64,000 nt of DNA. Origin: Rickettsiales bacterium. Its GTDB lineage: Bacteria; Pseudomonadota; Alphaproteobacteria; G027485855. The notes beneath the pieces were generated by a model. That model made no database searches and had not been told where the DNA came from. It worked only from the letters and a program-made list of their open reading frames with translations. The stretch is from NCBI GenBank assembly GCA_027485855.1, contig JAIXQD010000021.1, positions 62,001-126,000 of the forward strand. The letters run 5' to 3'. The translations under genes and the position numbers were made by a program. Below are positions 1-64,000 of this stretch, piece by piece; within the stretch, counting starts at the first letter, position 1, and every line of letters begins with the position of its first letter.

Positions 1-960
1 CCCATCAATGGCGGTAATAATATCGCCGCTTTGCAGCCCCGCGGCCATGGCCGGACTTTGCGGGTGCAAATCTTTTACCAAAACACCCAAAGGACGACTA
101 AGCCCAAAGGCTTTGGCTAATTCTGCTGTCAGCGGCTGCACAGCAATGCCGCTCCAAGCGCGCACTAGGCTTTTATTACCGCTGGCGCCAGCTTGCAGCA
201 CACGACGCACCATATTGCTTGGCACAGCAAAGCCAATGCCCAAACTGCCGCCATCGCGCGAATAAATGGCCGAGTTAATGCCAACCAGCTTACCATCCAT
301 GGTAATAAGCGCACCGCCCGAATTACCCGGATTTATCGCCGCATCTGTTTGAATGAAAAAGCCATAATCACTGACGCCCTCAGCCGCGCGTGCCACGGCC
401 GAGACCAAACCCATGGTGACCGTTTGCCCAACCCCAAAAGGATTGCCCAGCGCCAACACCAGCTCGCCCACCTCAACCGTGTCGCTGTCGCGCAACGACA
501 TCACCGTTAAATCAGACGGTGGATTTTTTAAGCGCAGCAAAGCTAAATCGGTGCGCTCATCGCTGAGGGCCACACTGGCTTGAAACTCGCGCCGGTCGGC
601 AAGCACCACGGTGATTTCGTCGGCGCCACGCACCACATGCGCTGAGGTCACCACCAACCCTGCCGCATCAACAATCACGCCCGAGCCAAGCGAACTTTCA
701 ACACGGTCACGATTAAACCCTTCGGGCATGGCATCGCCAAAAAAGCGCCTAAAGAACGGATCGGCAAAAAGCGGCGAGAGTTGATTTTGCACCACGCGGC
801 GCGTATAAATATTGACCACAGCCGGCGCCACCTGTTTTACCAAAGGCGCAAAGCTTAGCTGAATTTGCGCCATGCTGGCAGGCACCGTTTGCGCAAATGC
901 GCTGGGTGCGATACTTAAAAAAAGCAGGGTCGCAAGCCACTTTAAGCCAATATTTTTCAT
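1..960 (-). CDS. DegP/DegQ-type periplasmic serine protease (3' end missing)
   Basis: The reading frame is open from the ATG at 960 to the window edge (320 residues, no stop), so the gene is partial and runs off the left end. Residues 1-24 form a signal peptide (basic start, LLFLSIAPSAFA, then Q). A trypsin-like S1C domain follows with the complete triad: His108 in TSAHVV, Asp138 in RTDLALL and Ser214 in GNSGGAL. A PDZ domain starts near residue 270 (GIAVQPLTAELAKAFGL) and is cut in the GDIITAIDG loop. HtrA proteases degrade or chaperone misfolded envelope proteins. It lies about 75 nt after the lipoprotein gene on the same strand, as degP-like genes often follow rplQ in Alphaproteobacteria. 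Which paralogue (DegP, DegQ or DegS) cannot be decided from the visible part. Confidence 0.93.
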   Translation of the reverse strand, partial: MKNIGLKWLATLLFLSIAPSAFAQTVPASMAQIQLSFAPLVKQVAPAVVNIYTRRVVQNQLSPLFADPFFRRFFGDAMPEGFNRDRVESSLGSGVIVDAAGLVVTSAHVVRGADEITVVLADRREFQASVALSDERTDLALLRLKNPPSDLTVMSLRDSDTVEVGELVLALGNPFGVGQTVTMGLVSAVARAAEGVSDYGFFIQTDAAINPGNSGGALITMDGKLVGINSAIYSRDGGSLGIGFAVPSNMVRRVLQAGASGNKSLVRAWSGIAVQPLTAELAKAFGLSRPLGVLVKDLHPQSPAMAAGLQSGDIITAIDG

Positions 961-1034
961 AAGATATAGATGCCGCTTGTAGCGCGTTTCAGCAAGGGGC
1001 ATTTGCGTTAAATTTGGCAATGACCTGTTAGGTC

Positions 1035-1349
1035 TTAGCGCGCAGTTTTGCAATTATTAAAGCAGCTGGTGAGCGATGCCGCACAATCTGCCTGCGCGCC
1101 TTGCAACACACTGCTATCTAATAGCTCACGCTGGGCTGGTGCTTCATCCCCACAGCTTTGAAAATTGCGCTCGCAGGCGGCTCGGCAATCGGCAAGATTG
1201 GTGCCGGCGCTGGCCGCAACCGGCCGCGCTTTGGCTGGTTGTGGGGCATCGTAGCTATAAAAGCTACAGGCTGATAAAGACAAAATAAATAGGGGCGCCG
1301 CCAGCATGTGCAGACCGCGCCCCTGTTTAAGACTATTAAAGCGCGTCAC
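1035..1349 (-). CDS. small cysteine-rich lipoprotein
   Basis: A 104-residue protein with a lipoprotein signal: basic start (R3, K8, R11), hydrophobic LAAPLFILSL and lipobox LSAC with the lipidated Cys at residue 28. The mature part has five more cysteines spaced like paired CxxxC helices (DCRAACERNFQSC and DCAASLTSCFNNC), suggesting two disulphides in the periplasm. The GTG start directly abuts the rplQ stop (TAAGTG), so it would be read by re-initiation from the alpha operon; an ATG at 1307 is the alternative but leaves no basic n-region. I do not recognise the family. Confidence 0.72.
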   Translation of the reverse strand: MTRFNSLKQGRGLHMLAAPLFILSLSACSFYSYDAPQPAKARPVAASAGTNLADCRAACERNFQSCGDEAPAQRELLDSSVLQGAQADCAASLTSCFNNCKTAR

Positions 1350-1787
1350 TTAAACTTTGGCCTTGGCGGCTTCGGCTTCAGTTTGTGTGGTTTTATCGGT
1401 GGGGCCGCTATCTTGACCCTTAGCGTTTACATCGCGCTCGATAAACTCAATAACCGCCATTGGCGCCATATCGCCATAACGCCAGCCGGCCTTAAGCACG
1501 CGGGTATAACCCCCCTCGCGCTTGCTATAACGCTTGGCCAGCGCATCAAAAAGTTTTGCCACCATGGCATCGTCACGCAATTGCGCAAAAGCTAAGCGAC
1601 GATTAGCCACACCGCCCTTTTTGCCCAGCGTGATGAGCTTTTCAATGACCGGACGTAGTTCTTTGGCCTTAGGCAAAGTGGTGCTTATTTGCTCATGCTT
1701 AATCAGCGCATTGCACATATTGGCAAACATCGCCCGACGATGCGAGCTGGTAACACCTAATTTACGGTGAACTTGATTATGACGCAT
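1350..1787 (-). CDS. rplQ: 50S ribosomal protein L17
   Basis: A 145-residue protein starting [11 protein letters not shown] with the family core [42 protein letters not shown]. It is longer than the 127-residue E. coli protein because of a low-complexity acidic/Ala-Lys tail, as in other Alphaproteobacteria. L17 sits near the exit tunnel of the large subunit. A GGGAGA ribosome-binding site precedes the ATG. It is the last ribosomal gene of the alpha cluster, 161 nt after rpoA, and abuts the lipoprotein gene. Confidence 0.98.
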
Positions 1788-1948
1788 AACAAATCTCCCT
1801 CTATGCTTGGCACAGGCTGGCTGAGCCGATAACTTAACCGCTCACCCCATGCACCAAGGCATAGGCAAAAGCGGGTGGGTCACTTTGACCCTTCTGCAAT
1901 GCCCGCCCAATGCGAGCACCGCCGAATGACGAACCAATAACTAAACTA

Positions 1949-2962
1949 TCAAAATGGCTCTTCCAGTTTTTTGATGAGCTCTTCGATATTTTCAGGCGGC
2001 CAGCTCGGCACGCTCATGCCAAGGCCCAAGCCCATTTGCGTCAGCACTTCTTTGATCTCGTTCAAAGATTTGCGGCCAAAATTGGGGGTGCGCAGCATTT
2101 CGCCTTCGCTCTTTTGCACCAAATCGCCGATGTAAACGATGTTATCGTTTTTAAGGCAATTGGCTGAACGCACCGACAATTCCAACTCATCGACGCGGCG
2201 CAGCAGATTTTTATTGAAGGGGAAGTCGCTCTTGCTTTCTTTGGCGCCTTCGTGGCGTGGCTCTTCGAAATTGATGAAGAGCTGCAACTGGTCTTGCAAA
2301 ATGCGCGCGGCAACGGCAACCGCATCTTCAGGGGTGACCACGCCATTGGTTTCAAGGGTCATGATCAGCTTATCATAATCGGTGACTTGACCAACGCGGC
2401 TATTTTCAATGCGGTAAGCAACCTTACGCACCGGACTATAAAGCGCATCGACAGGAATAAGGCCTAAAGCCGCGCCCTCTGGACGGTTTTGCACGGCAGG
2501 CACATAGCCCTTGCCATTTTCAACAACCATCTCCATCGAGATTTTTGCACCCTGATCGAGTGTGCAAATCACATGGTTGGGGTCCATCACTTCAATGTCG
2601 GCACCCGTTTCAATCATGCCGGCGGTGACCACGAGGGGGCCTTGTGCCTTCAAACGAATGCGCTTGGGCCCTTCAGCCGATAAACGCAAAGCCATTGATT
2701 TAACATTCAGGATAATGTCGGTGACATCTTCCTGCACACCGGGGATAGACGAGAACTCATGCAGCACGCCCTCAATTTGCATTGAGGTTACGGCAGCACC
2801 CTGCAGCGACGACAGCAAAATACGCCGCAGCGCATTGCCCAAAGTCAGACCAAAGCCACGCTCCAGCGGCTCGACCACTAATGTGGCAACACGGCTGACA
2901 TCGCCCTCGGCTTGCACCGTTTTGTTGCCTTGAATTAGCTCTTTCCAGTTTCTTTGTAGCAT
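1949..2962 (-). CDS. rpoA: RNA polymerase alpha subunit
   Basis: About 337 residues. The N-terminal dimerisation domain carries [24 protein letters not shown]; the C-terminal domain has [18 protein letters not shown] and [16 protein letters not shown], keeping the Arg and Asn that bind UP-element DNA in E. coli alpha. Four in-frame ATGs lie close together (2974, 2965, 2962 and so on); I chose the one at 2962 ([10 protein letters not shown]) because GGAG lies six bases before it and homologues start there, but 2974 is possible. Part of the alpha cluster between rpsK and rplQ. Confidence 0.98.
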
Positions 2963-3041
2963 CATCTTCTCCATTATTTGTTAGGCAAAAATACCTAACT
3001 GACAAAATCTACGCATGCAGCCGCACTTAACGCGGCCACTA

Positions 3042-3464
3042 TTAAACGCGGCGGCGCTTTGGTGGGCGCACGCCATTATGCGGAATGGGCGTAATGTCAT
3101 GAATTGAGGTGATGGTAAAACCAACCGCCTGCAATGCGCGCAAGGCCGACTCACGACCAGTGCCGGGGCCCTTCACTTCAATTTCAAGTGTTTTCACGCC
3201 ATGCTCAAGCGCTTTGCGGCCGGCATCTTCAGCGGCGAGCTGTGCCGCATAAGGGGTGGATTTACGCGAGCCCTTAAAGCCAACCGTGCCCGCCGACGAC
3301 CACGCAATGGCATTGCCTTGCGCATCCGAGATGGTGACAACCGTGTTGTTAAAAGAAGCATCAACGTGAGCCACGCCTGCCACAATATTTTTGCGCTCCT
3401 TACGGCGGGTGCGCGTGGCGTCGGCGCCTTTACCAGATTTGCCGGCGGGTGATTTAGCGTTCAT
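3042..3464 (-). CDS. rpsK: 30S ribosomal protein S11
   Basis: A 140-residue S11 with a basic, Gly/Lys-rich N-terminus and the conserved core [26 protein letters not shown], ending [12 protein letters not shown]11 forms part of the platform of the small subunit near the 3' end of 16S rRNA. GAGG precedes the ATG. It lies between rpsM and rpoA in the usual order. Confidence 0.98.
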
Positions 3465-3522
3465 AGTGTCCTCGAATATGCTGATTGGTTATATGCTAAA
3501 AACTGTATTGCTGATTATAATC

Positions 3523-3903
3523 CTATTTGCGCGTGGCCAGTTTTTTGCCAGCGATGGGCTTAGCAGGGCCCTTGCGGGTGCGCGCATTGGTGTGCGTACG
3601 CTGACCACGCACCGGCAAACCTTTGCGATGACGCAAGCCACGATAAGAAGAAAGATCGACGAGACGCTTAATGTTCATCGATACTTCACGGCGCAGGTCA
3701 CCCTCAACGCGGTAGTTTTGATCGATATATTCGCGGATGCGCAAAATCTCTTCGTCGCTCAATTGATTGATGCGGCGCTCGGCAGCAATATTTAAAGCAT
3801 CGCAGATAACTTTGGCATTGACGGGGCCAATACCATAAAGATAGCGCAAGGCAATAACGACACGTTTATTCGTTGGGATGTTCACACCAGCAATACGAGC
3901 CAC
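3523..3903 (-). CDS. rpsM: 30S ribosomal protein S13
   Basis: A 126-residue S13 ([26 protein letters not shown]), with the basic C-terminal tail [23 protein letters not shown] that contacts the P-site tRNA in known structures. The frame is open back to 3942, but the family start and an AGGAG seven bases upstream point to the GTG at 3903 as the true start. It follows adk after 172 nt; rpmJ, which sits here in E. coli, is absent, as is usual for Alphaproteobacteria. Confidence 0.97.
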
Positions 3904-4075
3904 GGTTATACTCCTGTTTGTTGTGTGCCTAAGCCAGGACATCCTGACGGGCTAAAAATACCGCAGTTAAAGCGCCTGCGCACCGCAACTTTGGCCATTG
4001 AGCTAAAATACCCGAGCGAAGTCAGGCAAACCGCCATTCTTCCGCATGGGCACTGAATCAAAAATAAGCCGTTCC

Positions 4076-4780
4076 CTATAGCTCTTTTGTAGGGGGGCTG
4101 TCAATGTTATTGAGGCCGTTATTTTTACGCGGATATGCTTTTTGTAAAGCCTGCTCGACCGCATCGGTCACTTTGGCCATATCCAACATGCCATCAACGG
4201 TCTGCAACAGGCCTTTTTGCTGGTAATAGGGCAAAATTGGCGCTGTTTGCTGGTAATATTTGCTTAAACGGTTGGTAAAAACCTCAGCTGTGTCATCGGG
4301 GCGGCGGATAAAGTCGGTACTGGGGCAATTATCACACTGGCCGGCAGATTTTGTGGGTTTGTTGGTATCATGATAGCCCGCCCCGCATTTGGCGCAGGTA
4401 AAGCGCCCCGTCACCCGATTAATCAGGGCGGCATCATCAACCTTAAGCAAGATAGCGGCGTTTATTTGCACCCCAACCTCGGCCAGCATTTTATCAAGGG
4501 CCTCGGCTTGCGCCACAGTACGCGGATAGCCATCAAAAATAAAGCCCCGACCAACATTGGCCTCAAGGCGGGATTTAATCATGGCGATAACAATATCATC
4601 CGAGACAAGGTCACCGGCCTTTAAAATAGCTTCAACTTTTTGGCCGAGCGGCGTTTTGGCGGCCACTTCCTCGCGCAGCATATCGCCTGTCGAAAGCGGC
4701 ACTAAATTATGTTTTTGTGCCAAAAGCTTGGTTTGCGTGCCTTTGCCAGAAGCGGGCGGGCCTACTAGGATTATATTCAT
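4076..4780 (-). CDS. adk: adenylate kinase with a four-cysteine LID
   Basis: A 234-residue long-form adenylate kinase (ATP + AMP = 2 ADP). The P-loop GPPASGKGTQ is at residues 7-16, the AMP-site motif STGDMLR at 30-36 and GYPRT at 84-88. The LID carries Cys129-x2-Cys132 and Cys149-x2-Cys152, the spacing of a structural zinc site known mostly from Gram-positive enzymes; E. coli Adk lacks it. The ATG overlaps the secY stop (ATGA), so translation is coupled. The C-terminus (NNGLNNIDSPPTKEL) is a short non-conserved tail. Confidence 0.97.
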   Translation of the reverse strand: MNIILVGPPASGKGTQTKLLAQKHNLVPLSTGDMLREEVAAKTPLGQKVEAILKAGDLVSDDIVIAMIKSRLEANVGRGFIFDGYPRTVAQAEALDKMLAEVGVQINAAILLKVDDAALINRVTGRFTCAKCGAGYHDTNKPTKSAGQCDNCPSTDFIRRPDDTAEVFTNRLSKYYQQTAPILPYYQQKGLLQTVDGMLDMAKVTDAVEQALQKAYPRKNNGLNNIDSPPTKEL

Positions 4781-6120
4781 TTACCCATATCTCCCCGCAG
4801 GCGCGCTTTTTTGATAAGGCTTTCATATTGATGGGCATACATATGCGTTTGCACTTGCTGCATAGTATCGAGCGTGACTGTCACCACAATCAGCAATGAG
4901 GTGCCACCAAAGTAAAATGGCACATTACCACGCGATATCAGCAACTCAGGAATAACGCAAACCACCGATAAATAAGCCGCACCAATGAGGGTGAGCCGCG
5001 TTAAAATATAATCGAGGTGGTCGCTGGTCATTTGCCCTGGGCGAATACCCGGTACAAAGCCACCATATTTTTTAAGATTGTCGGCCACCTCAACTGGATT
5101 AAACACAACGGCCGTATAAAAAAAGCAAAAGAACACAATCAGCGCCACATAAAAACCAATATATAGCGGCTGCCCATGCCCCAAAGCTGTGGTGATGGTG
5201 GTGAGCCAGCCTGGGCCTGCAGCACCGCCATAAAAGCTGGCAATAGTCAGTGGCAGCAGCAATAACGAGCTGGCAAAAATTGGCGGAATAACGCCGGCCG
5301 TATTAAGTTTTAATGGCAAATGCGTGCTTTCGCCGCCCATCATGCGGTTGCCCATTTGGCGCTTCGGATACTGCACCAAAATGCGACGTTGCGCGCGCTC
5401 CATAAACACCACGGCATAAATCACCGCCAGCGCCAGCACCAACAAGGCAATAATAAACCATGTGGCCAAAGCCCCTGTTCGGCCAAGTTCAAAGGTGTGG
5501 GCCAAAGCCATGGGCAGGTTAGCCACAATACCCGCAAAAATAATCAGCGACACACCATTGCCAATGCCACGCGCCGTAATTTGCTCGCCAATCCACAGCA
5601 GCAGCATGGTGCCGCCAACAATGGTAATGACGGTGGTCACGCGGAACATCATGCCTGGGTCAAGCACAGCGCCGCCGCCACCCATGCCCTCAAGGCCAAC
5701 AGCCAAACCATAGCCCTGCACAGTTGCCAGCAACACCGCCAGATAACGGGTATATTGATTAAGTTTTTTGCGGCCCTGCTCGCCCTCTTTTTTAAGCTGC
5801 TCCAAATTTGGCAAAACCGCCGCCAACAGCTGCACAATGATAGAGGCCGAAATATAGGGCATAATGTTAAGGGCAAAAATTGTCATACGGCTGAGCGCAC
5901 CACCGGCAAACATATCGAACATGCCTAAAATGCCGCCGCGATGTGAGGAAAAAATCTGCTCAAGCATAACCGGATCGATGCCGGGCAACGGAATATAAGT
6001 GCCAAGGCGATAGGCGCACAAAGCCAGCAAAGTAAACCAGATGCGCTTTTTCAATTCGGCGGCTTTGCCAAAAGCGCTAAAATCGAGTGTGGGCACCATG
6101 CCAGATGTGGTAGCGGCCAT
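4777..6120 (-). CDS. secY: protein translocase subunit SecY
   Basis: A 447-residue inner-membrane protein with ten predicted helices, the channel subunit of SecYEG. Typical segments: LPGIDP after the first helix, GGALSRMTIFALNIMPYISASIIVQLL (plug and TM2 region), and the cytoplasmic loop with VVFMERAQRRILVQYPKRQMG. The open frame extends to 6198, but GAGGAAG just before the ATG at 6120 (MAATTSGMVPTLDFSAFGKA) marks the start. A terminator separates it from rplO; the stop overlaps adk by four bases. Confidence 0.97.
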   Translation of the reverse strand: MAATTSGMVPTLDFSAFGKAAELKKRIWFTLLALCAYRLGTYIPLPGIDPVMLEQIFSSHRGGILGMFDMFAGGALSRMTIFALNIMPYISASIIVQLLAAVLPNLEQLKKEGEQGRKKLNQYTRYLAVLLATVQGYGLAVGLEGMGGGGAVLDPGMMFRVTTVITIVGGTMLLLWIGEQITARGIGNGVSLIIFAGIVANLPMALAHTFELGRTGALATWFIIALLVLALAVIYAVVFMERAQRRILVQYPKRQMGNRMMGGESTHLPLKLNTAGVIPPIFASSLLLLPLTIASFYGGAAGPGWLTTITTALGHGQPLYIGFYVALIVFFCFFYTAVVFNPVEVADNLKKYGGFVPGIRPGQMTSDHLDYILTRLTLIGAAYLSVVCVIPELLISRGNVPFYFGGTSLLIVVTVTLDTMQQVQTHMYAHQYESLIKKARLRGDMGK

Positions 6121-6344
6121 AATCTTCCTCAAAATAGTGAAATAGGATAATAAACCTGATATGCTGGCTCCTCGCCAAACGACGCAGCAGCTTAGCAAAA
6201 TTGCGATAAAATACCAGCCCCATAAGTGTTTTATGTGCTCATAGTGCTGCGCCTGACATTATGGGCAAGATCAGACCAGCCGCACTGCACAAAACCCAGA
6301 TTGTGAAAAAATGCCGCCCCCAAACTGGCAAAAACCAGAGCCGG

Positions 6345-6385
6345 CAAAAAAAACACCGCCTTAAGGTGAGCCCCAAGGCGGTGTT
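6345..6385 (-). terminator. intrinsic terminator between rplO and secY
   Basis: A perfect 11-bp stem (AACACCGCCTT at 6352-6362 and AAGGCGGTGTT at 6375-6385, 12-nt loop) followed, in the direction of transcription, by a run of eight T residues. This is a textbook Rho-independent terminator for transcripts coming from rplO, 27 nt after its stop. Confidence 0.9.
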
Positions 6386-6411
6386 TTAAAGCTATGCGCA
6401 GGGGGTAAAAA

Positions 6412-6897
6412 TTAAGCCGCCGCTGCTTCTTTCTTAATGAGCAGAATTTTAACGCTGCCGCCAAGTTTTTCGACGGCGGCCACGGCTGAGGCCGAAGCGC
6501 CAGCAATTTCAAAATTCAGTTTGGTTTTCAAAACGCCCTTGCCCAACAAGCGCAAGCCATCGGGCGCTTTTTCAATAAGGTTGGCGGCGCGCAGCACGTC
6601 ATAGGTGATGGTTTGTGCCGCATTGATACGACCCGTATCGATAGCTTTTTGCACCGAACCCAAATTAATCTCGGCAAAATTATAGCGGAAATTAAAGTTG
6701 TTGAAGCCGCGCTTAGGCAAACGACGGTGAATAGGCATCTGACCGCCCTCAAACCCGCGGATAGATACACCCGTGCGCGCTTTTTGGCCTTTGCCACCGC
6801 GACCGCACTGCTTGCCTTTGCCCGAACCAATACCACGGCCGACAATCATACGACGATGCTTGGCACCCGGGTTATCGAACAATTCATTCAGTTTCAT
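6412..6897 (-). CDS. rplO: 50S ribosomal protein L15
   Basis: A 161-residue L15. The Gly/Arg-rich N-terminus ([24 protein letters not shown]) threads into 23S rRNA; the globular part ends [13 protein letters not shown]. It is the last gene before the terminator at 6345-6385, so the spc transcript may stop or be attenuated here rather than continue into secY. Confidence 0.98.
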
Positions 6898-6973
6898 TTG
6901 CTCTCTCCAACAAAAAAATCTTAAAACTTAAACTAAGCCCTAAAAGCTAAGCACCAAACTAGGCGACACCAAA

Positions 6974-7234
6974 CTAGGCAGCGCTTTCCTCAACTTTAAT
7001 GAGATGGTGCACACGGCGCATCATGCCACGCACCTCTGGGGTGTCTTGCAATACGCGGCTGCGATTGACTTTGCCTAAGCCAAGGCCAATCAATGTTTCC
7101 AACATACCGGGCTTGCGGCCATATTTGCTGGCAATTTGTGTCACCTTAACGGTTTTACCGCTTGCAGCAGCTTTTGTGGCCTTAGCTTTTGCGGCTGCTG
7201 TTTTTGCAGGCTTTGCTTTTGATGCGGTTGTCAT
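6974..7234 (-). CDS. rpmD: 50S ribosomal protein L30 with basic N-terminal extension
   Basis: The L30 core ([53 protein letters not shown]) occupies residues ~28-83 of 86. The ~27 residues before it are almost only Ala, Lys and Thr ([20 protein letters not shown]) and are absent from the 59-residue E. coli protein. ATG with upstream GGAG. It lies between rpsE and rplO. Confidence 0.96.
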
Positions 7235-7248
7235 AAAATGCTCTCCTC

Positions 7249-7968
7249 TTAGCCTTCGCTTGCTTGGGCATATTCAGCGCCGCGCTTGCCTAAAATATCG
7301 CCCACTTTTTTGCCACGACGGCTGGCCACTGAACGTGGGCTAACCATGTTTTGCAACGCATCGAAAGTGGCTTTAATCATGTTGTGTGGGTTAGATGTGC
7401 CGACTGATTTGGCCACCACATCGGAAATGCCCACTGCTTCGAAGATTGCGCGCATTGGGCCACCGGCGATAATACCGGTACCCGCTGGCGCTGTGCGCAG
7501 CACAACCGTGCCCGCGCCATAATGGCCTTTAACATCGTGGTGCAAAGTGCGACCTTCGCGCAGCTGAATGCGAACCATGCTACGACGTGCATCATCAGTG
7601 GCTTTACGCACGGCATCTGGCACTTCGCGGGCTTTGCCTGTGCCATAGCCAACGCGACCTTTACCATCGCCGACCACAACAATAGCCGCAAAACCAAAGC
7701 GCTTACCGCCCTTAACAACTTTAGCCACGCGGTTAATACCAACGAGCTTTTCTACCATATCGCTTTCTGGGCGCTCGCCTTTATCGCCACCGCGCTCACG
7801 CCGGCCTTCGCCACGCTCACCGCCGCCGCGTTCACCGCGTTCGCCGCCGCCACCGCTGCCACCTGCCCGGCGCTTGCCACGCGGACGGCGTGTTTCGCCG
7901 GCTGCATCTTTGGCAATGGCTGCCGCAACATTAACTTCGGGATTTACTGAATTTTCTGTGTCAGACAT
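7249..7968 (-). CDS. rpsE: 30S ribosomal protein S5 with Arg-Gly-Glu-rich extension
   Basis: A 239-residue S5 against about 167 in E. coli. Core: [39 protein letters not shown], which includes the double-stranded-RNA-binding fold and the loop involved in decoding accuracy. The first ~70 residues are a disordered RG/GE repeat region ([23 protein letters not shown]). GGAG lies eight bases before the ATG. Confidence 0.97.
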
Positions 7969-7979
7969 TATCTTTGCTC

Positions 7980-8345
7980 CTAAAAGGCTAAACCGGCTTC
8001 ACGCGCGGCTTCAGCCAACGCCTTGATGCGACCATGATAACGATAAGCGCCGCGATCGAATACAACGGTGGTCACGCCTGCTGCCGTGGCGCGCTTGGCC
8101 ACCAGCTCGCCCACCATTTTGGCCGCGCTCACATTGGCGCCATGCTTAAGCTTGGCTTTAAGCTCGGTATCCTGGCTTGAAGCCGAAGCAAGGGTTTTGC
8201 CAGCGGCATCATCAATGACTTGTGCAAAAATATGCATATTCGAGCGATGCACCGAAAGGCGAAGGCGACCAGCCGCGACGCGCTGCAGCTTGGTGCGCAG
8301 GCGCTCTTTACGGCGGAGTGTAAGTTTGCGTGTATGTTTATCCAT
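7980..8345 (-). CDS. rplR: 50S ribosomal protein L18
   Basis: A 121-residue L18, the 5S rRNA-binding protein of the central protuberance, with [20 protein letters not shown] and the C-terminal signature [34 protein letters not shown] precedes the ATG. Part of the spc gene order between rplF and rpsE. Confidence 0.98.
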
Positions 8346-8352
8346 GACTCAC

Positions 8353-8886
8353 CTATTTCTTCTTGCCTTCTTTACGACGAACTTTCTCATCGCTATAGCG
8401 AATGCCTTTGCCCTTGTAAGGCTCGGGCTTGCGCACGCTGCGAATTTCAGCCGCAACTTGACCCACTTGCTGACGGTCGTAACCCGTGATGCTTAGCAAC
8501 GTTGGTTTTTCAGCCTTAATGGTGATGCCATCAGGGATGGGGAAAACCACCTCATGGCTAAAGCCCATTTGCATGACCAGATTTTTGCCTTGCACAGATG
8601 CACGAAAGCCAACGCCTTCAATTTCAAGCACGCGCTTAAAACCATCGGTGACGCCGACGCACATATTTTGCAAAAGGTTACGCGCTGTACCCCAATGCAT
8701 GCGGGCCCGCGCTGAGTTGGAGCGAGGCTTGACGCTGACTTTGCCAGCCTCAAGAATGATTTCAACATCCTCATGCATGGTGGCATTGAGCGCGCCAAGT
8801 TTGCCCTTAACGCTGACATGTTGACCTTTAATATCGACCGTGACGCCACCAGGAACGACCACGGCATGTTTTCCTACTCGAGACAT
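8353..8886 (-). CDS. rplF: 50S ribosomal protein L6
   Basis: A 177-residue L6 starting MSRVGKHAVVVPGGVTVDIKGQHVSVKGKLG and ending PEPYKGKGIRYSDEKVRRKEGKKK, the family's C-terminal signature. It has two copies of the L6 fold and binds near the factor-binding site of the large subunit. AGGAGG precedes the ATG; the stop is seven nt from the rplR start. Confidence 0.98.
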   Translation of the reverse strand: MSRVGKHAVVVPGGVTVDIKGQHVSVKGKLGALNATMHEDVEIILEAGKVSVKPRSNSARARMHWGTARNLLQNMCVGVTDGFKRVLEIEGVGFRASVQGKNLVMQMGFSHEVVFPIPDGITIKAEKPTLLSITGYDRQQVGQVAAEIRSVRKPEPYKGKGIRYSDEKVRRKEGKKK

Positions 8887-8895
8887 GCTTTCCTC

Positions 8896-9291
8896 CTAGA
8901 ATACGGCGCAGATGACCTCGCCACCAACATTGGCAGCGCGGGCTTCGTTATCGGACATCACACCCTTGGGCGTAGACAAAATGGCAATGCCAAGACCGTT
9001 ATATTGACGGGGCAAGGCGCTGATTTTGGTATAAACGCGGCGACCTGGTGTTGAGACGCAATCAATTTTGCGAATGACCGGCTCACCTTCGTGATATTTC
9101 AGCTCAATCCGAATTGTTTTGCGGCCTTGCTGTTCGCTTTGGCTGTAACCACGGATATAACCCTCACGTTGCAGCACATCGCACAAGGCGGCGCGCAGCT
9201 TGGACGCTGGGCTATCGACCGCGGCTAAACGCGCTTGTTGGCCATTGCGAATGCGCGTAATGAGGTCGGCGACTGGATAGCTCATAGACAT
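8896..9291 (-). CDS. rpsH: 30S ribosomal protein S8
   Basis: A 131-residue S8 (MSMSYPVADLITRIRNGQQARLAAVDSPASKL ... GLGIAILSTPKGVMSDNEARAANVGGEVICAVF). In E. coli S8 is also the translational repressor of the spc operon; whether this holds here is not visible. AGGAGG is eight bases before the first ATG, so I keep that start rather than the second Met. Confidence 0.98.
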   Translation of the reverse strand: MSMSYPVADLITRIRNGQQARLAAVDSPASKLRAALCDVLQREGYIRGYSQSEQQGRKTIRIELKYHEGEPVIRKIDCVSTPGRRVYTKISALPRQYNGLGIAILSTPKGVMSDNEARAANVGGEVICAVF

Positions 9292-9303
9292 AGTTGTTTC
9301 CTC

Positions 9304-9609
9304 CTACCAGCTTGACTTAATCATGCCGGGAATCATCCCGAATGAAGCCAATTGGCGCAAAGCCACCCGGCACAGTTTTAATTTGCGATAATAACCGCGC
9401 GGACGACCGGTGAGCTCGCAGCGATTGCGAATGCGGGTCGCCGACGAATTACGTGGCATTTCAGCAAGCTTAATGCGGGCCGCAAATTGCTCTTCGACGC
9501 TCACTTTTGGGTCAGCGGCAACAGCTTTAAGGCGGGCTCTTTTGGCAGCATAACGCTTAACCAGTGCTCGGCGTTGTTCGTTTTTCTGGATCATGCTCGT
9601 TTTAGCCAC
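9304..9609 (-). CDS. rpsN: 30S ribosomal protein S14 (long, zinc-free form)
   Basis: A 101-residue S14. It lacks the CxxC...CxxC zinc ribbon of the short form, so it is the zinc-independent C-minus type. The C-terminal signature [36 protein letters not shown] is intact. The start is GTG at 9609 with GGAG seven bases upstream; an internal ATG (residue 6) has no such site. Confidence 0.97.
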
Positions 9610-9636
9610 GATCGATCTCCATTCCTGTTGGTTAAA

Positions 9637-10194
9637 CTAGTTGTAAAAAGGGAAGTTCATGGCTTTTAACAGCACCTTAGCTTCCGCATCTGTTTTGGCA
9701 TTTGTACATACAATAACATCCATACCGCGCACTGTATCGATTTTGTCGTAATCGATTTCAGGGAAAATAAGCTGTTCTTTGATGCCCATGGCATAATTGC
9801 CGTTGCCATCAAAGCTGCGGCCATTTAAGCCGCGAAAGTCACGAACGCGGGGCAACGCAATAGTCACCAAACGATCGAGAAATTCAAACATGCGGCTGCG
9901 GCGCAGCGTGACTTTGCAGCCAATGGCCAAGCCTTCGCGGGTTTTGAACTGCGCAATGGCTTTGCGGGTGCGCGTGACTACGGGCTTTTGACCGGCAATG
10001 GCGGTAAGGTCATTCACGGCATGTTGCATTTTTTTGCTATCGGACGCAGCTTCGCCAACGCCCATATTGATGACAACTTTGGTAATGCGTGGAATTTCCA
10101 TCGGATTAGCATAGTTGAATTCTTTTTGCATAATCGGGCGCACGACTTGTTCGTAATAGTCGTGCAAACGTGTTTTAGCTGCAGCGTTATTCAT
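9637..10194 (-). CDS. rplE: 50S ribosomal protein L5
   Basis: About 185 residues: [41 protein letters not shown] at the start and [29 protein letters not shown] at the end. L5 binds 5S rRNA with L18. Two ATGs are in frame (10200 and 10194); AGGAG touches the first but is six bases from the second, so 10194 is preferred. Only a few bases separate it from rplX. Confidence 0.97.
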
Positions 10195-10203
10195 CGCCAT
10201 CTC

Positions 10204-10521
10204 CTATCGATCTATAACTTCGCCCGAACGTTTGGCCACGCGCACTTTGCGGCCATCGTCGAGGGTTTTCACGCCAATGCGTGTGGGTTTATCATCTTTG
10301 GGGTCGGCGATTGCGACATTCGACATGTCAAGCGGGGCTTCACGGCGCACAATGCCGCCATTGCCTTTAGCCGATGGTTTGGTGTGACGTGCCATCATAT
10401 TGATGCCGCTCACCACCACGCGGTTCTCCTTGGGGAAAACCTGAACCACTTCGCCAATTTTGCCCTTATCCTTGCCAGCAAGGACAATCACACGGTCTTT
10501 CTTTTTGATGCGTAAGCTCAT
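10204..10521 (-). CDS. rplX: 50S ribosomal protein L24
   Basis: A 105-residue L24 with its KOW motif near the start ([35 protein letters not shown]). L24 is an assembly-initiator protein that binds the 5' end of 23S rRNA. AGGAGA precedes the ATG. It sits between rplN and rplE. Confidence 0.98.
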
Positions 10522-10530
10522 GTTTGTCTC

Positions 10531-10896
10531 CTAAAGGGCTTCTGGCGCCAGAGAAATAATTTTCATAAAGCCGTCGCGCAATTCACGCACAACCGGGCCA
10601 AAAATACGCGTGCCGATTGGCTCATTATCTTTGTTAATCAGCACGGCCGCATTAGTATCAAAGCGAATTTCAGTACCATCGGCACGGCGTACGGCTTTTT
10701 TAGTGCGCACAACAACGGCTTTGTGTACATCGCCTTTTTTAACGCGACCTCTGGGGATAGCCTCTTTGATGGAGACGACAATGATATCGCCCACGCCGGC
10801 ATAGCGGCGCTTACTGCCGCCCAAAACTTTAATGCATTGTACCAGTCGAGCCCCGCTATTATCGGCGACTTCGAGGTTGGTTTCCTGTTGAATCAT
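10531..10896 (-). CDS. rplN: 50S ribosomal protein L14
   Basis: A 121-residue L14 ([46 protein letters not shown]), very conserved, ending [11 protein letters not shown]. It makes part of the inter-subunit bridge and the site bound by the silencing factor RsfS. First gene of the L14-L24-L5 run. Confidence 0.98.
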
Positions 10897-10935
10897 GACC
10901 TTTACCCCTTAATGAATATGATATGCGTAACTAGC

Positions 10936-11184
10936 CTATTGACCAGCCACCGCAGCGCTTTCCACCAAAACCCAGCGTTTCCGCTTGCTGATGGGACGGC
11001 ATTCCATAATGCTCACTTCATCCCCAACTTTGCGGGCATTTTGCTCATCATGCGCCGCATATTTCTTTGTTTGGGTGATGTATTTTTTATAAATAGGATG
11101 CATCACGCGGCGCGATACCAAAACGGTGATGGTTTTATCACCCTTATCGCTGACCACAGTTCCTTGTAAAATACGACGCGGCAT
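10936..11184 (-). CDS. rpsQ: 30S ribosomal protein S17
   Basis: An 82-residue S17 ([47 protein letters not shown]), an OB-fold protein binding 16S helices 7 and 11. AAGGAGA precedes the ATG. Last of the S10-type gene run before rplN. Confidence 0.98.
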
Positions 11185-11196
11185 AGTTATCTCTCC

Positions 11197-11391
11197 TTAG
11201 GCAGCGGCTTGGCTGTTAAGCACGGTTTGAATGCGCGCAATATCACGACGCACAACGCGCATCCGTGCGGTATTGGCCAACTGACCCGTGGCCTGTTGGA
11301 AACGCAGGTTAAACTGCTCTTTTTTTAGATTGGCCAAAAGCGTGGATAATTCATCCATCGTTTGGCCCTTTAAATCAGCGGCTTTAGTCAT
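11197..11391 (-). CDS. rpmC: 50S ribosomal protein L29
   Basis: A 64-residue helical hairpin protein ([51 protein letters not shown]). L29 borders the polypeptide exit, next to the sites for SRP and trigger factor. AGGAGAGAG precedes the ATG. Confidence 0.97.
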
Positions 11392-11447
11392 TTACTCTCT
11401 CCTCATAACCAGTTTTTGTTCGCTTATATAGTGTCAGGCATGCAACC

Positions 11448-11861
11448 TTATGCAGCAAGACGTGCGACAAACTTAGTTTTGATTGGCAGCTTTGCAGCCG
11501 CCAGTTCAAACGCTTCTTTGGCCAAAGCCATGGAAACGCCATCCAATTCAAACATAATGCGGCCGGGCTTGACGCGGCAGGCCCAAAATTCGGGCGCGCC
11601 TTTACCAGAACCCATACGCACTTCAGCCGGCTTGCTTGAAACCGGCACGTCCGGAAAAATCCTAATCCACAAGCGACCCTGACGTTTCATCGCGCGGCTG
11701 ATTGTACGGCGAGCCGCCTCAATCTGACGAGCAGTAATACGCTCTGGCTCAAGAGCTTTCAAGCCAAAAGAGCCAAAAGCCAAAGTAAAACCACCTTTGG
11801 CCGCGCCATGAATGCGCCCCTTGTGCGCTTTCCGGAACTTCGTTTTTTTCGGACTTAACAT
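11448..11861 (-). CDS. rplP: 50S ribosomal protein L16
   Basis: A 137-residue L16 ([24 protein letters not shown] ... [45 protein letters not shown]). It positions the A-site tRNA near the peptidyl-transferase centre. The conserved RMGSGKG loop is present. An AAGGA lies before the ATG. Confidence 0.98.
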
Positions 11862-11928
11862 AACACCAATCCTTGTAAGTAAATCAAGTTATTAAATGAA
11901 AATCCTCAAGTTTTTTATCAGCCTTACC

Positions 11929-12621
11929 TTAGGCCGATGCACGCGGGGCCGCAGCTCCGCTATCTTGCAGGCGCTTCTCTTGGGCCATGGGGTCATGGTC
12001 AAGAATTTCGCCCTTATAGATCCAAACCTTAACGCCGCAGCTGCCATAGGTTGTTTTGGCTGTTGCAATACCGTAATCGATATCGGCGCGCAGAGTATGC
12101 AATGGCACGCGGCCTTCACGATACCATTCTACGCGGGCAATCTCGGCGCCACCCAGACGGCCACCGCAGGTAATACGAATGCCCAAAGCGCCCAAACGCA
12201 AAGCCGATTGCACCGCGCGCTTCATCGCACGACGGAACGCCACGCGACGCTCAAGCTGTTGCGCGATATTTTCGGCAACAAGGCGGGCGTCAAGCTCGGG
12301 CTTACGGATTTCAACGATATTAAGCGAAACTTCGCCCTCAACCATTTTGGACAAATCGGCACGCAATTTTTCGATATCGGCGCCTTTTTTGCCGATAACC
12401 ACACCAGGACGCGCCGTATGCAAAGTAATGCGCGCTTTTTTATTGGGGCGCTCAATAACAACTTTGCTGACACCGGCCAAAACCAGAGTTTCCATCAGGT
12501 GGTCGCGTAGATGTAAATCTTCAAGCAGCAGCTGGCCATAATTTTTGCCGGCAAACCAGCGGCTATCCCAAGTGCGGTTGATACCAACGCGCAGACCAAT
12601 GGGGTTAACTTTCTGACCCAT
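11929..12621 (-). CDS. rpsC: 30S ribosomal protein S3
   Basis: A 230-residue S3 ([42 protein letters not shown]) with its KH domain around residues 40-110 ([18 protein letters not shown]) and the C-terminal S3 domain ([41 protein letters not shown]). S3 helps the ribosome unwind mRNA at the entry channel. It begins two bases after the rplV stop. Confidence 0.98.
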
Positions 12622-12623
12622 GA

Positions 12624-13160
12624 CTAGGACTCCTTGCTGGCGGTCGAAATGCTGGCAGATTTTTTATCTGCTTTTTTCGCCGCGGGTTTTGCGTCAGACT
12701 TAGCTTCTGCCTTGGGGCCTTCAGCCTTGGGGGCATCAGCTTTTTTGGCTGTTGATGGCTTTTTAGCCGAACGGGCTGGCTTTTCAGCCAATTGCTCTTC
12801 GGCCACAATCATCCGCAGGTTGCTAAAAAGTTTTTCAATGCGGCCAGCCTTACCACGACCCCGCGCATGAAAGCGCTTCATGGTGAAGGTGCGGCCAACA
12901 GTGCACTCGCGAATAACCAAACGATCGACATCGAGCGAGTGGTTATTTTCGGCGTTAGCAATGGCCGATTGCAGGGCTTTTTTAACGACATTGGCCATGC
13001 GGCGCTTGCTGAAAGTCAGCAATTGCAGTGCCTCAGCCGCGCTTTTGCCGCGAATAAGTTGCGCCACAAGATTAAGCTTGCGTGGGCTGGTGCGAATGGT
13101 CCAGACGCTGGCCTGGGCTTCGCTAGCCGATAAAGGAGAGGCTTTCGCTTTTTTGCTCAT
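12624..13160 (-). CDS. rplV: 50S ribosomal protein L22 with long Lys/Ala tail
   Basis: The L22 core ([46 protein letters not shown] ... [19 protein letters not shown] region) spans residues ~18-125; its loop lines the exit tunnel. The last ~60 of 178 residues are a low-complexity Lys/Ala/Pro/Ser tail ([20 protein letters not shown]) missing from the 110-residue E. coli protein. The same base-poor composition occurs in the L30 and S5 extensions. Confidence 0.97.
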
Positions 13161-13171
13161 TGTCTTTCCCC

Positions 13172-13447
13172 TTACTTGCCGGCCGTTTTATTGCCAGCGT
13201 GACCTTGGAAGGTGCGCGTTGGCGAAAATTCGCCCAGCTTGTGGCCAATCATGTTTTCCGTCACTGCAACAGGGACAAACTTATGGCCGTTATAAACAGC
13301 AAAGTTTAAGCCCACAAATTGCGGCATGATGGTTGAGCGACGCGACCATGTTTTGATGATTTCGTTGCGGCCAGATTGACGAACCTTCTCTGCTTTTTTG
13401 AGCAGATAGCCATCGACGAACGGACCTTTTTTGAGCGAGCGAGCCAT
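13172..13447 (-). CDS. rpsS: 30S ribosomal protein S19
   Basis: A 91-residue S19 ([60 protein letters not shown]), which with S13 forms the head of the small subunit near the A site. AGGAGG precedes the ATG. Between rplB and rplV. Confidence 0.98.
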
Positions 13448-13458
13448 GTGCTCCCCTC

Positions 13459-14298
13459 CTATTGTGCATCGCGGCGTTTATTGGGCCGCGAAATGATGTA
13501 GCGATCAGTTTGCTTGTTTTTACGTGTCTTCATACCCTTGGTGCACTTGCCCCATGGTGTAACCGGATGACGGCCACCTTTGGTGCGGCCTTCACCACCA
13601 CCATGCGGGTGATCAACCGGGTTCATGGAAACACCACGCACCTTAGGACGACGACCCAGCCAACGGCTGCGACCGGCCTTACCTAAAGACGCATTCATAT
13701 GGTCGGGGTTTGACACGGCCCCAACAGACGCAAAGCACACCGACGGAATAAGGCGCAACTCGCCCGAGGCAAGCTTAACCTGCGCATAATCGCCATCACG
13801 ACCCACTAACTGAGCATAAGTGCCAGCGGAACGGCACAACTGACCGCCCTTACCAGGCTTAAGCTCGATATTGTGAATGATGGTACCCACCGGAATATTT
13901 TTAAGCGCCATGGCATTGCCGGGCTTCACATCGACCTTATCGCCAGCGATAACCGTATCGCCCTTCGATAAACGCTGCGGCGCGATGATATAAGAATGCG
14001 TGCCATCGGCATATTTAATCAGCGCGATAAAGCAGGTGCGGTTGGGGTCGTACTCTAAACGCTCGACCACGGCCGGACGATCAAACTCACGACGCTTAAA
14101 GTCGATGAGACGATAACGGCGCTTATGACCACCACCCATACGGCGCATAGTGATACGCCCCGTATTGTTGCGGCCGCCTGAGTTATTCAAACCCTCGGTG
14201 AGTGATTTGACCGGCTTACCTTTCCACAGCTCGCTGCGGTCAACCTGCACGAAGCCGCGCAGACTGGGGGTAATTGGGTTAAAAGTTTTTAATGCCAT
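13459..14298 (-). CDS. rplB: 50S ribosomal protein L2
   Basis: A 279-residue L2 ([25 protein letters not shown]). The region with the essential histidine of the peptidyl-transferase area is intact ([27 protein letters not shown]). The open frame reaches 14343, but AGGAGG eight bases before the ATG at 14298 and family alignment fix the start. Confidence 0.98.
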
Positions 14299-14308
14299 AA
14301 CCGTCCTC

Positions 14309-14623
14309 CTAGACGCTGGTCGCAAGATCGATGCTTTGACCATCGGCCAAAGTTACAATCGCTTTTTTCCAGCCAGCGCGTTGACCCAAGCGACCACGGA
14401 AGATTTTTTTCTTACCGCGGCAATTGAGCGTATTAACACCATCAACTTTTACTTTGAACAAAGCCTCAACCGCAGCCTTGATTTGTGGCTTGGTGGCATC
14501 GGTGGCAACTTCAAAGACAACTTGATTATGCGCCGAAGCATTGGTGCTTTTTTCTGTGACGATGGGCTTGCGCACAACATCGTAAGCAAAAAGTGGAACG
14601 GCTTTTGTTTCTGCTTTAGCCAT
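14309..14623 (-). CDS. rplW: 50S ribosomal protein L23
   Basis: A 104-residue L23 ([60 protein letters not shown]), the docking protein for trigger factor and SRP at the tunnel exit. AGGAGA precedes the ATG. Confidence 0.98.
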
Positions 14624-14625
14624 GA

Positions 14626-15270
14626 TTATTCTCCTGCCGTGCTGGCATCGCCCAGAAGGCGCTGCTGCAATTGCTCGACCGCATTTTTAGTCAGCACCAG
14701 ATGCTCAGCGCGCAGAATGTCATAAACATTAGCGCCCTGCTCTGGCAAGACATTGATATGCGGAATATTGCGTGCCGATTTGGCAAAGTTCTCATCAAGG
14801 TTTGCACCATCGATAATCAAAGCTTTGCTTAAACCCAGCTTAGCGAGTTGCACCGCCAAAGTTTTTGTTTTGGCGCTGCTGGATTTAGCGGCATCCAAAA
14901 TCAACAGCTGGCCAGATTGCGCTTTGGCTGCCAAAGCAGATTTAAGCGCAAGCTGACGCACTTTTTTGGGCATGCTATATTCGTAATCGCGGGGCAATGG
15001 GCCAAAAATAACGGCGCCCTTGCGAAATTGCGGTGAACGCAGCGAGCCTTGACGCGCACGACCCGTACCTTTTTGCGAATAAGGCTTAGCAGTGGTGCCG
15101 CTGATTTCGCTGATGCCTTTGGTTTTGTGCGTACCGGCACGGCGCTTGGCTAACTGCCAATTGACCATGCGGGTGAGCAAATCGCGCCGCACATCAACGC
15201 CAAAAATGGCATCGTTAAGCTCGATTTCGCCAGCCGCTTTATTATCTAAGGTTTTAACTTGGGCTTTCAT
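14626..15270 (-). CDS. rplD: 50S ribosomal protein L4
   Basis: A 214-residue L4. The tunnel loop is recognisable ([35 protein letters not shown]). In E. coli L4 also represses the S10 operon; regulation here is unknown. AAGGAG precedes the ATG; the stop is two bases from the rplW start. Confidence 0.98.
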
Positions 15271-15281
15271 GGTTTTGCTCC

Positions 15282-15968
15282 TTAGGCGCTGGCGGCAGTT
15301 TTAACTGCAGCAGGTTGCGGGGCGTCTTTTGGCAGTGCGCGTTTTACGGCGTCACGGACGATGACATAACCACCTTTTGCACCCGGCACGCTGCCGCGCA
15401 CCATGATAAGACCTTCAGCCTCATCAACCGCGACAATTTGCAAGTTTTGTGTGGTGACTTTTTCGTCGCCATAGTGGCCGGCCATTTTCTTGCCTTTAAA
15501 GGTGCGGCCAGGGTCTTGACGGTTACCGGTTGAACCAGGCGAGCGGTGCGACACCGAGACGCCGTGGGTTGCACGCAAACCACCAAAGTTCCAACGTTTC
15601 ATAACACCAGTGAAGCCGCGACCCTTGGTGCGGGCGCTGACATCAACAAATTGACCCGCCACAAAATGAGCGGCTGAAAGTTCGGCGCCGATATCGACCA
15701 GCTTGTCGGCATCTACGCGAAATTCCATGATTTTGGATTTGACCTGTTGCTTGACCTTGGCGAATTGCTCGCGCTGGGCTTTTGCAACATTTTTGGCCTT
15801 GGCCGGCGTTGCACCCACAACAATGGCATTATAGCCATCTTTTTGGGTGGTGCGCTGTGCCATGACTTCCAATTTTTCAAGTTTAAGCACGGTGACCGGT
15901 ACATGCGCGCCATCGGCCGCAAAAATACGGGTCATGCCAAGCTTACGGGTAAGCAGTCCTGTACGCAT
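15282..15968 (-). CDS. rplC: 50S ribosomal protein L3
   Basis: A 228-residue L3 ([33 protein letters not shown]). The long loop reaching the peptidyl-transferase centre is present ([28 protein letters not shown]), including the Gln methylated by PrmB in E. coli. I chose the ATG at 15968 over 16016 because GGAGG precedes it and homologues begin there. The C-terminus has an Ala-rich tail. Confidence 0.97.
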
Positions 15969-15990
15969 AATCTCTGCCTCCACCCCTTCT

Positions 15991-16299
15991 CTAAAGTTTA
16001 ATCTCGACATCCACACCAGCGGCCAAATCGAGCTTCATCAAAGCATCGATGGTTTGTGGGGTGGGGTCGACGATATCGAGCAGACGCTTATAAGTGCGAA
16101 TTTCAAACTGCTCACGTGATTTTTTGTCAATGTGCGGGCTGCGATTGACGGTGAAACGCTCGATGCGACGGGGCAGCGGAATAGGACCGCGTACCTGTGC
16201 GCCTGTACGCTTAGCGGTGTTGACGATCTCACGTGTCGATTGATCGAGCACGCGATGGTCAAACGCCTTCAGGCGAATACGAATATTTTGTTGCTCCAT
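15991..16299 (-). CDS. rpsJ: 30S ribosomal protein S10
   Basis: A 102-residue S10 ([56 protein letters not shown]), also known as NusE for its role in antitermination. GAGG precedes the ATG. It is the first gene of the S10 cluster, 27 nt downstream of the expected start of a promoter at 16333-16361. Confidence 0.98.
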
Positions 16300-16332
16300 A
16301 ACTAACCTCTTTTTAGCTCAAAATAGAGCCGT

Positions 16333-16361
16333 TTATAACTGTTGGGATGGCTGAAGTGCAA
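16333..16361 (-). promoter_or_regulatory. putative sigma70-type promoter of rpsJ
   Basis: Reading the minus strand: TTGCAC (16356-16361), a 17-bp spacer and TTATAA (16333-16338). The distance to the rpsJ ATG gives a leader of about 30 nt that contains its GAGG site. Assigned from motif match and position only. Confidence 0.55.
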
Positions 16362-16474
16362 AACACAACTGTAAAAAAACACAATTATGCAAAACACAAC
16401 CCAGAGCCCGATATTTTACCCACCACGCAAACCAAAAAACATAAAAGCCAAATAATAATCATGAAGAAGCAAAT

Positions 16475-16508
16475 ATCTGGGCGGCAAACTAAAGTCGGCC
16501 GCCCAGAT
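16475..16508 (-). terminator. strong hairpin after tuf
   Basis: A perfect 11-bp inverted repeat (ATCTGGGCGGC at 16475-16485, GCCGCCCAGAT at 16498-16508, 12-nt loop) nine bases beyond the tuf stop. It is followed by ATTTGCTTCTTC rather than a clean T run, so it may be a partial terminator or an RNA-stabilising hairpin separating the str and S10 transcripts. Confidence 0.65.
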
Positions 16509-16516
16509 TAACTTTG

Positions 16517-17704
16517 CTACTCAATGATTTTAGCAACAACACCTGCACCAACGGTACGGCCACCTTCGCGGATAGCGAAGCGCAGACCATCTTCCATGGC
16601 GATAGGCGCAATCAACTTAACTTCGACCGAGACGTTATCGCCAGGCATGACCATTTCCGTGCCTTCGGGCAAAACCATCTCGCCGGTGACGTCGGTGGTG
16701 CGGAAATAGAATTGCGGACGATAATTGTTAAAGAACGGCGTATGACGGCCACCTTCTTCTTTGGTGAGAATATAAGCCTCAGCCTTGAAGCGGGTGTGCG
16801 GCGTGATGCTGCCGGGCTTGGCCAAAACTTGACCGCGCTCGATTTCTTCACGCTTGGTGCCACGCAGCAGCGCGCCGATATTGTCGCCGGCCTCTCCTTG
16901 ATCGAGGAGCTTACGGAACATTTCAACGCCGGTGACCACGGTTTTGGTGGTGGGACGCAGACCAACGATTTCAACTTCTTCGCCGACCTTAACAATGCCG
17001 CGCTCGACGCGACCTGTGACCACGGTGCCGCGGCCAGAAATCGAGAACACGTCTTCGATGGGCATCAAGAAGGGACGATCCTTGGGACGCTCAGGCTGCG
17101 GGATGAAGCGATCAACTTCAGCCATCAGCTTAAGAATGGCTTGCTCACCGAGCTCGGCATTCTTGTCTTCGAGGGCGCACAAAGCCGAACCGCGCACGAT
17201 GGGTGTATCGTCGCCGGGGAATTTGTACTTGTTGAGCAGGTCGCGGATTTCCATCTCAACCAACTCGGCCAATTCAGGGTCGGCCATGTCCATTTTGTTC
17301 ATGAACACAACGATTGAAGGCACGCCAACCTGACGGGCGAGCAGAATGTGCTCGCGGGTTTGTGGCATGGGGCCGTCGGCAGCCGACACCACCAAGATGG
17401 CGCCATCCATTTGCGCGGCACCGGTGATCATGTTTTTCACATAGTCAGCGTGGCCAGGGCAATCGACGTGGGCATAGTGGCGATTGGTGGTTTCATATTC
17501 GACGTGTGCGGTCGAGATGGTGATACCACGAGCTTTTTCTTCTGGGGCTTTGTCGATTTGATCGTAAGCCGTGAAGGTGGCGCCGCCCGTTTTAGCCAAA
17601 ACTTTAGTAATGGCCGCGGTGAGCGAGGTTTTGCCATGGTCAACGTGACCAATGGTGCCGATGTTGCAATGGGGTTTGTTGCGATTAAATTTCTCTTTTG
17701 CCAT
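16517..17704 (-). CDS. tuf: elongation factor Tu
   Basis: A 395-residue EF-Tu. GTPase motifs: GHVDHGKT at residues 19-26, DCPGHADY for switch II and NKMD for base recognition. Domains 2 and 3 follow ([16 protein letters not shown], the latter ending [11 protein letters not shown]). It delivers aminoacyl-tRNA to the ribosome. Only one copy lies in this window. Hairpin downstream; fusA upstream after 40 nt. Confidence 0.99.
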
Positions 17705-17744
17705 AGTAGTCTCCGTTCTCCCTGTTTTTTAAAAGTAGTCTAAT

Positions 17745-19820
17745 TTAGGCCAGCTTTGCCCGCACTTCGTCGGCAATTGCCTGAGGACATTTATCATAGT
17801 GATGGAACTCCATCGAATACTGCGCCCGCCCCTGGCTCATCGAACGCAAAGTATTCACATAGCCAAACATGTTCGCCAGCGGCACCATGGCCCTGACCAC
17901 ACGCGCATTACCCCGCTGATCCATCTCGGTGATTTGACCACGGCGGCTGTTAAGATCGCCAATGACATCGCCCAAATAATCTTCCGGGGAAATGACTTCA
18001 ACTTTCATGATGGGCTCAAGCAAAGCTGGGCCCGCTTTAGCGATCCCCTCTTTGAAGGCCGCGCGGGCGGCAATTTCAAAGGCCAGCGCCGATGAGTCAA
18101 CATCGTGATAAGCGCCATCAATCAGCTCAACGCGGAAATCAATCACGGGGAAGCCCGCAATGATGCCAGTGTTACGCGATGACTCTAAGCCCTTGACCAC
18201 GCCAGGGATATATTCCTTCGGAACAGAACCGCCGACAATTTTGGACTCAAACTCATAGCCCATACCCGGCTCTTGTGGCTCAAACACCAAGGTGATTTTG
18301 GCAAACTGACCCGAACCACCCGATTGCTTTTTGTGGGTATAGTCAATTTCAGCGCGGCGGGTAATGGTTTCACGGTAAGCCACCTGCGGCGCACCGACAT
18401 TGGCCTCAACTTTATAGGTACGACGCAAAATATCGACCTTAATTTCAAGATGCAGTTCGCCCATACCCTTAAGGATGGTTTGACCGCTTTCTTGATCGGT
18501 GGAGACGCGGAAGGATGGATCTTCCTGAGCCAAACGCGACAGCGCTAAACCAAGTTTCTCTTGGTCGGCTTTGGATTTTGGCTCAATCGCAACTTCAATC
18601 ACCGGCTCTGGGAAAACCATGCGCTCGAGCACAATGGTTTTAACCGTATCGCACAAAGTATCACCTGTGGTGGTTTCTTTGAGCGAGGCAAAAGCCACGA
18701 TGTCGCCGGCATAAGCTTCCTTGATTTCTTCACGCTTATTGGCATGCATCAAGAGCATACGGCCTACGCGCTCGCGCTCTTCCTTGACCGAGTTATAAAC
18801 ATAAGTGCCCGAAGCAATGCTGCCTGAATAAACGCGCACGAAGGTGAGCGAGCCGACAAAGGGATCGTCCATAATTTTGAAGGCCAGACCCGAAAAAGGC
18901 TCGTCATCGCTGGCTTTGCGTGAATCTTCTTCCTGCGTATTAGGATTAAAGCCCTTAATGGAAGGGATATCTAATGGCGAAGGCAGGTAATCAACCACGG
19001 CATCCAACAGCGGTTGCACGCCCTTATTTTTAAAGGCCGAGCCGCAAAGCACGGGCACAAACTTAAATTGTGTGGTGCCTTTGCGAATGCATTTTTTGAG
19101 AGTTTCAAGATCGGGCTCTTTACCGTCTAAGTAGGCTTCCATCGCCGCATCATCCATCTCAACGGCTGTTTCCAGCAGTTTGACGCGATACTCTTTGGCT
19201 TGCTCGAGCATGTCGGCAGGAATATCAACTTCGTTGAATTTGGCGCCAAGGCTGTCATCATTCCAAATCAGCGCCTTCATTTTCAGAAGGTCAACGAGGC
19301 CTTTGTGCTCGCTCTCCGTGCCGATGGGCAATTGTGTGACCAAGGGCACTGCGCCAAGGCGGTCGATAATCATGCTGACGGTGCGGAAGAAATTAGCGCC
19401 CGTGCGGTCCATTTTATTGATGAAGCACAAACGTGGCACGTTATATTTATCGGCCTGACGCCAGACAGTTTCAGATTGCGGCTCAACACCAGCAACGGAA
19501 TCGAACACGCAGACGGCGCCGTCAAGCACGCGTAAGCTACGCTCAACTTCAATGGTGAAATCAACGTGGCCGGGCGTGTCGATGATATTGATGCGGTAAT
19601 CGCCCCACATGCAGGTAGTGGCCGCCGAAGTAATGGTAATGCCGCGCTCTTGCTCTTGCTCCATCCAATCCATGGTGGCCGTGCCTTCATGGACTTCACC
19701 GATTTTGTAAGACTTGCCGGTGTAATAAAGGATGCGCTCAGTGGTCGTCGTTTTACCAGCATCAATGTGGGCCATGATGCCGATATTGCGATACATGTGC
19801 AAAGGATGTGAACGAGGCAT
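17745..19820 (-). CDS. fusA: elongation factor G
   Basis: A 691-residue EF-G, the translocase. Motifs: [11 protein letters not shown] at residues 17-27, [10 protein letters not shown] (switch I), DTPGHVDF (switch II) and NKMDRTGA. Domain IV, which enters the decoding site, has [17 protein letters not shown] precedes the ATG; rpsG stops eight bases upstream. Confidence 0.99.
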
Positions 19821-19828
19821 AGTTGCTC

Positions 19829-20302
19829 CTACCAGCGATAATGCGCAAAGGCGCGGTTAGCTTCAGCCATTTTCACCGTGTCTTCACGCTTTTTAACGGC
19901 GGTGCCACGGTTATTGGCCGCATCCATAAGTTCGGCCGCAAGGCGCTCTTCCATGGTGTTTTCACCACGGTTGCGGGCGGCAGTAATAATCCAGCGTGTG
20001 GCCAAAGCCTTTTTGCGATCGGGGCGCACTTCAACCGGCACCTGATAGGTGGCGCCGCCAACACGACGCGAGCGCACCTCAATGGGTGGGCCGACATTGG
20101 TCATGGCATCGTCAAATACCTTAAGCGGATCAGCGCCTTTGGTTTTTTTGGTGACGAGATCGAAAGCGCCGTAAACAATGCCTTCAGCGGTTGAGCGCTT
20201 GCCGTCATACATAAGGCAGCTCATAAATTTAGCGACCTGAACATTGCCATATTTGGCGTCCGGGTTGGTGATGCGTTTTTCTGCAGCGTGGCGACGTGAC
20301 AT
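19829..20302 (-). CDS. rpsG: 30S ribosomal protein S7
   Basis: A 157-residue S7 ([50 protein letters not shown]). S7 nucleates the head of the small subunit and in E. coli represses the str operon. The Met-Ala-Glu-Ala stretch near the C-terminus ([20 protein letters not shown]) is canonical. Confidence 0.98.
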
Positions 20303-20314
20303 ATTTTTATCCTC

Positions 20315-20686
20315 TTACTTCGGACGTTTCGCGCCGTATTTCGAACGACGCTGTTTACGATCTTTGACGCCTTGCGTATCAAGCACGCCACGAATGATGT
20401 GGTAACGCACGCCGGGCAAATCCTTGACGCGGCCGCCACGGATCATCACCACCGAGTGCTCTTGCAAATTGTGGCCCTCACCGGGGATGTAGCTAATCAC
20501 CTCATAGCCATTGGTGAGGCGAACGCGAGCAACCTTACGCAAAGCCGAGTTTGGCTTTTTAGGCGTGGTGGTATAAACGCGCGTGCAAACGCCGCGTTTT
20601 TGCGGGCAGGCCTTGAGCGCCGGCACCTTATTACGCGTGGGCTTGGTGCCGCGCTGTTTGCGAATAAGCTGATTAATCGTTGGCAT
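20315..20686 (-). CDS. rpsL: 30S ribosomal protein S12
   Basis: A 123-residue S12 ([32 protein letters not shown]). Lys43 in TPKKPNSA and Lys88 in RVKDLPG, the classic sites of streptomycin resistance, are wild type, so a streptomycin-sensitive ribosome is expected. Asp89, the methylthiolated residue in E. coli, is present. The frame extends to 20719, but family alignment and a nearby GAGG favour 20686. First gene of the str cluster. Confidence 0.98.
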
Positions 20687-20719
20687 ATCTGCCTCATCTC
20701 CACCAAAGTTGTTACACAC

Positions 20720-21033
20720 ATCACAATAAACGGCGCTGCACCATTAGGAATAAAAACCAAAAGACACAGCACCACAAAATCTTTATCAGCCGCAGGCATA
20801 AAACCCAAAGGCATAAACCAATAGCAACCCTTAGCCACAAACGCCACAAAAGGGGCGTTGCTTTAGGGCTTACTGCCGTCATTAAGGCCCGTGCGCGTAC
20901 GCAGAGGGGCTCAGTGTCGGTTGTGCATAAAAAAACTGCGTTTCGAGTGTGAGGTTAAGGCGCTGTAAAAACATGCACTTAACCTTGAAAGGGCCTAAAC
21001 CCAACTCGACCACCAATCCTTTGTTGCGGGCGG
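20720..21033 (-). other. long untranslated leader upstream of rpsL
   Basis: No convincing gene lies in this stretch. From the promoter at 21034-21062 the transcript would carry ~340 nt before rpsL. It holds an imperfect stem-loop around 20828-20868 (core AACGCC/GGCGTT), which could be a regulatory structure, but I recognise no known ribosomal leader motif. Confidence 0.4.
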
Positions 21034-21062
21034 ATAATATGAATTCGACATTGTTACGTCAA
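21034..21062 (-). promoter_or_regulatory. putative sigma70-type promoter of the str cluster
   Basis: Minus strand: TTGACG (21057-21062), exactly 17 bp, then TATTAT (21034-21039). This is the best promoter match seen in the window and points toward rpsL. Motif evidence only. Confidence 0.65.
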
Positions 21063-21156
21063 GCCATTTTTAATAGTGACTGCAAATAGTTTTGCGCCAT
21101 GGCTTGCTCTTAGTTTTTGCGGTTGTTTTGTTGGCGTGCTTTTGTCATAAGCAGGC

Positions 21157-22251
21157 ATGCTTGCCACCACGCAAAATAATACCCAAAAGCCGCAAAATGC
21201 CGGCTCTAGCCTGCTGCCGGTAAAAATTACCCCGTTTTATATGTCTAAGCTATTGGCAGAGCAAGAAAAATTGAGTGGCCGGCATGGCCCGCTTTGTCGC
21301 ACCGCCTACCCGCCAGCACTGCGCCAAGCCACCCCCTATGACACGCCAGACAGTGTCGGCGATAGGCCGCACTTGGTTAATGACAGCATCATTCATAAAT
21401 ACAAAGACAGATTGTTGTTTTTGCCCACCAGCCGCTGCGCGGGTCATTGCCAATATTGTTTCAGGTCGGACCTATTAACCGAGCAGCACAATAATGAGCG
21501 CAGTTCAAACGAGCGCAACCTTACAGCAAAAATTAACCAGCTGACCGATTACATTCAAACCCAGCCCCAATTGCAGGAAGTTATTTTATCGGGCGGCGAT
21601 CCGCTCACTTTAGGCACCGGCGCTTTGCAGGAAATATTCTCGGCGCTGCACCATGTGCGGCCAGACTTAGCCCTGCGACTGCACACGCGCATGTTGGTTT
21701 TTGCGCCAAATGCTTTACACAACCCTGAAAAAATAGCTTTGCTGGCAAAGTTTAATGTGCGGCTGGTGCTGCATGTGGTGCACCCTTACGAACTATGCGA
21801 CGAAGTGGCCGAAACCGTAGCCATGCTGCGCTCCGCAAAATTGCGGCTTTATAACCAAAACCCCATTCTGGCCGGCGTTAATGATGCCGCGCCTGTTTTA
21901 ATGGCTTTGCTGCGCAGGCTTGATGCGCTTGATATTCAGCAGCTTAGTTTTTATGTGCCCGACCCCGTGAGCTATTCGGCGCCCTACCGCGTGCCGATGC
22001 CGATTTTGTGGCAGATGATGCAGGAATTACGCTGGCAAACACCGTCTTGGCTTAATCATCCGCCTTTAGTGCTGGATAGCCCCATTGGCAAATTACGGCG
22101 AGAAGATTTGCTGTTGTGGCACAACGCTCAAACGCCTGAACAGCCGCATAAGGGCGTGTTTATGCGTGAGGGGCGCCAATGGCACTATACGGACCTGCCC
22201 GAGGTGCTTTATCAGCGCGGTGATGCCAAAACCCTGCTCTGGCAAGGCTAA
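21157..22251 (+). CDS. KamA/EpmB-family radical SAM aminomutase
   Basis: A 364-residue radical SAM protein of the lysine 2,3-aminomutase family. The iron-sulphur motif is Cys94-x3-Cys98-x2-Cys101 (RCAGHCQYCFR); the SAM-binding ILSGGDPLTL lies at ~144-153, and a C-terminal DSPIGKLR resembles the segment carrying the PLP lysine. Family members either make beta-lysine (KamA) or isomerise lysine for EF-P modification (EpmB). The ~360-residue length without the long KamA C-terminus, and the N-terminal PVKITPFYMSKL, fit the EpmB-like group, but no efp or epmA is visible. Divergent from rpsL; a nucleotidyltransferase gene begins four bases after its stop. Confidence 0.85.
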   Translation: MLATTQNNTQKPQNAGSSLLPVKITPFYMSKLLAEQEKLSGRHGPLCRTAYPPALRQATPYDTPDSVGDRPHLVNDSIIHKYKDRLLFLPTSRCAGHCQYCFRSDLLTEQHNNERSSNERNLTAKINQLTDYIQTQPQLQEVILSGGDPLTLGTGALQEIFSALHHVRPDLALRLHTRMLVFAPNALHNPEKIALLAKFNVRLVLHVVHPYELCDEVAETVAMLRSAKLRLYNQNPILAGVNDAAPVLMALLRRLDALDIQQLSFYVPDPVSYSAPYRVPMPILWQMMQELRWQTPSWLNHPPLVLDSPIGKLRREDLLLWHNAQTPEQPHKGVFMREGRQWHYTDLPEVLYQRGDAKTLLWQG

Positions 22252-22255
22252 ACGA

Positions 22256-23035
22256 GTGCTGCCCGCAACCCACACTCCAGCACAAGCACTTGCGGCCGCA
22301 CAAACAATCATAAAAGAAAAACACCAGAGCGCCCTTTATGGTTTTGCCGCTGGCAGCATCTTGCGGGGTGAGGGCACGCTTGGCTCTGACCTGGATTTGG
22401 TGGTGCTATATGATAATATTCCTAATGCTTACCGCCTGTCTTTTTATCATGATAGCTTGCCAGTAGAGAGCTTTATCCATGATGCGGCAACGCTCAGCTA
22501 CTATGTGCAGCAGGATTTTGCCGCAGGGCGCTGCACCTTGGCGCATATGCTTGCCACAGGCACCATTATTGTGGCACAGGGCAGCATGGCGCACGCACAG
22601 GAGCTGCAAAATTTGTTGCACGAACGTCTTGCCGCGGGCCCTGCGCCCCTAACGGCGGCAGAGCATCAGCAGCAACGCTATGGCATCAGCGATATGTTGT
22701 TGGATTTAGCGGGCGCACGGCCAAAGCATGAGCAGATGGCTATTTTAGCACAGCTTTTAACTGATTTTGGCAAATATAGCCTGCGCTGCACCGGTGTTTG
22801 GTCGGGCTCGGGCAAACATCTGGCGCGGCAACTTCACCAACATCAGCCACAATTACTGGCCGACATTGAAGCAGCCATTGCTGCCGCCACGGTGGGGCAA
22901 TTTGGCGCAGCACAGCTCAGCGCGCTTGAGCAGCATCTGCACAGGCTTGGCGGCGCAGTCTTTGCGGATTACCGTGCGGAAGGCAGCGCCGATAAGCGCG
23001 CAACGCCCCTGCTCTCGGCCACCGACAAAAACTAA
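22256..23035 (+). CDS. nucleotidyltransferase-domain protein
   Basis: A ~259-residue protein with a pol-beta-type nucleotidyltransferase core near the N-terminus: GSILRGEGTLGSDLDLVV, i.e. the GSx(8)SDxD pattern binding metal and NTP. The remainder is mostly helical (QELQNLLHERLAAG, LAQLLTDFGKY), as in MNT/HEPN-like or kanamycin-type transferases. The frame is open upstream into the kamA-like gene; I chose GTG at 22256 because it directly follows that gene's stop and starts just before the conserved region. Substrate unknown. The last four bases overlap the convergent rRNA methyltransferase gene. Confidence 0.72.
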   Translation: MLPATHTPAQALAAAQTIIKEKHQSALYGFAAGSILRGEGTLGSDLDLVVLYDNIPNAYRLSFYHDSLPVESFIHDAATLSYYVQQDFAAGRCTLAHMLATGTIIVAQGSMAHAQELQNLLHERLAAGPAPLTAAEHQQQRYGISDMLLDLAGARPKHEQMAILAQLLTDFGKYSLRCTGVWSGSGKHLARQLHQHQPQLLADIEAAIAAATVGQFGAAQLSALEQHLHRLGGAVFADYRAEGSADKRATPLLSATDKN

Positions 23036-24825
23036 GCGGCCTTAGGCTCGACGGCGCGCACCAGCTCGTAAAAAGCGACAGCAGCCGCATTCGACACATT
23101 AAGTGCGCCCACAGGCCCGCCTGTTGGTAAGCGCGCCAGCACATCGCAGCGCTCGCGGGTCAGGCGGCGCAGCCCCTCGCCCTCGGCACCCAGCACCAGC
23201 GCAACTTTACCATCAAGACGCTGTGCGGCTAAAAACGCCTCGCCCTCTTCGGCAAGGCCAATCACCCAATAACCCGCTTGCTGTAAGTCTTTTATTGTGG
23301 CGGCAAGATTAGTGACACTGACTAAAAGTGTGTGCTCTAAAGCGCCGCTGGCTGTTTTAGCCAAAACAGCCGTGGCCGCTGGCGCGTGACGCTCGGTTTG
23401 AATAACCGCACCAAGACCAAAGGCACAAGCGCTACGAATAATTGCGCCAACATTATGCGGGTCGGTGACTTGGTCGAGCAAAACAATCCATTGCGGCGCG
23501 GCTTCAATCACATCCATGAGTGAGGCAGGCGGCAGGGGTGCGGCCTCGATGACGAGGCCTTGATGCACAGCACCTGGCACCAGCGCGTCAAGCTCGGCGC
23601 GCTCAAGTTGCTCAACTTGCGGCACCTTAATGTCGCGCATGCGCAATTCGGCCACCAGTGCAGCGATTTCGGCAAATAAGCCACCATGGGTGCAGATGCG
23701 GCTGACCTTACGCGCCGGATTTGCCAGCGCGGCTTTGGCGGCGTGAATGCCGTAAAAACGCACATGACCATGTTGCTCGGGCGGGGGTGCAAAGCTTGTG
23801 GTTTCAGACGCGTCATGGCGCGGCGCGAATTCACGGCTAGCAGCCCCTCGACTATCGGGCCCTCGGCTATCAGATCTTCTGGGGCTAAACTCACGGCGCG
23901 GGGCGCTGCTGCGTTCGCGGCGATCTGTGTCGCCTCCACCAGAAAATTTAGAGTCTAAAAATTTGCGCTCTGACGGTTTACGATCTGGCGGTTTACGATC
24001 TGACAGTTTACGGTCTGGCGGTTTACGATCTGAAAATTTGCGGTCGGCGAATTTTTTATCACCAAAACGCGGCCTATCTGAAAACTCACGATCAGGCCGG
24101 CCGAAAGCGCCTCTTGTGCCCTCGGCGCGCTCTGCCGACGGGCGCGAACTGCGCGCAAAACCAGCAGAATCTGGGCCCCTAGAAGTTGCCCCCCTAGAAT
24201 CTGGCCCCCTAGAATCTGAGCCCCTAGAACGCGAGCCATCCGAGAAAGATTTCTCGCGTGAGGGCCTATCAGAAAACTTCTTGTCGCCAAATTTACGCTC
24301 ACCAAATTTACTCTCGCCAAACTTACGCTGACCAAATTTACTCTCGCCAAACTTACGGGGCGCAGCTTCGCCATCTGCCCTGCTGCGGGGACGTTCATCA
24401 CGCCCGCCGGCATCGCGCTGCCACTCGCCACGGCTTCTATCGCGGCTATCATTACGTGCACTTTCTGGGCGTGCACTATCTGGGCTATAATCTTTGCTCA
24501 CACGCCGAGCAGAGCCGCGCTCAGCACCATCAGCAAAAGACCGGCCGCCAGACCGCGCGCCCTTTTTATCGGCAAATCTTTTCTCGCCGAAAGGCTTATC
24601 GCCAAAGCTCTTTTTTTCATCATAGCTTTTGCCAAAACTTCTGGCCCGCGGCGCCAAGGATTTGCCCTCACCGCCGCTCGTAGCCCAGCTTTTGCCGCCC
24701 GAACGCGCCCCACCGCGGTCATCGCTTTTAAAGCCACCCGCCGCCGATTTGCCCCGTGTACCCCGCCCAACGACGGTTTTAGTGAAATTGGGCGCCGTTT
24801 TGCCGCCAGATTTTCTTTCACGCAT
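23032..24825 (-). CDS. rlmB: RlmB-type SpoU rRNA 2'-O-methyltransferase with large repeat extension
   Basis: The last ~245 of 597 residues are a complete TrmH/RlmB methyltransferase: substrate-binding domain (HVRFYGIHAAKAALANPARKV), motif 1 DPHNVGAIIRSA, motif 2 LVLGAEGEGLRRL and motif 3 GALNVSNAAAVAFYELV, which together form the trefoil-knot SAM site. RlmB makes Gm2251 in 23S rRNA; the exact target here is inferred. Residues 1-350 are highly charged and disordered, with three separate arrays of 5-residue repeats (KFGES/KFGER; DRKPP/DRKFS; GPDSR). AGGAAAG precedes the ATG. Symbol rests on the catalytic domain. Confidence 0.88.
   Translation of the reverse strand: MRERKSGGKTAPNFTKTVVGRGTRGKSAAGGFKSDDRGGARSGGKSWATSGGEGKSLAPRARSFGKSYDEKKSFGDKPFGEKRFADKKGARSGGRSFADGAERGSARRVSKDYSPDSARPESARNDSRDRSRGEWQRDAGGRDERPRSRADGEAAPRKFGESKFGQRKFGESKFGERKFGDKKFSDRPSREKSFSDGSRSRGSDSRGPDSRGATSRGPDSAGFARSSRPSAERAEGTRGAFGRPDREFSDRPRFGDKKFADRKFSDRKPPDRKLSDRKPPDRKPSERKFLDSKFSGGGDTDRRERSSAPRREFSPRRSDSRGPDSRGAASREFAPRHDASETTSFAPPPEQHGHVRFYGIHAAKAALANPARKVSRICTHGGLFAEIAALVAELRMRDIKVPQVEQLERAELDALVPGAVHQGLVIEAAPLPPASLMDVIEAAPQWIVLLDQVTDPHNVGAIIRSACAFGLGAVIQTERHAPAATAVLAKTASGALEHTLLVSVTNLAATIKDLQQAGYWVIGLAEEGEAFLAAQRLDGKVALVLGAEGEGLRRLTRERCDVLARLPTGGPVGALNVSNAAAVAFYELVRAVEPKAA
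23940..24050 (-). repeat. 15-bp tandem array A in rlmB (DRKPP type)
   Basis: About seven degenerate 15-bp units, each encoding one pentapeptide of the DRKFS/DRKPP/DRKLS series. The period equals five codons so unit loss or gain would keep the frame. Confidence 0.8.
24166..24240 (-). repeat. 15-bp tandem array B in rlmB (GPDSR type)
   Basis: About four to five units around the core CCCCTAGAATCTG (plus strand), encoding SRGPD/SRGAT pentapeptides. Confidence 0.8.
24285..24362 (-). repeat. 15-bp tandem array C in rlmB (KFGES type)
   Basis: About five units around CCAAATTTACTCTCG (plus strand), encoding KFGES, KFGQR and KFGER. Two adjacent units are nearly identical pairs, suggesting recent duplication of a 30-bp block. 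Confidence 0.82.
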
Positions 24826-24928
24826 AATATTTTCACTTTCCTGTTAAAAGACTCTATCGCTCTCATTGACTTTAGCGCGAGACTTTAGCATAGATGCTGG
24901 CAGAAATGGCAAAAATCATTTCTGTTTT

Positions 24929-25014
24929 GGAGAGGTGGCCGAGTGGTTAATGGCAGCAGACTGTAAATCTGCCCGCGCGAGCGTACGTAGGTTCGAATCC
25001 TACCCTCTCCACCA
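24929..25014 (+). tRNA. tRNA-Tyr (anticodon GTA)
   Basis: An 86-nt class II tRNA: acceptor GGAGAGG pairs with CCTCTCC, anticodon loop CTGTAAA gives GTA, a long variable arm follows (CCCGCGCGAGCG), T loop GGTTCGAATCC, and CCA is encoded. It lies alone between rlmB (divergent) and the methyltransferase gene. Confidence 0.97.
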
Positions 25015-25168
25015 TTTATGTTTATAACCATTTATGTTTATGTTGGCCCAAATATTTAATGGGCCAACACTAGTAAGCCAAGCCCAGCACAGGCAAGCCC
25101 CTTATGAAAAAACCTTTTGTAATTCTAAACGCTATGCCCAAAGCCACACCATCTCGGGCGATATAACC

Positions 25169-26104
25169 ATGCTTCAACAAAACGCATCTGGCTTTGATAC
25201 GCACAAAGATATTGAACTGGCCAAAATCTTTGTGCAGGCCATGTGGCCTGATGATTATCATGGCTACAATGCTGGCGGCCTAAGCGCCTTAAGTGCTTGG
25301 CAGCAAAAAGACCTACGCACACACATAACCGAGCGCTCACAAGGCTTTCGCGATTATGTTATTCCGTGGCTAGATGGCGTGCACGCGCTTGCCGGCGCCC
25401 AGGTGCTTGAAGTGGGGGCTGGCACGGGTGCCGCAACCCTGCCCCTACTTGAACAAGGCGCAATTGTTACAGGCATTGATATTGCCGCAAAAAGTTTAAC
25501 GCTTAACCGGCAACGGCTTGAATTGCATGGGTACCAAGCGCAACTGCTGCAGCATGACGCAACAAAAATAACTGATTTGGCCAAGCAATTTGACCTCATC
25601 ATATTTTTTGCCAATTACGAGCATCTGACCTATGACGAGCGCAAAGCGGCTCTGCAAGGCGCTTGGCAAAGCTTAGCCCAAGGCGGGCATATTGCAATTA
25701 TCGAATGCCCTAATCGCTTATGGTATAATGATGTACACACCACTTTAGATAATTTTTACAACTGGCTGCCAGATGAGCTGGCCGTCGATTATCTAAAACA
25801 ATATGGCCCGCAACATTATCGCGATCTTTTTGGTCAGGTGAGCCCCAGTGAGCTGACTTGCACTTTAGCAAGAGCGGGGCGCGCCGCCAGCTACCATGAT
25901 TTAGAGGTTATTATTGGCCCGCTGGATAATTTAAATTTTGCTGAGGGTCTTATGGATTTTCGCCGGCGGCAAGACGCCAACCTTGAGGCTTGGTGGCAAA
26001 GCTCAAAAGAAGCACGCTATCGAGATCTTATTATGTCGTTAGAGCCTAACAAACCCGGCTGCTTCTTTTACCCGTGGTTTGATATTATTTTTTCACGCAA
26101 ATAA
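25169..26104 (+). CDS. class I SAM-dependent methyltransferase
   Basis: About 311 residues from the ATG at 25169; the frame stays open to 25034, where the ORF would begin only 19 nt after the tRNA. Motif I is VLEVGAGTGAATLPLLEQGAIVTGIDI, followed by a post-I acidic residue and the segment FDLIIFFANYEHLTYDERKAAL. These bind SAM. The C-terminal third (YGPQHYRDLFGQVSPSEL) resembles methyltransferases acting on glycans or lipids, but no substrate can be named. Its stop is one base from the convergent glycosyltransferase's stop. Confidence 0.78.
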   Translation: MLQQNASGFDTHKDIELAKIFVQAMWPDDYHGYNAGGLSALSAWQQKDLRTHITERSQGFRDYVIPWLDGVHALAGAQVLEVGAGTGAATLPLLEQGAIVTGIDIAAKSLTLNRQRLELHGYQAQLLQHDATKITDLAKQFDLIIFFANYEHLTYDERKAALQGAWQSLAQGGHIAIIECPNRLWYNDVHTTLDNFYNWLPDELAVDYLKQYGPQHYRDLFGQVSPSELTCTLARAGRAASYHDLEVIIGPLDNLNFAEGLMDFRRRQDANLEAWWQSSKEARYRDLIMSLEPNKPGCFFYPWFDIIFSRK

Positions 26105-26105
26105 A

Positions 26106-27023
26106 CTAAGGCAAAAGCAAGCGCACTTGGCTAGCATAAATCAGCGCCATTTGCTGGCTAAAACTTTCTGCGTCAGGGCAATCAGCAAAGAGGCCTTGGT
26201 CTAAATCACGCGTCACTCGATTAGTCGCAAAAGATTTATCATTAAAAAAACCAGCCGCACGTTGTTTGGCTTGCTGTGGCCGCATCATACACTCGGTGAC
26301 AGCTTGCCAAGCGACCCTGGCGCGCAACCAGTCTTGCGTAAGGCGCGCCGCGGGCACAAAATGCTGAACGCACATATCGGGCGCATACCAAATTTGCCCG
26401 CCCATGACTAACAAACGATGCAGCACCGCATCTTCCTCGCCACTGAGCAAAACCCCGCCATGGGCTTGCCGCCCCATTGTCACCGGAAAAGCCCCCGTTT
26501 TAAGTAAAGCGTTACGCCGGAATGAAATGTTTGCCCCAACAATATGTCTGCCCTCAGCAAGGGGCGCCAAGGGTTGCGGCCAGTCAATAACCGAATAAAA
26601 ACCTATTAAACTATCAGATAGCCAAGGCGGGCGTGGCGCGCCCCATTTTGGCAAGGTGCGCCCACCAATGGCCAAAACCGCATCGCCGCCCGTGGCAAAG
26701 GCCTCGATAACAGCTTGCGCCCAGCCTGGCTCGGCTATGGCATCATCATCGAGGTAGGCCACAAGGGGGGCTGTGGCATGCCGTGCGCCAACATTGCGCG
26801 CATGCGACAAATTTTGCACAGGCTCATAATAATAATTTATGCCCGCCATCGCGGCGAGGTGCGCACGGGCGGCGTCATTTGTGGCGTTTGACGGCGAATT
26901 ATCGACCACAATAATTTGCAACTGCGCTGCAGGCAGGCTTTGCGCCAAAAGACTATCAATGGCGGCTTGCGCTAAATCATAGCGATTACAGGTACAAATA
27001 ACGGCCGAAAGCTGAACAGACAT
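26106..27023 (-). CDS. family 2 glycosyltransferase
   Basis: About 305 residues of GT-A fold: SAVICTCNRYDLAQAAIDSLLAQSL binds the nucleotide, VVDNSPSNAT follows, and YLDDDAIAEPGWA is the metal-binding DxD. FRRNALLKTGAF and SGEEDAVLHRLLVMGG are typical of rhamnosyl/galactosyl-type GT2 enzymes; the ED pair would supply the base. The frame extends to 27071, but MSVQLSAV at 27023 starts just before the domain. No membrane segment. Probably surface glycan synthesis. Confidence 0.82.
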   Translation of the reverse strand: MSVQLSAVICTCNRYDLAQAAIDSLLAQSLPAAQLQIIVVDNSPSNATNDAARAHLAAMAGINYYYEPVQNLSHARNVGARHATAPLVAYLDDDAIAEPGWAQAVIEAFATGGDAVLAIGGRTLPKWGAPRPPWLSDSLIGFYSVIDWPQPLAPLAEGRHIVGANISFRRNALLKTGAFPVTMGRQAHGGVLLSGEEDAVLHRLLVMGGQIWYAPDMCVQHFVPAARLTQDWLRARVAWQAVTECMMRPQQAKQRAAGFFNDKSFATNRVTRDLDQGLFADCPDAESFSQQMALIYASQVRLLLP

Positions 27024-27098
27024 ATGCGAAGTATAGGGCAATTTATGCCCCATAATAAAGGCCTTTTTCAAAAAGCGCCGGCCTTGCTATAATCTTAT

Positions 27099-27884
27099 AT
27101 GCCTTACTTAAAAATCAATAATGACGGCACTGTTGTGCCAGATATGTCTTACGAGCTTATCGCCCCACACTGGCGCACGCTTATAGCCGAATTTATTCGC
27201 TGGATTGAAATCTATTATCCAAAACAGGTTTTATCGCTTTATCTGCGCGGCTCGGTGCCGCGTGGCCTTGCGCTGGATGGTTTCTCTGATTTAGATATCA
27301 TCGCCATTATGCCCAATGACGCACCAGCGCCGATTGACATAACTAAATTTGCGCCAGCATTATTGCAACGGCACAGCTTTTGTAAAAATATCGATTGCAG
27401 CTCATGGCGCGAAGAAAATGTGCTGGCCCTTAAGCCGCCGCGCCGCTACCCGCATTTAGCCATGGTGCTGAAAACGCAAGCCCTGCATTTAGTGGGGCAC
27501 GAGCTGGTGGCCTCACTGCCCCCGGTAAAGCCCGGCTTTGATATGATCAGTCATGCTTTTGATTTACCCTATGAGTGGGCAGAGTTTGCCACAGCTTTAC
27601 CAACACAAACTAACGCCCAGCTGCTGCTTTCTTGCCCATGGATGGGTAAGCGCCTGTTGCGCACCGCCTTTGAGCTGGCCGCACTAGATTTAGGCATTTT
27701 TACCCGCGACCTTGCCGATTGCGCCGCCATTGCCTGCCAAACATGGCCCGCACTTACAGAGTCATTTGAGCAAACTTTGCAACTGTGCCACAGCCCCGCG
27801 GCCGATACCCAAAAGATTATGGCCAGCTTTCAGCCACTGGCCACACATCTGCTGCACGAAATACACGCCAAAGGCTGGATATAA
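27099..27884 (+). CDS. nucleotidyltransferase-domain protein (second type)
   Basis: A 261-residue protein with LYLRGSVPRGLALDGFSDLDIIAIM at residues ~46-71, the GSx(8)SDxD motif of pol-beta-type transferases. The middle and C-terminus (CPWMGKRLLRTAFELAALDLGIFTRDLADCAAI) resemble helical substrate domains of aminoglycoside-type adenylyltransferases. It is not closely similar to the transferase at 22256-23035. Start is the ATG at 27099. Convergent with, and immediately adjacent to, the next gene. Confidence 0.75.
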   Translation: MPYLKINNDGTVVPDMSYELIAPHWRTLIAEFIRWIEIYYPKQVLSLYLRGSVPRGLALDGFSDLDIIAIMPNDAPAPIDITKFAPALLQRHSFCKNIDCSSWREENVLALKPPRRYPHLAMVLKTQALHLVGHELVASLPPVKPGFDMISHAFDLPYEWAEFATALPTQTNAQLLLSCPWMGKRLLRTAFELAALDLGIFTRDLADCAAIACQTWPALTESFEQTLQLCHSPAADTQKIMASFQPLATHLLHEIHAKGWI

Positions 27885-28577
27885 CTAAGGATTTGGCGCA
27901 TGAGCGGCAGGTGGCAGTGGCCGCAAAGCTGGCTTTGTGGGTGTTTCGGCAGCGGGTGCTGGCACCGCAATTGCTTGTGCAGGCGCAATAACTGCTGGCG
28001 CAATTGGCGTTGCTGCTGGCGTCCCTGCTGGCGCCGGAAGCTCGGTGGCCACAACAGGTTTTTGCACCTGCTTATTGGTGGTTGGGCCAAAAATAATTTT
28101 GCGCAGATTGAGCCGTTTTTCACGCAAAGCCCGAATAAAATCACCACCCACCGAAGGCAAAGCTGCAATGCTGCGCACAATGCTAACGGTCAGCTCAACC
28201 AACGGATGCTCACGAAAGCCATCAAATAGCCCGCGCCGAATAACCGCTTCACGAGTCATGAGTGTGTCTTTATCTTTAAGATATTGCAGCCAATGGCCAT
28301 ACCCCTTGCCCAATATTTGCACCGATTGATCAGTCAGGCGCCGCCAAATAGGTGCCGAGCCAAACAAAGTAGCAAACACGCCAAGCACCGCCGTGCTGGC
28401 CGCAAACACCGAGCCCAACAGCCAGCCCGTGCCAATAACCAATGCAAAAGTTGTGGCAACGCCCGCGCCCATACGCGCGCCTTTATAAAGCGCCACCATG
28501 CTGCGCTCATCAGCGGTCATATCGTCGGGGATATTGGGGGCCAGCCCCAGATCTTCCATGATGTTCATTTTAGGCAT
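27885..28577 (-). CDS. unknown membrane protein with Pro/Ala-rich tail
   Basis: A 230-residue protein I do not recognise. A cytoplasmic-looking acidic N-terminus is followed by one or two hydrophobic segments (residues ~35-75: GVATTFALVIGTGWLLGSVFAASTAVLGVFATLFG), a charged middle part (LQYLKDKDTLMTREAVIRRGLFDGF) and a Pro/Ala-rich tail of ~60 residues. An almost perfect 12-bp inverted repeat (28577-28617) abuts its start codon, so the start could also be Met4 or Met7. It follows the adhesin gene on the same strand. Confidence 0.6.
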   Translation of the reverse strand: MPKMNIMEDLGLAPNIPDDMTADERSMVALYKGARMGAGVATTFALVIGTGWLLGSVFAASTAVLGVFATLFGSAPIWRRLTDQSVQILGKGYGHWLQYLKDKDTLMTREAVIRRGLFDGFREHPLVELTVSIVRSIAALPSVGGDFIRALREKRLNLRKIIFGPTTNKQVQKPVVATELPAPAGTPAATPIAPAVIAPAQAIAVPAPAAETPTKPALRPLPPAAHAPNP

Positions 28578-28617
28578 CTCGGCTTCAGCCTAGCAATTTG
28601 CCAGAGCTGAAGCGAGA
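28577..28617. other. inverted repeat between adhesin gene and next gene
   Basis: TCTCGGCTTCAGC (28577-28589) and GCTGAAGCGAGA (28606-28617) pair over 12 bp with one bulge and a 16-nt loop. On the plus strand it is followed by TTTTTAT, as in an intrinsic terminator; on the minus strand it would fold just before the downstream start codon. Confidence 0.5.
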
Positions 28618-28652
28618 TTTTTATAAGCCTAAAATAGTTTCACTTAACAGAG

Positions 28653-31600
28653 TTATTGGCCAAACTTCATTTGCACTTGTTTTGATTGGCCATTAGCACC
28701 GGGAATATTCACAACAACATTCACGCTGCCTTTAAAGTCCGCAGGTGGCTTACCGCTGAAGCTGCCTGTAGCTGGGTCAAACTTAAGCCAGCTGGGCAAG
28801 GGCGCGCCTGAGGCTGTTTTCGCTTCAACCTTGGTGCCTGCAGGCAGGTTTTGCGGGATTTGCACGCTGGCCTTAAAGCTACCATCGGCAGCTGGCGCAA
28901 AGGCCACGGGCGCATTACCCACTTTAGCCCCCTCACCACCCGTGATAGAAGCCGCCTGCTCGCTGCTTGAGCTATCAACATCGCCCCCCAGCGTCATACC
29001 TGGTACGCCACCGCTGGTTTTCTTGCCGTCGTCACTTTTCTTGTTATCGCCAGCAATATCGAGGCTGCCTTCAATGCCAAAGCTGCTGCTAGTGCTCTTT
29101 GCGGCTTTGACATTGACCTTGCCATCGGCATCGAGCTCGGCTGTGCCATCGGCCGCCATTTTCGTGCCCTCGACATTAATATCCTTGCCGGCATCAACCT
29201 TAAGGTTGCCGCCCGACTTGATATTACCAACCTGGGCTTTGTCGCTCTTGGCTGTGTCATAGCTGCCCTCAAAACTGAGCGCACCCCGATCACGCGAAGC
29301 ATCGCCGCCTTTATCGTTTTTGCCGCGTGTGGCACTGCCCGAAATGCCGGCTTGGAAACCACCCTCATGCGACTCTTCGGTATTGCGTGCGGCCTTCATA
29401 TTGACATTGCCGCCAGCGCCTATACCCACATCGCCGCCTGCATCAATATTGGTGCCTTCCATGGTCACATCGTTCTTGGCTTTAATGTTGGTGCCGGCAC
29501 CTGTTTTAATATTGCTGACAACTGCCGTACTCTTATTCGAGGCCCCATCGGTCATGCCACCTTCAGCCGATATGCCACCGCTCTTTTCGCCCTTGCTCTT
29601 ACTGGCGCTGAGCTCGGCTTTAAAGTTTTGTGATTTATCGAAATCGCTTTCAGTGTTACGTGCCGCATCAAAGGTGACATTGCCTTTTTCAGATTCAATA
29701 TTGGCGCTGCCACCTGCTTCAAGCTGCGCGCCTTCAAAGCGGGCATTATCTTTGGTTTTCACGTTCAGATTGCCACCCGACTTAATCGAGCCGACCACAG
29801 CCGTGCTGCTATCCGTGCCTGATTGACCCGCGTCAAAACCACCACCAATGCTGCCCGTGGGGCCGCTGCCTGATGTGCCTTTGCTAACGCCAACTTTAAG
29901 CTCGGCATTCACATTGAGATTGTCGCTACGGGTCTTGGTGGTATCGGCGGCGGCTTTGAAATCTAAGCTGCCGGCCTCAAGATCAACATTTTTGCCGGCA
30001 TCAATATTGGTGCCTTCAAATGTGGTCTTGCCTTCAGATTTGCTCTTGATGTTACCACCCGCTTTAATGGTGCCCGTTACAGCCTTGCTGCTTTGGTCAG
30101 ATGAGCTGGATTTTTCCATCTCATATTGAGCTTTAACGCCGCCCTCAACATTGGCACGCGCTTTGGCGGTGCCCGTTGTGGACGAAGCCTCGCCACCAAC
30201 GCCAGCCGTGGCATAAACGCCGAGCTTGCCCGTGTGGCTTTCGCTATTTTCAGACGACCACTCACGATCTGCCGCAGCCTTATTCTCAATCTCTTTGGCT
30301 TCCTGGCTGTAATCGCCGCCGGCATCAATTTGCGTGCCAACATCCGTGAGTTTCTCGCCGGCTTTGCGTGTCACATTGCCGCCCGCTTTAATGGTGCTGG
30401 TGCGTGCGGTGCTGCTGCCGTCGGTTGAACCCTCTTTGGTGTTTTGGGCATATAAACCTACGCCGGCTTCAGCATCGGCTCCAGCACTGGCTTCGGCTTT
30501 GCCGCCCACCACACCGATGGGGCTGGCGCCACCACGGGCGCCTGCTTTGGCGCTGGCTTTAGCTTCACCGCTGATATAAAGGCCCGACTTGGTTTCTTCG
30601 CTGGACTTGATGGTTTCTTTGCTGTCATTAGCCTCGCGGAAGGTCTGGTTGCGCTTGGCATCAATGTTGGCATCACCACCGGCCTCAATGTCCGAGCCCA
30701 TTACATCAATGTCGCGGCCCGCTTTCATATTGAGGTCACCGCCCGATTTAATGCTAGAGCCAGTATTGGTAATGGTTTTGTCGGTTTGTGTTTCAGTTTT
30801 GCTCTTGGCTAAGGTTAGGCGTGTTTCACCCTCGGCTTTAGCGCCCGCCTGAGCCTCGGCTCTGCCGGTTGCACCCAAGACACCCGCACGACCTTTAGCC
30901 GTAGCGCTGGCATCGGCACCGGCCTTGCCTTCATTCTCAACCCATAAACCGACAGCTGTTGTGGTTTTCTTGGTGGTTTCAGTTTCAACATTTTGTGCGG
31001 CCAATACATTGAGGTCACGCGCCGCATCGAGTGCGACATTGCCTTTGGCATCGACGTTAGAACCCTGCACAGTAATGTCGTTGGCGCTCTTGGCTTTAAG
31101 ATTGCCGCCCACCTTAAGATTGCTGCCAACACTATCTTGCTTAAATTTAGTGTTCTCCGTGGTCTCACTACCATAAAGACTGCCCGGACCACCAACGCCT
31201 AAGCCAGTCTGGCTGGTTTTGCTGGTATCGGTGCGGGTGTTTTTACCCGCCAGAATGTTAAGGTCGCCGCCGGTTTTAAGATCGGCATTGCCGCCCACAT
31301 TCACATCGCTGCCCTGAATGGTGGTGTCTTTCGCCGAGTCGGTTTTAAGATTGCCGCCCACATTAAAGTTGCTGCCAACATTGGTGGTGGTTTTTGTGCC
31401 CTTCTCGGTGCTGCTGCCCGAACCAAACATGCCTTGTGTTTTGGTGGTGGTGGTTTTCTCTTTGCTGTCTTCGCGGGCAATAATGTTAAGGCTGCCATCC
31501 GATTTAATATTGGCATTGCCTTTCACATTAACATCGGTACCCGCAAAAGTTGTGTCACCGCCTGATTGCGATTTAAGATTGCCACCCACCGTCAGGCCCG

Positions 31601-34600
31601 ATTTAATTTGCTTGGTTTCTTTTTCAACTGTGGTGGTGTTACTACCCAAGAAACCAATGCTGAGGCCGGTTTTGGTGGTTTTTGCTGATTTATCTTCGAT
31701 GGTATCAAAGGTGAGATTACCGCCCGCCTTAAGATCGGCATTACCACCAGCACTCACTTGTGCGCCAAGGTTGGTAATGTCTTTCTTGGCATCCATTTTA
31801 AGGTTGCCGGTGGAGGTAATGCTGGCTTCTTTGCCAATGACCGTAGCCATATTGGCATCATTGCCGGTGGTGCTGGCCAGCGTTTTATTGACAATGCTGC
31901 CACCCGCGGCCAAATCAACATTGCCGCCTTTAATGGTGCCGCTGACATTGGTAATGTCGCCTGCTGTTTTAATTTTGAGATTATTCGAGCCCTCAATGGT
32001 GCCGCCGACATTATCAAGCTTGGTTAAATCAAGATTGGCATTGCTGGCTGAAATAATGGCGCCCTTCTTGATTTGCTCTTTGGTGGTAGCCGCCAAATAC
32101 ACCACAGGGGCTAAAACTTTAACGCCCTGCACGGTGGTTTCAACCATCCACACCACGTCTTGCTTAAGGTTGGCAATTTGTGACGGCGTTAAAGCGCGAC
32201 CAAACTGCAAACCTAAGCGCGATGATTCAGTGACCGAATTATCCATCAAGCGCTGCATTTGCTTGGCTTCGCTTTCGGCATTATTGAGCAAATTAGTGCC
32301 CACTTGCGAGACTAACTGCTGCCTTATGAGATAACCCTCATAGTTAGAATCGCCTAAACGACGGGTGATGGTGTCGGGGTTATAGCCCAAGCGCTTGGCC
32401 AAATAATCGGAGCCGCCAAAATCAGTGCCCAGCATAAAGCGCGGATTGCTCTCAATCAGGAAGCGCGCATTGGGGTCACGATTGGTGACAAACAAGCCGT
32501 TGGGGTTGGTGGGCAAAGTAATAATAACGCCATTAAAATTAAGCTTGGGCGCGGGCGCCGTTGCGCTGGTGCCCGATACCGCATTGGCGCCGCTGGCGCT
32601 GCTGGTGCCAGATAAACCGCTGGCCCCTGTGGCGCCTGTGCCGCCAGCAATAGTGCTGGCACCGCTGGCGCCTGCCGTATCATCAACAGGGCCGACACCA
32701 TTTGCCGCATTATCGGCCGAAAGACCGGTTAAGCCAGCCGTGGCAATAACACCGCTGACGCCACCTGCGCCCGATGTATTGCTGCCGCCACTTTGCAAGC
32801 CGCTGGCGCTGGCGCCGCTGGCACTACGGCTACCAGGTGCTGCCGTATTGGGTGAGCCTGCATTGCTTAATGAGAAGCCGCTGGCATTCAGGGTGGTGGC
32901 AAAGATACCCGCACCAACATTATCTATGGTTGTGGTGCTCGTGATAAATTTATTGTAATCGCGATAATTGGTAAAATCGCATGGGCCGATGGACAAAAAG
33001 CCGCAATCCTCAAGATCGTTCCAGGTGGCTTTCCAGTTTTTACGCGTGAGCGACATGTCGTTATTGGTGAATGTAGCACCGCCCGTGGTTGTGCTGATAT
33101 TGACCGTTGGCGAAGAAATAACCCCGCCGACATTTGTCGCCGTGGTGAAGTTAAGAATAGACAATGTGCCGCCGCCAATAATTTGCGGAATATTGGTAGG
33201 CTTGCCGCCACTGTAAAGTTGCGCGGTAAAGAATGTCGCTTCCCAATCATGGCGATATTCGTAATCACCAAAGCCGCCCACTTCCTCAACGCCGGTTTCA
33301 GTCGCGCTCCAGCCGGCCACGCGCGGGTTGGCGTCACGATCGGCGCCGGTGCGGTTGCTGCCGGGGGTATCATCAAAGCCGGTGCCAACATAATTCCAAA
33401 CGCGGTTATCGCCGCCGACGACCTCATTGTGGAAATTCGTCGCGGTGATGCTGATATTACGCTGCGCCACAATATCATTATTGTTACGCACGGTAGGCGC
33501 CGTGATGCTGATATCGCGGCCACCATCGATGGTGCCGGTGCTGCGGTTGAAGAAAGTGCCTGTGCTGCTGGCATTGAGTGTAAGACCCGCATAAAGCGCG
33601 CCATAATTATCAAAATTGCCACTGGTGGCACTGACATTTAGCGTATTGATAGCCGATATACCGCCCGTGCCGGTGTTATTGATGCTGAGCGCCGATAAGG
33701 TTAGGTTTTGGCCGCTATGAATGGCGCCTGGGTTGGTTAAGCCAGTCGTGGCAAGCGTTATGGTTGCCGTGCCCGTGCCGCTGGTGGCCGCAACAATCGC
33801 TGTGCCAGAGCCACCCATAGACAAAGAATTTGTGGCCAACAGCATATTGCCCGTGCTGCTTAATGTGGCGTTGTTAGCCAGGGTCAGCGCGGTTGTTCTG
33901 ATTTGCACCGTGCCGCCCAAAAATACTGATGCGGCATTGCTGCCATTAATCACCACAGCATTAGTACCGCCCGCACCGGTTAAGTTAAGGCCGGTGCCCG
34001 CTTGTATCAGGCCATTATTGTTGATGGTATAGCTGCTGGTCGACAAACCCACCGACGAGAGCTGACCCGATGAAATAATTTGCGCACCAGCATTGTTGGT
34101 AAGGCCACGCGAATAAAGATTGAGCCCAACCGCGCTTTGTAAAGTGCCACTGTTGGTGATGCTATCGGATTCTAAAGTGCCAGACTGACTGCCGGTGGTG
34201 CCCAAAATAATTTTACCACCCGAGTTATTGGTAAGGGTGCTAACAGCAGTGATGTAATTATTGCCGGTAGCGCCCTGAATAAGCCCGCTATTGGTCAGGT
34301 TGTTGATGCTAAAATCAATCAAATTGGCCAGAATGTTATTGCTGTTATTCAAAACAACATTGGTGTTACCGCCAAAGCCACGCAATTGCACACGACCCGT
34401 TGTGCCTTGCAAAGTACTGCCGGCATTATTGTTTATCGTCAGCTCGCCAGAACTGCGTGCGGCAATATCTAAATTGCGCTCGGCAATAATTTTATTGGTG
34501 TTAGTCAGGGTGTTATTAACCGTCAGGGTTAAATCACGCCCACTTTGCAGCGTCCCGCTATTGGCCAGTATGTTTGCAACAACACTACCATTTCTGGTGC

Positions 34601-37600
34601 TGGCAGACGCGGCAATATATGTGCCCGTGTTAGTAAAGATTGCGCCCGTTAAGGTGCCACCATTGGTCGCTTGCCAGTTACTATTATTAGTAAGGGTGCC
34701 AATATTTGCTGTCAGCACATCTTTGACCAGCACCGTGCCGCTGTTTATAACTGTGCCGATATTGAAAGTAGCAGCGTTTTCGGCCTGCACTGTGCCGGTG
34801 TTATTGATGTTGCTGAGCGACAGATTTAAGCTACCGCCCAATATAATACCGGCTTGTGTGTTAACCGCAACCGTACCAAAAACATGCCCTTGCATAATGA
34901 CAGCACCCGTCGCCTGAATGCGCCCCGCCGAACTATTGCTTACCGCAAGGCTTGAGCTGCTATTGCTCAGCGCAATGCGCAAATCGCGTCCCGCAATCAG
35001 ATTAAGGCTGTTGGTAAGGCTGGTATTTAAAGTGAGGGTTAAATCGCGGTTCGATTGTAATGTGCCGCTATTGGTGAGTGTGTTTAACGTAAAGGCTGCA
35101 TCAGCCGTTGTGGCAGAAGCGGCCAACAAATTACCACTATTGTTAAGGCTGCTGGATATTAGGGTGAGACCATTCATGGCCTCCCAAGCGCCGGCATTGG
35201 TTGTGGTGGCAGCAGTCAGTGTTTGCGCGCCTTGCACCAAAATAGTGCCCGCAGCATTATTGGCAAAAGCGCCAGTAAGCGTAACACTAGCCGCACCACC
35301 CGTTTGCAGGCGGCCCGCATTGGTCACGGCGATGCCATTAAGTGTCAATGTTTGTGCCTGCACGCGGCCATTATTGATGGTGAGGTTAAACAGGCCATCG
35401 CCCGCATTGCCGGCCATATCAAGCGCATCACCCGCTTGGAATACTGACGCACTGTCATTTTGCACCAAGCTCAGCGTCGTACCGCTATTGCGCCCGCGCA
35501 CGGTGATATCATCGGTAGCTAATACACGGCCGCTATTGGTTAGCGTATCGCGCACATTAAGATTTAAATCCTCGGCACTTTGCACAAGGCCGCTATTGGT
35601 AAAGCTATTCACATTAAATGTGCCAGACTGACCCACCGTATTAGAGGCAATGAAATTGCCGCTATTGGTTAGGCTGGTGCCAGTGAGCAGTAGGCCGCGG
35701 GTTGATTGCAACGCGCCTTCATTGAGAATATTAGCGGCGGTGAGTGAGAGTATGTTTTTAGTAAGCCAAGTGCCACGATTGGTAAAGTCACCCGTTAAGC
35801 TCACTGTGCTGTTATCTTCGGTCTGCACCACTGTGCCAGACGCGCTACTAAAGCTACTGCCAACAAGCGTAAAGCTATTGGCCAAAACCTTGCCGCCATT
35901 ATGAGTGACCGCCAAATCGGTATTACCATTAAAGCCCGTCATGGTTAGGGCATCAGCCGCCTGAATAACCGAGTTTGTGCTGCTATTATTAACCGTAAGC
36001 GTACTGCCATTATTGCGGCCAGCAATGGCGATATCATCATCGGCCAAAATCTGCCCGGCGTTGGTTAAGGTGTTGCGCACCATAAGCGTAAGGTCACGCG
36101 CACTTTGCACTGTGCCGCTATTGCTAAATGTATCGGCGCTGATGCTGGCGTCAAAGCCGCTATTGGCCGAACCAATTAACAAGCCGTTATTGGTGAAACT
36201 GGTGGTTGTCAGCAGCAAGCCCTTGGTGGCCTGCCATTGTGCGGCCAGCGCGTTAGTTACGCTATCTGCTGTCAGGCTTAATGCATCACTTGTAAGCCAG
36301 GTGCCGTTATTAGTAAGCGCGCCAGTGAGGGTAATTGTGCCGCTGACATCGGCTTGCAACAAGCCCGAATTCGTCAGTGATGCGCCATTAACCGTAAGAT
36401 TGTTATTGGCCAATACTGTGCCGCCACTAATGTTCAGCACATAAAGCGCATTGCCACCAAACCCAGCCATATTGAGATTACGGCTCGATTGCAGCACGCC
36501 AGCGCTATTATTAAAAGTAAGGGTGGTGGCTACATTTCTGCCGCGCACGGTAATATCGCGCGCCAAAATATTGCCCGAATTATTGATGGTATTGAGCACA
36601 TTTAAGGCTGTATCGCGGGCACTTTGCAGCGTGCCGCTATTGGTGATGCTGTTGCTGTTTAACACAAAATCATTGGCGACATTATTAGAGCCAATCAAGG
36701 TGCCGCTGTTATTGACGCTACCAGCCGTGATGGTTGCGCCATTATTTGCCTGCATGCCGCCGCTATTGGTCAGCGCATTGGTCGCCGCAAGCGTCAGCAC
36801 ATCTTTGGTGAGCCATGTGCCCGTATTGCCAAAATTATTGGTCAGGGTGGCGTTGGCCAAACCCTCAGTTTGCACCGTGCCGCTATTGCTAAAATCAACC
36901 GCCGACAGATCTAGCCTTTGCGCAAAAATCAGGCCCAAGGTCTGCTCAACCGTGCGCGCGCTGCCGATATTAAGCGTATTACCGGCCTGCAACACGGCAT
37001 TAGCGCCAGTATTATAAATATCGAGCGCGCCTGCACCCGTCACGGTCACATCATTGCTGGCCAATGTTTTGCCGCTATTATCAAAGCGTGTGGTTAACCC
37101 CAGGCTTAAATTTGTGGCGCTTTGCAGCGTGCCGCTATTATTGAGGCTAGCGAAGGTGAGTGTGGTATTACCGGCGCTGTTATCGGTTTTCAAAATTGTG
37201 CCGCTATTGGTCAGCACACTGCCCGACAGCAAGAAGCTGCGTGTGGTTTGCCAGCTGCCTTGGTTGTTAATGGTGCTGCTGCTATTGACGGTAAAGTCAC
37301 GCAGCGCCAACATTGTGCCGCTATTGGTGAGAGCCGCAGTTAAGTTTAGCGTGCTGTCATTATCGGTTTGCAAAATGCCAGCATTGGCAAAACTGGTGGC
37401 ATTAACCGTGAGCGCGCTTGCAATTGTTTTGCCGGCTTGTGCATCAAAACTAAACTGCCCAACCGAGTTCGCATGACCTCTTAAGGTCAAAGCGCCACCC
37501 GCTTGCAAGACACTATTGGCGCCTGTTGCCGTGTAAGCCAGCAAAGAGCCTTGTGTGCGCCCCTCAACCAGCAAACCATTACCAGCTAAAATACTACCGC

Positions 37601-39455
37601 CATTATTGGCCAGCGTATTACGCACCGTTAAAACTAAATTACGCGCGGTTTGCAGCAGGCCGCTATTGGTCAAGCTATTAAGAAACAAGCTTCCATCAGT
37701 GCCAGCATCAGCACCAGCATAAAACTGGCCGCTATTATTAAAGCTGGTGCCAACTAATTCAGCACCCGCACTGCCCTGCATGGCGCCGCTATTGACATGC
37801 GCTTGCCCGCGCATCCGCAGCAGATTACGCGCAAATAATGTGCCGCTATTGGTAAAGTTTAACACGCCCTCATCGGTGCGAGCGATCGTGCGCAAATCAT
37901 TGAAGGCCGAGATATTACCGCTATTATTTGCTTCGCCATCAACTCTAAGCCTAATATTGCCAACATCGGTTGACATGGCGCCAGCATTGGTGAAGCCATT
38001 TGAAAGTATTTCAATGATATCGGCTTGCATTTCAGCGCCGGCGGCTGTGGTCAGCGCGCCAACAGAGGTCAGTGTCAATGTTGCATTATTGCTAATCAGC
38101 TTGGCGGTATTGAGTGCCAGCGTATTGCCGCTGGTAAGCGCCAAAGCATTTTCGGCAAACAGCGTTGCGCCATCGGCACCCACGCTAAAGTTGCCCACAT
38201 TGCCTGTCAGTGTATCGCCAGCGCTATAAATAGTGCCACTCACAGTTGCATTGGCCACAATGGTAAGGCTTAAATTACGCACCGCATGACGGCGGTTATT
38301 ATCGGTGAGCGATGCGTTGCTTTTCGCATCGGCAAAGCTTTGCGCCGACAGCGTTAAATCGCGCTGGGCAACAATGCTGCCGCCGGTTAAATCAACCCCG
38401 CCCGTAACCGCAAAAGCAATATCACGCTTGGCCGCAAAGCTACCATTGGTTGTGGTCAGCGCTTGCGCATTATTGCTGCTGGTGGTAACGGCAATATCGC
38501 GCTCGGCTGAAACCTTGCCGCCCACAGTAATGCGGCCATCGGCCGTAAGCGTTACATCATCGCCCAATGCGGCAACGTCACCCAGCAAGCGCACGCCCAC
38601 GCCGTTTTCAGTGGCAATCAGGCGAATGCGATTAGCATACATGCCGCCCACAGCGGTAGAATCGATAGCAAAGCTCGGCGCGGCACCCGTGGCCGCAACT
38701 TCAGTCACGGCTTTGCTGTTTACATCAAAATCGTTGCTGCCCGCGACCACATCAAGCTGCTTGGCATTAACCTGGCCATCAAGCCGCACATTGCGGCCTG
38801 CCAGCAAAAGATAATTTGGCGCATTGGCATCGAGGCCGGTGCCCTCAACAACAATATCGCCATTGCGAATTTGGTAACCAGTCACAACGCCGCCAGCAAT
38901 TTGTGGCGCACCCGTGGTGAGTGTGGCATTGGGCGTATTGATAAAGCCGCAGCCCGAGCATGTAATACCATAAGGGTTGGCGATAATCACATCCGCCGAT
39001 TGCCCCAAAACTTCCATAAAGCCATTCAGCTCGCTGCGCTTGGCCGCGGTGACTTCGTTTAAAATAACGCTGGCTTCGTTGGTCAGATTAAGGTTAGCCT
39101 GCACCTTGCCGGCCAATTGCGATAATTTATCAATCTCGTCGCGGTTATTGTTATTCAGCACCACGCCGCGATTGCTCACATCGAAGCTTAAAAAGCGGTT
39201 ATGCGACAAACCCTGTGCATTAGCTTGCGCAATATCAACGATGGGCACGCCATTAGGAGCATTATAAACTTGGGTGTTCGTGTCGGCCGGATTAACGGTT
39301 TGCGCTAAGGCTTGCCCGAGCGGCATAAAGCAAAACAGCGCCGTTGCCGCAAAAGCAATGCCACCCTCAAGCGGCGGCACAACCATATTTGCCCCAAGAG
39401 AAGCGCGGGCGGGTTTTTTGTTGTTATTTTTGCTGCTTTTGCGTGTGCTGGTCAT
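28653..39455 (-). CDS. FhaB-like two-partner secretion adhesin (TpsA), 3600 residues
   Basis: A basic, extended leader (ending ALA near residue 51) precedes the TPS secretion domain (~residues 55-320) with NPYGITCSGCGFINTPNATLTTG, the haemagglutinin-activity signature. Residues ~450-2050 are beta-helix repeats of the type LTNSGTLQSARDLTLTV, arranged in a ~520-bp supra-repeat. Residues ~2195-2305 are a Gly/Ala/Ser linker. A second repeat series with GGNLKVKSAKDITVQGSNVDAGGN follows to ~3500, and the last ~90 residues resemble a putative-Ig domain (LPSWLKFDPATGSFSGKPP). No VENN motif, toxin domain or immunity gene follows, so this is likely an adhesin, not a CdiA toxin. Exported by the TpsB encoded 56 nt upstream. 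Confidence 0.93.
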   Translation of the reverse strand: MTSTRKSSKNNNKKPARASLGANMVVPPLEGGIAFAATALFCFMPLGQALAQTVNPADTNTQVYNAPNGVPIVDIAQANAQGLSHNRFLSFDVSNRGVVLNNNNRDEIDKLSQLAGKVQANLNLTNEASVILNEVTAAKRSELNGFMEVLGQSADVIIANPYGITCSGCGFINTPNATLTTGAPQIAGGVVTGYQIRNGDIVVEGTGLDANAPNYLLLAGRNVRLDGQVNAKQLDVVAGSNDFDVNSKAVTEVAATGAAPSFAIDSTAVGGMYANRIRLIATENGVGVRLLGDVAALGDDVTLTADGRITVGGKVSAERDIAVTTSSNNAQALTTTNGSFAAKRDIAFAVTGGVDLTGGSIVAQRDLTLSAQSFADAKSNASLTDNNRRHAVRNLSLTIVANATVSGTIYSAGDTLTGNVGNFSVGADGATLFAENALALTSGNTLALNTAKLISNNATLTLTSVGALTTAAGAEMQADIIEILSNGFTNAGAMSTDVGNIRLRVDGEANNSGNISAFNDLRTIARTDEGVLNFTNSGTLFARNLLRMRGQAHVNSGAMQGSAGAELVGTSFNNSGQFYAGADAGTDGSLFLNSLTNSGLLQTARNLVLTVRNTLANNGGSILAGNGLLVEGRTQGSLLAYTATGANSVLQAGGALTLRGHANSVGQFSFDAQAGKTIASALTVNATSFANAGILQTDNDSTLNLTAALTNSGTMLALRDFTVNSSSTINNQGSWQTTRSFLLSGSVLTNSGTILKTDNSAGNTTLTFASLNNSGTLQSATNLSLGLTTRFDNSGKTLASNDVTVTGAGALDIYNTGANAVLQAGNTLNIGSARTVEQTLGLIFAQRLDLSAVDFSNSGTVQTEGLANATLTNNFGNTGTWLTKDVLTLAATNALTNSGGMQANNGATITAGSVNNSGTLIGSNNVANDFVLNSNSITNSGTLQSARDTALNVLNTINNSGNILARDITVRGRNVATTLTFNNSAGVLQSSRNLNMAGFGGNALYVLNISGGTVLANNNLTVNGASLTNSGLLQADVSGTITLTGALTNNGTWLTSDALSLTADSVTNALAAQWQATKGLLLTTTSFTNNGLLIGSANSGFDASISADTFSNSGTVQSARDLTLMVRNTLTNAGQILADDDIAIAGRNNGSTLTVNNSSTNSVIQAADALTMTGFNGNTDLAVTHNGGKVLANSFTLVGSSFSSASGTVVQTEDNSTVSLTGDFTNRGTWLTKNILSLTAANILNEGALQSTRGLLLTGTSLTNSGNFIASNTVGQSGTFNVNSFTNSGLVQSAEDLNLNVRDTLTNSGRVLATDDITVRGRNSGTTLSLVQNDSASVFQAGDALDMAGNAGDGLFNLTINNGRVQAQTLTLNGIAVTNAGRLQTGGAASVTLTGAFANNAAGTILVQGAQTLTAATTTNAGAWEAMNGLTLISSSLNNSGNLLAASATTADAAFTLNTLTNSGTLQSNRDLTLTLNTSLTNSLNLIAGRDLRIALSNSSSSLAVSNSSAGRIQATGAVIMQGHVFGTVAVNTQAGIILGGSLNLSLSNINNTGTVQAENAATFNIGTVINSGTVLVKDVLTANIGTLTNNSNWQATNGGTLTGAIFTNTGTYIAASASTRNGSVVANILANSGTLQSGRDLTLTVNNTLTNTNKIIAERNLDIAARSSGELTINNNAGSTLQGTTGRVQLRGFGGNTNVVLNNSNNILANLIDFSINNLTNSGLIQGATGNNYITAVSTLTNNSGGKIILGTTGSQSGTLESDSITNSGTLQSAVGLNLYSRGLTNNAGAQIISSGQLSSVGLSTSSYTINNNGLIQAGTGLNLTGAGGTNAVVINGSNAASVFLGGTVQIRTTALTLANNATLSSTGNMLLATNSLSMGGSGTAIVAATSGTGTATITLATTGLTNPGAIHSGQNLTLSALSINNTGTGGISAINTLNVSATSGNFDNYGALYAGLTLNASSTGTFFNRSTGTIDGGRDISITAPTVRNNNDIVAQRNISITATNFHNEVVGGDNRVWNYVGTGFDDTPGSNRTGADRDANPRVAGWSATETGVEEVGGFGDYEYRHDWEATFFTAQLYSGGKPTNIPQIIGGGTLSILNFTTATNVGGVISSPTVNISTTTGGATFTNNDMSLTRKNWKATWNDLEDCGFLSIGPCDFTNYRDYNKFITSTTTIDNVGAGIFATTLNASGFSLSNAGSPNTAAPGSRSASGASASGLQSGGSNTSGAGGVSGVIATAGLTGLSADNAANGVGPVDDTAGASGASTIAGGTGATGASGLSGTSSASGANAVSGTSATAPAPKLNFNGVIITLPTNPNGLFVTNRDPNARFLIESNPRFMLGTDFGGSDYLAKRLGYNPDTITRRLGDSNYEGYLIRQQLVSQVGTNLLNNAESEAKQMQRLMDNSVTESSRLGLQFGRALTPSQIANLKQDVVWMVETTVQGVKVLAPVVYLAATTKEQIKKGAIISASNANLDLTKLDNVGGTIEGSNNLKIKTAGDITNVSGTIKGGNVDLAAGGSIVNKTLASTTGNDANMATVIGKEASITSTGNLKMDAKKDITNLGAQVSAGGNADLKAGGNLTFDTIEDKSAKTTKTGLSIGFLGSNTTTVEKETKQIKSGLTVGGNLKSQSGGDTTFAGTDVNVKGNANIKSDGSLNIIAREDSKEKTTTTKTQGMFGSGSSTEKGTKTTTNVGSNFNVGGNLKTDSAKDTTIQGSDVNVGGNADLKTGGDLNILAGKNTRTDTSKTSQTGLGVGGPGSLYGSETTENTKFKQDSVGSNLKVGGNLKAKSANDITVQGSNVDAKGNVALDAARDLNVLAAQNVETETTKKTTTAVGLWVENEGKAGADASATAKGRAGVLGATGRAEAQAGAKAEGETRLTLAKSKTETQTDKTITNTGSSIKSGGDLNMKAGRDIDVMGSDIEAGGDANIDAKRNQTFREANDSKETIKSSEETKSGLYISGEAKASAKAGARGGASPIGVVGGKAEASAGADAEAGVGLYAQNTKEGSTDGSSTARTSTIKAGGNVTRKAGEKLTDVGTQIDAGGDYSQEAKEIENKAAADREWSSENSESHTGKLGVYATAGVGGEASSTTGTAKARANVEGGVKAQYEMEKSSSSDQSSKAVTGTIKAGGNIKSKSEGKTTFEGTNIDAGKNVDLEAGSLDFKAAADTTKTRSDNLNVNAELKVGVSKGTSGSGPTGSIGGGFDAGQSGTDSSTAVVGSIKSGGNLNVKTKDNARFEGAQLEAGGSANIESEKGNVTFDAARNTESDFDKSQNFKAELSASKSKGEKSGGISAEGGMTDGASNKSTAVVSNIKTGAGTNIKAKNDVTMEGTNIDAGGDVGIGAGGNVNMKAARNTEESHEGGFQAGISGSATRGKNDKGGDASRDRGALSFEGSYDTAKSDKAQVGNIKSGGNLKVDAGKDINVEGTKMAADGTAELDADGKVNVKAAKSTSSSFGIEGSLDIAGDNKKSDDGKKTSGGVPGMTLGGDVDSSSSEQAASITGGEGAKVGNAPVAFAPAADGSFKASVQIPQNLPAGTKVEAKTASGAPLPSWLKFDPATGSFSGKPPADFKGSVNVVVNIPGANGQSKQVQMKFGQ
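32540..32870 (-). repeat. Gly/Ala/Ser low-complexity linker in the adhesin
   Basis: About 110 residues composed almost only of Gly, Ala, Ser and Thr (GASASGLQSGGSNTSGAGG, GASGASTIAGGTGATGASGL) interrupt the beta-helix between the two repeat series. DNA units around GCTGGCGC recur. Confidence 0.75.
34700..37850 (-). repeat. ~520-bp supra-repeats in the adhesin
   Basis: The phrase GTWLTKD/GTVLVKD and its DNA recur at about 37830, 37310, 36810, 36290, 35760, 35240 and 34720, an almost constant 520 bp (~174 residues). Each unit carries the order GTWLT-LTA-LTNSG-QSARDLTL-NTLTN-ILA-DDITVRGRN-QAGDAL. Confidence 0.75.
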
Positions 39456-39511
39456 GTTGCGTCCGTTGAAAAGCTAAGTGTGGAAAGGAAAAAACCAGAA
39501 ATAATTAAGCG

Positions 39512-41266
39512 CTAGAACGACAAGGTTGCTCGCCAAAAACCAAGCACGCCCTCATTTTCTATGCTGCTGCGATGAACTATCGCACGCGATAAAAAGCCAT
39601 CCAAATTAAACGGCCCTGCCGTGAGCGTAGCGCCCACTGCGGCCCCCGCTAAAGTGCCACCCGAATTGCCCTCAATTTTGGGGCGAACATAACCCACATC
39701 GAGGCCCAGATAGGGCTTAAGCCTTGTCTCATAGCCGGCAAAAGCACCAACAGGGATTTGCGTTGAAAGGTCATTGCGCAGATAAAAGCCATCATCGGCT
39801 GCGATAGACTCGTTATAAAAACCTCTAACGCTATAGATACCGCCAATGCTAATTTGCTCGGAGCCATAAAGACCATGCAGCGAATATTGTGCGGTAAGGG
39901 CGCTATTCCAGCTCAGCTTTTGCGCAAAAGCCTCAAATGGCTTGTTGTAATTGCCGCCAATTTTAAACAGAGTAAATTGCGCATGGGGCGAGTCATCGGG
40001 GATGCCGCTCACATCTTCTTGCGCGTCAAAAATTTTCAAGCCGCGTGAGACGCCAAAATTACCACTAATGGCCCCACCCCAAACTACGGTTGAATAATCA
40101 ACACCCACATCCAAAACGCTCAGATTACGCGAGGCCACGCTCAAAAGCTGGCCGCCCGCATAGCTGTTGGTGTCCTTCAAGGTTAGGCCACCTGAAAGCG
40201 ACAAGCGATCGGACTGGCTGCGATAGGCCACATGGTCAAACTTAACCGCCTTATTGCGCGAGTCGCCCGCTGTGACCAAACGAAAGCCACCCGAAGTATC
40301 GGTGAATGAATCGTAGCGCGAATTTGAGTAGCTCACCGTCATGGTGGTGTAGCCATAAGGCACGATAAAAACATAATTTTCAGAGCTTGAGCGTTTGCCT
40401 GTTTCGCCAAAAGGGCGGCTTTGACGGCGCGTAGCGCTGGCAAACTCATTTAAGCCGATAATATTATCGGATGACACAGTGGCGCCCCATTGTGTGCGGC
40501 CCGTGCTTTGCGAGCCTTGATTATCGGCCGTGAGCGAAAAATGCAGCGGAAAGCTGGGCTGATTTTTAATCACCACCACGCTATCGCCCGCTTCAGTGCC
40601 GGGCTTAATTTCCATAGTGGGTTGGTTGCTTTGCAAACGCGCTGCTTGCTCAAGCCCCATTTCAATATCGCGCAAATTAAGCGGTGCGCCGATTACGCCC
40701 GGAAAGAGCAAAGCCAAATTAAGACTATTTTCCTGACCGTCATCTAGCTCAAGGCCCTCTACGCGCCCCTCAACCACTAATATTTGCAATTGCCCGCTAT
40801 TAAGATCCTGGTTGGGCAAATAAGCGCGCGCGCTAATATAGCCAGCCTTAACATACCATGCCGTTACATCGGTGAGCAGTTTTTGAATATCGCTCACGCT
40901 CATGCAGGTGCCGGCATAAGGGGTGATAAGGGCCACGCGGTCATCGGTGGGCATCAGCTTGACGCCGGCCAAAGTGATATCGGTAATGTTTTTGCAGCCT
41001 GTATCTGCGCTGGTGGGCGCGGCAGGTACGGCGGGCGTATCAAGCTGAATGCGCTGACGCTCACCCTCAACAGTGTCACGGTCGCGCTGTTGTTGCAATT
41101 GCTGCTCACGCTGAATGCGCTCACCTTCGCGGGCGGCGCGGTTCAAATCATCGACCGATTGCGCCAAGGCCACATTTGGCAGATACGCGAAAACAAATGC
41201 CGCCGTTAAAACTGGCAAAAATATTTTGGCTGTTTTTGAGCACAAAAAGTTGATAGAGGCAGTCAT
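39512..41266 (-). CDS. TpsB outer-membrane transporter (FhaC/ShlB family)
   Basis: A 584-residue Omp85-superfamily transporter for the adhesin. Signal peptide (residues ~1-35, ending VALAQ), a charged N-terminal helix and linker rich in Gln/Arg (EGERIQREQQLQQQRDRD), POTRA 1 (ITDITLAGVKL ... YVKAGYISARAYLPNQDLNSGQLQILVVEG), POTRA 2, then a ~16-strand barrel with ISIGGIYSVRGFYNES, the family's VRGF motif in the L6 loop that inserts into the barrel. It ends in Phe as outer-membrane proteins do. Start chosen at 41266 (MTASINF) because the signal peptide begins there; the frame opens at 41323. It precedes its substrate gene in one operon. Confidence 0.95.
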   Translation of the reverse strand: MTASINFLCSKTAKIFLPVLTAAFVFAYLPNVALAQSVDDLNRAAREGERIQREQQLQQQRDRDTVEGERQRIQLDTPAVPAAPTSADTGCKNITDITLAGVKLMPTDDRVALITPYAGTCMSVSDIQKLLTDVTAWYVKAGYISARAYLPNQDLNSGQLQILVVEGRVEGLELDDGQENSLNLALLFPGVIGAPLNLRDIEMGLEQAARLQSNQPTMEIKPGTEAGDSVVVIKNQPSFPLHFSLTADNQGSQSTGRTQWGATVSSDNIIGLNEFASATRRQSRPFGETGKRSSSENYVFIVPYGYTTMTVSYSNSRYDSFTDTSGGFRLVTAGDSRNKAVKFDHVAYRSQSDRLSLSGGLTLKDTNSYAGGQLLSVASRNLSVLDVGVDYSTVVWGGAISGNFGVSRGLKIFDAQEDVSGIPDDSPHAQFTLFKIGGNYNKPFEAFAQKLSWNSALTAQYSLHGLYGSEQISIGGIYSVRGFYNESIAADDGFYLRNDLSTQIPVGAFAGYETRLKPYLGLDVGYVRPKIEGNSGGTLAGAAVGATLTAGPFNLDGFLSRAIVHRSSIENEGVLGFWRATLSF

Positions 41267-41304
41267 GGGGCAGCCTTGTTCTGTTGTGAGAAAAATCAGC
41301 AAAC

Positions 41305-41333
41305 ACTTTAGTTTTACATGCAAGCAAGGTCAA
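41305..41333 (-). promoter_or_regulatory. putative promoter of the two-partner secretion operon
   Basis: Minus strand: TTGACC (41328-41333), 17-bp spacer, TAAAGT (41305-41310), about 39 nt before the TpsB start codon. Motif and position only. Confidence 0.5.
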
Positions 41334-41607
41334 CAAAGCAAACCATTACGAAGACGGTTTTGCCAAGATGTCTAACAAAAATACCACTGCGAGAGCGCGA
41401 TAAAAATCTTCAATGCGGCTTGGTGCAGCCACAAGATATTTTTAGAGCGAAACAAGCGCCAATTTTATTTTTTGCCCACACACTTGCAACGGGCTCGGTT
41501 TTTCTTGGGATTTATTTCAAGGGCTGTTATTATCAGGCGGTGGTGAGCCAACCAATATTATAATCTGGCTTATGATCTGGTCATTCGGTTCGATGTTGCA
41601 ATTGTAT

Positions 41608-41681
41608 GCGGGTGTAGCTCAATGGTAGAGCACCAGCCTTCCAAGCTGGCTACGGGGGTTCGATTCCCCTCACCCGCTCCA
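41608..41681 (+). tRNA. tRNA-Gly (anticodon TCC), integration target
   Basis: A 74-nt tRNA: GCGGGTG pairs with CACCCGC, anticodon loop CTTCCAA, T arm GGGGGTTCGATTCCCC, encoded CCA. Its last 15 bases plus AAT form the 18-bp repeat found again at 60662, so the element inserted here restores an intact tRNA. Confidence 0.97.
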
Positions 41682-41684
41682 AAT
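41667..41684. repeat. attL: 18-bp core in the 3' end of tRNA-Gly
   Basis: CCCTCACCCGCTCCAAAT; identical to 60662-60679. Confidence 0.92.
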
Positions 41685-42132
41685 ATTTGGATTCTTCTAA
41701 CTATTTGGAATCTAAGGACAAAAAACGCCGTTTTTGGCCTGTGTAGGTTCTGTGTAGAAAAATTTGCGGATTCGATTCCGTTTTCAGCGTCAAAAATCGG
41801 GCGCCAGCGGGCACATTCCCCCCAATTGCGAATCCCTATAACTTTGCAGCAGACACGGCTTTTTTCGATCCGCATTTGGTGCCGGATTCCGTGCCAAAGC
41901 TTCGATTAGGCTGTAGTCTCACCAACAGCAGCCCACCGGCTTTCGCCTCAGACTCAGTCATTCACGCTGCCAATCCCGTAACCTGAAACCGGGCGCTGCT
42001 TCCGAATTGGCTCAGCGGTTGTAACGGGGCCGGTTGCGGAACGGCAAGTTTCTGGCGAACCGATGATGCTATTCTAGGACGGCACGGCAGTCGGTCGGTA
42101 TGGCACCTCGGGACTAGAATGGAGGGCGGAGC
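41685..42132. other. left end of the element, no gene
   Basis: No supported gene in these ~450 bases. They hold the arm-type repeat at 41738-41757 and a GC-rich stretch before the RelA/SpoT-domain gene; GGAG sits before that gene's ATG. Confidence 0.6.
41738..41757. promoter_or_regulatory. left arm-type integrase repeats
   Basis: CCTGTGTAGGTTCTGTGTAG, two tandem CTGTGTAG units at an 11-bp period, identical over 20 bp to 60594-60613 at the other end. The layout suits arm-type binding sites of a tyrosine recombinase. Confidence 0.65.
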
Positions 42133-45117
42133 ATGACATTCGAAGAATATCGGCTCGAAGGTCATTTGCGCTATAGCGCGTTCGTGGCGGCGATCCGCCA
42201 TATCCTTCAGGCGGCGGTCGATGCCCAAAGCATCGTGCCACACGCGATCACTGGGCGTGCGAAACAGCCGAAGTCCCTCCTCAAGAAACTCGTTGATAAC
42301 GGCATCGCCCTTGAGAGCGCGATAGACGAATCGATCAAAGACCTCGCTGGTGCCAGAATCATCTTCCTCACCAATGGTCAGGTCGCGGCCTTCAACAACG
42401 CCGGCATCCTGCATGACAATTTCGACGTTGTAAGCGTCAACGTGCACCATCCTGTCCCGGGGACGGAAACAGAAACCAAATTGTTTGACAGCACCAATTA
42501 TCTCGTTCGCCTGAAGCCCGAGCGGCTCGCGCTTCCTGAGTATCAGGGGTTCGAGGGGCTGCGCGCCGAAATCCAGGTTCAGACTTTGCTCAACCATGCC
42601 TGGGCTGAAATGGGCCATGATACGATCTACAAACAGCCCAATCTCCAGCATGTTGGTCAAAAACGTCTCGACGCCATCAAAGCGCGCATGGACAAGGTCA
42701 TGCGTGACCATCTCCTACCCGCGGGCCATGACTTCGACAAAATCGCGCGTGATTTCGATCAGTTGGTGCAGGCCGATGAGAGCGTCGAGGCGACGGTCAG
42801 AATCTTGGCAGAGTCAATCGACAACAATGTGCTGGACGACGCTATCGGCAAGCTCGACGATCTCATTCTTCCCCACTTCGACGACCGGGCTGCCCAGTTT
42901 GTGAAACTGGTGCCACTGCTGATCGATGCGGTTGAGCGTACGCGAGGATCAAATGCTGCGCTGGTTGAAACGGTTTTCGGCAATTATCCGGGCAAGGGCG
43001 GTGATGATATCGCGCGCAAAGTCGCCCAACTCTTCAGAGACCATCTCTACTGCGACCCCGTGCTCACCTTCGCGACCCTCCTACGCCTCTTCATCAGTGC
43101 GGCAACTGACGTCGAACGCAGTATCTGGGTCGACCTTGCCGACAGCTTCTCCAAGCATGATTTGGAAATCTGGAAAAGCCATGGCCCGGCTGTTCCGCGA
43201 TTGATCCTGGACGAGATTGGCAAACTGGAGCCAGATCGGATTCAATCTTCGCGCGGCCTTCTTCTAAAAATGCTGGGCAATATTCTGTCGGCGGAGCTGG
43301 GCGGCACGAGCTCGAACTCCACGTCCGTCACGATCCATCAGGCGTCTGTTCCGTTTTCCGATGTTCTTCGAACGTTGCGCGCCGAGGCCATCACGGTACT
43401 AGAGAGCCTGCTTGATCAGGCTGAGGACGACGCTACGCGTCGGGAGATCCTGCATAAGCTGCGGAACGCGGGCAAAATTCCCCATCGTGGTGGCAACGAC
43501 GATCTTATGCGCATGGTGATGGAAGATGGCGCGCGCGTCATCGCTATCGAGCGAGACCGTATTGGTGCTTGGGGGCTTGAATTGCGGCGCTGGTGCGAGA
43601 CCGATGCGATCCACTGTCACTATCGGTTCCACGCGTTGCCGCCGCACCTCGCGGACAAGGCCGAGCTTGCCACAGCGCAGACGGCCATCATTGCTGAATT
43701 GCTCGCGTTGCGCGATACACTCAATGCCGATCCGGAATTCGTGCTCTACAAGACGCTTATCGGCCACGATTCGGTGCGGCCTACAGCCTGGGACGAGCAT
43801 CCCTTCGACCCCGATGCCACTAATGCGTGGCGGGCAGAATGCTATCCGGACATCGTCAATCAGATCACGGACAACACCGTGGGCGACTGGATCGATCGGT
43901 TACGGCTCTATCTCGCCGAACCGAAATCGACCGGTGGCGAGCTCATGCCTTTGGCTGACTGCCTCAAGCTGCTAGGGGAAACGAAACCCAATGTTGCAGC
44001 CCGCTTTCTCGAGGTGATGGACGAGGCGCTCTCGCCGCTGCTTGTTGCCCTTCTGCTTGGCATTGAGGCGAGCGGACAAGGTGCGATTGCGCCTTCCTTC
44101 ATCTGGCGCTGGATCGGGCAAGGAAGGTTTCTCCCTAACTTGGCTGAATACTTGCGCTGGCAGGAGCTGTTCGAGCCGGACATCTTGATCGCCGTCGCCG
44201 CGCGCGCAATCGAGTTCGCGGATGATGATGCCGTGCTCGGCACCTTAAACACCGTGTCCCATCGGTTCGCCCAGGGGCCGGACCAGCGGCTGATCGATTA
44301 CATTTTTATGCCGTTGATTGGCTATCTAACCGACATGAGGAAGCCGAATTGGATCTTAGGAGCATGGGGATTCCACCACGGGGCGCTGCTTTCCTCGCTT
44401 GACGAAAGCCAGGCGCAGCGTCTCCTCCAATCTTTCGTCGATGTGCCCGAGATAAACTATCGCGCTGACCAGGTGCTCGCCGTCGTCGCGGATCGTTTCC
44501 CCGCGCTCGTCTTCGCGTTTTTCGAAACTCGCATGTATCGGGAACGCGACGGCAGCGACCATCGCTTCGATCCCATCCCGTTTGAGCTTCACCAGCTCAA
44601 AGGACCGCTGTCGCGAGAGCCGACGATGCTGCTTGAAGCAGCACGGCGCTGGTACGCCCGTGAGCCGCTCTATCACGAGTTTTGCGGCGGACGCCTCATT
44701 GGCAATGTCTTCCCTAAGTTAACCCCCGAAGTCACAGCTTCGCTCGCTCTGGTGGTTAATGAGGGCGAGCGGGACGACCTTGCATTTGTGCTCAAAACAC
44801 TGCTCGCTTATGATGGCGATGAGCAAGTCTATTCCCTCTGCATGGACGTAGTCGATCGCCTCGACGAGAGAGACGAGTGGCTCACGCGCGTTTCCGAAGT
44901 TCTTGGCAAGACCGGCATTGTGCGTGGCGAATTCGGATTCGTCGAAGCGGAAGCCGCGCAGCGTGCCCGGCTGGAACGGTGGCGCGAAGATGCCCGCCCC
45001 AAAGTGCAAGCCTATGTTGGCGAGCGGCTTCGCCAAATCGATCAATCTATGGCTTGGCAGCAGCGCAACGCCGAATGGCAAATTGAACAGCGCAAGCGCG
45101 ATTGGGGCGAGGCCTGA
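42133..45117 (+). CDS. 994-residue protein with N-terminal RelA/SpoT nucleotidyltransferase domain
   Basis: Residues ~35-175 match the RelA/SpoT synthetase fold: KQPKSLLKKL, SIKDLAGARIIF with the metal-binding Asp70, and RAEIQVQTLLNHAWAEMGHDTIYK with Glu146. The GYQSLH-type segment that stacks the acceptor nucleotide in (p)ppGpp synthetases is not recognisable; TKLFDSTNYLVRL stands in its place. There is no HD hydrolase, TGS or ACT domain. The remaining ~800 residues are helical and unassigned. The family's domain transfers pyrophosphate from ATP to GDP/GTP, or to tRNA in some toxins. Good GGAG start. Located beside the left end of the island; a defence role is an inference. The next ORF starts one base after its stop. 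Confidence 0.8.
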   Translation: MTFEEYRLEGHLRYSAFVAAIRHILQAAVDAQSIVPHAITGRAKQPKSLLKKLVDNGIALESAIDESIKDLAGARIIFLTNGQVAAFNNAGILHDNFDVVSVNVHHPVPGTETETKLFDSTNYLVRLKPERLALPEYQGFEGLRAEIQVQTLLNHAWAEMGHDTIYKQPNLQHVGQKRLDAIKARMDKVMRDHLLPAGHDFDKIARDFDQLVQADESVEATVRILAESIDNNVLDDAIGKLDDLILPHFDDRAAQFVKLVPLLIDAVERTRGSNAALVETVFGNYPGKGGDDIARKVAQLFRDHLYCDPVLTFATLLRLFISAATDVERSIWVDLADSFSKHDLEIWKSHGPAVPRLILDEIGKLEPDRIQSSRGLLLKMLGNILSAELGGTSSNSTSVTIHQASVPFSDVLRTLRAEAITVLESLLDQAEDDATRREILHKLRNAGKIPHRGGNDDLMRMVMEDGARVIAIERDRIGAWGLELRRWCETDAIHCHYRFHALPPHLADKAELATAQTAIIAELLALRDTLNADPEFVLYKTLIGHDSVRPTAWDEHPFDPDATNAWRAECYPDIVNQITDNTVGDWIDRLRLYLAEPKSTGGELMPLADCLKLLGETKPNVAARFLEVMDEALSPLLVALLLGIEASGQGAIAPSFIWRWIGQGRFLPNLAEYLRWQELFEPDILIAVAARAIEFADDDAVLGTLNTVSHRFAQGPDQRLIDYIFMPLIGYLTDMRKPNWILGAWGFHHGALLSSLDESQAQRLLQSFVDVPEINYRADQVLAVVADRFPALVFAFFETRMYRERDGSDHRFDPIPFELHQLKGPLSREPTMLLEAARRWYAREPLYHEFCGGRLIGNVFPKLTPEVTASLALVVNEGERDDLAFVLKTLLAYDGDEQVYSLCMDVVDRLDERDEWLTRVSEVLGKTGIVRGEFGFVEAEAAQRARLERWREDARPKVQAYVGERLRQIDQSMAWQQRNAEWQIEQRKRDWGEA

Positions 45118-45118
45118 G

Positions 45119-45229
45119 ATGACCGCCTTTGAGCCCCTGGCTCATCTGGTGGCCGAGCGTTCGTCTGATCCGGAAACGGTTATTCTATGGGCGCGATCCG
45201 AACGGCAGAAAAGACTCAGCACCGGACCT
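45119..45229 (+). pseudogene. possible truncated gene coupled to the RelA/SpoT gene
   Basis: An ATG lies one base after the preceding stop (TGAGATG) and opens a frame reading MTAFEPLAHLVAERSSDPETVI. After ~37 codons it enters sequence antisense to the gene at 45230-45592 and ends at 45469 with no protein-like character. The simplest reading is the 5' remnant of a partner gene cut by recombination; it could also be a chance ORF. Confidence 0.35.
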
Positions 45230-45592
45230 TCATCTAGGACCATTCCTTGGCTTGAAATTCCAGCTTCCCTTACTGCGGGAACGCAGGCGCGCTCGGGCGG
45301 CTTCGGCCTGTTTGGCAAGGCGCTTTTTGCGGGCATGTTTTTCCATCTCATCCCGCGATGGCAGAACGTGCTGCACGGCCTCTTTTGCCCAATCGATGAT
45401 GCTGATCGTCCAGTCACTGAGGCCAGCGGCCATGCCGCCGCTGCTGTCGCCACCCGTTTTGCCGTCTAGCAAATCATCGTAAGCTTCAAGCCAAGCTTTG
45501 ATGTAAATTTCCTGCTCATCAGGGCGCAACTCGCGCATAAGTAGCTTTTCAAGGTTCTTCATATTGAACAATAGACGCTCTGGAATATCCAT
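45230..45592 (-). CDS. unknown protein at the end of the mob operon
   Basis: A 120-residue protein starting MDIPERLLFNMKNLEKLLMR after GGGGGAG; the frame opens at 45619. It contains an acidic, helical body (ELRPDEQEIYIKAWLEAYDDLLDG) and a basic C-terminus (HARKKRLAKQAEAARARLRSRS). Such a charge split suits a DNA-bound accessory protein, but the family is not recognised. It is the last gene of the leftward mob operon. Confidence 0.65.
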   Translation of the reverse strand: MDIPERLLFNMKNLEKLLMRELRPDEQEIYIKAWLEAYDDLLDGKTGGDSSGGMAAGLSDWTISIIDWAKEAVQHVLPSRDEMEKHARKKRLAKQAEAARARLRSRSKGSWNFKPRNGPR

Positions 45593-45737
45593 GATCTCCC
45601 CCTGTTTATGTATATCCAATGCGTATATATTAGCGTTTGTTCGTTAAATGTTCCTTTCTAGGCCAGTAATCTGCTTATAAAGCAACTTTATTTCAGTAAA
45701 AGGCTAGAGAGAAACGCACGTCTAGGGCGGTGACTTG

Positions 45738-45985
45738 TTAACGTTCTGGGCCATCCCATTCGCGGCGATGGTCATTTTCTTGGCCGCGTTCAGCGCGTTC
45801 GCGCCTTTCGCGCTCACGGTTCAGTTCGGCTTTAAGTCGCAGCTCTTCACCAAAGGCTCGGCGGCGCTCATCGCCGGTCAGCTCGTTCAAGGCTTCGCGC
45901 TCTTTGGTTTCACGTTCGAGCTTCAACAGCTGCGCTTGCAACTGCTGTTCGCGATCCAGCTCCTGCGCAGCGCGGGCCGCCTCTT
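45738..45985 (-). repeat. duplicated relaxase-tail sequence, copy 1
   Basis: About 245 bp that correspond, at roughly 80% identity by eye, to 46780-47030, both coding for the last ~80 residues of their proteins including the same stop-proximal GPER. Confidence 0.8.
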
Positions 45986-46490
45986 CATCGGCGGTGCGCT
46001 GCTGCTGCCTTTTCCACTCGGCGTGCTGCTTCTCTTCCTGTTGCCGCTGGCGGTCGTCATCCATCTGCCGCTCCCGCTCACGTTCCAATTTCCGATCATG
46101 CTCCAGCGCCGCTGAACCGCCCCGATAGATCATAGGCGAGAAGCCATATTCCTCAATGTGCTTAGCGGCCTTTTTCAATAGTCGGTCACTTGGAAGGCGA
46201 TCTGGATACGAGTTTGCGAACACTGTTGATCGCTCTGGAATACGCTCATTGATGAACAACATCGTATTCAGGCGGTCATTGGCATAGATTTCACGCTGGT
46301 TTGCGGTTCGGAAACACCAAGTATCGTTCGCTCGTATCACCTCAAGCGCATGCCGCGCCAGGCTTTCAACGTCAGTCACCCCATATTCTGCAAGTTCGCG
46401 AAGACGCTTTTCGCGCTCTTCTCCATCATGACTGAGGGCATGCTCAGCCGCGAGGCGAGTATATTCCTCGTCAGTAAGGAGGGCTGACAT
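45738..46490 (-). CDS. mob-operon protein sharing the relaxase tail
   Basis: A 250-residue protein. Residues 1-125 form a distinct domain (VTDVESLARHALEVIRANDTWCFRTANQREIYANDRLN), unknown to me. Residues ~130-250 are an uninterrupted charged coiled coil whose last ~80 residues (QELDREQQLQAQLLKLERET ... REWDGPER) are nearly identical to the C-terminus of the relaxase encoded at 46780-48294. Its start lies four bases after the stop of the small gene upstream. It may share a partner with the relaxase through the common tail. Confidence 0.72.
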   Translation of the reverse strand: MSALLTDEEYTRLAAEHALSHDGEEREKRLRELAEYGVTDVESLARHALEVIRANDTWCFRTANQREIYANDRLNTMLFINERIPERSTVFANSYPDRLPSDRLLKKAAKHIEEYGFSPMIYRGGSAALEHDRKLERERERQMDDDRQRQQEEKQHAEWKRQQQRTADEEAARAAQELDREQQLQAQLLKLERETKEREALNELTGDERRRAFGEELRLKAELNRERERRERAERGQENDHRREWDGPER

Positions 46491-46493
46491 ACC

Positions 46494-46715
46494 CTATTCC
46501 GGCAGTTCAATTTTTACGTTTGAGATGTAATCGCTATGAAACTTTTCCCAGTCATAGATTGTTTGCAAAACATCGTCGATTGACATCATGAGCGTCGCAT
46601 CGTCCATATGATCTTTGCAATCGAAAACCCACTCTAAGATTTGCGCAATGCGAGCCGACTCCTTCGCGCTTATCTCGATAGTCGAGATATCTCCTGTTTT
46701 TGAAATAAACCTCAT
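46494..46715 (-). CDS. small acidic protein of the mob operon
   Basis: A 73-residue acidic protein (MRFISKTGDISTIEISAKESARIAQILEWVFDCKDHMDDATLMMSIDDVLQTIYDWEKFH). The excellent AAGGAGG before the ATG at 46715 fixes the start; the frame opens at 46748. Family not recognised. It sits between the relaxase and the tail-sharing protein. Confidence 0.68.
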   Translation of the reverse strand: MRFISKTGDISTIEISAKESARIAQILEWVFDCKDHMDDATLMMSIDDVLQTIYDWEKFHSDYISNVKIELPE

Positions 46716-46779
46716 AATTATTACCTCCTTTCGTTTTGCTGTCAGCAACTTACCATGACGGCCCGTGTGCTTTCAACGA

Positions 46780-47030
46780 CTACCGCTCTGGGCCATACCA
46801 TTCGCGGCCATGCTCATTCTCTTGACCGCGTTCGGCGCGTTCCCGCCGTTCGCGCTCATGACGCAGCTCCGCTTTAAGCCGTAGCTCCTCGGCGAAGGCG
46901 CGGCGGCGCTGATCTGCGGTCAGTTCGTTCAATGCCTCGCGCTCTTTGGTTTCACGTTCGAGCTTCAAGATCTGCGCGCGCAACTGTTGCTCGCGATCCA
47001 GCTCCTGCGTTGCCCGCACCGCCTGTTGCT
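46780..47030 (-). repeat. duplicated relaxase-tail sequence, copy 2
   Basis: Partner of the copy at 45738-45985; encodes QELDREQQLRAQILKLERET onward to the relaxase stop. Confidence 0.8.
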
Positions 47031-48294
47031 TTAGCTGCTCGGCCTGCTGTGTCAGGTCGTCACGCGGCGCTTGCTCGCGCTCCGCCAAACGTTGCGGCAT
47101 GACCCAATCGAGGAAGCGCGTAACGAGGCCGCGCTCCTCGCGCGCGTGGGCGAGCTGACTTTCAAGTTGCTCTTTTGCCTCGCGTGCGCGCTGTGCGGCT
47201 ACGCGCAACTCATCCTGTTTTCGCAGCTCGGTTTCACGACGAAGGCGCTCTGCCTCGCCACGATAGTAGGCATCAAGATCGCCTTTAAGACGTAGCTGCT
47301 CCAAAGCTTCCAGTTCGGCGCGCTGCTGCGCCCGCCGTGCCGCGTCTGTCTGTGCGTTGATTGCTGGGCTCGCTGCTGCGCCATGCGCGCCACCACCGCT
47401 ATCACCCCGACCTTCGCTGCGGCCCGCCTTACCTTTGCCTTCACCTTGCTCACGGGCGGCTTCTATCGCCCGTTGCTGGAGGCGTTCGGCCCAGAGATGC
47501 TTAGCTTCCTCGACATTCGGCACATTGGCGGGGTCGAGGTCGTGCATAAACTCACGGAGCTGGGCTGCTCTCACGCCATCGATGCGCCGTGCAAGACTAT
47601 GAAGCTCGCACGCCTGATCGAGGATGACGTAGTCGCGCCGGTCGCCTTTGGCTAAAATGTACCCGCGCTCATCAAGCGCCTGTTGCAAATCCGCGCCATC
47701 GGCGCTGGCATGATATGCCTCGGTGGCATCGGCTCGCACCTGATCCACCGTAACGCCGCTGCGTTGCTGTTGCTGAATGTCGGCCATTGAGGGCGTGCGC
47801 GGTGGGCGCTCAACGCCATCGCGCTCGGCATGCGCGCCCTGAACGCGCTCATGGCCAAAGCTGCGCTCAAGTTCGCGCGCGACTTCCTCATGGGCGCGAT
47901 AGTTCCAGCCATCATGAATGGCCTTTTGCTGCTCCTGGTCGATGCGCGACCAGACTACATGTAAATGCGCGCGGCCTTCCTTGATATGCGCCACGACAAG
48001 GCGCGGCTGATCGGTCAGGCCAAGCCGTTCTTCCAGTCGCTCGACTGATTCCGCCCATTGCTCTGCTTCCATCTCGGGGTCGGTGGGTGATGGGCTGATT
48101 GAGGCGTGATAGAGCGATTTCTGGCAGCGCGTGCCAGCGGCGAAGGCGTCCATTTCCTCGAGCACCTCGCGCATATTCTCCTGTGCGACCGTGCCGCGTG
48201 CTTCGATCACGCGCACCAGCTCGTTGGTATCGGTGCGGCGCAAATGCGCTGCCAGCTCCAAGGGGCCGCTGCGCGATTTGCCCTTGATGATCAC
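46780..48294 (-). CDS. MobA/VirD2-type relaxase
   Basis: A 504-residue protein. The N-terminal ~160 residues are a relaxase domain: YHASISPSPTDP and the metal-binding VVAHIKEGRAHLHVVWSRID (HxH motif III of the MOBP class). Tyr61 in SLYHAS or a nearby Tyr could be the nicking residue, but I cannot assign it surely. A middle domain (~residues 180-270) contains a DNA-binding-like ALDERGYILAKGDRRDYVILD. The C-terminal ~200 residues are a charged coiled coil. It overlaps mobC by four bases. It would nick oriT and pilot the strand into a recipient. Confidence 0.88.
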   Translation of the reverse strand: MIIKGKSRSGPLELAAHLRRTDTNELVRVIEARGTVAQENMREVLEEMDAFAAGTRCQKSLYHASISPSPTDPEMEAEQWAESVERLEERLGLTDQPRLVVAHIKEGRAHLHVVWSRIDQEQQKAIHDGWNYRAHEEVARELERSFGHERVQGAHAERDGVERPPRTPSMADIQQQQRSGVTVDQVRADATEAYHASADGADLQQALDERGYILAKGDRRDYVILDQACELHSLARRIDGVRAAQLREFMHDLDPANVPNVEEAKHLWAERLQQRAIEAAREQGEGKGKAGRSEGRGDSGGGAHGAAASPAINAQTDAARRAQQRAELEALEQLRLKGDLDAYYRGEAERLRRETELRKQDELRVAAQRAREAKEQLESQLAHAREERGLVTRFLDWVMPQRLAEREQAPRDDLTQQAEQLKQQAVRATQELDREQQLRAQILKLERETKEREALNELTADQRRRAFAEELRLKAELRHERERRERAERGQENEHGREWYGPER

Positions 48295-48701
48295 TTGCCA
48301 CGCCCCAAGAGCGCCAACAGCAAGGCGCGCACTTGCCGTAGCTCGGCGATCTCCGCCTCCAGCTCGGCCTCTATGGTCATGCGCCCCTCGGCATTGGCAT
48401 GACGGGCAAGCTGATTGAGGTTGCTGCCGATCCGGCCAACTTGACCTAATAGCTTGGCCAGCTCGGCCCGCTCCACTGGTGGGCGGCGTGCCTGACGCGG
48501 CGGCTCGGCCTTTAGCAGCACACGCCTTGCATAACTGCCAAGCGTCAAAGCAGCCTTGCTAGAGGCCGATACCAGCGCGTCATACTCCTCGGGCGTGAGA
48601 CGGATGCGCACATCCTTAGTGCGCTGACGTGTCTCACTGCCGCTGCGCTGACGCTGAGGTGATGCAGCCCCTGAAGCTTGTCTTGACGCGCGATCACTCA
48701 T
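48291..48701 (-). CDS. MobC-type relaxosome protein
   Basis: A 136-residue protein with a disordered basic N-terminus, a ribbon-helix-helix-like RLTPEEYDALVSASSKAALTLGSYARRVLL, and the MobC signature LLGQVGRIGSNLNQLARHAN. MobC proteins bind oriT and help the relaxase melt it. First gene of the leftward mob operon; the stop overlaps the relaxase start. Confidence 0.87.
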   Translation of the reverse strand: MSDRASRQASGAASPQRQRSGSETRQRTKDVRIRLTPEEYDALVSASSKAALTLGSYARRVLLKAEPPRQARRPPVERAELAKLLGQVGRIGSNLNQLARHANAEGRMTIEAELEAEIAELRQVRALLLALLGRGK

Positions 48702-49038
48702 GCGCCGCGTGCCGATTTACCGGCAACCCCTGCACTGAGGTGGTCATCGAAAGAATGACACGGTGCTGCAAAGCTCACCTCCATTGCTGGGGGTTTTTTC
48801 TTGGGGGGTGCAGGCGGGCTACGCCCCCTGCCAAGACGCGCGGTGGAACCGCGCATGGCTTGCCTCATCCCTTATTTCTGACTTTACCGCTTCTTCTGCC
48901 TATTTTCAATCGCAAGCGTAACGATTAAGCTTCTTCGCAACTTTATTGCCTGACATCAACTCTATGACGATTCTGTGACAGGCGAACAGTGGAATTTGGT
49001 TTGACCGTATAAAGAAGCAAAAGCGACAGGAGGCAAGA
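48702..49038. other. putative oriT region between mobC and the coupling-protein gene
   Basis: A 337-nt gap between divergent mob genes, without a gene. It has two neighbouring inverted repeats: GCAGGCGGGC/GCCCCCTGC at 48810-48831 (imperfect) and GCGCGGT/ACCGCGC at 48838-48854 (perfect, 3-nt loop). Position and structure fit an oriT; the nic site cannot be placed by eye. Promoters for both operons must also lie here. Confidence 0.6.
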
Positions 49039-50940
49039 GTGAGTGACTTCTGGCCATCGCCCCCGCCGGGAAACAATGCTTTTGGCAGCGCGAAATTGCT
49101 AGCCGCGCAAAGTGGTCAGCGCATCAGCGATCTCGCCGGTGGCCTCAACGGCGTCATTCTCGGCTATAAGAGCCTGCCGATGACCAGCACCAAAGAATGG
49201 CGCTGGGACACGAAGCTGGTGATGACGACGGATATCAGCAGCAATCTTGTAACCATTGCACCCAACCGCTCCGGCAAGGGTGCCTCGGTTATAATTCCCA
49301 ATCTGCTCCTTAGCACCTACGGCATGGTTGTGATCGATCCCAAGGGCGAAAATGCCTGGGTGACGGCGAAGCGACGACAGGCGCTTGGACAAAAGGTTCA
49401 CATCCTCGACCCCTTCAACGAAATTGAGCGCGTCTACGGCAATGACGCGCGCGCAAAAAATGCGGGGCTGAAGAGCCTGCCCGTGGCAACGCTCAACCCG
49501 CTCTCCAAGCTTGATCCGAAATCGGAGCATTTCAGCGACGATGTCGATATACTCGCCGAAGCCCTTATCTTTTACAGTGGTCAGGGCGACCCGCACTGGG
49601 CGGACTCGGCACGACAACTCGTCTCCGGCCTGATCGCCGAGGCCATTGAACGGCTCGGCACAAAGGCCACCCTGACCGATGTGCGCTTTGCCCTCACGCA
49701 GCCACCCGACCGACTGTCAGCCCTCATTAAATCGGCGTATGACCGCAACTCTGACCCTCAGAGCTTCGCCAATAGACGGCTGGCGAGATTTGCGAACCCC
49801 GGAGACAATAGGGAAATCGCCGGTATCCTGAGCAGTGCCGTGACACAAACGGCCTTTCTGGACAGTCCCGCCATCCAGAATAGCTTTGACACCTCAAGCT
49901 TCGACATCGCAGATTTTGCTAAGGGCAATTCGACGGTCTATCTCGTCCTGCCTGCCGACAAACTTGAGACGCATAATCGCTGGCTGCGGATTATGCTGTC
50001 GAGCTTTATCACGGCGCTGACGCGCCGCACTGAGCGTCAGCGCGTGGTGCTGATGATCGACGAATTCGGGACCATCGGCTATCTCAAGGCCATCGAAAGT
50101 GCTTATGGCCTGTTTGCCGGATATGGCATTAGCTGCTGGGCTTTCCTGCAAGACCTCTCGCAGCTTCAGCGCGACTATCCTCAGTCGTGGCAGAACATTC
50201 TTGCCAACGCCGAAGTGCAGCAGGTCTTCTCCATCGGCGTATTCGACACAGCACAATACTTTTCACAAACGCTCGGGCAGGAAACCATCCCGCAGCCGGT
50301 TGTCGGCGAGCCGGTCGGCGCGCCGCAGCGCTTTATGGGGCGCGACCTGATGTCACCCCAAGAGATCACCGCGCTTGAAAAGCCGCGCCAGCTAATCTGG
50401 TTCAAGGGTCTGCCGCATATGGGCGCAAGGTTGGAGTATTTCAGCGAGCCAACGCTCGCCGCCATGGCCCAACCGCTGCCGCAATTCATCGACCAACCAG
50501 CGCCACCTCCGCCCGCACCACCAGGCCCCAACTGGAAACTTATTGGCATCATCGCCTTCATCGGTGTGGCCGTCATTCTATACTTCGTAGGCTTTAATAG
50601 GGGGTATGAAAAGAGCGTCACGAGGGCACAAAATGAGCGTGCGATGACACTCGACGTGCCGACATTCGACGGCACGCTGGCCGATAACCGGCGCGTCAAT
50701 CTCAGGGGCAACCTCTGGTATGTGCCCGAAGACGGCCTGCCCAATATCAGCAACAATGCGATGGATTTCGCCATCAACGCAGCGCAGGCCTGTGCTCGCG
50801 GCGAGCTGACCGCACTCAACAGCCTCCGCGATGTCGGCAGCGCGCGCTTCAACGAAGCCGTCGGTGCCTGCACTAACCAGAAAGCCAATATGCGCTACAA
50901 GGTGCGGGTGACTGAGGTGCGCCTACAGCTCGATCGGTAG
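49039..50940 (+). CDS. VirD4/TraG-type coupling protein with C-terminal membrane anchor
   Basis: A 633-residue ATPase: Walker A APNRSGKGAS at ~74-83, VVIDPKGENAW, Walker B VVLMIDEFGTIG at ~336-347, and LPHMGARLEYF near 460. Coupling proteins hand the relaxosome to a type IV secretion channel. Unlike VirD4, which starts with two membrane helices, this one begins soluble; its only clear helix (LIGIIAFIGVAVILYFVGF) is at ~500-518, after a Pro-rich linker, and is followed by ~115 residues with two cysteines that would be periplasmic. GTG start with AGGAGG six bases upstream. Divergent from mobC. Confidence 0.87.
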   Translation: MSDFWPSPPPGNNAFGSAKLLAAQSGQRISDLAGGLNGVILGYKSLPMTSTKEWRWDTKLVMTTDISSNLVTIAPNRSGKGASVIIPNLLLSTYGMVVIDPKGENAWVTAKRRQALGQKVHILDPFNEIERVYGNDARAKNAGLKSLPVATLNPLSKLDPKSEHFSDDVDILAEALIFYSGQGDPHWADSARQLVSGLIAEAIERLGTKATLTDVRFALTQPPDRLSALIKSAYDRNSDPQSFANRRLARFANPGDNREIAGILSSAVTQTAFLDSPAIQNSFDTSSFDIADFAKGNSTVYLVLPADKLETHNRWLRIMLSSFITALTRRTERQRVVLMIDEFGTIGYLKAIESAYGLFAGYGISCWAFLQDLSQLQRDYPQSWQNILANAEVQQVFSIGVFDTAQYFSQTLGQETIPQPVVGEPVGAPQRFMGRDLMSPQEITALEKPRQLIWFKGLPHMGARLEYFSEPTLAAMAQPLPQFIDQPAPPPPAPPGPNWKLIGIIAFIGVAVILYFVGFNRGYEKSVTRAQNERAMTLDVPTFDGTLADNRRVNLRGNLWYVPEDGLPNISNNAMDFAINAAQACARGELTALNSLRDVGSARFNEAVGACTNQKANMRYKVRVTEVRLQLDR

Positions 50941-51014
50941 CGCGCGCAACAGTGGCTGGCGTGCGCGATGTCAGCCTCAGCTTGGAGCAGTGAAGCGAGA
51001 TTGGGCATTTCCTC

Positions 51015-51536
51015 CTACTCGCGCATGAAGATGTGGTGCTGGTCGAAGGCGGTCTCGATCACATCGATATCGCCATTGAGGCGCATATCCTTCGCCATGG
51101 CATCGTAGTCGATGTAGTAGCGAAGATGCTCGGGGATGACGGTGGTGTCCAAGGTCAGTTCCTCCGCATAGTCAGCAAGATCGGAGTAGCAGCCAAGATA
51201 GCGTTCCATCATGGCCTGCGCCGCTGGCACATCGCCACTGCAATGATCGAGAACGACTTCGCCTAGCTCACTGTGCTCAGCGATAAAGCCCGCCATGGCT
51301 GAGATGTGGTTAAGGCTGCTGTATTCGCCGACGCTGTCGCCAAGCCCCTCATGATCGTGGATGGCATATTCCTCGGCGTGCGGAATAGGCGAGCGGAGCA
51401 GCATGGTCTGCACCTCGGCGTTGATGGCCTCGGGTGATTGGTCGGCATCGATCCAGGCCCCATGCAGATAGCCGTTATTGTAAGCCGCTAGGCAGGCCAC
51501 ATAGATGCGGGGTGTGGTGCGAGTGTTGTGGGTCAT
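51015..51536 (-). CDS. ardA: anti-restriction protein ArdA
   Basis: A 173-residue acidic DNA mimic (PRIYVACLAAYNNGYLHGAWIDADQ, then EYAIHDHEGLG and ISAMAGFIAEHSELGEVVLDHCSGDV), typical of ArdA from plasmids and conjugative elements. It blocks type I restriction enzymes of a recipient during DNA entry. The frame is open to 51941, but the family start and GGAG before the ATG at 51536 set the boundary. The 691 nt upstream are non-coding. Confidence 0.92.
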   Translation of the reverse strand: MTHNTRTTPRIYVACLAAYNNGYLHGAWIDADQSPEAINAEVQTMLLRSPIPHAEEYAIHDHEGLGDSVGEYSSLNHISAMAGFIAEHSELGEVVLDHCSGDVPAAQAMMERYLGCYSDLADYAEELTLDTTVIPEHLRYYIDYDAMAKDMRLNGDIDVIETAFDQHHIFMRE

Positions 51537-52227
51537 GGGGCGTCTCCGTTCGTTAGCGCCGGGGCGAAATGCCTTCGGCTGACGGGCAAGCGGACGGGGG
51601 CGGCGGTGTCGGCAGGTCACCAGAGCGCAGCGCGGGGAACGGGAATTTTGCAGCGAAGCGGTCGCGAGGAATGGCGCGCGCAGCGCGGCAGGGGAAAATT
51701 TTCGTTGACCTGAAACCGACCCGCACGCCCCCAGCTTCTGCCCGAAATACAGCCGATGCAGTGCGCCACCAGCCGAACGGATTAAGCCCGCCCGACAAGA
51801 GCAAACCCAAAGCGGTGCGCGTGATCTTGCCCCTATAGCGAGCGTGGCATTCTGCGGCGGCCCAGGCCGCACCAAGCGCACGAATGGCAGCAACGACGAG
51901 TTAGCGATCCCGCCAGCAGCGAAGCCGACTGCAACGACCATGTGCCAGAGCCGGTTACAAAGCGGGTCAGCAACAGCGGCAAGACAGCAGTCCTACGGCA
52001 GATTAAGCGATGCCCTTTGGCGAGCGGCTGAGCATCACGGGCTGGATGGGCCGTTTTCGCATCAATGAGCGCTTCGCGGGCGCAAGTGTGGCCATGACAA
52101 GCATTGGCCACACTCCTTCTCTGACGTTGCGGTCGATATGCCCCAAGGGGCCGATGCGCCCAGCGCTCACCGATGCCTTTCGGCCTTCACCAGCCGCGCT
52201 GATGCGGCAGGCACAAAGGAGGTCATC
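51537..52227. other. gene-free region with a perfect inverted repeat
   Basis: GC-rich, no supported ORF in 690 nt between divergent ardA and the small gene at 52228. It contains a perfect 10-bp inverted repeat at 52085-52114. Leading-region promoters active on single-stranded DNA would be expected here for ardA, but this is inference. Confidence 0.45.
52085..52114. repeat. perfect 10-bp inverted repeat
   Basis: AGTGTGGCCA (52085-52094) and TGGCCACACT (52105-52114) with a 10-nt spacer, ending 113 nt before the small gene. It could be an operator, a terminator stem or a single-strand hairpin. Confidence 0.6.
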
Positions 52228-52422
52228 ATGACAAATCTGCGCTTCAACGACCTGCTGCAAATGCCACATCACGAATTGCTGGCGCTTTATGGTGCGGCAC
52301 TTGCGGCACTGGCCGTGCCAAGCATCGGCGATGAGCTGGCGAAAAAACTGCACCTGCTGCTGCACAACATCGAGCGGGTGCTGGCATGGCGGAACGCCTG
52401 TGCCTGCGCACCATGTCCGTAG
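52228..52422 (+). CDS. small unknown helical protein
   Basis: A 64-residue protein (MTNLRFNDLLQMPHHELLALYGAALAALAVPSIGDELAKKLHLLL) with an ideal GGAGG eight bases before the ATG. Two predicted amphipathic helices; ends in a Cys-rich CACAPCP. Not recognised; small proteins of this kind near ardA are common on mobile elements. Confidence 0.55.
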   Translation: MTNLRFNDLLQMPHHELLALYGAALAALAVPSIGDELAKKLHLLLHNIERVLAWRNACACAPCP

Positions 52423-52564
52423 GCGCAATCACACCAGCAAACCGGTGGGTCGCAGCATTGCGGCTCACCGGCTTACGTCTAGCTTAGCCGATGTTCAGCC
52501 TCAGCGACGCGCCGCAGATCGCCGATATCCTAATCTGACATTGTCTTACATTTTTTTGTGATGC

Positions 52565-52593
52565 TTGACATTTACAGGAATCTCTGGCAGATT
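52565..52593 (+). promoter_or_regulatory. possible promoter of the QueC-like operon
   Basis: TTGACA (52565-52570), 17 bp, CAGATT (52588-52593). The related words TGACATTGTCTTACA and TGACATTTACA occur twice within 50 nt and could be operator half-sites for the operon's own XRE protein. Weak -10; low certainty. Confidence 0.35.
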
Positions 52594-52612
52594 GGGCAAA
52601 TTGGAGACATTC

Positions 52613-53182
52613 ATGAGCGACGGACCTCATCGTAGCTTGCCAATGGGCAGGCGCTGGAAAAAGTTAGCAAAATGGGCAGACAACCGATCGTTCTCGGTGG
52701 ACGATTTGTGTGAGCTTCGGGATTCCGCAATCATGGGGGAGTTTAAACGTGAGGTCTCTGACATGCTCATGTCGGAGCTGCGCGACATTCTGTCCAGCTC
52801 GGGCCAAGGATCGCTTTTCGCTCCATCATCTGATGAAATCGAGAACCTCAGGATGTACGCGTGCGGCTCTCCTGTAGGGAACTTGCTGCTCGACTGCGCA
52901 ATAGACGCAGTCAACGCTGGAGCAAGCGGCGAAGCTGCACTCGCCGCTGCGTGCAATGAGACTGCAAATGAAATTTTTAATCGACACGGGCGTGGGATGG
53001 CTGAGCACTATCAGCGTGAAACCGGCGCGAAACGCGCCTCCCATTTTCAGTCCAGAATTCAGAGCGTGCAGAATGGTCGCTCGATGGACGCCTTGGTGAA
53101 ATGTATCGTTCAAGGCGGGCGAGCAATGGTAATACGCGCACCCACGCAACGTACGGGACTTGATGAAGGGGTGGGTCTCTGA
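52613..53182 (+). CDS. unknown first protein of the QueC/ImmA/PIN operon
   Basis: A 189-residue protein from the ATG at 52613 (MSDGPHRSLPMGRRWKKLAKW); the frame opens at 52565. Mixed alpha/beta predicted, with FSVDDLCELRDSAIMGEFKREVSDMLMSEL helical, and a basic C-terminal part (GRGMAEHYQRETGAKRASHFQSRIQSV). I do not recognise it. Its position directly before a QatC-like gene matches that of QatB in Qat systems, but I see no QatB signature. The stop overlaps the next start (TGATG). Confidence 0.7.
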   Translation: MSDGPHRSLPMGRRWKKLAKWADNRSFSVDDLCELRDSAIMGEFKREVSDMLMSELRDILSSSGQGSLFAPSSDEIENLRMYACGSPVGNLLLDCAIDAVNAGASGEAALAAACNETANEIFNRHGRGMAEHYQRETGAKRASHFQSRIQSVQNGRSMDALVKCIVQGGRAMVIRAPTQRTGLDEGVGL

Positions 53183-54558
53183 TGACGAAGCCCCCTAGAA
53201 AAGTACTGCCAAAGCTCGATGTCGTCGTTTTGGAAAAGCGTAGGTGCTCGAGCGGTCGAATCCAATGCATTGTCGGCGAGCATATTCAGTTCGATGAAAA
53301 CCGGTTGCTTTCCTTCTGCTTCGCAGAGTGGAAGCCGGTTGTGTTTGACATGCTTGTCGTCGCTGCTGCCGTTGAGTTCTGTGACCGACTCCAACGACGA
53401 CCGGTCATTGGCTGGAGCCGTGAAATCCACCTTGAGATTCCAGTTCACAACAAGGAGCTTTGGGGGTCACAATCAGTAAAGGCCGCTCTTCTTGCGGCAC
53501 TTGGCTTCCTTACCGGCGATAAGTGGAACGTGACGTTCGTCGCCCGCAAGAAGGACGAGATTTCGCGCACGCAACCTAGCTTGTCGTTACCGAGCGGCGC
53601 TCATGCCATCGTGCCATTCAGCGACGGAATGGACTCGCGCGCCGTGGCCGCTTTGTCGGCTCAAAGGCTGAACTCCGCCCTGATCCGTGTGCGCTTGGGT
53701 AGCAAGCGACACGATCAGCCAATGAAGGATGGGCGTGCCCAGCCCTTCACGAATATTCCTTATAAGGTAAAATCGGGTGAGCGCAGGTTTGCGGAAAGCA
53801 GCAACCGTTCGCGAGGCTTTAAGTTTTCGATGATTGCTGGGATCGCAGCGTACCTTGCTGATGTAAAGACGATCATCATCCCAGAAAGCGGGCAAGGTGC
53901 CTTGGGGCCTCCCTTGGTTCCTGTAGTTCAGGCCTATCCTGACTATCGAAACCATCCGCGCTTCACGGAGCGAATGGAAAAGCTTTTTGCTGCTCTTCTA
54001 AATCACAATGTCTCTTACACATTTCCCCGGCTGTGGTTCACCAAGGGGGAAACGCTAAAGGAATTCGTGACGGAAACCTCCGTGGGCGATGAATGGAAAG
54101 AGACGATTTCGTGCTGGCAGCAAAATCGGCACGTGCCGGTCGATGGACATAGGCGGCAGTGCGGTATCTGTGCCGCCTGTATGCTACGTCGCCTCAGTGT
54201 TCATGCAGCCGGTCTGACGGAGCCAAGTGATCAATACGTGTGGGAAAACCTCAGTGCCCCAAATTTTGAGGACGGCGCGGCAGAAGGCTTCTCGAAAATC
54301 ACTCCAGCTTTGCGGGAGTATGCCATCGCAGGCACCATGCACTTGGACCACCTCGCTGGCTTAGCGGACTCGCCACGCTTCGAATCGACGATAAGGCGCA
54401 ACGCGGCTCAGATCGCAAAAGCCATGAACCTCACGAATGAAGATGCAGAAATGAAACTAACCTCCCTCCTTCGTCGTCACCGCGACGAATGGCAGGCCTT
54501 TGTAGATTCGCTTGGGCCTGACTCGTTCATCCGTCAGTGGACGGTGAACGTGTCATGA
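53182..54558 (+). CDS. QueC/QatC-like PP-loop ATPase
   Basis: A 458-residue protein. The PP-loop is PFSDGMDS at residues 145-152 (family SGGxDS, second Gly replaced by Asp). A QueC-type zinc site is complete: Cys311, then Cys327-x2-Cys330-x2-Cys333 (RQCGICAACMLRR). QueC makes preQ0; longer QueC relatives such as QatC and Cap9 serve in phage defence and act on proteins or unknown substrates. Unlike QueC (~230 residues), this one has ~140 extra residues before the PP-loop and ~120 after the zinc site. Overlaps both neighbours, so co-translated with them. Confidence 0.85.
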   Translation: MTKPPRKVLPKLDVVVLEKRRCSSGRIQCIVGEHIQFDENRLLSFCFAEWKPVVFDMLVVAAAVEFCDRLQRRPVIGWSREIHLEIPVHNKELWGSQSVKAALLAALGFLTGDKWNVTFVARKKDEISRTQPSLSLPSGAHAIVPFSDGMDSRAVAALSAQRLNSALIRVRLGSKRHDQPMKDGRAQPFTNIPYKVKSGERRFAESSNRSRGFKFSMIAGIAAYLADVKTIIIPESGQGALGPPLVPVVQAYPDYRNHPRFTERMEKLFAALLNHNVSYTFPRLWFTKGETLKEFVTETSVGDEWKETISCWQQNRHVPVDGHRRQCGICAACMLRRLSVHAAGLTEPSDQYVWENLSAPNFEDGAAEGFSKITPALREYAIAGTMHLDHLAGLADSPRFESTIRRNAAQIAKAMNLTNEDAEMKLTSLLRRHRDEWQAFVDSLGPDSFIRQWTVNVS

Positions 54559-55736
54559 GCACGATCCTAGACTCCTTCCCGCCCAAAGATCTAGGCGAGC
54601 GCCTACGCCTCGCGCGTGAAGACAGAAAGATGACGCAAGCTGTTGCCGCTAGCGAAGCTGGTATGGCGCGCACGACGCTTGTGGCGATCGAGAAAGGTCA
54701 GCGCCGTGTGCGCCTTGACGAACTTCAGAATCTGACGGGCATATATCGCGCGACGATCAACGAATTACTCCGTCAAGAACCCATTCAAATCAATCTTCTC
54801 CCGCAGTTTCGGAAGGTATCGGAATCCGAAGACGCAACCATTGAGCACGCGGTCTCTTTGCTCAATGATTTGGTGCGAGCGGAAGTTGAACTGGAGCAAC
54901 TGCTCGGTATCTCGCGTTCTGTCGCCTATCCACCAGAGACTCCCATACTCCCAGGCAACGTCAAACTTCAAGCGGAGCAAGATGCGCTAGACCTGCGCCA
55001 ATGGCTCGGCCTTGGCCTCAACCCCATCAATGATATTGTGAGCTTGTTGGAGTTGCAGCTTGGCGCGCGCGTCTATGTGCGCCGCCTACCAACCAACATC
55101 TCTGGCCTGTTCGCCTTCGATGACGCGGTCGGCCCGTGCATTCTGTTGAATGCAAATCATCCACGGGATCGCCGCGCAAACACGGCTGGACATGAAACGG
55201 GGCATTTCATGTCCACGAGGAAGTCAGCCGATGTGTTGGATGACGCAACGTCTGACACCGCGCGAGAAGAGCGATACGCGAACGCCTTTGGCAGAGCCTT
55301 CTTGATGCCTGCTCGCGCTGTGAAGCAGAAATTTCAAGATGTGACGGCGGGTGCGTCATCGCTGACCCGTCGTCACATCATAGTGCTCGCGAGCTATTTC
55401 GGCGTGTCGCGGGAGGCGTTGGTCCGGCGGCTTGAAGAGCTTGGCCTTATCAAACGGGACAGTTGGGATTGGTTCGTTGAAAATGGTGGGATTACGAACG
55501 AGCAAGTGATTCAGGTTCTCGGTGAACTGCCCAGAGACGACCACAAGGATGATGCGGATCGCCCAATCTCACTTCGCATGAGCATGATGGCGGACGAAGT
55601 CTGGCGGCGGGGTCTCCTTAGTGAAGGGCAGCTAGCGCGGTTGCTACGGCTAGATCGCTTGGAATTGCGTGCACTGCTTGATGGCCTGGGCGATGAAGGG
55701 AGCGAGGCCGATGGGGCTCCCAAATTGCTTGCTTGA
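54555..55736 (+). CDS. XRE-type HTH fused to ImmA/IrrE metalloprotease
   Basis: About 393 residues. An XRE helix-turn-helix (LGERLRLAREDRKMTQAVAASEAGMARTTLVAIEKGQRRV) occupies residues ~13-60; an ImmA/IrrE zinc protease follows with HETGH at ~220 (AGHETGHFMS) and the third ligand region EERYANAFGRAFLMP. The C-terminus (~310-393) is an extra helical domain. Such proteins cleave repressors or regulate a neighbouring toxin. ATG at 54555 overlaps the QueC-like stop (ATGA). It pairs with the PIN gene as in predicted COG2856/PIN toxin-antitoxin modules. Confidence 0.88.
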   Translation: MSTILDSFPPKDLGERLRLAREDRKMTQAVAASEAGMARTTLVAIEKGQRRVRLDELQNLTGIYRATINELLRQEPIQINLLPQFRKVSESEDATIEHAVSLLNDLVRAEVELEQLLGISRSVAYPPETPILPGNVKLQAEQDALDLRQWLGLGLNPINDIVSLLELQLGARVYVRRLPTNISGLFAFDDAVGPCILLNANHPRDRRANTAGHETGHFMSTRKSADVLDDATSDTAREERYANAFGRAFLMPARAVKQKFQDVTAGASSLTRRHIIVLASYFGVSREALVRRLEELGLIKRDSWDWFVENGGITNEQVIQVLGELPRDDHKDDADRPISLRMSMMADEVWRRGLLSEGQLARLLRLDRLELRALLDGLGDEGSEADGAPKLLA

Positions 55737-56322
55737 TCCGTCGAAGCCGCTCGTGTTGGACGCTAGTGTCGCGATAAATCTGAACGCGACCGGCAGTTGC
55801 GTTCGCATTCTTGATGCTATCCCCAATCCAGTCGTAATCCTCGATATTGTTTCGAGAGAATTGGAGGCTGGGCGGGCAAAAGGCCGAACTGACGCGGATG
55901 TTGTTGCCGCACTCGTAGCGTCAGGGCGCGCTGAGATCGCATCACTGTGCGCCGAATGCGAAGGCAATTTTCTTGCGATGGTTTGCGGTAGTGGTTCTGC
56001 TACGCTTGACGACGGCGAAGCTGCAACAATCGCTTGGGCCGTGGCTCACGGAAGCACGCCAATCATTGACGAAAAGAAGGGACTTTCAATCTGTCAGGAT
56101 CGGTTTCCTTCCGTTCAGGCTGCGACCACGACAGATATATTGACGCACGATCGTGTCTTGGCAGAACTTGGACGGGATGGCCTTGGTGATGCGGTATTCA
56201 ATGCGCTAATTGCAGCGCGGATGCGTGTCCAAGAGCGCCACATTCCATGGATCATCGATATGATTGGCTCATCGCGTGCGCAACTCTGCCACAGCCTTCC
56301 ACTAAGCGCCCGTCGGGCTTAA
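55711..56322 (+). CDS. PIN-like nuclease/toxin
   Basis: A 203-residue protein with a PIN-domain layout of acidic residues: LVLDASVAINLNATG, ILDIVSRELEAG, then DDGEAATIAWAVAHGSTPIIDEKKG, giving the metal-binding Asp/Glu cluster of single-strand ribonucleases. It overlaps the ImmA gene by 26 bases; the ATG at 55711 has a purine-rich AGGGAGCGAGG just before it. In related modules the PIN protein is the toxin. Ends 13 nt from the convergent restriction enzyme gene. Confidence 0.8.
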   Translation: MGLPNCLLDPSKPLVLDASVAINLNATGSCVRILDAIPNPVVILDIVSRELEAGRAKGRTDADVVAALVASGRAEIASLCAECEGNFLAMVCGSGSATLDDGEAATIAWAVAHGSTPIIDEKKGLSICQDRFPSVQAATTTDILTHDRVLAELGRDGLGDAVFNALIAARMRVQERHIPWIIDMIGSSRAQLCHSLPLSARRA

Positions 56323-56335
56323 CACTGTGCGCCTG

Positions 56336-57283
56336 CTACTCGGGATTATACGGACCGAGGAACCTGACGCCATTGAAGTGGATCAGGTGGGTTGGAGCAT
56401 CGGCAACCCACACCTCGGTTTCCCATGCGATGTCAGCGAGATATCTCGCCATGACGGCGCGATTGGGGAATGCCGTGACATATACCAATCCAGCCGTTGA
56501 TCCTGCAAAGAGCGTCATCAGTTCTGCATGGCGCTTCGCATCGACGGGGCCGTGGCTGGTGACGGATTCGACCAGTAAAAGCCAGTTGCGCTTGGTGTAG
56601 TGGAACACGACATCAGGCATCTTGCCATGGCTATCGACCTTAACGCCGAGTGCTGCCAATCGCTCCTCGTCGAAATAGCCTAACTTCTCGCCGGTATCGC
56701 CCGCGTAAATCAGAATGCTGTCTGGCGCGAAGCGAGGTGCGAAATCCATGATGATGTCGCGGATTAGCTCGCTGTGCGCGCCAGGGCTGAGCTGCAATTC
56801 ACTGCCATCGCCAAGCCGAACCGGAACGCGCTGCATATCACGTTCACGTGCGTAGCGTTCGGCGAGTGGCTGCCATGCTTTGAGATAAGCTTTGAGCTGC
56901 TTCTCCCATTTTGGCGTTCCGACGGTTCGGACTAACGCCAAGGCTTCTGGTGCGATCTGATAGACTGCTGCGGGGCTATTCACCGCACGGTCGGGCTTGT
57001 CTGGATTGTAGAGAACAAGCCCTGCGTCACGGAATTGGTGCATGGTCTGACGGCGGAAAGTCTCACGCGTATTCGGCGCGTACTCTTTCCCGTAGTGTTG
57101 CCGTACCCAATCCATCACCGGCGTGATCCCCACAAGCCGAGCACTCGCATCGGCCCATGATCGATTTGGCTGAAGATCGATCAACGCGAGCAGCGTAAAG
57201 GCCGAGCGCTCATTGAGCTGCTGACGGGGAAAGCCAAGGTCATTCAAAACCTGTAAGGCCATGTCGACATGCGGATGCGTCAT
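56336..57283 (-). CDS. BsuBI/PstI-family type II restriction endonuclease
   Basis: A 315-residue enzyme. The N-terminal helical region (LNDLGFPRQQLNERSAFTLLALIDL) and the catalytic domain (PDVVFHYTKRNWLLLVESVTSHGPVDAKRHAEL) match the BsuBI/PstI family, which cuts CTGCAG. The start at 57283 overlaps the methyltransferase stop by ATGA; the frame opens at 57346. The recognition site is inferred from the family. Confidence 0.9.
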   Translation of the reverse strand: MTHPHVDMALQVLNDLGFPRQQLNERSAFTLLALIDLQPNRSWADASARLVGITPVMDWVRQHYGKEYAPNTRETFRRQTMHQFRDAGLVLYNPDKPDRAVNSPAAVYQIAPEALALVRTVGTPKWEKQLKAYLKAWQPLAERYARERDMQRVPVRLGDGSELQLSPGAHSELIRDIIMDFAPRFAPDSILIYAGDTGEKLGYFDEERLAALGVKVDSHGKMPDVVFHYTKRNWLLLVESVTSHGPVDAKRHAELMTLFAGSTAGLVYVTAFPNRAVMARYLADIAWETEVWVADAPTHLIHFNGVRFLGPYNPE

Positions 57284-58785
57284 GCGAGAGAATTCACTTT
57301 CTCGTCGATGGCCGTCTGGTCCAACAGCGTTCGTGTTTTCGCCCACCGCCCGAGTTCGATGAGAGCCTTCCGGTTTGGATAAGGAAGGTTTTTGAGGTCG
57401 GTTGCATTGACCTGCGTATGGCCATTGAAGCGGCGAAAATACTGCTCGATGACCGACGAATTGAGATAGACGGACAAGCCGCGCGCCATGTCTTCAGAGA
57501 GCGGCTTCCGTCCCTCGTGAATGACATTCAAATGGTTCTCAATGCCGATCCAATCAGCGGGTAAACGCGTTGGATCAATGATGCTGGCCACGAGCCTTCG
57601 CTTTTCCTCCTTCGATGAAAAGCGCCGCACGACCGTGTAGTAGCCATTCGGGTAAAGCCATTTCCGCGTTGATGCATCGTCCCGAATGCAATTGGGCTTT
57701 TTGAAAGCCTCACGCGGCCATTCAACATTGTGATCTGCGAAGTGCCCAGGGTAGAGTAAGGGTACTGTCCCCGCTTCGGGCTGATCGACAAGATGCTCGC
57801 GCATTCTGAAATCGACGACGGGGCCGGTTGAAACCTTCAGCCCCAAATCAGCAATGGTGAATGCGAATGCAGCATTCTGCAAAAGGTCGTCGTCATCCTC
57901 TCCGGTTGGAATGTGGATGAACTGATTGTCGTCATCAGGCAAAACGATCCGCTCGAATGCGTAGATGGTTTCGTTTAGGTCAGAGAACCTGTCATCCGTG
58001 GATGTCGAGATACAAACGCTGCCTTGTGCCTTGCCCTTGATCAGCTTGATGATGACATTCTCTTGTAGAACGCCGTCATCCTTGAATGCCTTTGTGCGCG
58101 ATTCAAAGAGGTGGATACGCTCGATGGAGGCATAGCGCAGAATGAACCGCCGGAACGGCTGATAGTATGGGCCATTGCAGAAACTGCGTGGAATGATCGC
58201 GACGAGTTCCCCGTCTGCCTCAAGCAGCGCCAACGCAAGGGCGACGAAGCCGGAATAGAGATTCACCGTCTCCAATCCAGCGGTGCGCAATTGCGCGCGA
58301 TGGAGTGAGGCGCTGCTGATCTTTTTGTAAGGCGGGTTCAGAATGGCATGGGTGAAGCGTGGCCCACGATTGAGCGCAACCATCGTTGAAGCTAGCTCAA
58401 TGAAGTCACCATCGACGATATGCGCTGAAACGTCGTGCTGTTCAAACTGGCGGAGTTCTGCCGTCAACTCCGGCAAAATCAGATGATCGGTCTCATAGGC
58501 GGTGGCTTCGAGTTGCCCACCGGAATTGGTAGCGCGCCAGCGCTGAACGAAAGCTCTGGAGAGCGCGCCCCTCCCCGCACCTGCATCCAACAACTTGGTC
58601 TTTACAGGATATGCTGACGTAAACTGAGCGGCCATAAATTTTGCTATGGACGGCGGCGTAAGAAACTGACCGAGAGTCGCTTGCCTGGTTATAGGCTTTT
58701 TAAGCGCGCACGGAACATCCAGCACCGTGTGGGCATTCGGTGTGGGCTCGAAAAGCGATGCATGGGTCTCCAAAGTTTCCATCAT
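57280..58785 (-). CDS. N6-adenine DNA methyltransferase of the PstI/BsuBI type
   Basis: A 501-residue methyltransferase with LGQFLTPPSIAKFMAAQF, motif I LLDAGAGRGALSRAF (~residues 64-78) and motif IV NPPYKKI (~148-154). The C-terminal ~300 residues hold the target-recognition region (TGPVVDFRMREHLV). It precedes and overlaps its endonuclease in one operon, so the host site is protected first. Start is the first of two adjacent ATGs, close to the 420-nt gap. Confidence 0.9.
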   Translation of the reverse strand: MMETLETHASLFEPTPNAHTVLDVPCALKKPITRQATLGQFLTPPSIAKFMAAQFTSAYPVKTKLLDAGAGRGALSRAFVQRWRATNSGGQLEATAYETDHLILPELTAELRQFEQHDVSAHIVDGDFIELASTMVALNRGPRFTHAILNPPYKKISSASLHRAQLRTAGLETVNLYSGFVALALALLEADGELVAIIPRSFCNGPYYQPFRRFILRYASIERIHLFESRTKAFKDDGVLQENVIIKLIKGKAQGSVCISTSTDDRFSDLNETIYAFERIVLPDDDNQFIHIPTGEDDDDLLQNAAFAFTIADLGLKVSTGPVVDFRMREHLVDQPEAGTVPLLYPGHFADHNVEWPREAFKKPNCIRDDASTRKWLYPNGYYTVVRRFSSKEEKRRLVASIIDPTRLPADWIGIENHLNVIHEGRKPLSEDMARGLSVYLNSSVIEQYFRRFNGHTQVNATDLKNLPYPNRKALIELGRWAKTRTLLDQTAIDEKVNSLA

Positions 58786-59205
58786 CGCTCTAGGCTAAGG
58801 GAGCCTGACTTTTGCCGCAAGCTCGTTTTGTTCTCATGGCTGAGATACTCACAGGGCAGCCCCTTGGCCTAGCAACTCTGGTTAGATAATCACATTTACA
58901 CCACCCGTTTGCTCGGACAGCCTTGGGTTGGGCCGTCATGCTTTGCTCAATCTTAACGGTGATGCAACGAGCCGCCTCAATGTGCCAGCGGCACGGCGGC
59001 TTGAAGACGCAGGCATGGGGGCTGCTAGAGGCTCGGCGCATCCTGTATCCCATACCTGCTTGGCGACATTGCCAATCGAGGAGCACCAGCGGTGCATTGG
59101 CAATCTCGCTAAAAGTTAGAGGACAGCACAAGCCCGATCTCGGCGCTTCTGGGCCAGTCGCTTTTTTCCGATACCGTGCATGCGCTGGTGTTCATGCCGC
59201 TCGCC
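58786..59205. other. gene-free stretch between methyltransferase and integrase
   Basis: About 420 nt. ORFs here are short, Cys/Arg-rich and lack good start sites. It must hold the promoter for the methyltransferase operon. Confidence 0.5.
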
Positions 59206-60537
59206 TTATGGGCGGGGCGGCTTTGGTTTTTGCCTCGTGGTGTAACCCGCAGACGGCCCCACTGGCTGCTTGGCCTTAATGGCCAGCGCAGCCCTTGCCT
59301 TGGCCTCCTGCTTGTCGTTTTCGGCGTCCATTTCAGTGTGCATAGCGTCCCATCCGCCAATGCCCATAAGCACGCGGTCGGCATGTTTGATGGTGTTGAC
59401 GTGGCCATAATGCTGCTCGATCATCTTGACCGAGGTGCCCATCTGTTGGGCGAGGATATACACATCGACCCCTGCGGATAGCCTGAAGGTGGCGTAGGTG
59501 TGGCGGAAGCAATAGGTAGTGCGCGGGATGCCGCTCGGCCCGTCGCGTAGGTTCGCGTATTTTAGCAGCTCTTCGACGGTGTCGCGATAAAGCCAGACGG
59601 CGGGTTTGCCGTTGATGATGGTGAAGACAGCATCATCGGGCTTGGTTGCTTTCGAAAGGGCGCGGACGCGGTCAAGATAATCGCCCACGCTCTTGGGGGC
59701 GATAAGCTGGCGCGTCTTGCCCTTGCCCTGAACAAAGATCACCAGAATGTCGTTGCCGTCTTTATCCTTGGCTTTGGTGATGTCGCGCCAGCGCAGATTT
59801 TTGGCTTCAGGCGGGCGCATGCCCGTGTTGCACATAATGAGAATGAAATTGTAGCACATCTGGCGGTACCAGATGCCCTGCGGCGTTGTGGCCTCCTTCA
59901 TCCATTTGCGACCTACGCTGTGCAGCTTGCGATATTCCTCCAGCGTGAACTCATCTCGCCGCGCTGTTTTCAGCTTCGGCATGCCCTCAAACCGATGGCT
60001 GGCGGGCACATAGCGCTTGCTGACCGCGAAACTCATGATTGCGGCAAAGATGGTCATCTCGATCCGAATGGTGGAGTCGCTGATGGTTTTGTTGCGGCGA
60101 CCGATGCCATTTTCGCGTCGCCATAGCGGATATTCAGACCAGCGGTCCTGCCCAATGAGGTGAATTTGCGTGCTCCCAACATAGGTGTTGAGCGGCCCCT
60201 TGACCTTGTTCATGACGTTCATCGCCCGCGCCTGGCTGATTTCGCCAGCGTTGGCGCGGCGCTGCTGGGCTTCGGCATATTCCTCGGCCACCTGCGAAAA
60301 GGGCCGGTTGAACACCGGCACGTCATGCTTCACCCGAAAGCGGATATCGGCGTCCTGATCCATCGCGCGGTCGCGCGCGGTTTGCCGATCTGAGGTGCGG
60401 AGTGCGATGGTTTTGTAGCGGTCCTCATTTTGGATGCGGATGCGGCAATAATAGTTGTCGTGCCCGACATCGCCGCGCCGGAAAATGATCAGTCCTGCCT
60501 TGATCTGCTCTTTGTCGGTTATAAACGTCATGGCCAT
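59206..60537 (-). CDS. int: tyrosine recombinase integrase
   Basis: A 443-residue phage-type integrase. The N-terminal SAM-like core-binding domain (~80-190) precedes a catalytic domain with Arg in NTGMRPPEAKNLRW (~241), HxxR in CFRHTYATFRL (~347), and the nucleophile in IEQHYGHVN (~376). An N-terminal ~75 residues (YYCRIRIQNEDRYKTIALRT) look like an arm-binding domain. The gene lies at the right end, start ~125 nt from attR, as in tRNA-targeting elements. Confidence 0.94.
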   Translation of the reverse strand: MAMTFITDKEQIKAGLIIFRRGDVGHDNYYCRIRIQNEDRYKTIALRTSDRQTARDRAMDQDADIRFRVKHDVPVFNRPFSQVAEEYAEAQQRRANAGEISQARAMNVMNKVKGPLNTYVGSTQIHLIGQDRWSEYPLWRRENGIGRRNKTISDSTIRIEMTIFAAIMSFAVSKRYVPASHRFEGMPKLKTARRDEFTLEEYRKLHSVGRKWMKEATTPQGIWYRQMCYNFILIMCNTGMRPPEAKNLRWRDITKAKDKDGNDILVIFVQGKGKTRQLIAPKSVGDYLDRVRALSKATKPDDAVFTIINGKPAVWLYRDTVEELLKYANLRDGPSGIPRTTYCFRHTYATFRLSAGVDVYILAQQMGTSVKMIEQHYGHVNTIKHADRVLMGIGGWDAMHTEMDAENDKQEAKARAALAIKAKQPVGPSAGYTTRQKPKPPRP

Positions 60538-60544
60538 CGCTCTT

Positions 60545-60566
60545 CTGTGCAGATTCTGTGCAGATT
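60545..60566. promoter_or_regulatory. tandem 11-bp integrase arm repeats (GCAGATT type)
   Basis: CTGTGCAGATT twice in direct succession (60545-60555, 60556-60566), immediately upstream of int. Same frame and spacing as the CTGTGTAGGTT pair at 60595-60613. Confidence 0.65.
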
Positions 60567-60593
60567 AGCAGCGTAAGTTATTGAGCTGCCAAA

Positions 60594-60613
60594 CCTGTGT
60601 AGGTTCTGTGTAG
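60594..60613. promoter_or_regulatory. right arm-type integrase repeats
   Basis: Identical over 20 bp to 41738-41757 in the left end; tandem CTGTGTAG units 11 bp apart. Confidence 0.65.
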
Positions 60614-60661
60614 GCGATTTTAGCAGAAATTGTTGTTTAGTTCTAGTGGTTTATGGGGATA

Positions 60662-60679
60662 CCCTCACCCGCTCCAAAT
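60662..60679. repeat. attR: 18-bp core
   Basis: CCCTCACCCGCTCCAAAT, identical to the tRNA-Gly 3' end at 41667-41684. Confidence 0.92.
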
Positions 60680-60693
60680 GCCCGCACCGCGAT

Positions 60694-60765
60694 AACCATT
60701 TGAAATATATAGATAAAAACTGCGGCCATTGGCCTGTGTAGGCTCTCTTGTAGGTTCTTTTGCGG
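60694..60765. mobile_element. decayed left end of a related element
   Basis: Seventy-two nt just outside attR resemble the element's own left end at 41699-41769: AACCATTTGAAAT against AACTATTTGGAAT, GGCCTGTGTAGG shared, TTTGCGG shared, about 70% identity by eye. Nothing of the element's genes remains beside it. Confidence 0.55.
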
Positions 60766-60828
60766 CAACAAACATCTGCCGATTTTTTTGGGGCAAATGC
60801 CCGACTTGGCATTAGCAGCTAGCCTTGG

Positions 60829-63363
60829 TTATTTACCTTTAGGGTTGTTGTCGCCATTCCCACTACTTTTGGGGTCTGTTTTTTTGTCTTCTTCGCTGCC
60901 TTTAACGGCAGGCCCCGTATCAGTCGATGGCGTAGCATCCCCAGCATTTTGCACACCCGCTTCGGGTGGACTATGAAATTGATTTCGAGCCTGTTGTTCA
61001 ATTTCAAGCTCTTTCACTTTCGCTTTAATTCTATCCTCATCGCTTTGTTTGCCTTTTGGCACAAGCCTGCCGGCCCCAGACATATCGGCCATTCTGGCAA
61101 AAGATTGACCAGCACTAAAGCCAACGGCACTGCCAATCGTTTGCGTGGCGGCATTGAGGTGGCCACTATCATTAAAGGGCGAATCTTGCGCCTGCTGGCC
61201 CATCCAGGTGAGAGTCTGTTTGGGTACAATATCAATGATATTCACCGCTGCATTGACGATCGAATAACATAAAACAAGGAATATAATCACATAAATAAAC
61301 AGGCTAATTATACCGATACTGCCATGAGCACTAACGATTGTGTACATAAAAATTTCATGCATATAGCCAACCGTGGTGTTAATCAGTAACATGCAAAAAA
61401 TAAGCGCAAAAATCATCAAGATTGGCCGCAAAAATATTTGCAGCAGTAAGTAATAGCCACGTTTTGCAGCATCAGGTATCGCCCCTTCGCCGTTGGGGTT
61501 TAGGTGCGCCAAAGCAAATAGTGGCATAGCCACCATGGCTTCAATGACCGAGACAATCCAGGTAAGCGCGCCAAATAAAAACTTCACCATAATCAGCAGC
61601 GGCAGTTGAAAGAACAACAGCAGCGCCGGCACAAAGGCGATGATGGCAATAAACATAAACATAGCTGAAATTTTGTCAGCGATAAACTGTACCACCCTAA
61701 AAAGCGGCGCCGCAAAACCTTGCGTTGCCTCAGATATGCCTCCTGCGACAGCACCAGCTGTACCGGCTATAATGCTGTAACCCATGTACCATGCCGTGGA
61801 TGAGAGCTTGGCAGAGCCAATCTGAACCAGACTGGCCAATACATTAGTATAATCATAGCTGTTTGCATCCAGCAAAGTGAACATTGCTAAACGATATTTA
61901 TGGTCATCAACTGAAATTACATAATTGTCCTCGGAGCTATCTTCTAACGGCTGCAAGATACCTGTCTTTTCCATGCCCGAACGCATGCCACCGTCAATAG
62001 AATCTTCTGTGCTGTCGCCTGCTGTTACATTTGACATATTAACGTTTTTATCACGCATCGCCAAAATACGGTAAGCGTCCTGCGTCAGCGTCATCAAATA
62101 TTGGTAACTCTTATTGACATCTTCATCGCGTATATTAACTGCGCTCACATCGGTATAGCTAATGCCTCCGGCACTGGTTTTTGCCGAGGAAATATTTCGC
62201 GCAAGATCAAACGCATATGCCCCCGCACTCAGCCAACCTTCAATAGCGCCGGCTTTACCGGTCATATTTGCCGGAGGGGCTTGAGGCGCTGAACCAACAA
62301 TACCAATATATTCGTTATAGGCATTGTTATAGTTATTTACATATAGTTGCAGTTGTGTGCGCGCTGCTTTAAGCGGCCCTTGTAATGCAGCAGCACCACC
62401 TGTGTGCTTAGATTGAATATTGCCATCACAGCTCCACGAAAAACCCAAAAAAGATGTTTCCGCAGATTTCACGTTAAGTACATTATTTGCCAGCCAATAG
62501 GTTTGGGTTACAAGCTGTATGGCTGCTTGATTAAGCGTCTCTGCAGCCGCATGTCCGGCAGTGGTGGAGTCGCGCGCATACAGAATCTTGGCACCACCAC
62601 ATACTTTTGGCACTTTAACGTTATCAATGTTGTCCATCGGCCAAGTACCGCCTTTAAACTGCGGGTTACCCGGATCTGGGGCATATAAATCAACGGCTGC
62701 CGCCGCTGTATAGGAATTAAAGTCTATTCTTTGGCCACGACTTGTTTGCATTATAGTGGCCAACACACTATTTTCCTGTGGCGCCCCATCAGAACTATTG
62801 TCTTGTTCGCAGGCAATTTGAAAATTATGCGCGGCCACACAGGAAATGGTGCGTAAAGATGGTTGTAGCACATCTTCAGCGCTCATCGGACGCGCACTAC
62901 CATCTACAGATTTAGCTTCAAGACTGGTTAAAAACCTGTTCCAGCCATTACTGGCAAAGGATGAGCCCTGCTCGGCCACCCACAGCACAACATGCTGCCC
63001 CGCATTAAGCCCGCCATTAATGGGCACTAAAAGCCCAATCGCAAAAACCAAGCGCAGCGGCGCCCATATTTGATTGGCGCGGCCCATAGGTTTGCCCGTA
63101 TGCGCCGTTTCGGCAATCATGACGAGCAGGTGATAAAGTAAAATAACGCTACCTATCACCAACATGCCGTTACTGAAAAAACCCAGCAGATTAACCAAAG
63201 CCGAATTCACTACACTATGCGGAATACCCAAAAATGTGCTGGCTTCGGGGCTACTGCCAGCGCTGAATAGATAATTCAGCCAGCTGACCGCGCTGTCATT
63301 TGCAACTGGCGCAAAGGCCGTAATGCCGCTGGTCGCGGCTGGCTCAGGCAAAAATTGCCCCAT
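60829..63363 (-). CDS. DotA/TraY-family type IVB secretion protein
   Basis: An 844-residue polytopic protein. N-terminal helices lie at ~62-82 and ~105-120, separated by WAPLRLVFAIGLLVPINGGLNAGQHVVLWVAEQGS, the DotA/TraY signature (W-P-R...P..GGLN.GQ). A ~400-residue loop is presumably periplasmic; a second cluster of about five helices spans ~545-745 and a charged cytoplasmic tail ends the protein (EEDKKTDPKSSGNGDNNPKGK). DotA/TraY are inner-membrane parts of Dot/Icm and IncI conjugation systems. The start overlaps the upstream gene by 20 nt and has no clear ribosome-binding site, so it is likely coupled. Confidence 0.85.
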   Translation of the reverse strand: MGQFLPEPAATSGITAFAPVANDSAVSWLNYLFSAGSSPEASTFLGIPHSVVNSALVNLLGFFSNGMLVIGSVILLYHLLVMIAETAHTGKPMGRANQIWAPLRLVFAIGLLVPINGGLNAGQHVVLWVAEQGSSFASNGWNRFLTSLEAKSVDGSARPMSAEDVLQPSLRTISCVAAHNFQIACEQDNSSDGAPQENSVLATIMQTSRGQRIDFNSYTAAAAVDLYAPDPGNPQFKGGTWPMDNIDNVKVPKVCGGAKILYARDSTTAGHAAAETLNQAAIQLVTQTYWLANNVLNVKSAETSFLGFSWSCDGNIQSKHTGGAAALQGPLKAARTQLQLYVNNYNNAYNEYIGIVGSAPQAPPANMTGKAGAIEGWLSAGAYAFDLARNISSAKTSAGGISYTDVSAVNIRDEDVNKSYQYLMTLTQDAYRILAMRDKNVNMSNVTAGDSTEDSIDGGMRSGMEKTGILQPLEDSSEDNYVISVDDHKYRLAMFTLLDANSYDYTNVLASLVQIGSAKLSSTAWYMGYSIIAGTAGAVAGGISEATQGFAAPLFRVVQFIADKISAMFMFIAIIAFVPALLLFFQLPLLIMVKFLFGALTWIVSVIEAMVAMPLFALAHLNPNGEGAIPDAAKRGYYLLLQIFLRPILMIFALIFCMLLINTTVGYMHEIFMYTIVSAHGSIGIISLFIYVIIFLVLCYSIVNAAVNIIDIVPKQTLTWMGQQAQDSPFNDSGHLNAATQTIGSAVGFSAGQSFARMADMSGAGRLVPKGKQSDEDRIKAKVKELEIEQQARNQFHSPPEAGVQNAGDATPSTDTGPAVKGSEEDKKTDPKSSGNGDNNPKGK

Positions 63364-63706
63364 TCAAAAATGCGAATACAAAAACAAATAACATCAACCA
63401 CGCCAAGGCCACGCCGCCCGCTAATACATAAAACACCAAAAGCTGCGGCAGGTGCGCTTTATCGTACACCAGGTTTTTCTTGGCCCGTCCCAGCATGCGC
63501 ACAATACCGGGCGTTTTGCCGGTTTCTTTTATGAGCTGCATATATTCAGGCGTGAGCAGCCCCACGCGCACTAAAATCATCGCGATGGTTTGGCGAAAAT
63601 GCGATACGCTTTCGCTAAAGGCGCCAAAGCCCGTGCCAAAACTGGGCGCAAACATAAAGCCCAGCACGCTGGTTTTTTTCGGCTTTGAGTTTTTGGGTGC
63701 GTTCAT
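63344..63706 (-). CDS. small membrane protein upstream of the DotA-like gene
   Basis: About 120 residues (MNAPKNSKPKKTSVLGF): a basic N-terminus, a soluble helical part (VGLLTPEYMQLIKETGKTPGIVRMLGRAKKNLVYD) and a C-terminal hydrophobic helix (LLVFYVLAGGVALAWLMLFVFVFAFL). The frame opens at 63718. In Legionella, icmV, a small membrane protein, adjoins dotA; the position and shape are alike, but I see no decisive sequence match. Confidence 0.7.
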   Translation of the reverse strand: MNAPKNSKPKKTSVLGFMFAPSFGTGFGAFSESVSHFRQTIAMILVRVGLLTPEYMQLIKETGKTPGIVRMLGRAKKNLVYDKAHLPQLLVFYVLAGGVALAWLMLFVFVFAFLNGAIFA

Positions 63707-63858
63707 ACGCCCCTCCAAATAGCTTAAATATATGAATTAAGTATATTATCCATTAGCGCATAAAATAGTTGGCACTCTGTTAATTCTACGCAATCTGTTG
63801 AAAATTAAATGAAAATTTTTAGTAAAACTGCCTCATCAGGAAAATATTCAAGAAAAAA

Positions 63859-63882
63859 CCCCGCCAATTTGCACTGGCGGGG
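63859..63882 (-). terminator. intrinsic terminator
   Basis: CCCCGCCA (63859-63866) and TGGCGGGG (63875-63882), 8-bp perfect stem, 8-nt loop, followed on the minus strand by TTTTTTC. It would end transcription from the gene at the window's right edge. A second small stem (CTTCGC/GCGAAG) lies just before it. Confidence 0.85.
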
Positions 63883-63930
63883 CCTTTTATTACTTCGCTT
63901 TTTAGGCGAAGCGAGACTTAAAACAGCAAA

Positions 63931-64000
63931 TTAGCCGCCTTTTTTGTCCGAACCAGCTTTGGCGGGCTCGTCCTTGGCGGGGGTGCCATCGGGATTGAAG
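63931..64000 (-). CDS. C-terminus of an unknown gene (partial)
   Basis: A reading frame enters from the right edge and ends at TAA (63931-63933), coding FNPDGTPAKDEPAKAGSDKKGG. Only 22 residues are visible: a charged, Lys/Asp/Gly-rich tail. The terminator 50 nt downstream supports a real gene end. Function cannot be told. Confidence 0.6.
   Translation of the reverse strand, partial: FNPDGTPAKDEPAKAGSDKKGG

What the first reader, a model, noticed from the sequence alone, without database searches (positions are those of the whole stretch)
45738..48294. A relaxase tail duplicated onto a second mob-operon protein
The last ~80 residues of the relaxase and of the 250-residue protein two genes later are nearly identical, and the DNA matches at ~80%. 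Shared tails are how some secretion substrates carry a common transport signal or docking site. The second protein may therefore be co-delivered with the relaxase or share its coupling protein.
Basis: partly seen in the sequence, partly recalled or inferred. Interest (0 to 1): 0.55.

Follow-up and report, generated by a model that had tools for sequence, protein, structure and literature searches.

The report
Relaxase tail on a toxin-like protein
A mobile DNA element carries a toxin-like protein whose last 80 or so residues copy the tail of the element's own DNA-transfer enzyme, and a distant relative shows the same pairing with a different tail, which suggests that the tail is a delivery tag for sending the protein into recipient cells along with the DNA.

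Summary
The last 82 residues of the MOBP relaxase (46780-48294, minus strand) and of the 250-residue protein two genes on (45738-46490) come from one 247-nt repeat, 83% identical and ending at both stop codons. It is the only such repeat in the window. The copies are old but kept: dS 0.69, dN 0.09.
A diverged element (UBA656, L023) has the same gene order. Its two tails match each other (83%) but not the window's (40-45%), although the 250-aa protein's front half is 61% conserved. Pairs match by element, not by gene.
The front half is a distant relative of C-terminal toxin domains of CdiA/filamentous-haemagglutinin, RHS and MafB-like proteins; its weak model resembles BECR tRNases. An acidic 73-84-aa gene, coupled to it and found only with it, is a candidate immunity protein.
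Best reading: a toxin-like effector carrying its relaxase's T4SS docking tail, encoded by a ~19-kb integrative mobilizable element at tRNA-Gly. It works like Bartonella VbhT, with an unrelated toxin domain and tail. Delivery and toxicity are inferred, not shown.

The parts
46780..48294 (-). MOBP-type relaxase, 504 aa (MobA/VirD2-like nuclease domain, residues 30-147)
   Evidence: Pfam PF03432 E 3.6e-21; 55% identical over residues 1-265 to the pTF4.1 relaxase, typed MOBP
46781..47027 (-). relaxase C-terminal tail, repeat copy 1
   Evidence: 83% DNA identity to copy 2
46494..46715 (-). 73-aa acidic protein (pI 4.5; the longer ORF to 46748 gives 84 aa), candidate immunity protein/antitoxin; start preceded by GGAGGT
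   Evidence: ORF; pI; junctions; 45% identical homologue in the same place in L023; absent from the C9 operon that lacks the 250-aa gene. No known family
45738..46490 (-). 250-aa second protein: toxin-like N-domain plus relaxase tail
46089..46490 (-). N-terminal domain (residues 1-134), related to polymorphic-toxin C-terminal domains, BECR-like model
   Evidence: HMM hit to a Fil_haemagg_2 protein's C-terminus, 5.8e-8; hhalign score 37.0 against at most 17.8 in 200 shuffles; model pLDDT 73, best VIA rows CdiA toxin and colicin D
45739..45985 (-). tail of the second protein, repeat copy 2
   Evidence: dS 0.69, dN 0.09 to copy 1
45230..45619 (-). 129-aa protein; in the C9 operon its homologue directly follows the relaxase, so the 84-aa + 250-aa pair is an insertion relative to C9
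48291..48701 (-). MobC/NikA-like relaxosome protein
   Evidence: Pfam PF21983 4.6e-15, PF05713 7.7e-7
49039..50940 (+). type IV coupling protein, the element's own and the presumed receptor of the tails
   Evidence: Pfam PF02534 1.5e-61, PF12696 2e-22
41608..41681 (+). tRNA-Gly(tcc), presumed integration site (left end of the element)
59206..60537 (-). tyrosine integrase
   Evidence: Pfam PF00589 1.6e-10
60662..60679 (+). 18-bp exact copy of the tRNA-Gly 3' end, presumed right attachment site

Best explanation
The second protein is a conjugation-associated effector. Its N-terminal domain is a BECR-like, probably RNase-type, toxin domain of the kind carried at the C-termini of contact-dependent toxins. 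Its C-terminal ~80 residues are a copy of the element's relaxase tail and serve as the docking/translocation signal for the same coupling protein and type IV secretion channel. The acidic protein just upstream protects the donor, and later the transconjugant, as immunity protein or antitoxin. When the element is mobilised, the toxin would enter the recipient beside the relaxase-DNA complex. There it would either favour establishment or make the recipient depend at once on the incoming immunity gene. Shown: the tail identity, its age and conservation, the matched tails in two elements, the remote homology of the N-domain, the gene order. Inferred: that the tail is read by the coupling protein, that the domain is an active RNase, that the small gene is its antidote, and that delivery happens.
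For: (1) Tails match within elements (79% and 83% aa) but not between them (40-45%), while the N-domain is 61% and the relaxase nuclease domains 75% identical. Trees of the tails join the UBA656 pair at 98-100% and separate it from the window pair. (2) dN/dS of about 0.1 between old copies in both elements: 0.09/0.69 and 0.08/0.91. (3) N-domain homology: A6 versus six toxin domains, hhalign E 9e-6, score 37.0; 200 column shuffles reach at most 17.8. The profile that includes G045 finds a haemagglutinin C-terminus followed by Imm42; that domain recurs in VENN/CdiA-type, DUF637, RHS and MafB-type records. His17, Thr76, Thr89 and Phe91 are invariant in 9 sequences. (4) Model: helices then four strands; VIA rows 1-5 and 10-11 are CdiA toxins and colicin D, Z 4.3 to 2.9. 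(5) Small acidic gene coupled to the toxin-like gene, present in 2 of 2 loci with it, absent from C9. (6) Published precedent: VbhT carries a signal virtually identical to its relaxase's and is secreted (PMC5675462, passages).
Against: The last 20 residues of both window tails have net charge -2.1, not the positive C-terminus usual for VirB/VirD4 signals. No VirB4 (PF03135) or F-type TraC match was found in the window's genome, so a helper T4SS is needed. Foldseek gave nothing at E<=0.001; VIA Z is below 5 throughout, a level the tool calls common. The small protein has no known family, and its model is poor (pLDDT 59). Tail matching rests on two elements; gene conversion plus ordinary purifying selection could give it without a secretion role.
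Confidence: 0.6

Rival explanations
1. Homotypic docking: the tail is a charged helix by which the relaxase associates with itself, and the second protein uses the same helix to bind the relaxase. It acts in the relaxosome or rides along on the relaxase; the coupling protein does not read the tail directly.
For: The tail is highly charged and looks helical by eye (sequence); matched tails within each element are also what a self-association helix would need. It would give co-delivery all the same.
Against: No dimerisation evidence; no fold of the tail was run. The toxin-like domain gives no reason for a donor-side relaxosome role.
Confidence: 0.2
2. By-product: the gene pair was inserted beside the relaxase together with a duplicate of the relaxase 3' end. 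Gene conversion between copies 1 kb apart keeps them alike, and the tail has no transport role in the second protein.
For: The C9 operon lacks the pair. Another relaxase locus (L117) has a partial copy of its relaxase 3' region (119 nt, 77%) beyond a cargo gene, with no intact tail end. The C2 orphan looks like an element remnant.
Against: dS of 0.69 and 0.91 means no recent conversion, yet dN stays at 0.08-0.09 in both elements; the partial copy in L117 has lost the tail end.
Confidence: 0.15
3. A toxin-antitoxin pair that acts only inside its own cell (addiction or defence), the tail serving stability or regulation.
For: Gene order and coupling (small acidic gene first) resemble TA modules; the neighbouring C9 and UBA656 loci carry other TA genes (AbiE-like and HipAB-like by eye).
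Against: Does not explain why the tail follows its own relaxase's sequence in each element, nor the homology to exported toxin domains.
Confidence: 0.15

Closest known systems
VbhT/VbhA of Bartonella schoenbuchensis pVbh (PMC5675462; passages seen)
   Same: A toxin with a C-terminal signal virtually identical to that of its own plasmid's relaxase, encoded with a small antitoxin near the transfer genes, shown there to be secreted into recipients by the conjugative T4SS
   Different: The toxin domain is not FIC, the tail is not a recognised BID domain (no Pfam match), the relaxase is MOBP-like, the carrier is a mobilizable element with its own coupling protein; secretion not shown here
BID-bearing PezT toxin of Chelativorans plasmid 1 (same paper)
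   Same: A different toxin type given a relaxase-type signal in a transfer region
   Different: BID signal and a kinase-type toxin; also only predicted to be secreted
Xanthomonas/Stenotrophomonas X-T4SS effectors with XVIPCD (search listing and abstract starts only)
   Same: Toxin, shared C-terminal T4SS domain, immunity partner
   Different: Their signal is a family domain on many effectors, not a copy of one relaxase tail; chromosomal killing system (partly recalled)
BECR toxins: CdiA-CT, colicin D (PMC9086364; passages seen)
   Same: Remote sequence homology of the N-domain to CdiA/FHA C-termini; best, though weak, structural matches
   Different: There delivered by CdiA or bacteriocin parts, not by a relaxase-like tail; activity unknown here
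Polyvalent proteins of phages and conjugative elements, including PBECR (PMC5512222; passages seen)
   Same: Toxin-like and RNase-like domains predicted to enter the recipient with the DNA
   Different: Large multidomain proteins; no shared relaxase tail or separate immunity gene described in the passages seen

Membership tests
VbhT-type interbacterial effector | C-terminal signal nearly identical to that of the cognate relaxase | tested here: met
   79% aa, 83% DNA; same pairing in L023
VbhT-type interbacterial effector | FIC toxin domain and BID domain | tested here: not met
   no FIC or BID family among Pfam matches at E<=1 or at E<=10 for the N-domain alone
VbhT-type interbacterial effector | secretion into recipients through the conjugative T4SS | not testable with these tools
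   needs a transfer assay
BECR-fold toxin domain | sequence homology to known polymorphic-toxin C-terminal domains | tested here: met
   remote, and strongest through the G045 bridge
BECR-fold toxin domain | N-terminal helix then four or five strands, superposable on BECR structures | tested here: inconclusive
   secondary structure fits; best Z 4.3 to 8ey4, 4.0 to colicin D; Foldseek not significant
BECR-fold toxin domain | RNase activity | not testable with these tools
   needs a biochemical assay
X-T4SS effector (XVIPCD) | XVIPCD C-terminal domain | tested here: inconclusive
   no Pfam match to the tail; whether the library holds an XVIPCD model was not checked
Integrative mobilizable element | integrase and direct repeats at a tRNA gene | tested here: met
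Integrative mobilizable element | relaxase but no own mating-pair apparatus | tested here: met
   no VirB4 (PF03135) or TIGR02746 match in G000, a draft genome

The most novel reading that the evidence does not exclude
A MOBP mobilizable element has armed itself by appending its relaxase's private coupling-protein key to a CDI-type tRNase-like toxin, and the key is kept in step between the two proteins as it changes from element to element. Matched tails then mark the substrate signal of a relaxase class whose signal is otherwise hard to predict, and they reveal a transfer-coupled toxin system unrelated to BID/FIC.
Probability: 0.5. Interest if true: 0.78.

Novelty: new variant of a known kind. 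Interest (0 to 1): 0.62.

Why it matters
T4SS signals are hard to see in sequence; the Bartonella study (PMC5675462, passages) says so and expects more secreted toxins to be found. Two copies of a tail that change together from element to element are a natural experiment: they show which residues must stay the same for both proteins. If the tail is a signal, it offers a simple genomic search rule (a neighbour that shares its relaxase's C-terminus) for toxins sent with conjugating DNA, and a pair of elements with different keys to swap.

Tried and rejected
Chance or low complexity: rejected (shuffles and self-comparison).

Recent neutral duplication: rejected on dS/dN; gene conversion some time in the past is likely and is kept as part of a rival.

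A genome-wide effector family sharing the tail: not found. In G000 the profile hits only the two window proteins, the C9 relaxase and the C2 orphan.

Wider spread of the second protein: the single-sequence search of 190 relatives matched 2 (the window's own genome and, weakly, G045). The profile matched only UBA656 itself in 298 family genomes and in 45 genus genomes. Plasmid records gave none, phage records none (N-domain only), viral contigs no relative. So it is rare or under-sampled. The N-domain profile matched 5 of 385 class genomes: own, G045, G026, and two weak ones (E 0.002 and 0.008) that I did not follow up.

Known families for the second and small proteins: nothing meaningful in Pfam, NCBIfam, PHROGs or PADLOC. 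Sequence search of solved structures with the N-domain gave only matches that I take as noise, such as helical repeats and ferrochelatases. The CdiA toxin 8ey4 came up at E 0.039 with the toxin-family profile; one member of that family searched alone gave nothing useful.

Structure of the 84-aa protein: poor; not searched further. The small gene's profile gave only weak matches (E>=0.006) in 5 of 385 genomes besides its own; not followed.

oriT, promoters, RNA families and the fold of the tail itself were not examined. The T4SS of UBA656 (L055 fetched) was not studied.

Full report
What is there. On the minus strand the window has a mob operon: MobC/NikA-like protein (48291-48701), MOBP-type relaxase (46780-48294), an acidic 84-aa ORF (46494-46748; a GGAGGT-led ATG at 46715 gives 73 aa), a 250-aa protein (45738-46490) and a 129-aa protein (45230-45619). 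A coupling protein is divergent upstream (49039-50940). The 3' ends of the relaxase and 250-aa genes are one direct repeat of 247 nt, 83% identical, which begins near residue 423 and 169 respectively and stops at the stop codons. It is the only repeat of its strength in the 64 kb.

The carrier. A tRNA-Gly at 41608-41681 has an 18-bp exact copy of its 3' end at 60662-60679, next to an integrase (59206-60537). The operon thus lies in a ~19-kb integrative element. It has a relaxase and coupling protein, but neither VirB4 (PF03135) nor TIGR02746 matches its genome (2.37 Mb, 34 contigs, estimated 97.8% complete), so it is best called mobilizable.

Paralogues in the same genome. A second mob operon on contig C9 has MobC, a relaxase (58% identical overall; 75% over the nuclease domain) and then directly the 140-aa homologue of the 129-aa protein. 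The small and 250-aa genes are missing there. A third, orphan ORF on C2 (265 aa) holds a relaxase C-terminal region followed by a window-type tail. It lies beside another tRNA-Gly that shares 61 bp (93%) with the window's integration site, so it is probably the remnant of a related element.

The same design elsewhere. One scan of genome contigs with a relaxase alignment returned 7 loci. The closest, in Sphingomonadales MAG UBA656 (L023), has relaxase (7001-8503), a 101-aa homologue of the small protein (45% identical), a 241-aa homologue of the 250-aa protein, and a 158-aa homologue of the 129-aa protein, in that order. Its two tails are 71/86 (83%) identical to each other, and the window's two are 70/89 (79%). 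Across elements, relaxase tails are 34/76 (45%) and second-protein tails 29/73 (40%) identical. The second proteins' front 134 residues are 61% identical. The tails thus match by element, not by gene. Trees on DNA and protein join the UBA656 pair (100 and 98% bootstrap) and set it with the C9 relaxase, apart from the window pair and C2 (100%). Synonymous divergence inside the pairs is 0.69 and 0.91, amino-acid divergence 0.09 and 0.08. Across elements the tails have dN 0.66 and 0.74, the nuclease domain 0.17, the second protein's front 0.34. So the tail is a fast-changing segment between elements, yet both copies in an element are held nearly the same. That is what a shared element-specific binding partner predicts; conversion at some past time in each lineage is the likely mechanism. 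Only two elements support it.

How general. A test for any other ORF sharing the relaxase tail was positive at 2 of 15 loci, the window and L023. Of 43 matches in the last genome search (34 of 397 genomes) I fetched 37. The six left out were UBA656's own two, one partial match at a contig start, and three fragmentary or partial ones. None of the 37 has a second ORF ending in its relaxase's tail; two of them (L106, L116) have under 120 bp downstream, and L088 looks like the same genome as L028. L117 has a 119-nt, 77% partial copy of its relaxase 3' region beyond a transporter-like gene, without the tail end. Two loci (L102, L124) had weak hits, the strongest at E 4e-4, that I take as noise. Loci without the second protein also lack its tail; both loci with it have the tail.

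What the second protein is. By sequence alone it has no family. A single-sequence search of 190 relatives gave one weak hit besides its own genome, G045 (29%, E 4.6e-7). A three-row profile of the front domain then found, among 385 genomes, a C-terminal domain in G026 (E 5.8e-8), on a protein with haemagglutinin repeats followed by an Imm42 gene. That domain occurs in 27 plasmid records, annotated among others as VENN pre-toxin, DUF637, RHS and 'mAFB alternative' proteins. Without G045, the two-row front-domain profile still matches the six-row toxin profile (hhalign score 37.0, E 9e-6, probability 83%). Two hundred column shuffles gave at most 17.8, the reversed profile 14.2, and three unrelated profiles at most 19.0. 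His17, Thr76, Thr89 and Phe91 are invariant in the nine-row alignment. The AlphaFold model (pLDDT 73, pTM 0.70, from two sequences) has helices followed by four strands. Foldseek is not significant, though three of its first four rows are colicin D (two of them titled only 'ribonuclease from E. coli'; that these are colicin D is recalled). VIA puts a CdiA toxin (8ey4, Z 4.3, rmsd 3.4, 76 aligned) and four colicin D entries (Z 4.0-3.6) at rows 1-5 and CdiA NC101 at 10-11. The profile of the toxin family independently has 8ey4 as best solved-structure match, at a weak E of 0.039. I take a BECR-like toxin domain as likely, not proven. A review describes all characterised BECR CdiA toxins but one as tRNases (PMC9086364, passages).

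The small gene. It is acidic (pI 4.5), led by a strong Shine-Dalgarno-like GGAGGT and coupled to the next gene (overlap in UBA656, 3-nt gap in the window). It is found only with the 250-aa gene. Immunity protein or antitoxin is the natural reading, but it has no known relatives and its model is poor.

Mechanism and comparison. The best-supported account is a toxin-like effector with its relaxase's T4SS tail. It works like VbhT of Bartonella pVbh, whose BID signal is virtually identical to that of its relaxase and which is secreted during conjugation (PMC5675462, passages). It is not a member of that family: no FIC or BID match. Against the account stand the net negative tail end, the lack of a T4SS in the genome and the weak structural scores. 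Searches of the paper library for relaxase with toxin domain/immunity/translocation signal, polymorphic toxin, concerted evolution, fused toxin/interbacterial effector, tRNase and mobilizable element/toxin listed no paper that by title and abstract start describes this combination; subscription journals and preprints are not covered.

Noticed in passing
window 49039-50940; L023 4204-6180; L008 10001-11902: The coupling proteins have no hydrophobic N-terminal segment but one strong hydrophobic segment near residue 501-526 followed by a ~115-residue C-terminal domain. That domain is 79% identical between the window and UBA656 but 33% to C9, although UBA656 and C9 are closer over the core: a swapped module that goes with the presence of the second protein.
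   Followed up: partly
window 53182-56322; L117 6447-9604: A three-gene cassette (QueC-like protein, HTH plus M78 peptidase, ~215-aa third protein) in the element recurs beside another relaxase locus (38% and 53% identity for the first two; the third matched by eye); possibly a defence or regulatory cassette.
   Followed up: partly
window 28653-41323: A two-partner secretion pair (3600-aa TPS/haemagglutinin-repeat protein and ShlB-type transporter) lies just outside the element, next to its tRNA-Gly; its last 350 residues do not look toxin-like by eye.
   Followed up: partly
window 42133-45117: A 994-aa protein with a RelA/SpoT-like domain, weakly like PADLOC PDC-S33, as probable cargo.
   Followed up: no
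window 56336-58785: A BsuBI/PstI-type restriction endonuclease and an Eco57I-like methylase inside the element.
   Followed up: no
L007 5972-6769 (G000 contig C2): An orphan 265-aa ORF with a relaxase C-terminal region followed by a window-type tail, near a second tRNA-Gly: probably an element remnant.
   Followed up: partly
L117 4533-4651 and 6091-6209: A relaxase 3' region repeated (119 nt, 77%) on the far side of a transporter-like gene: cargo may enter such operons with duplication of the relaxase end.
   Followed up: partly
L009 5005-5902: G045 has a stand-alone relative of the toxin-like domain, overlapped at its start by an acidic-looking 133-aa ORF: possibly another toxin-antidote pair.
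   Followed up: no
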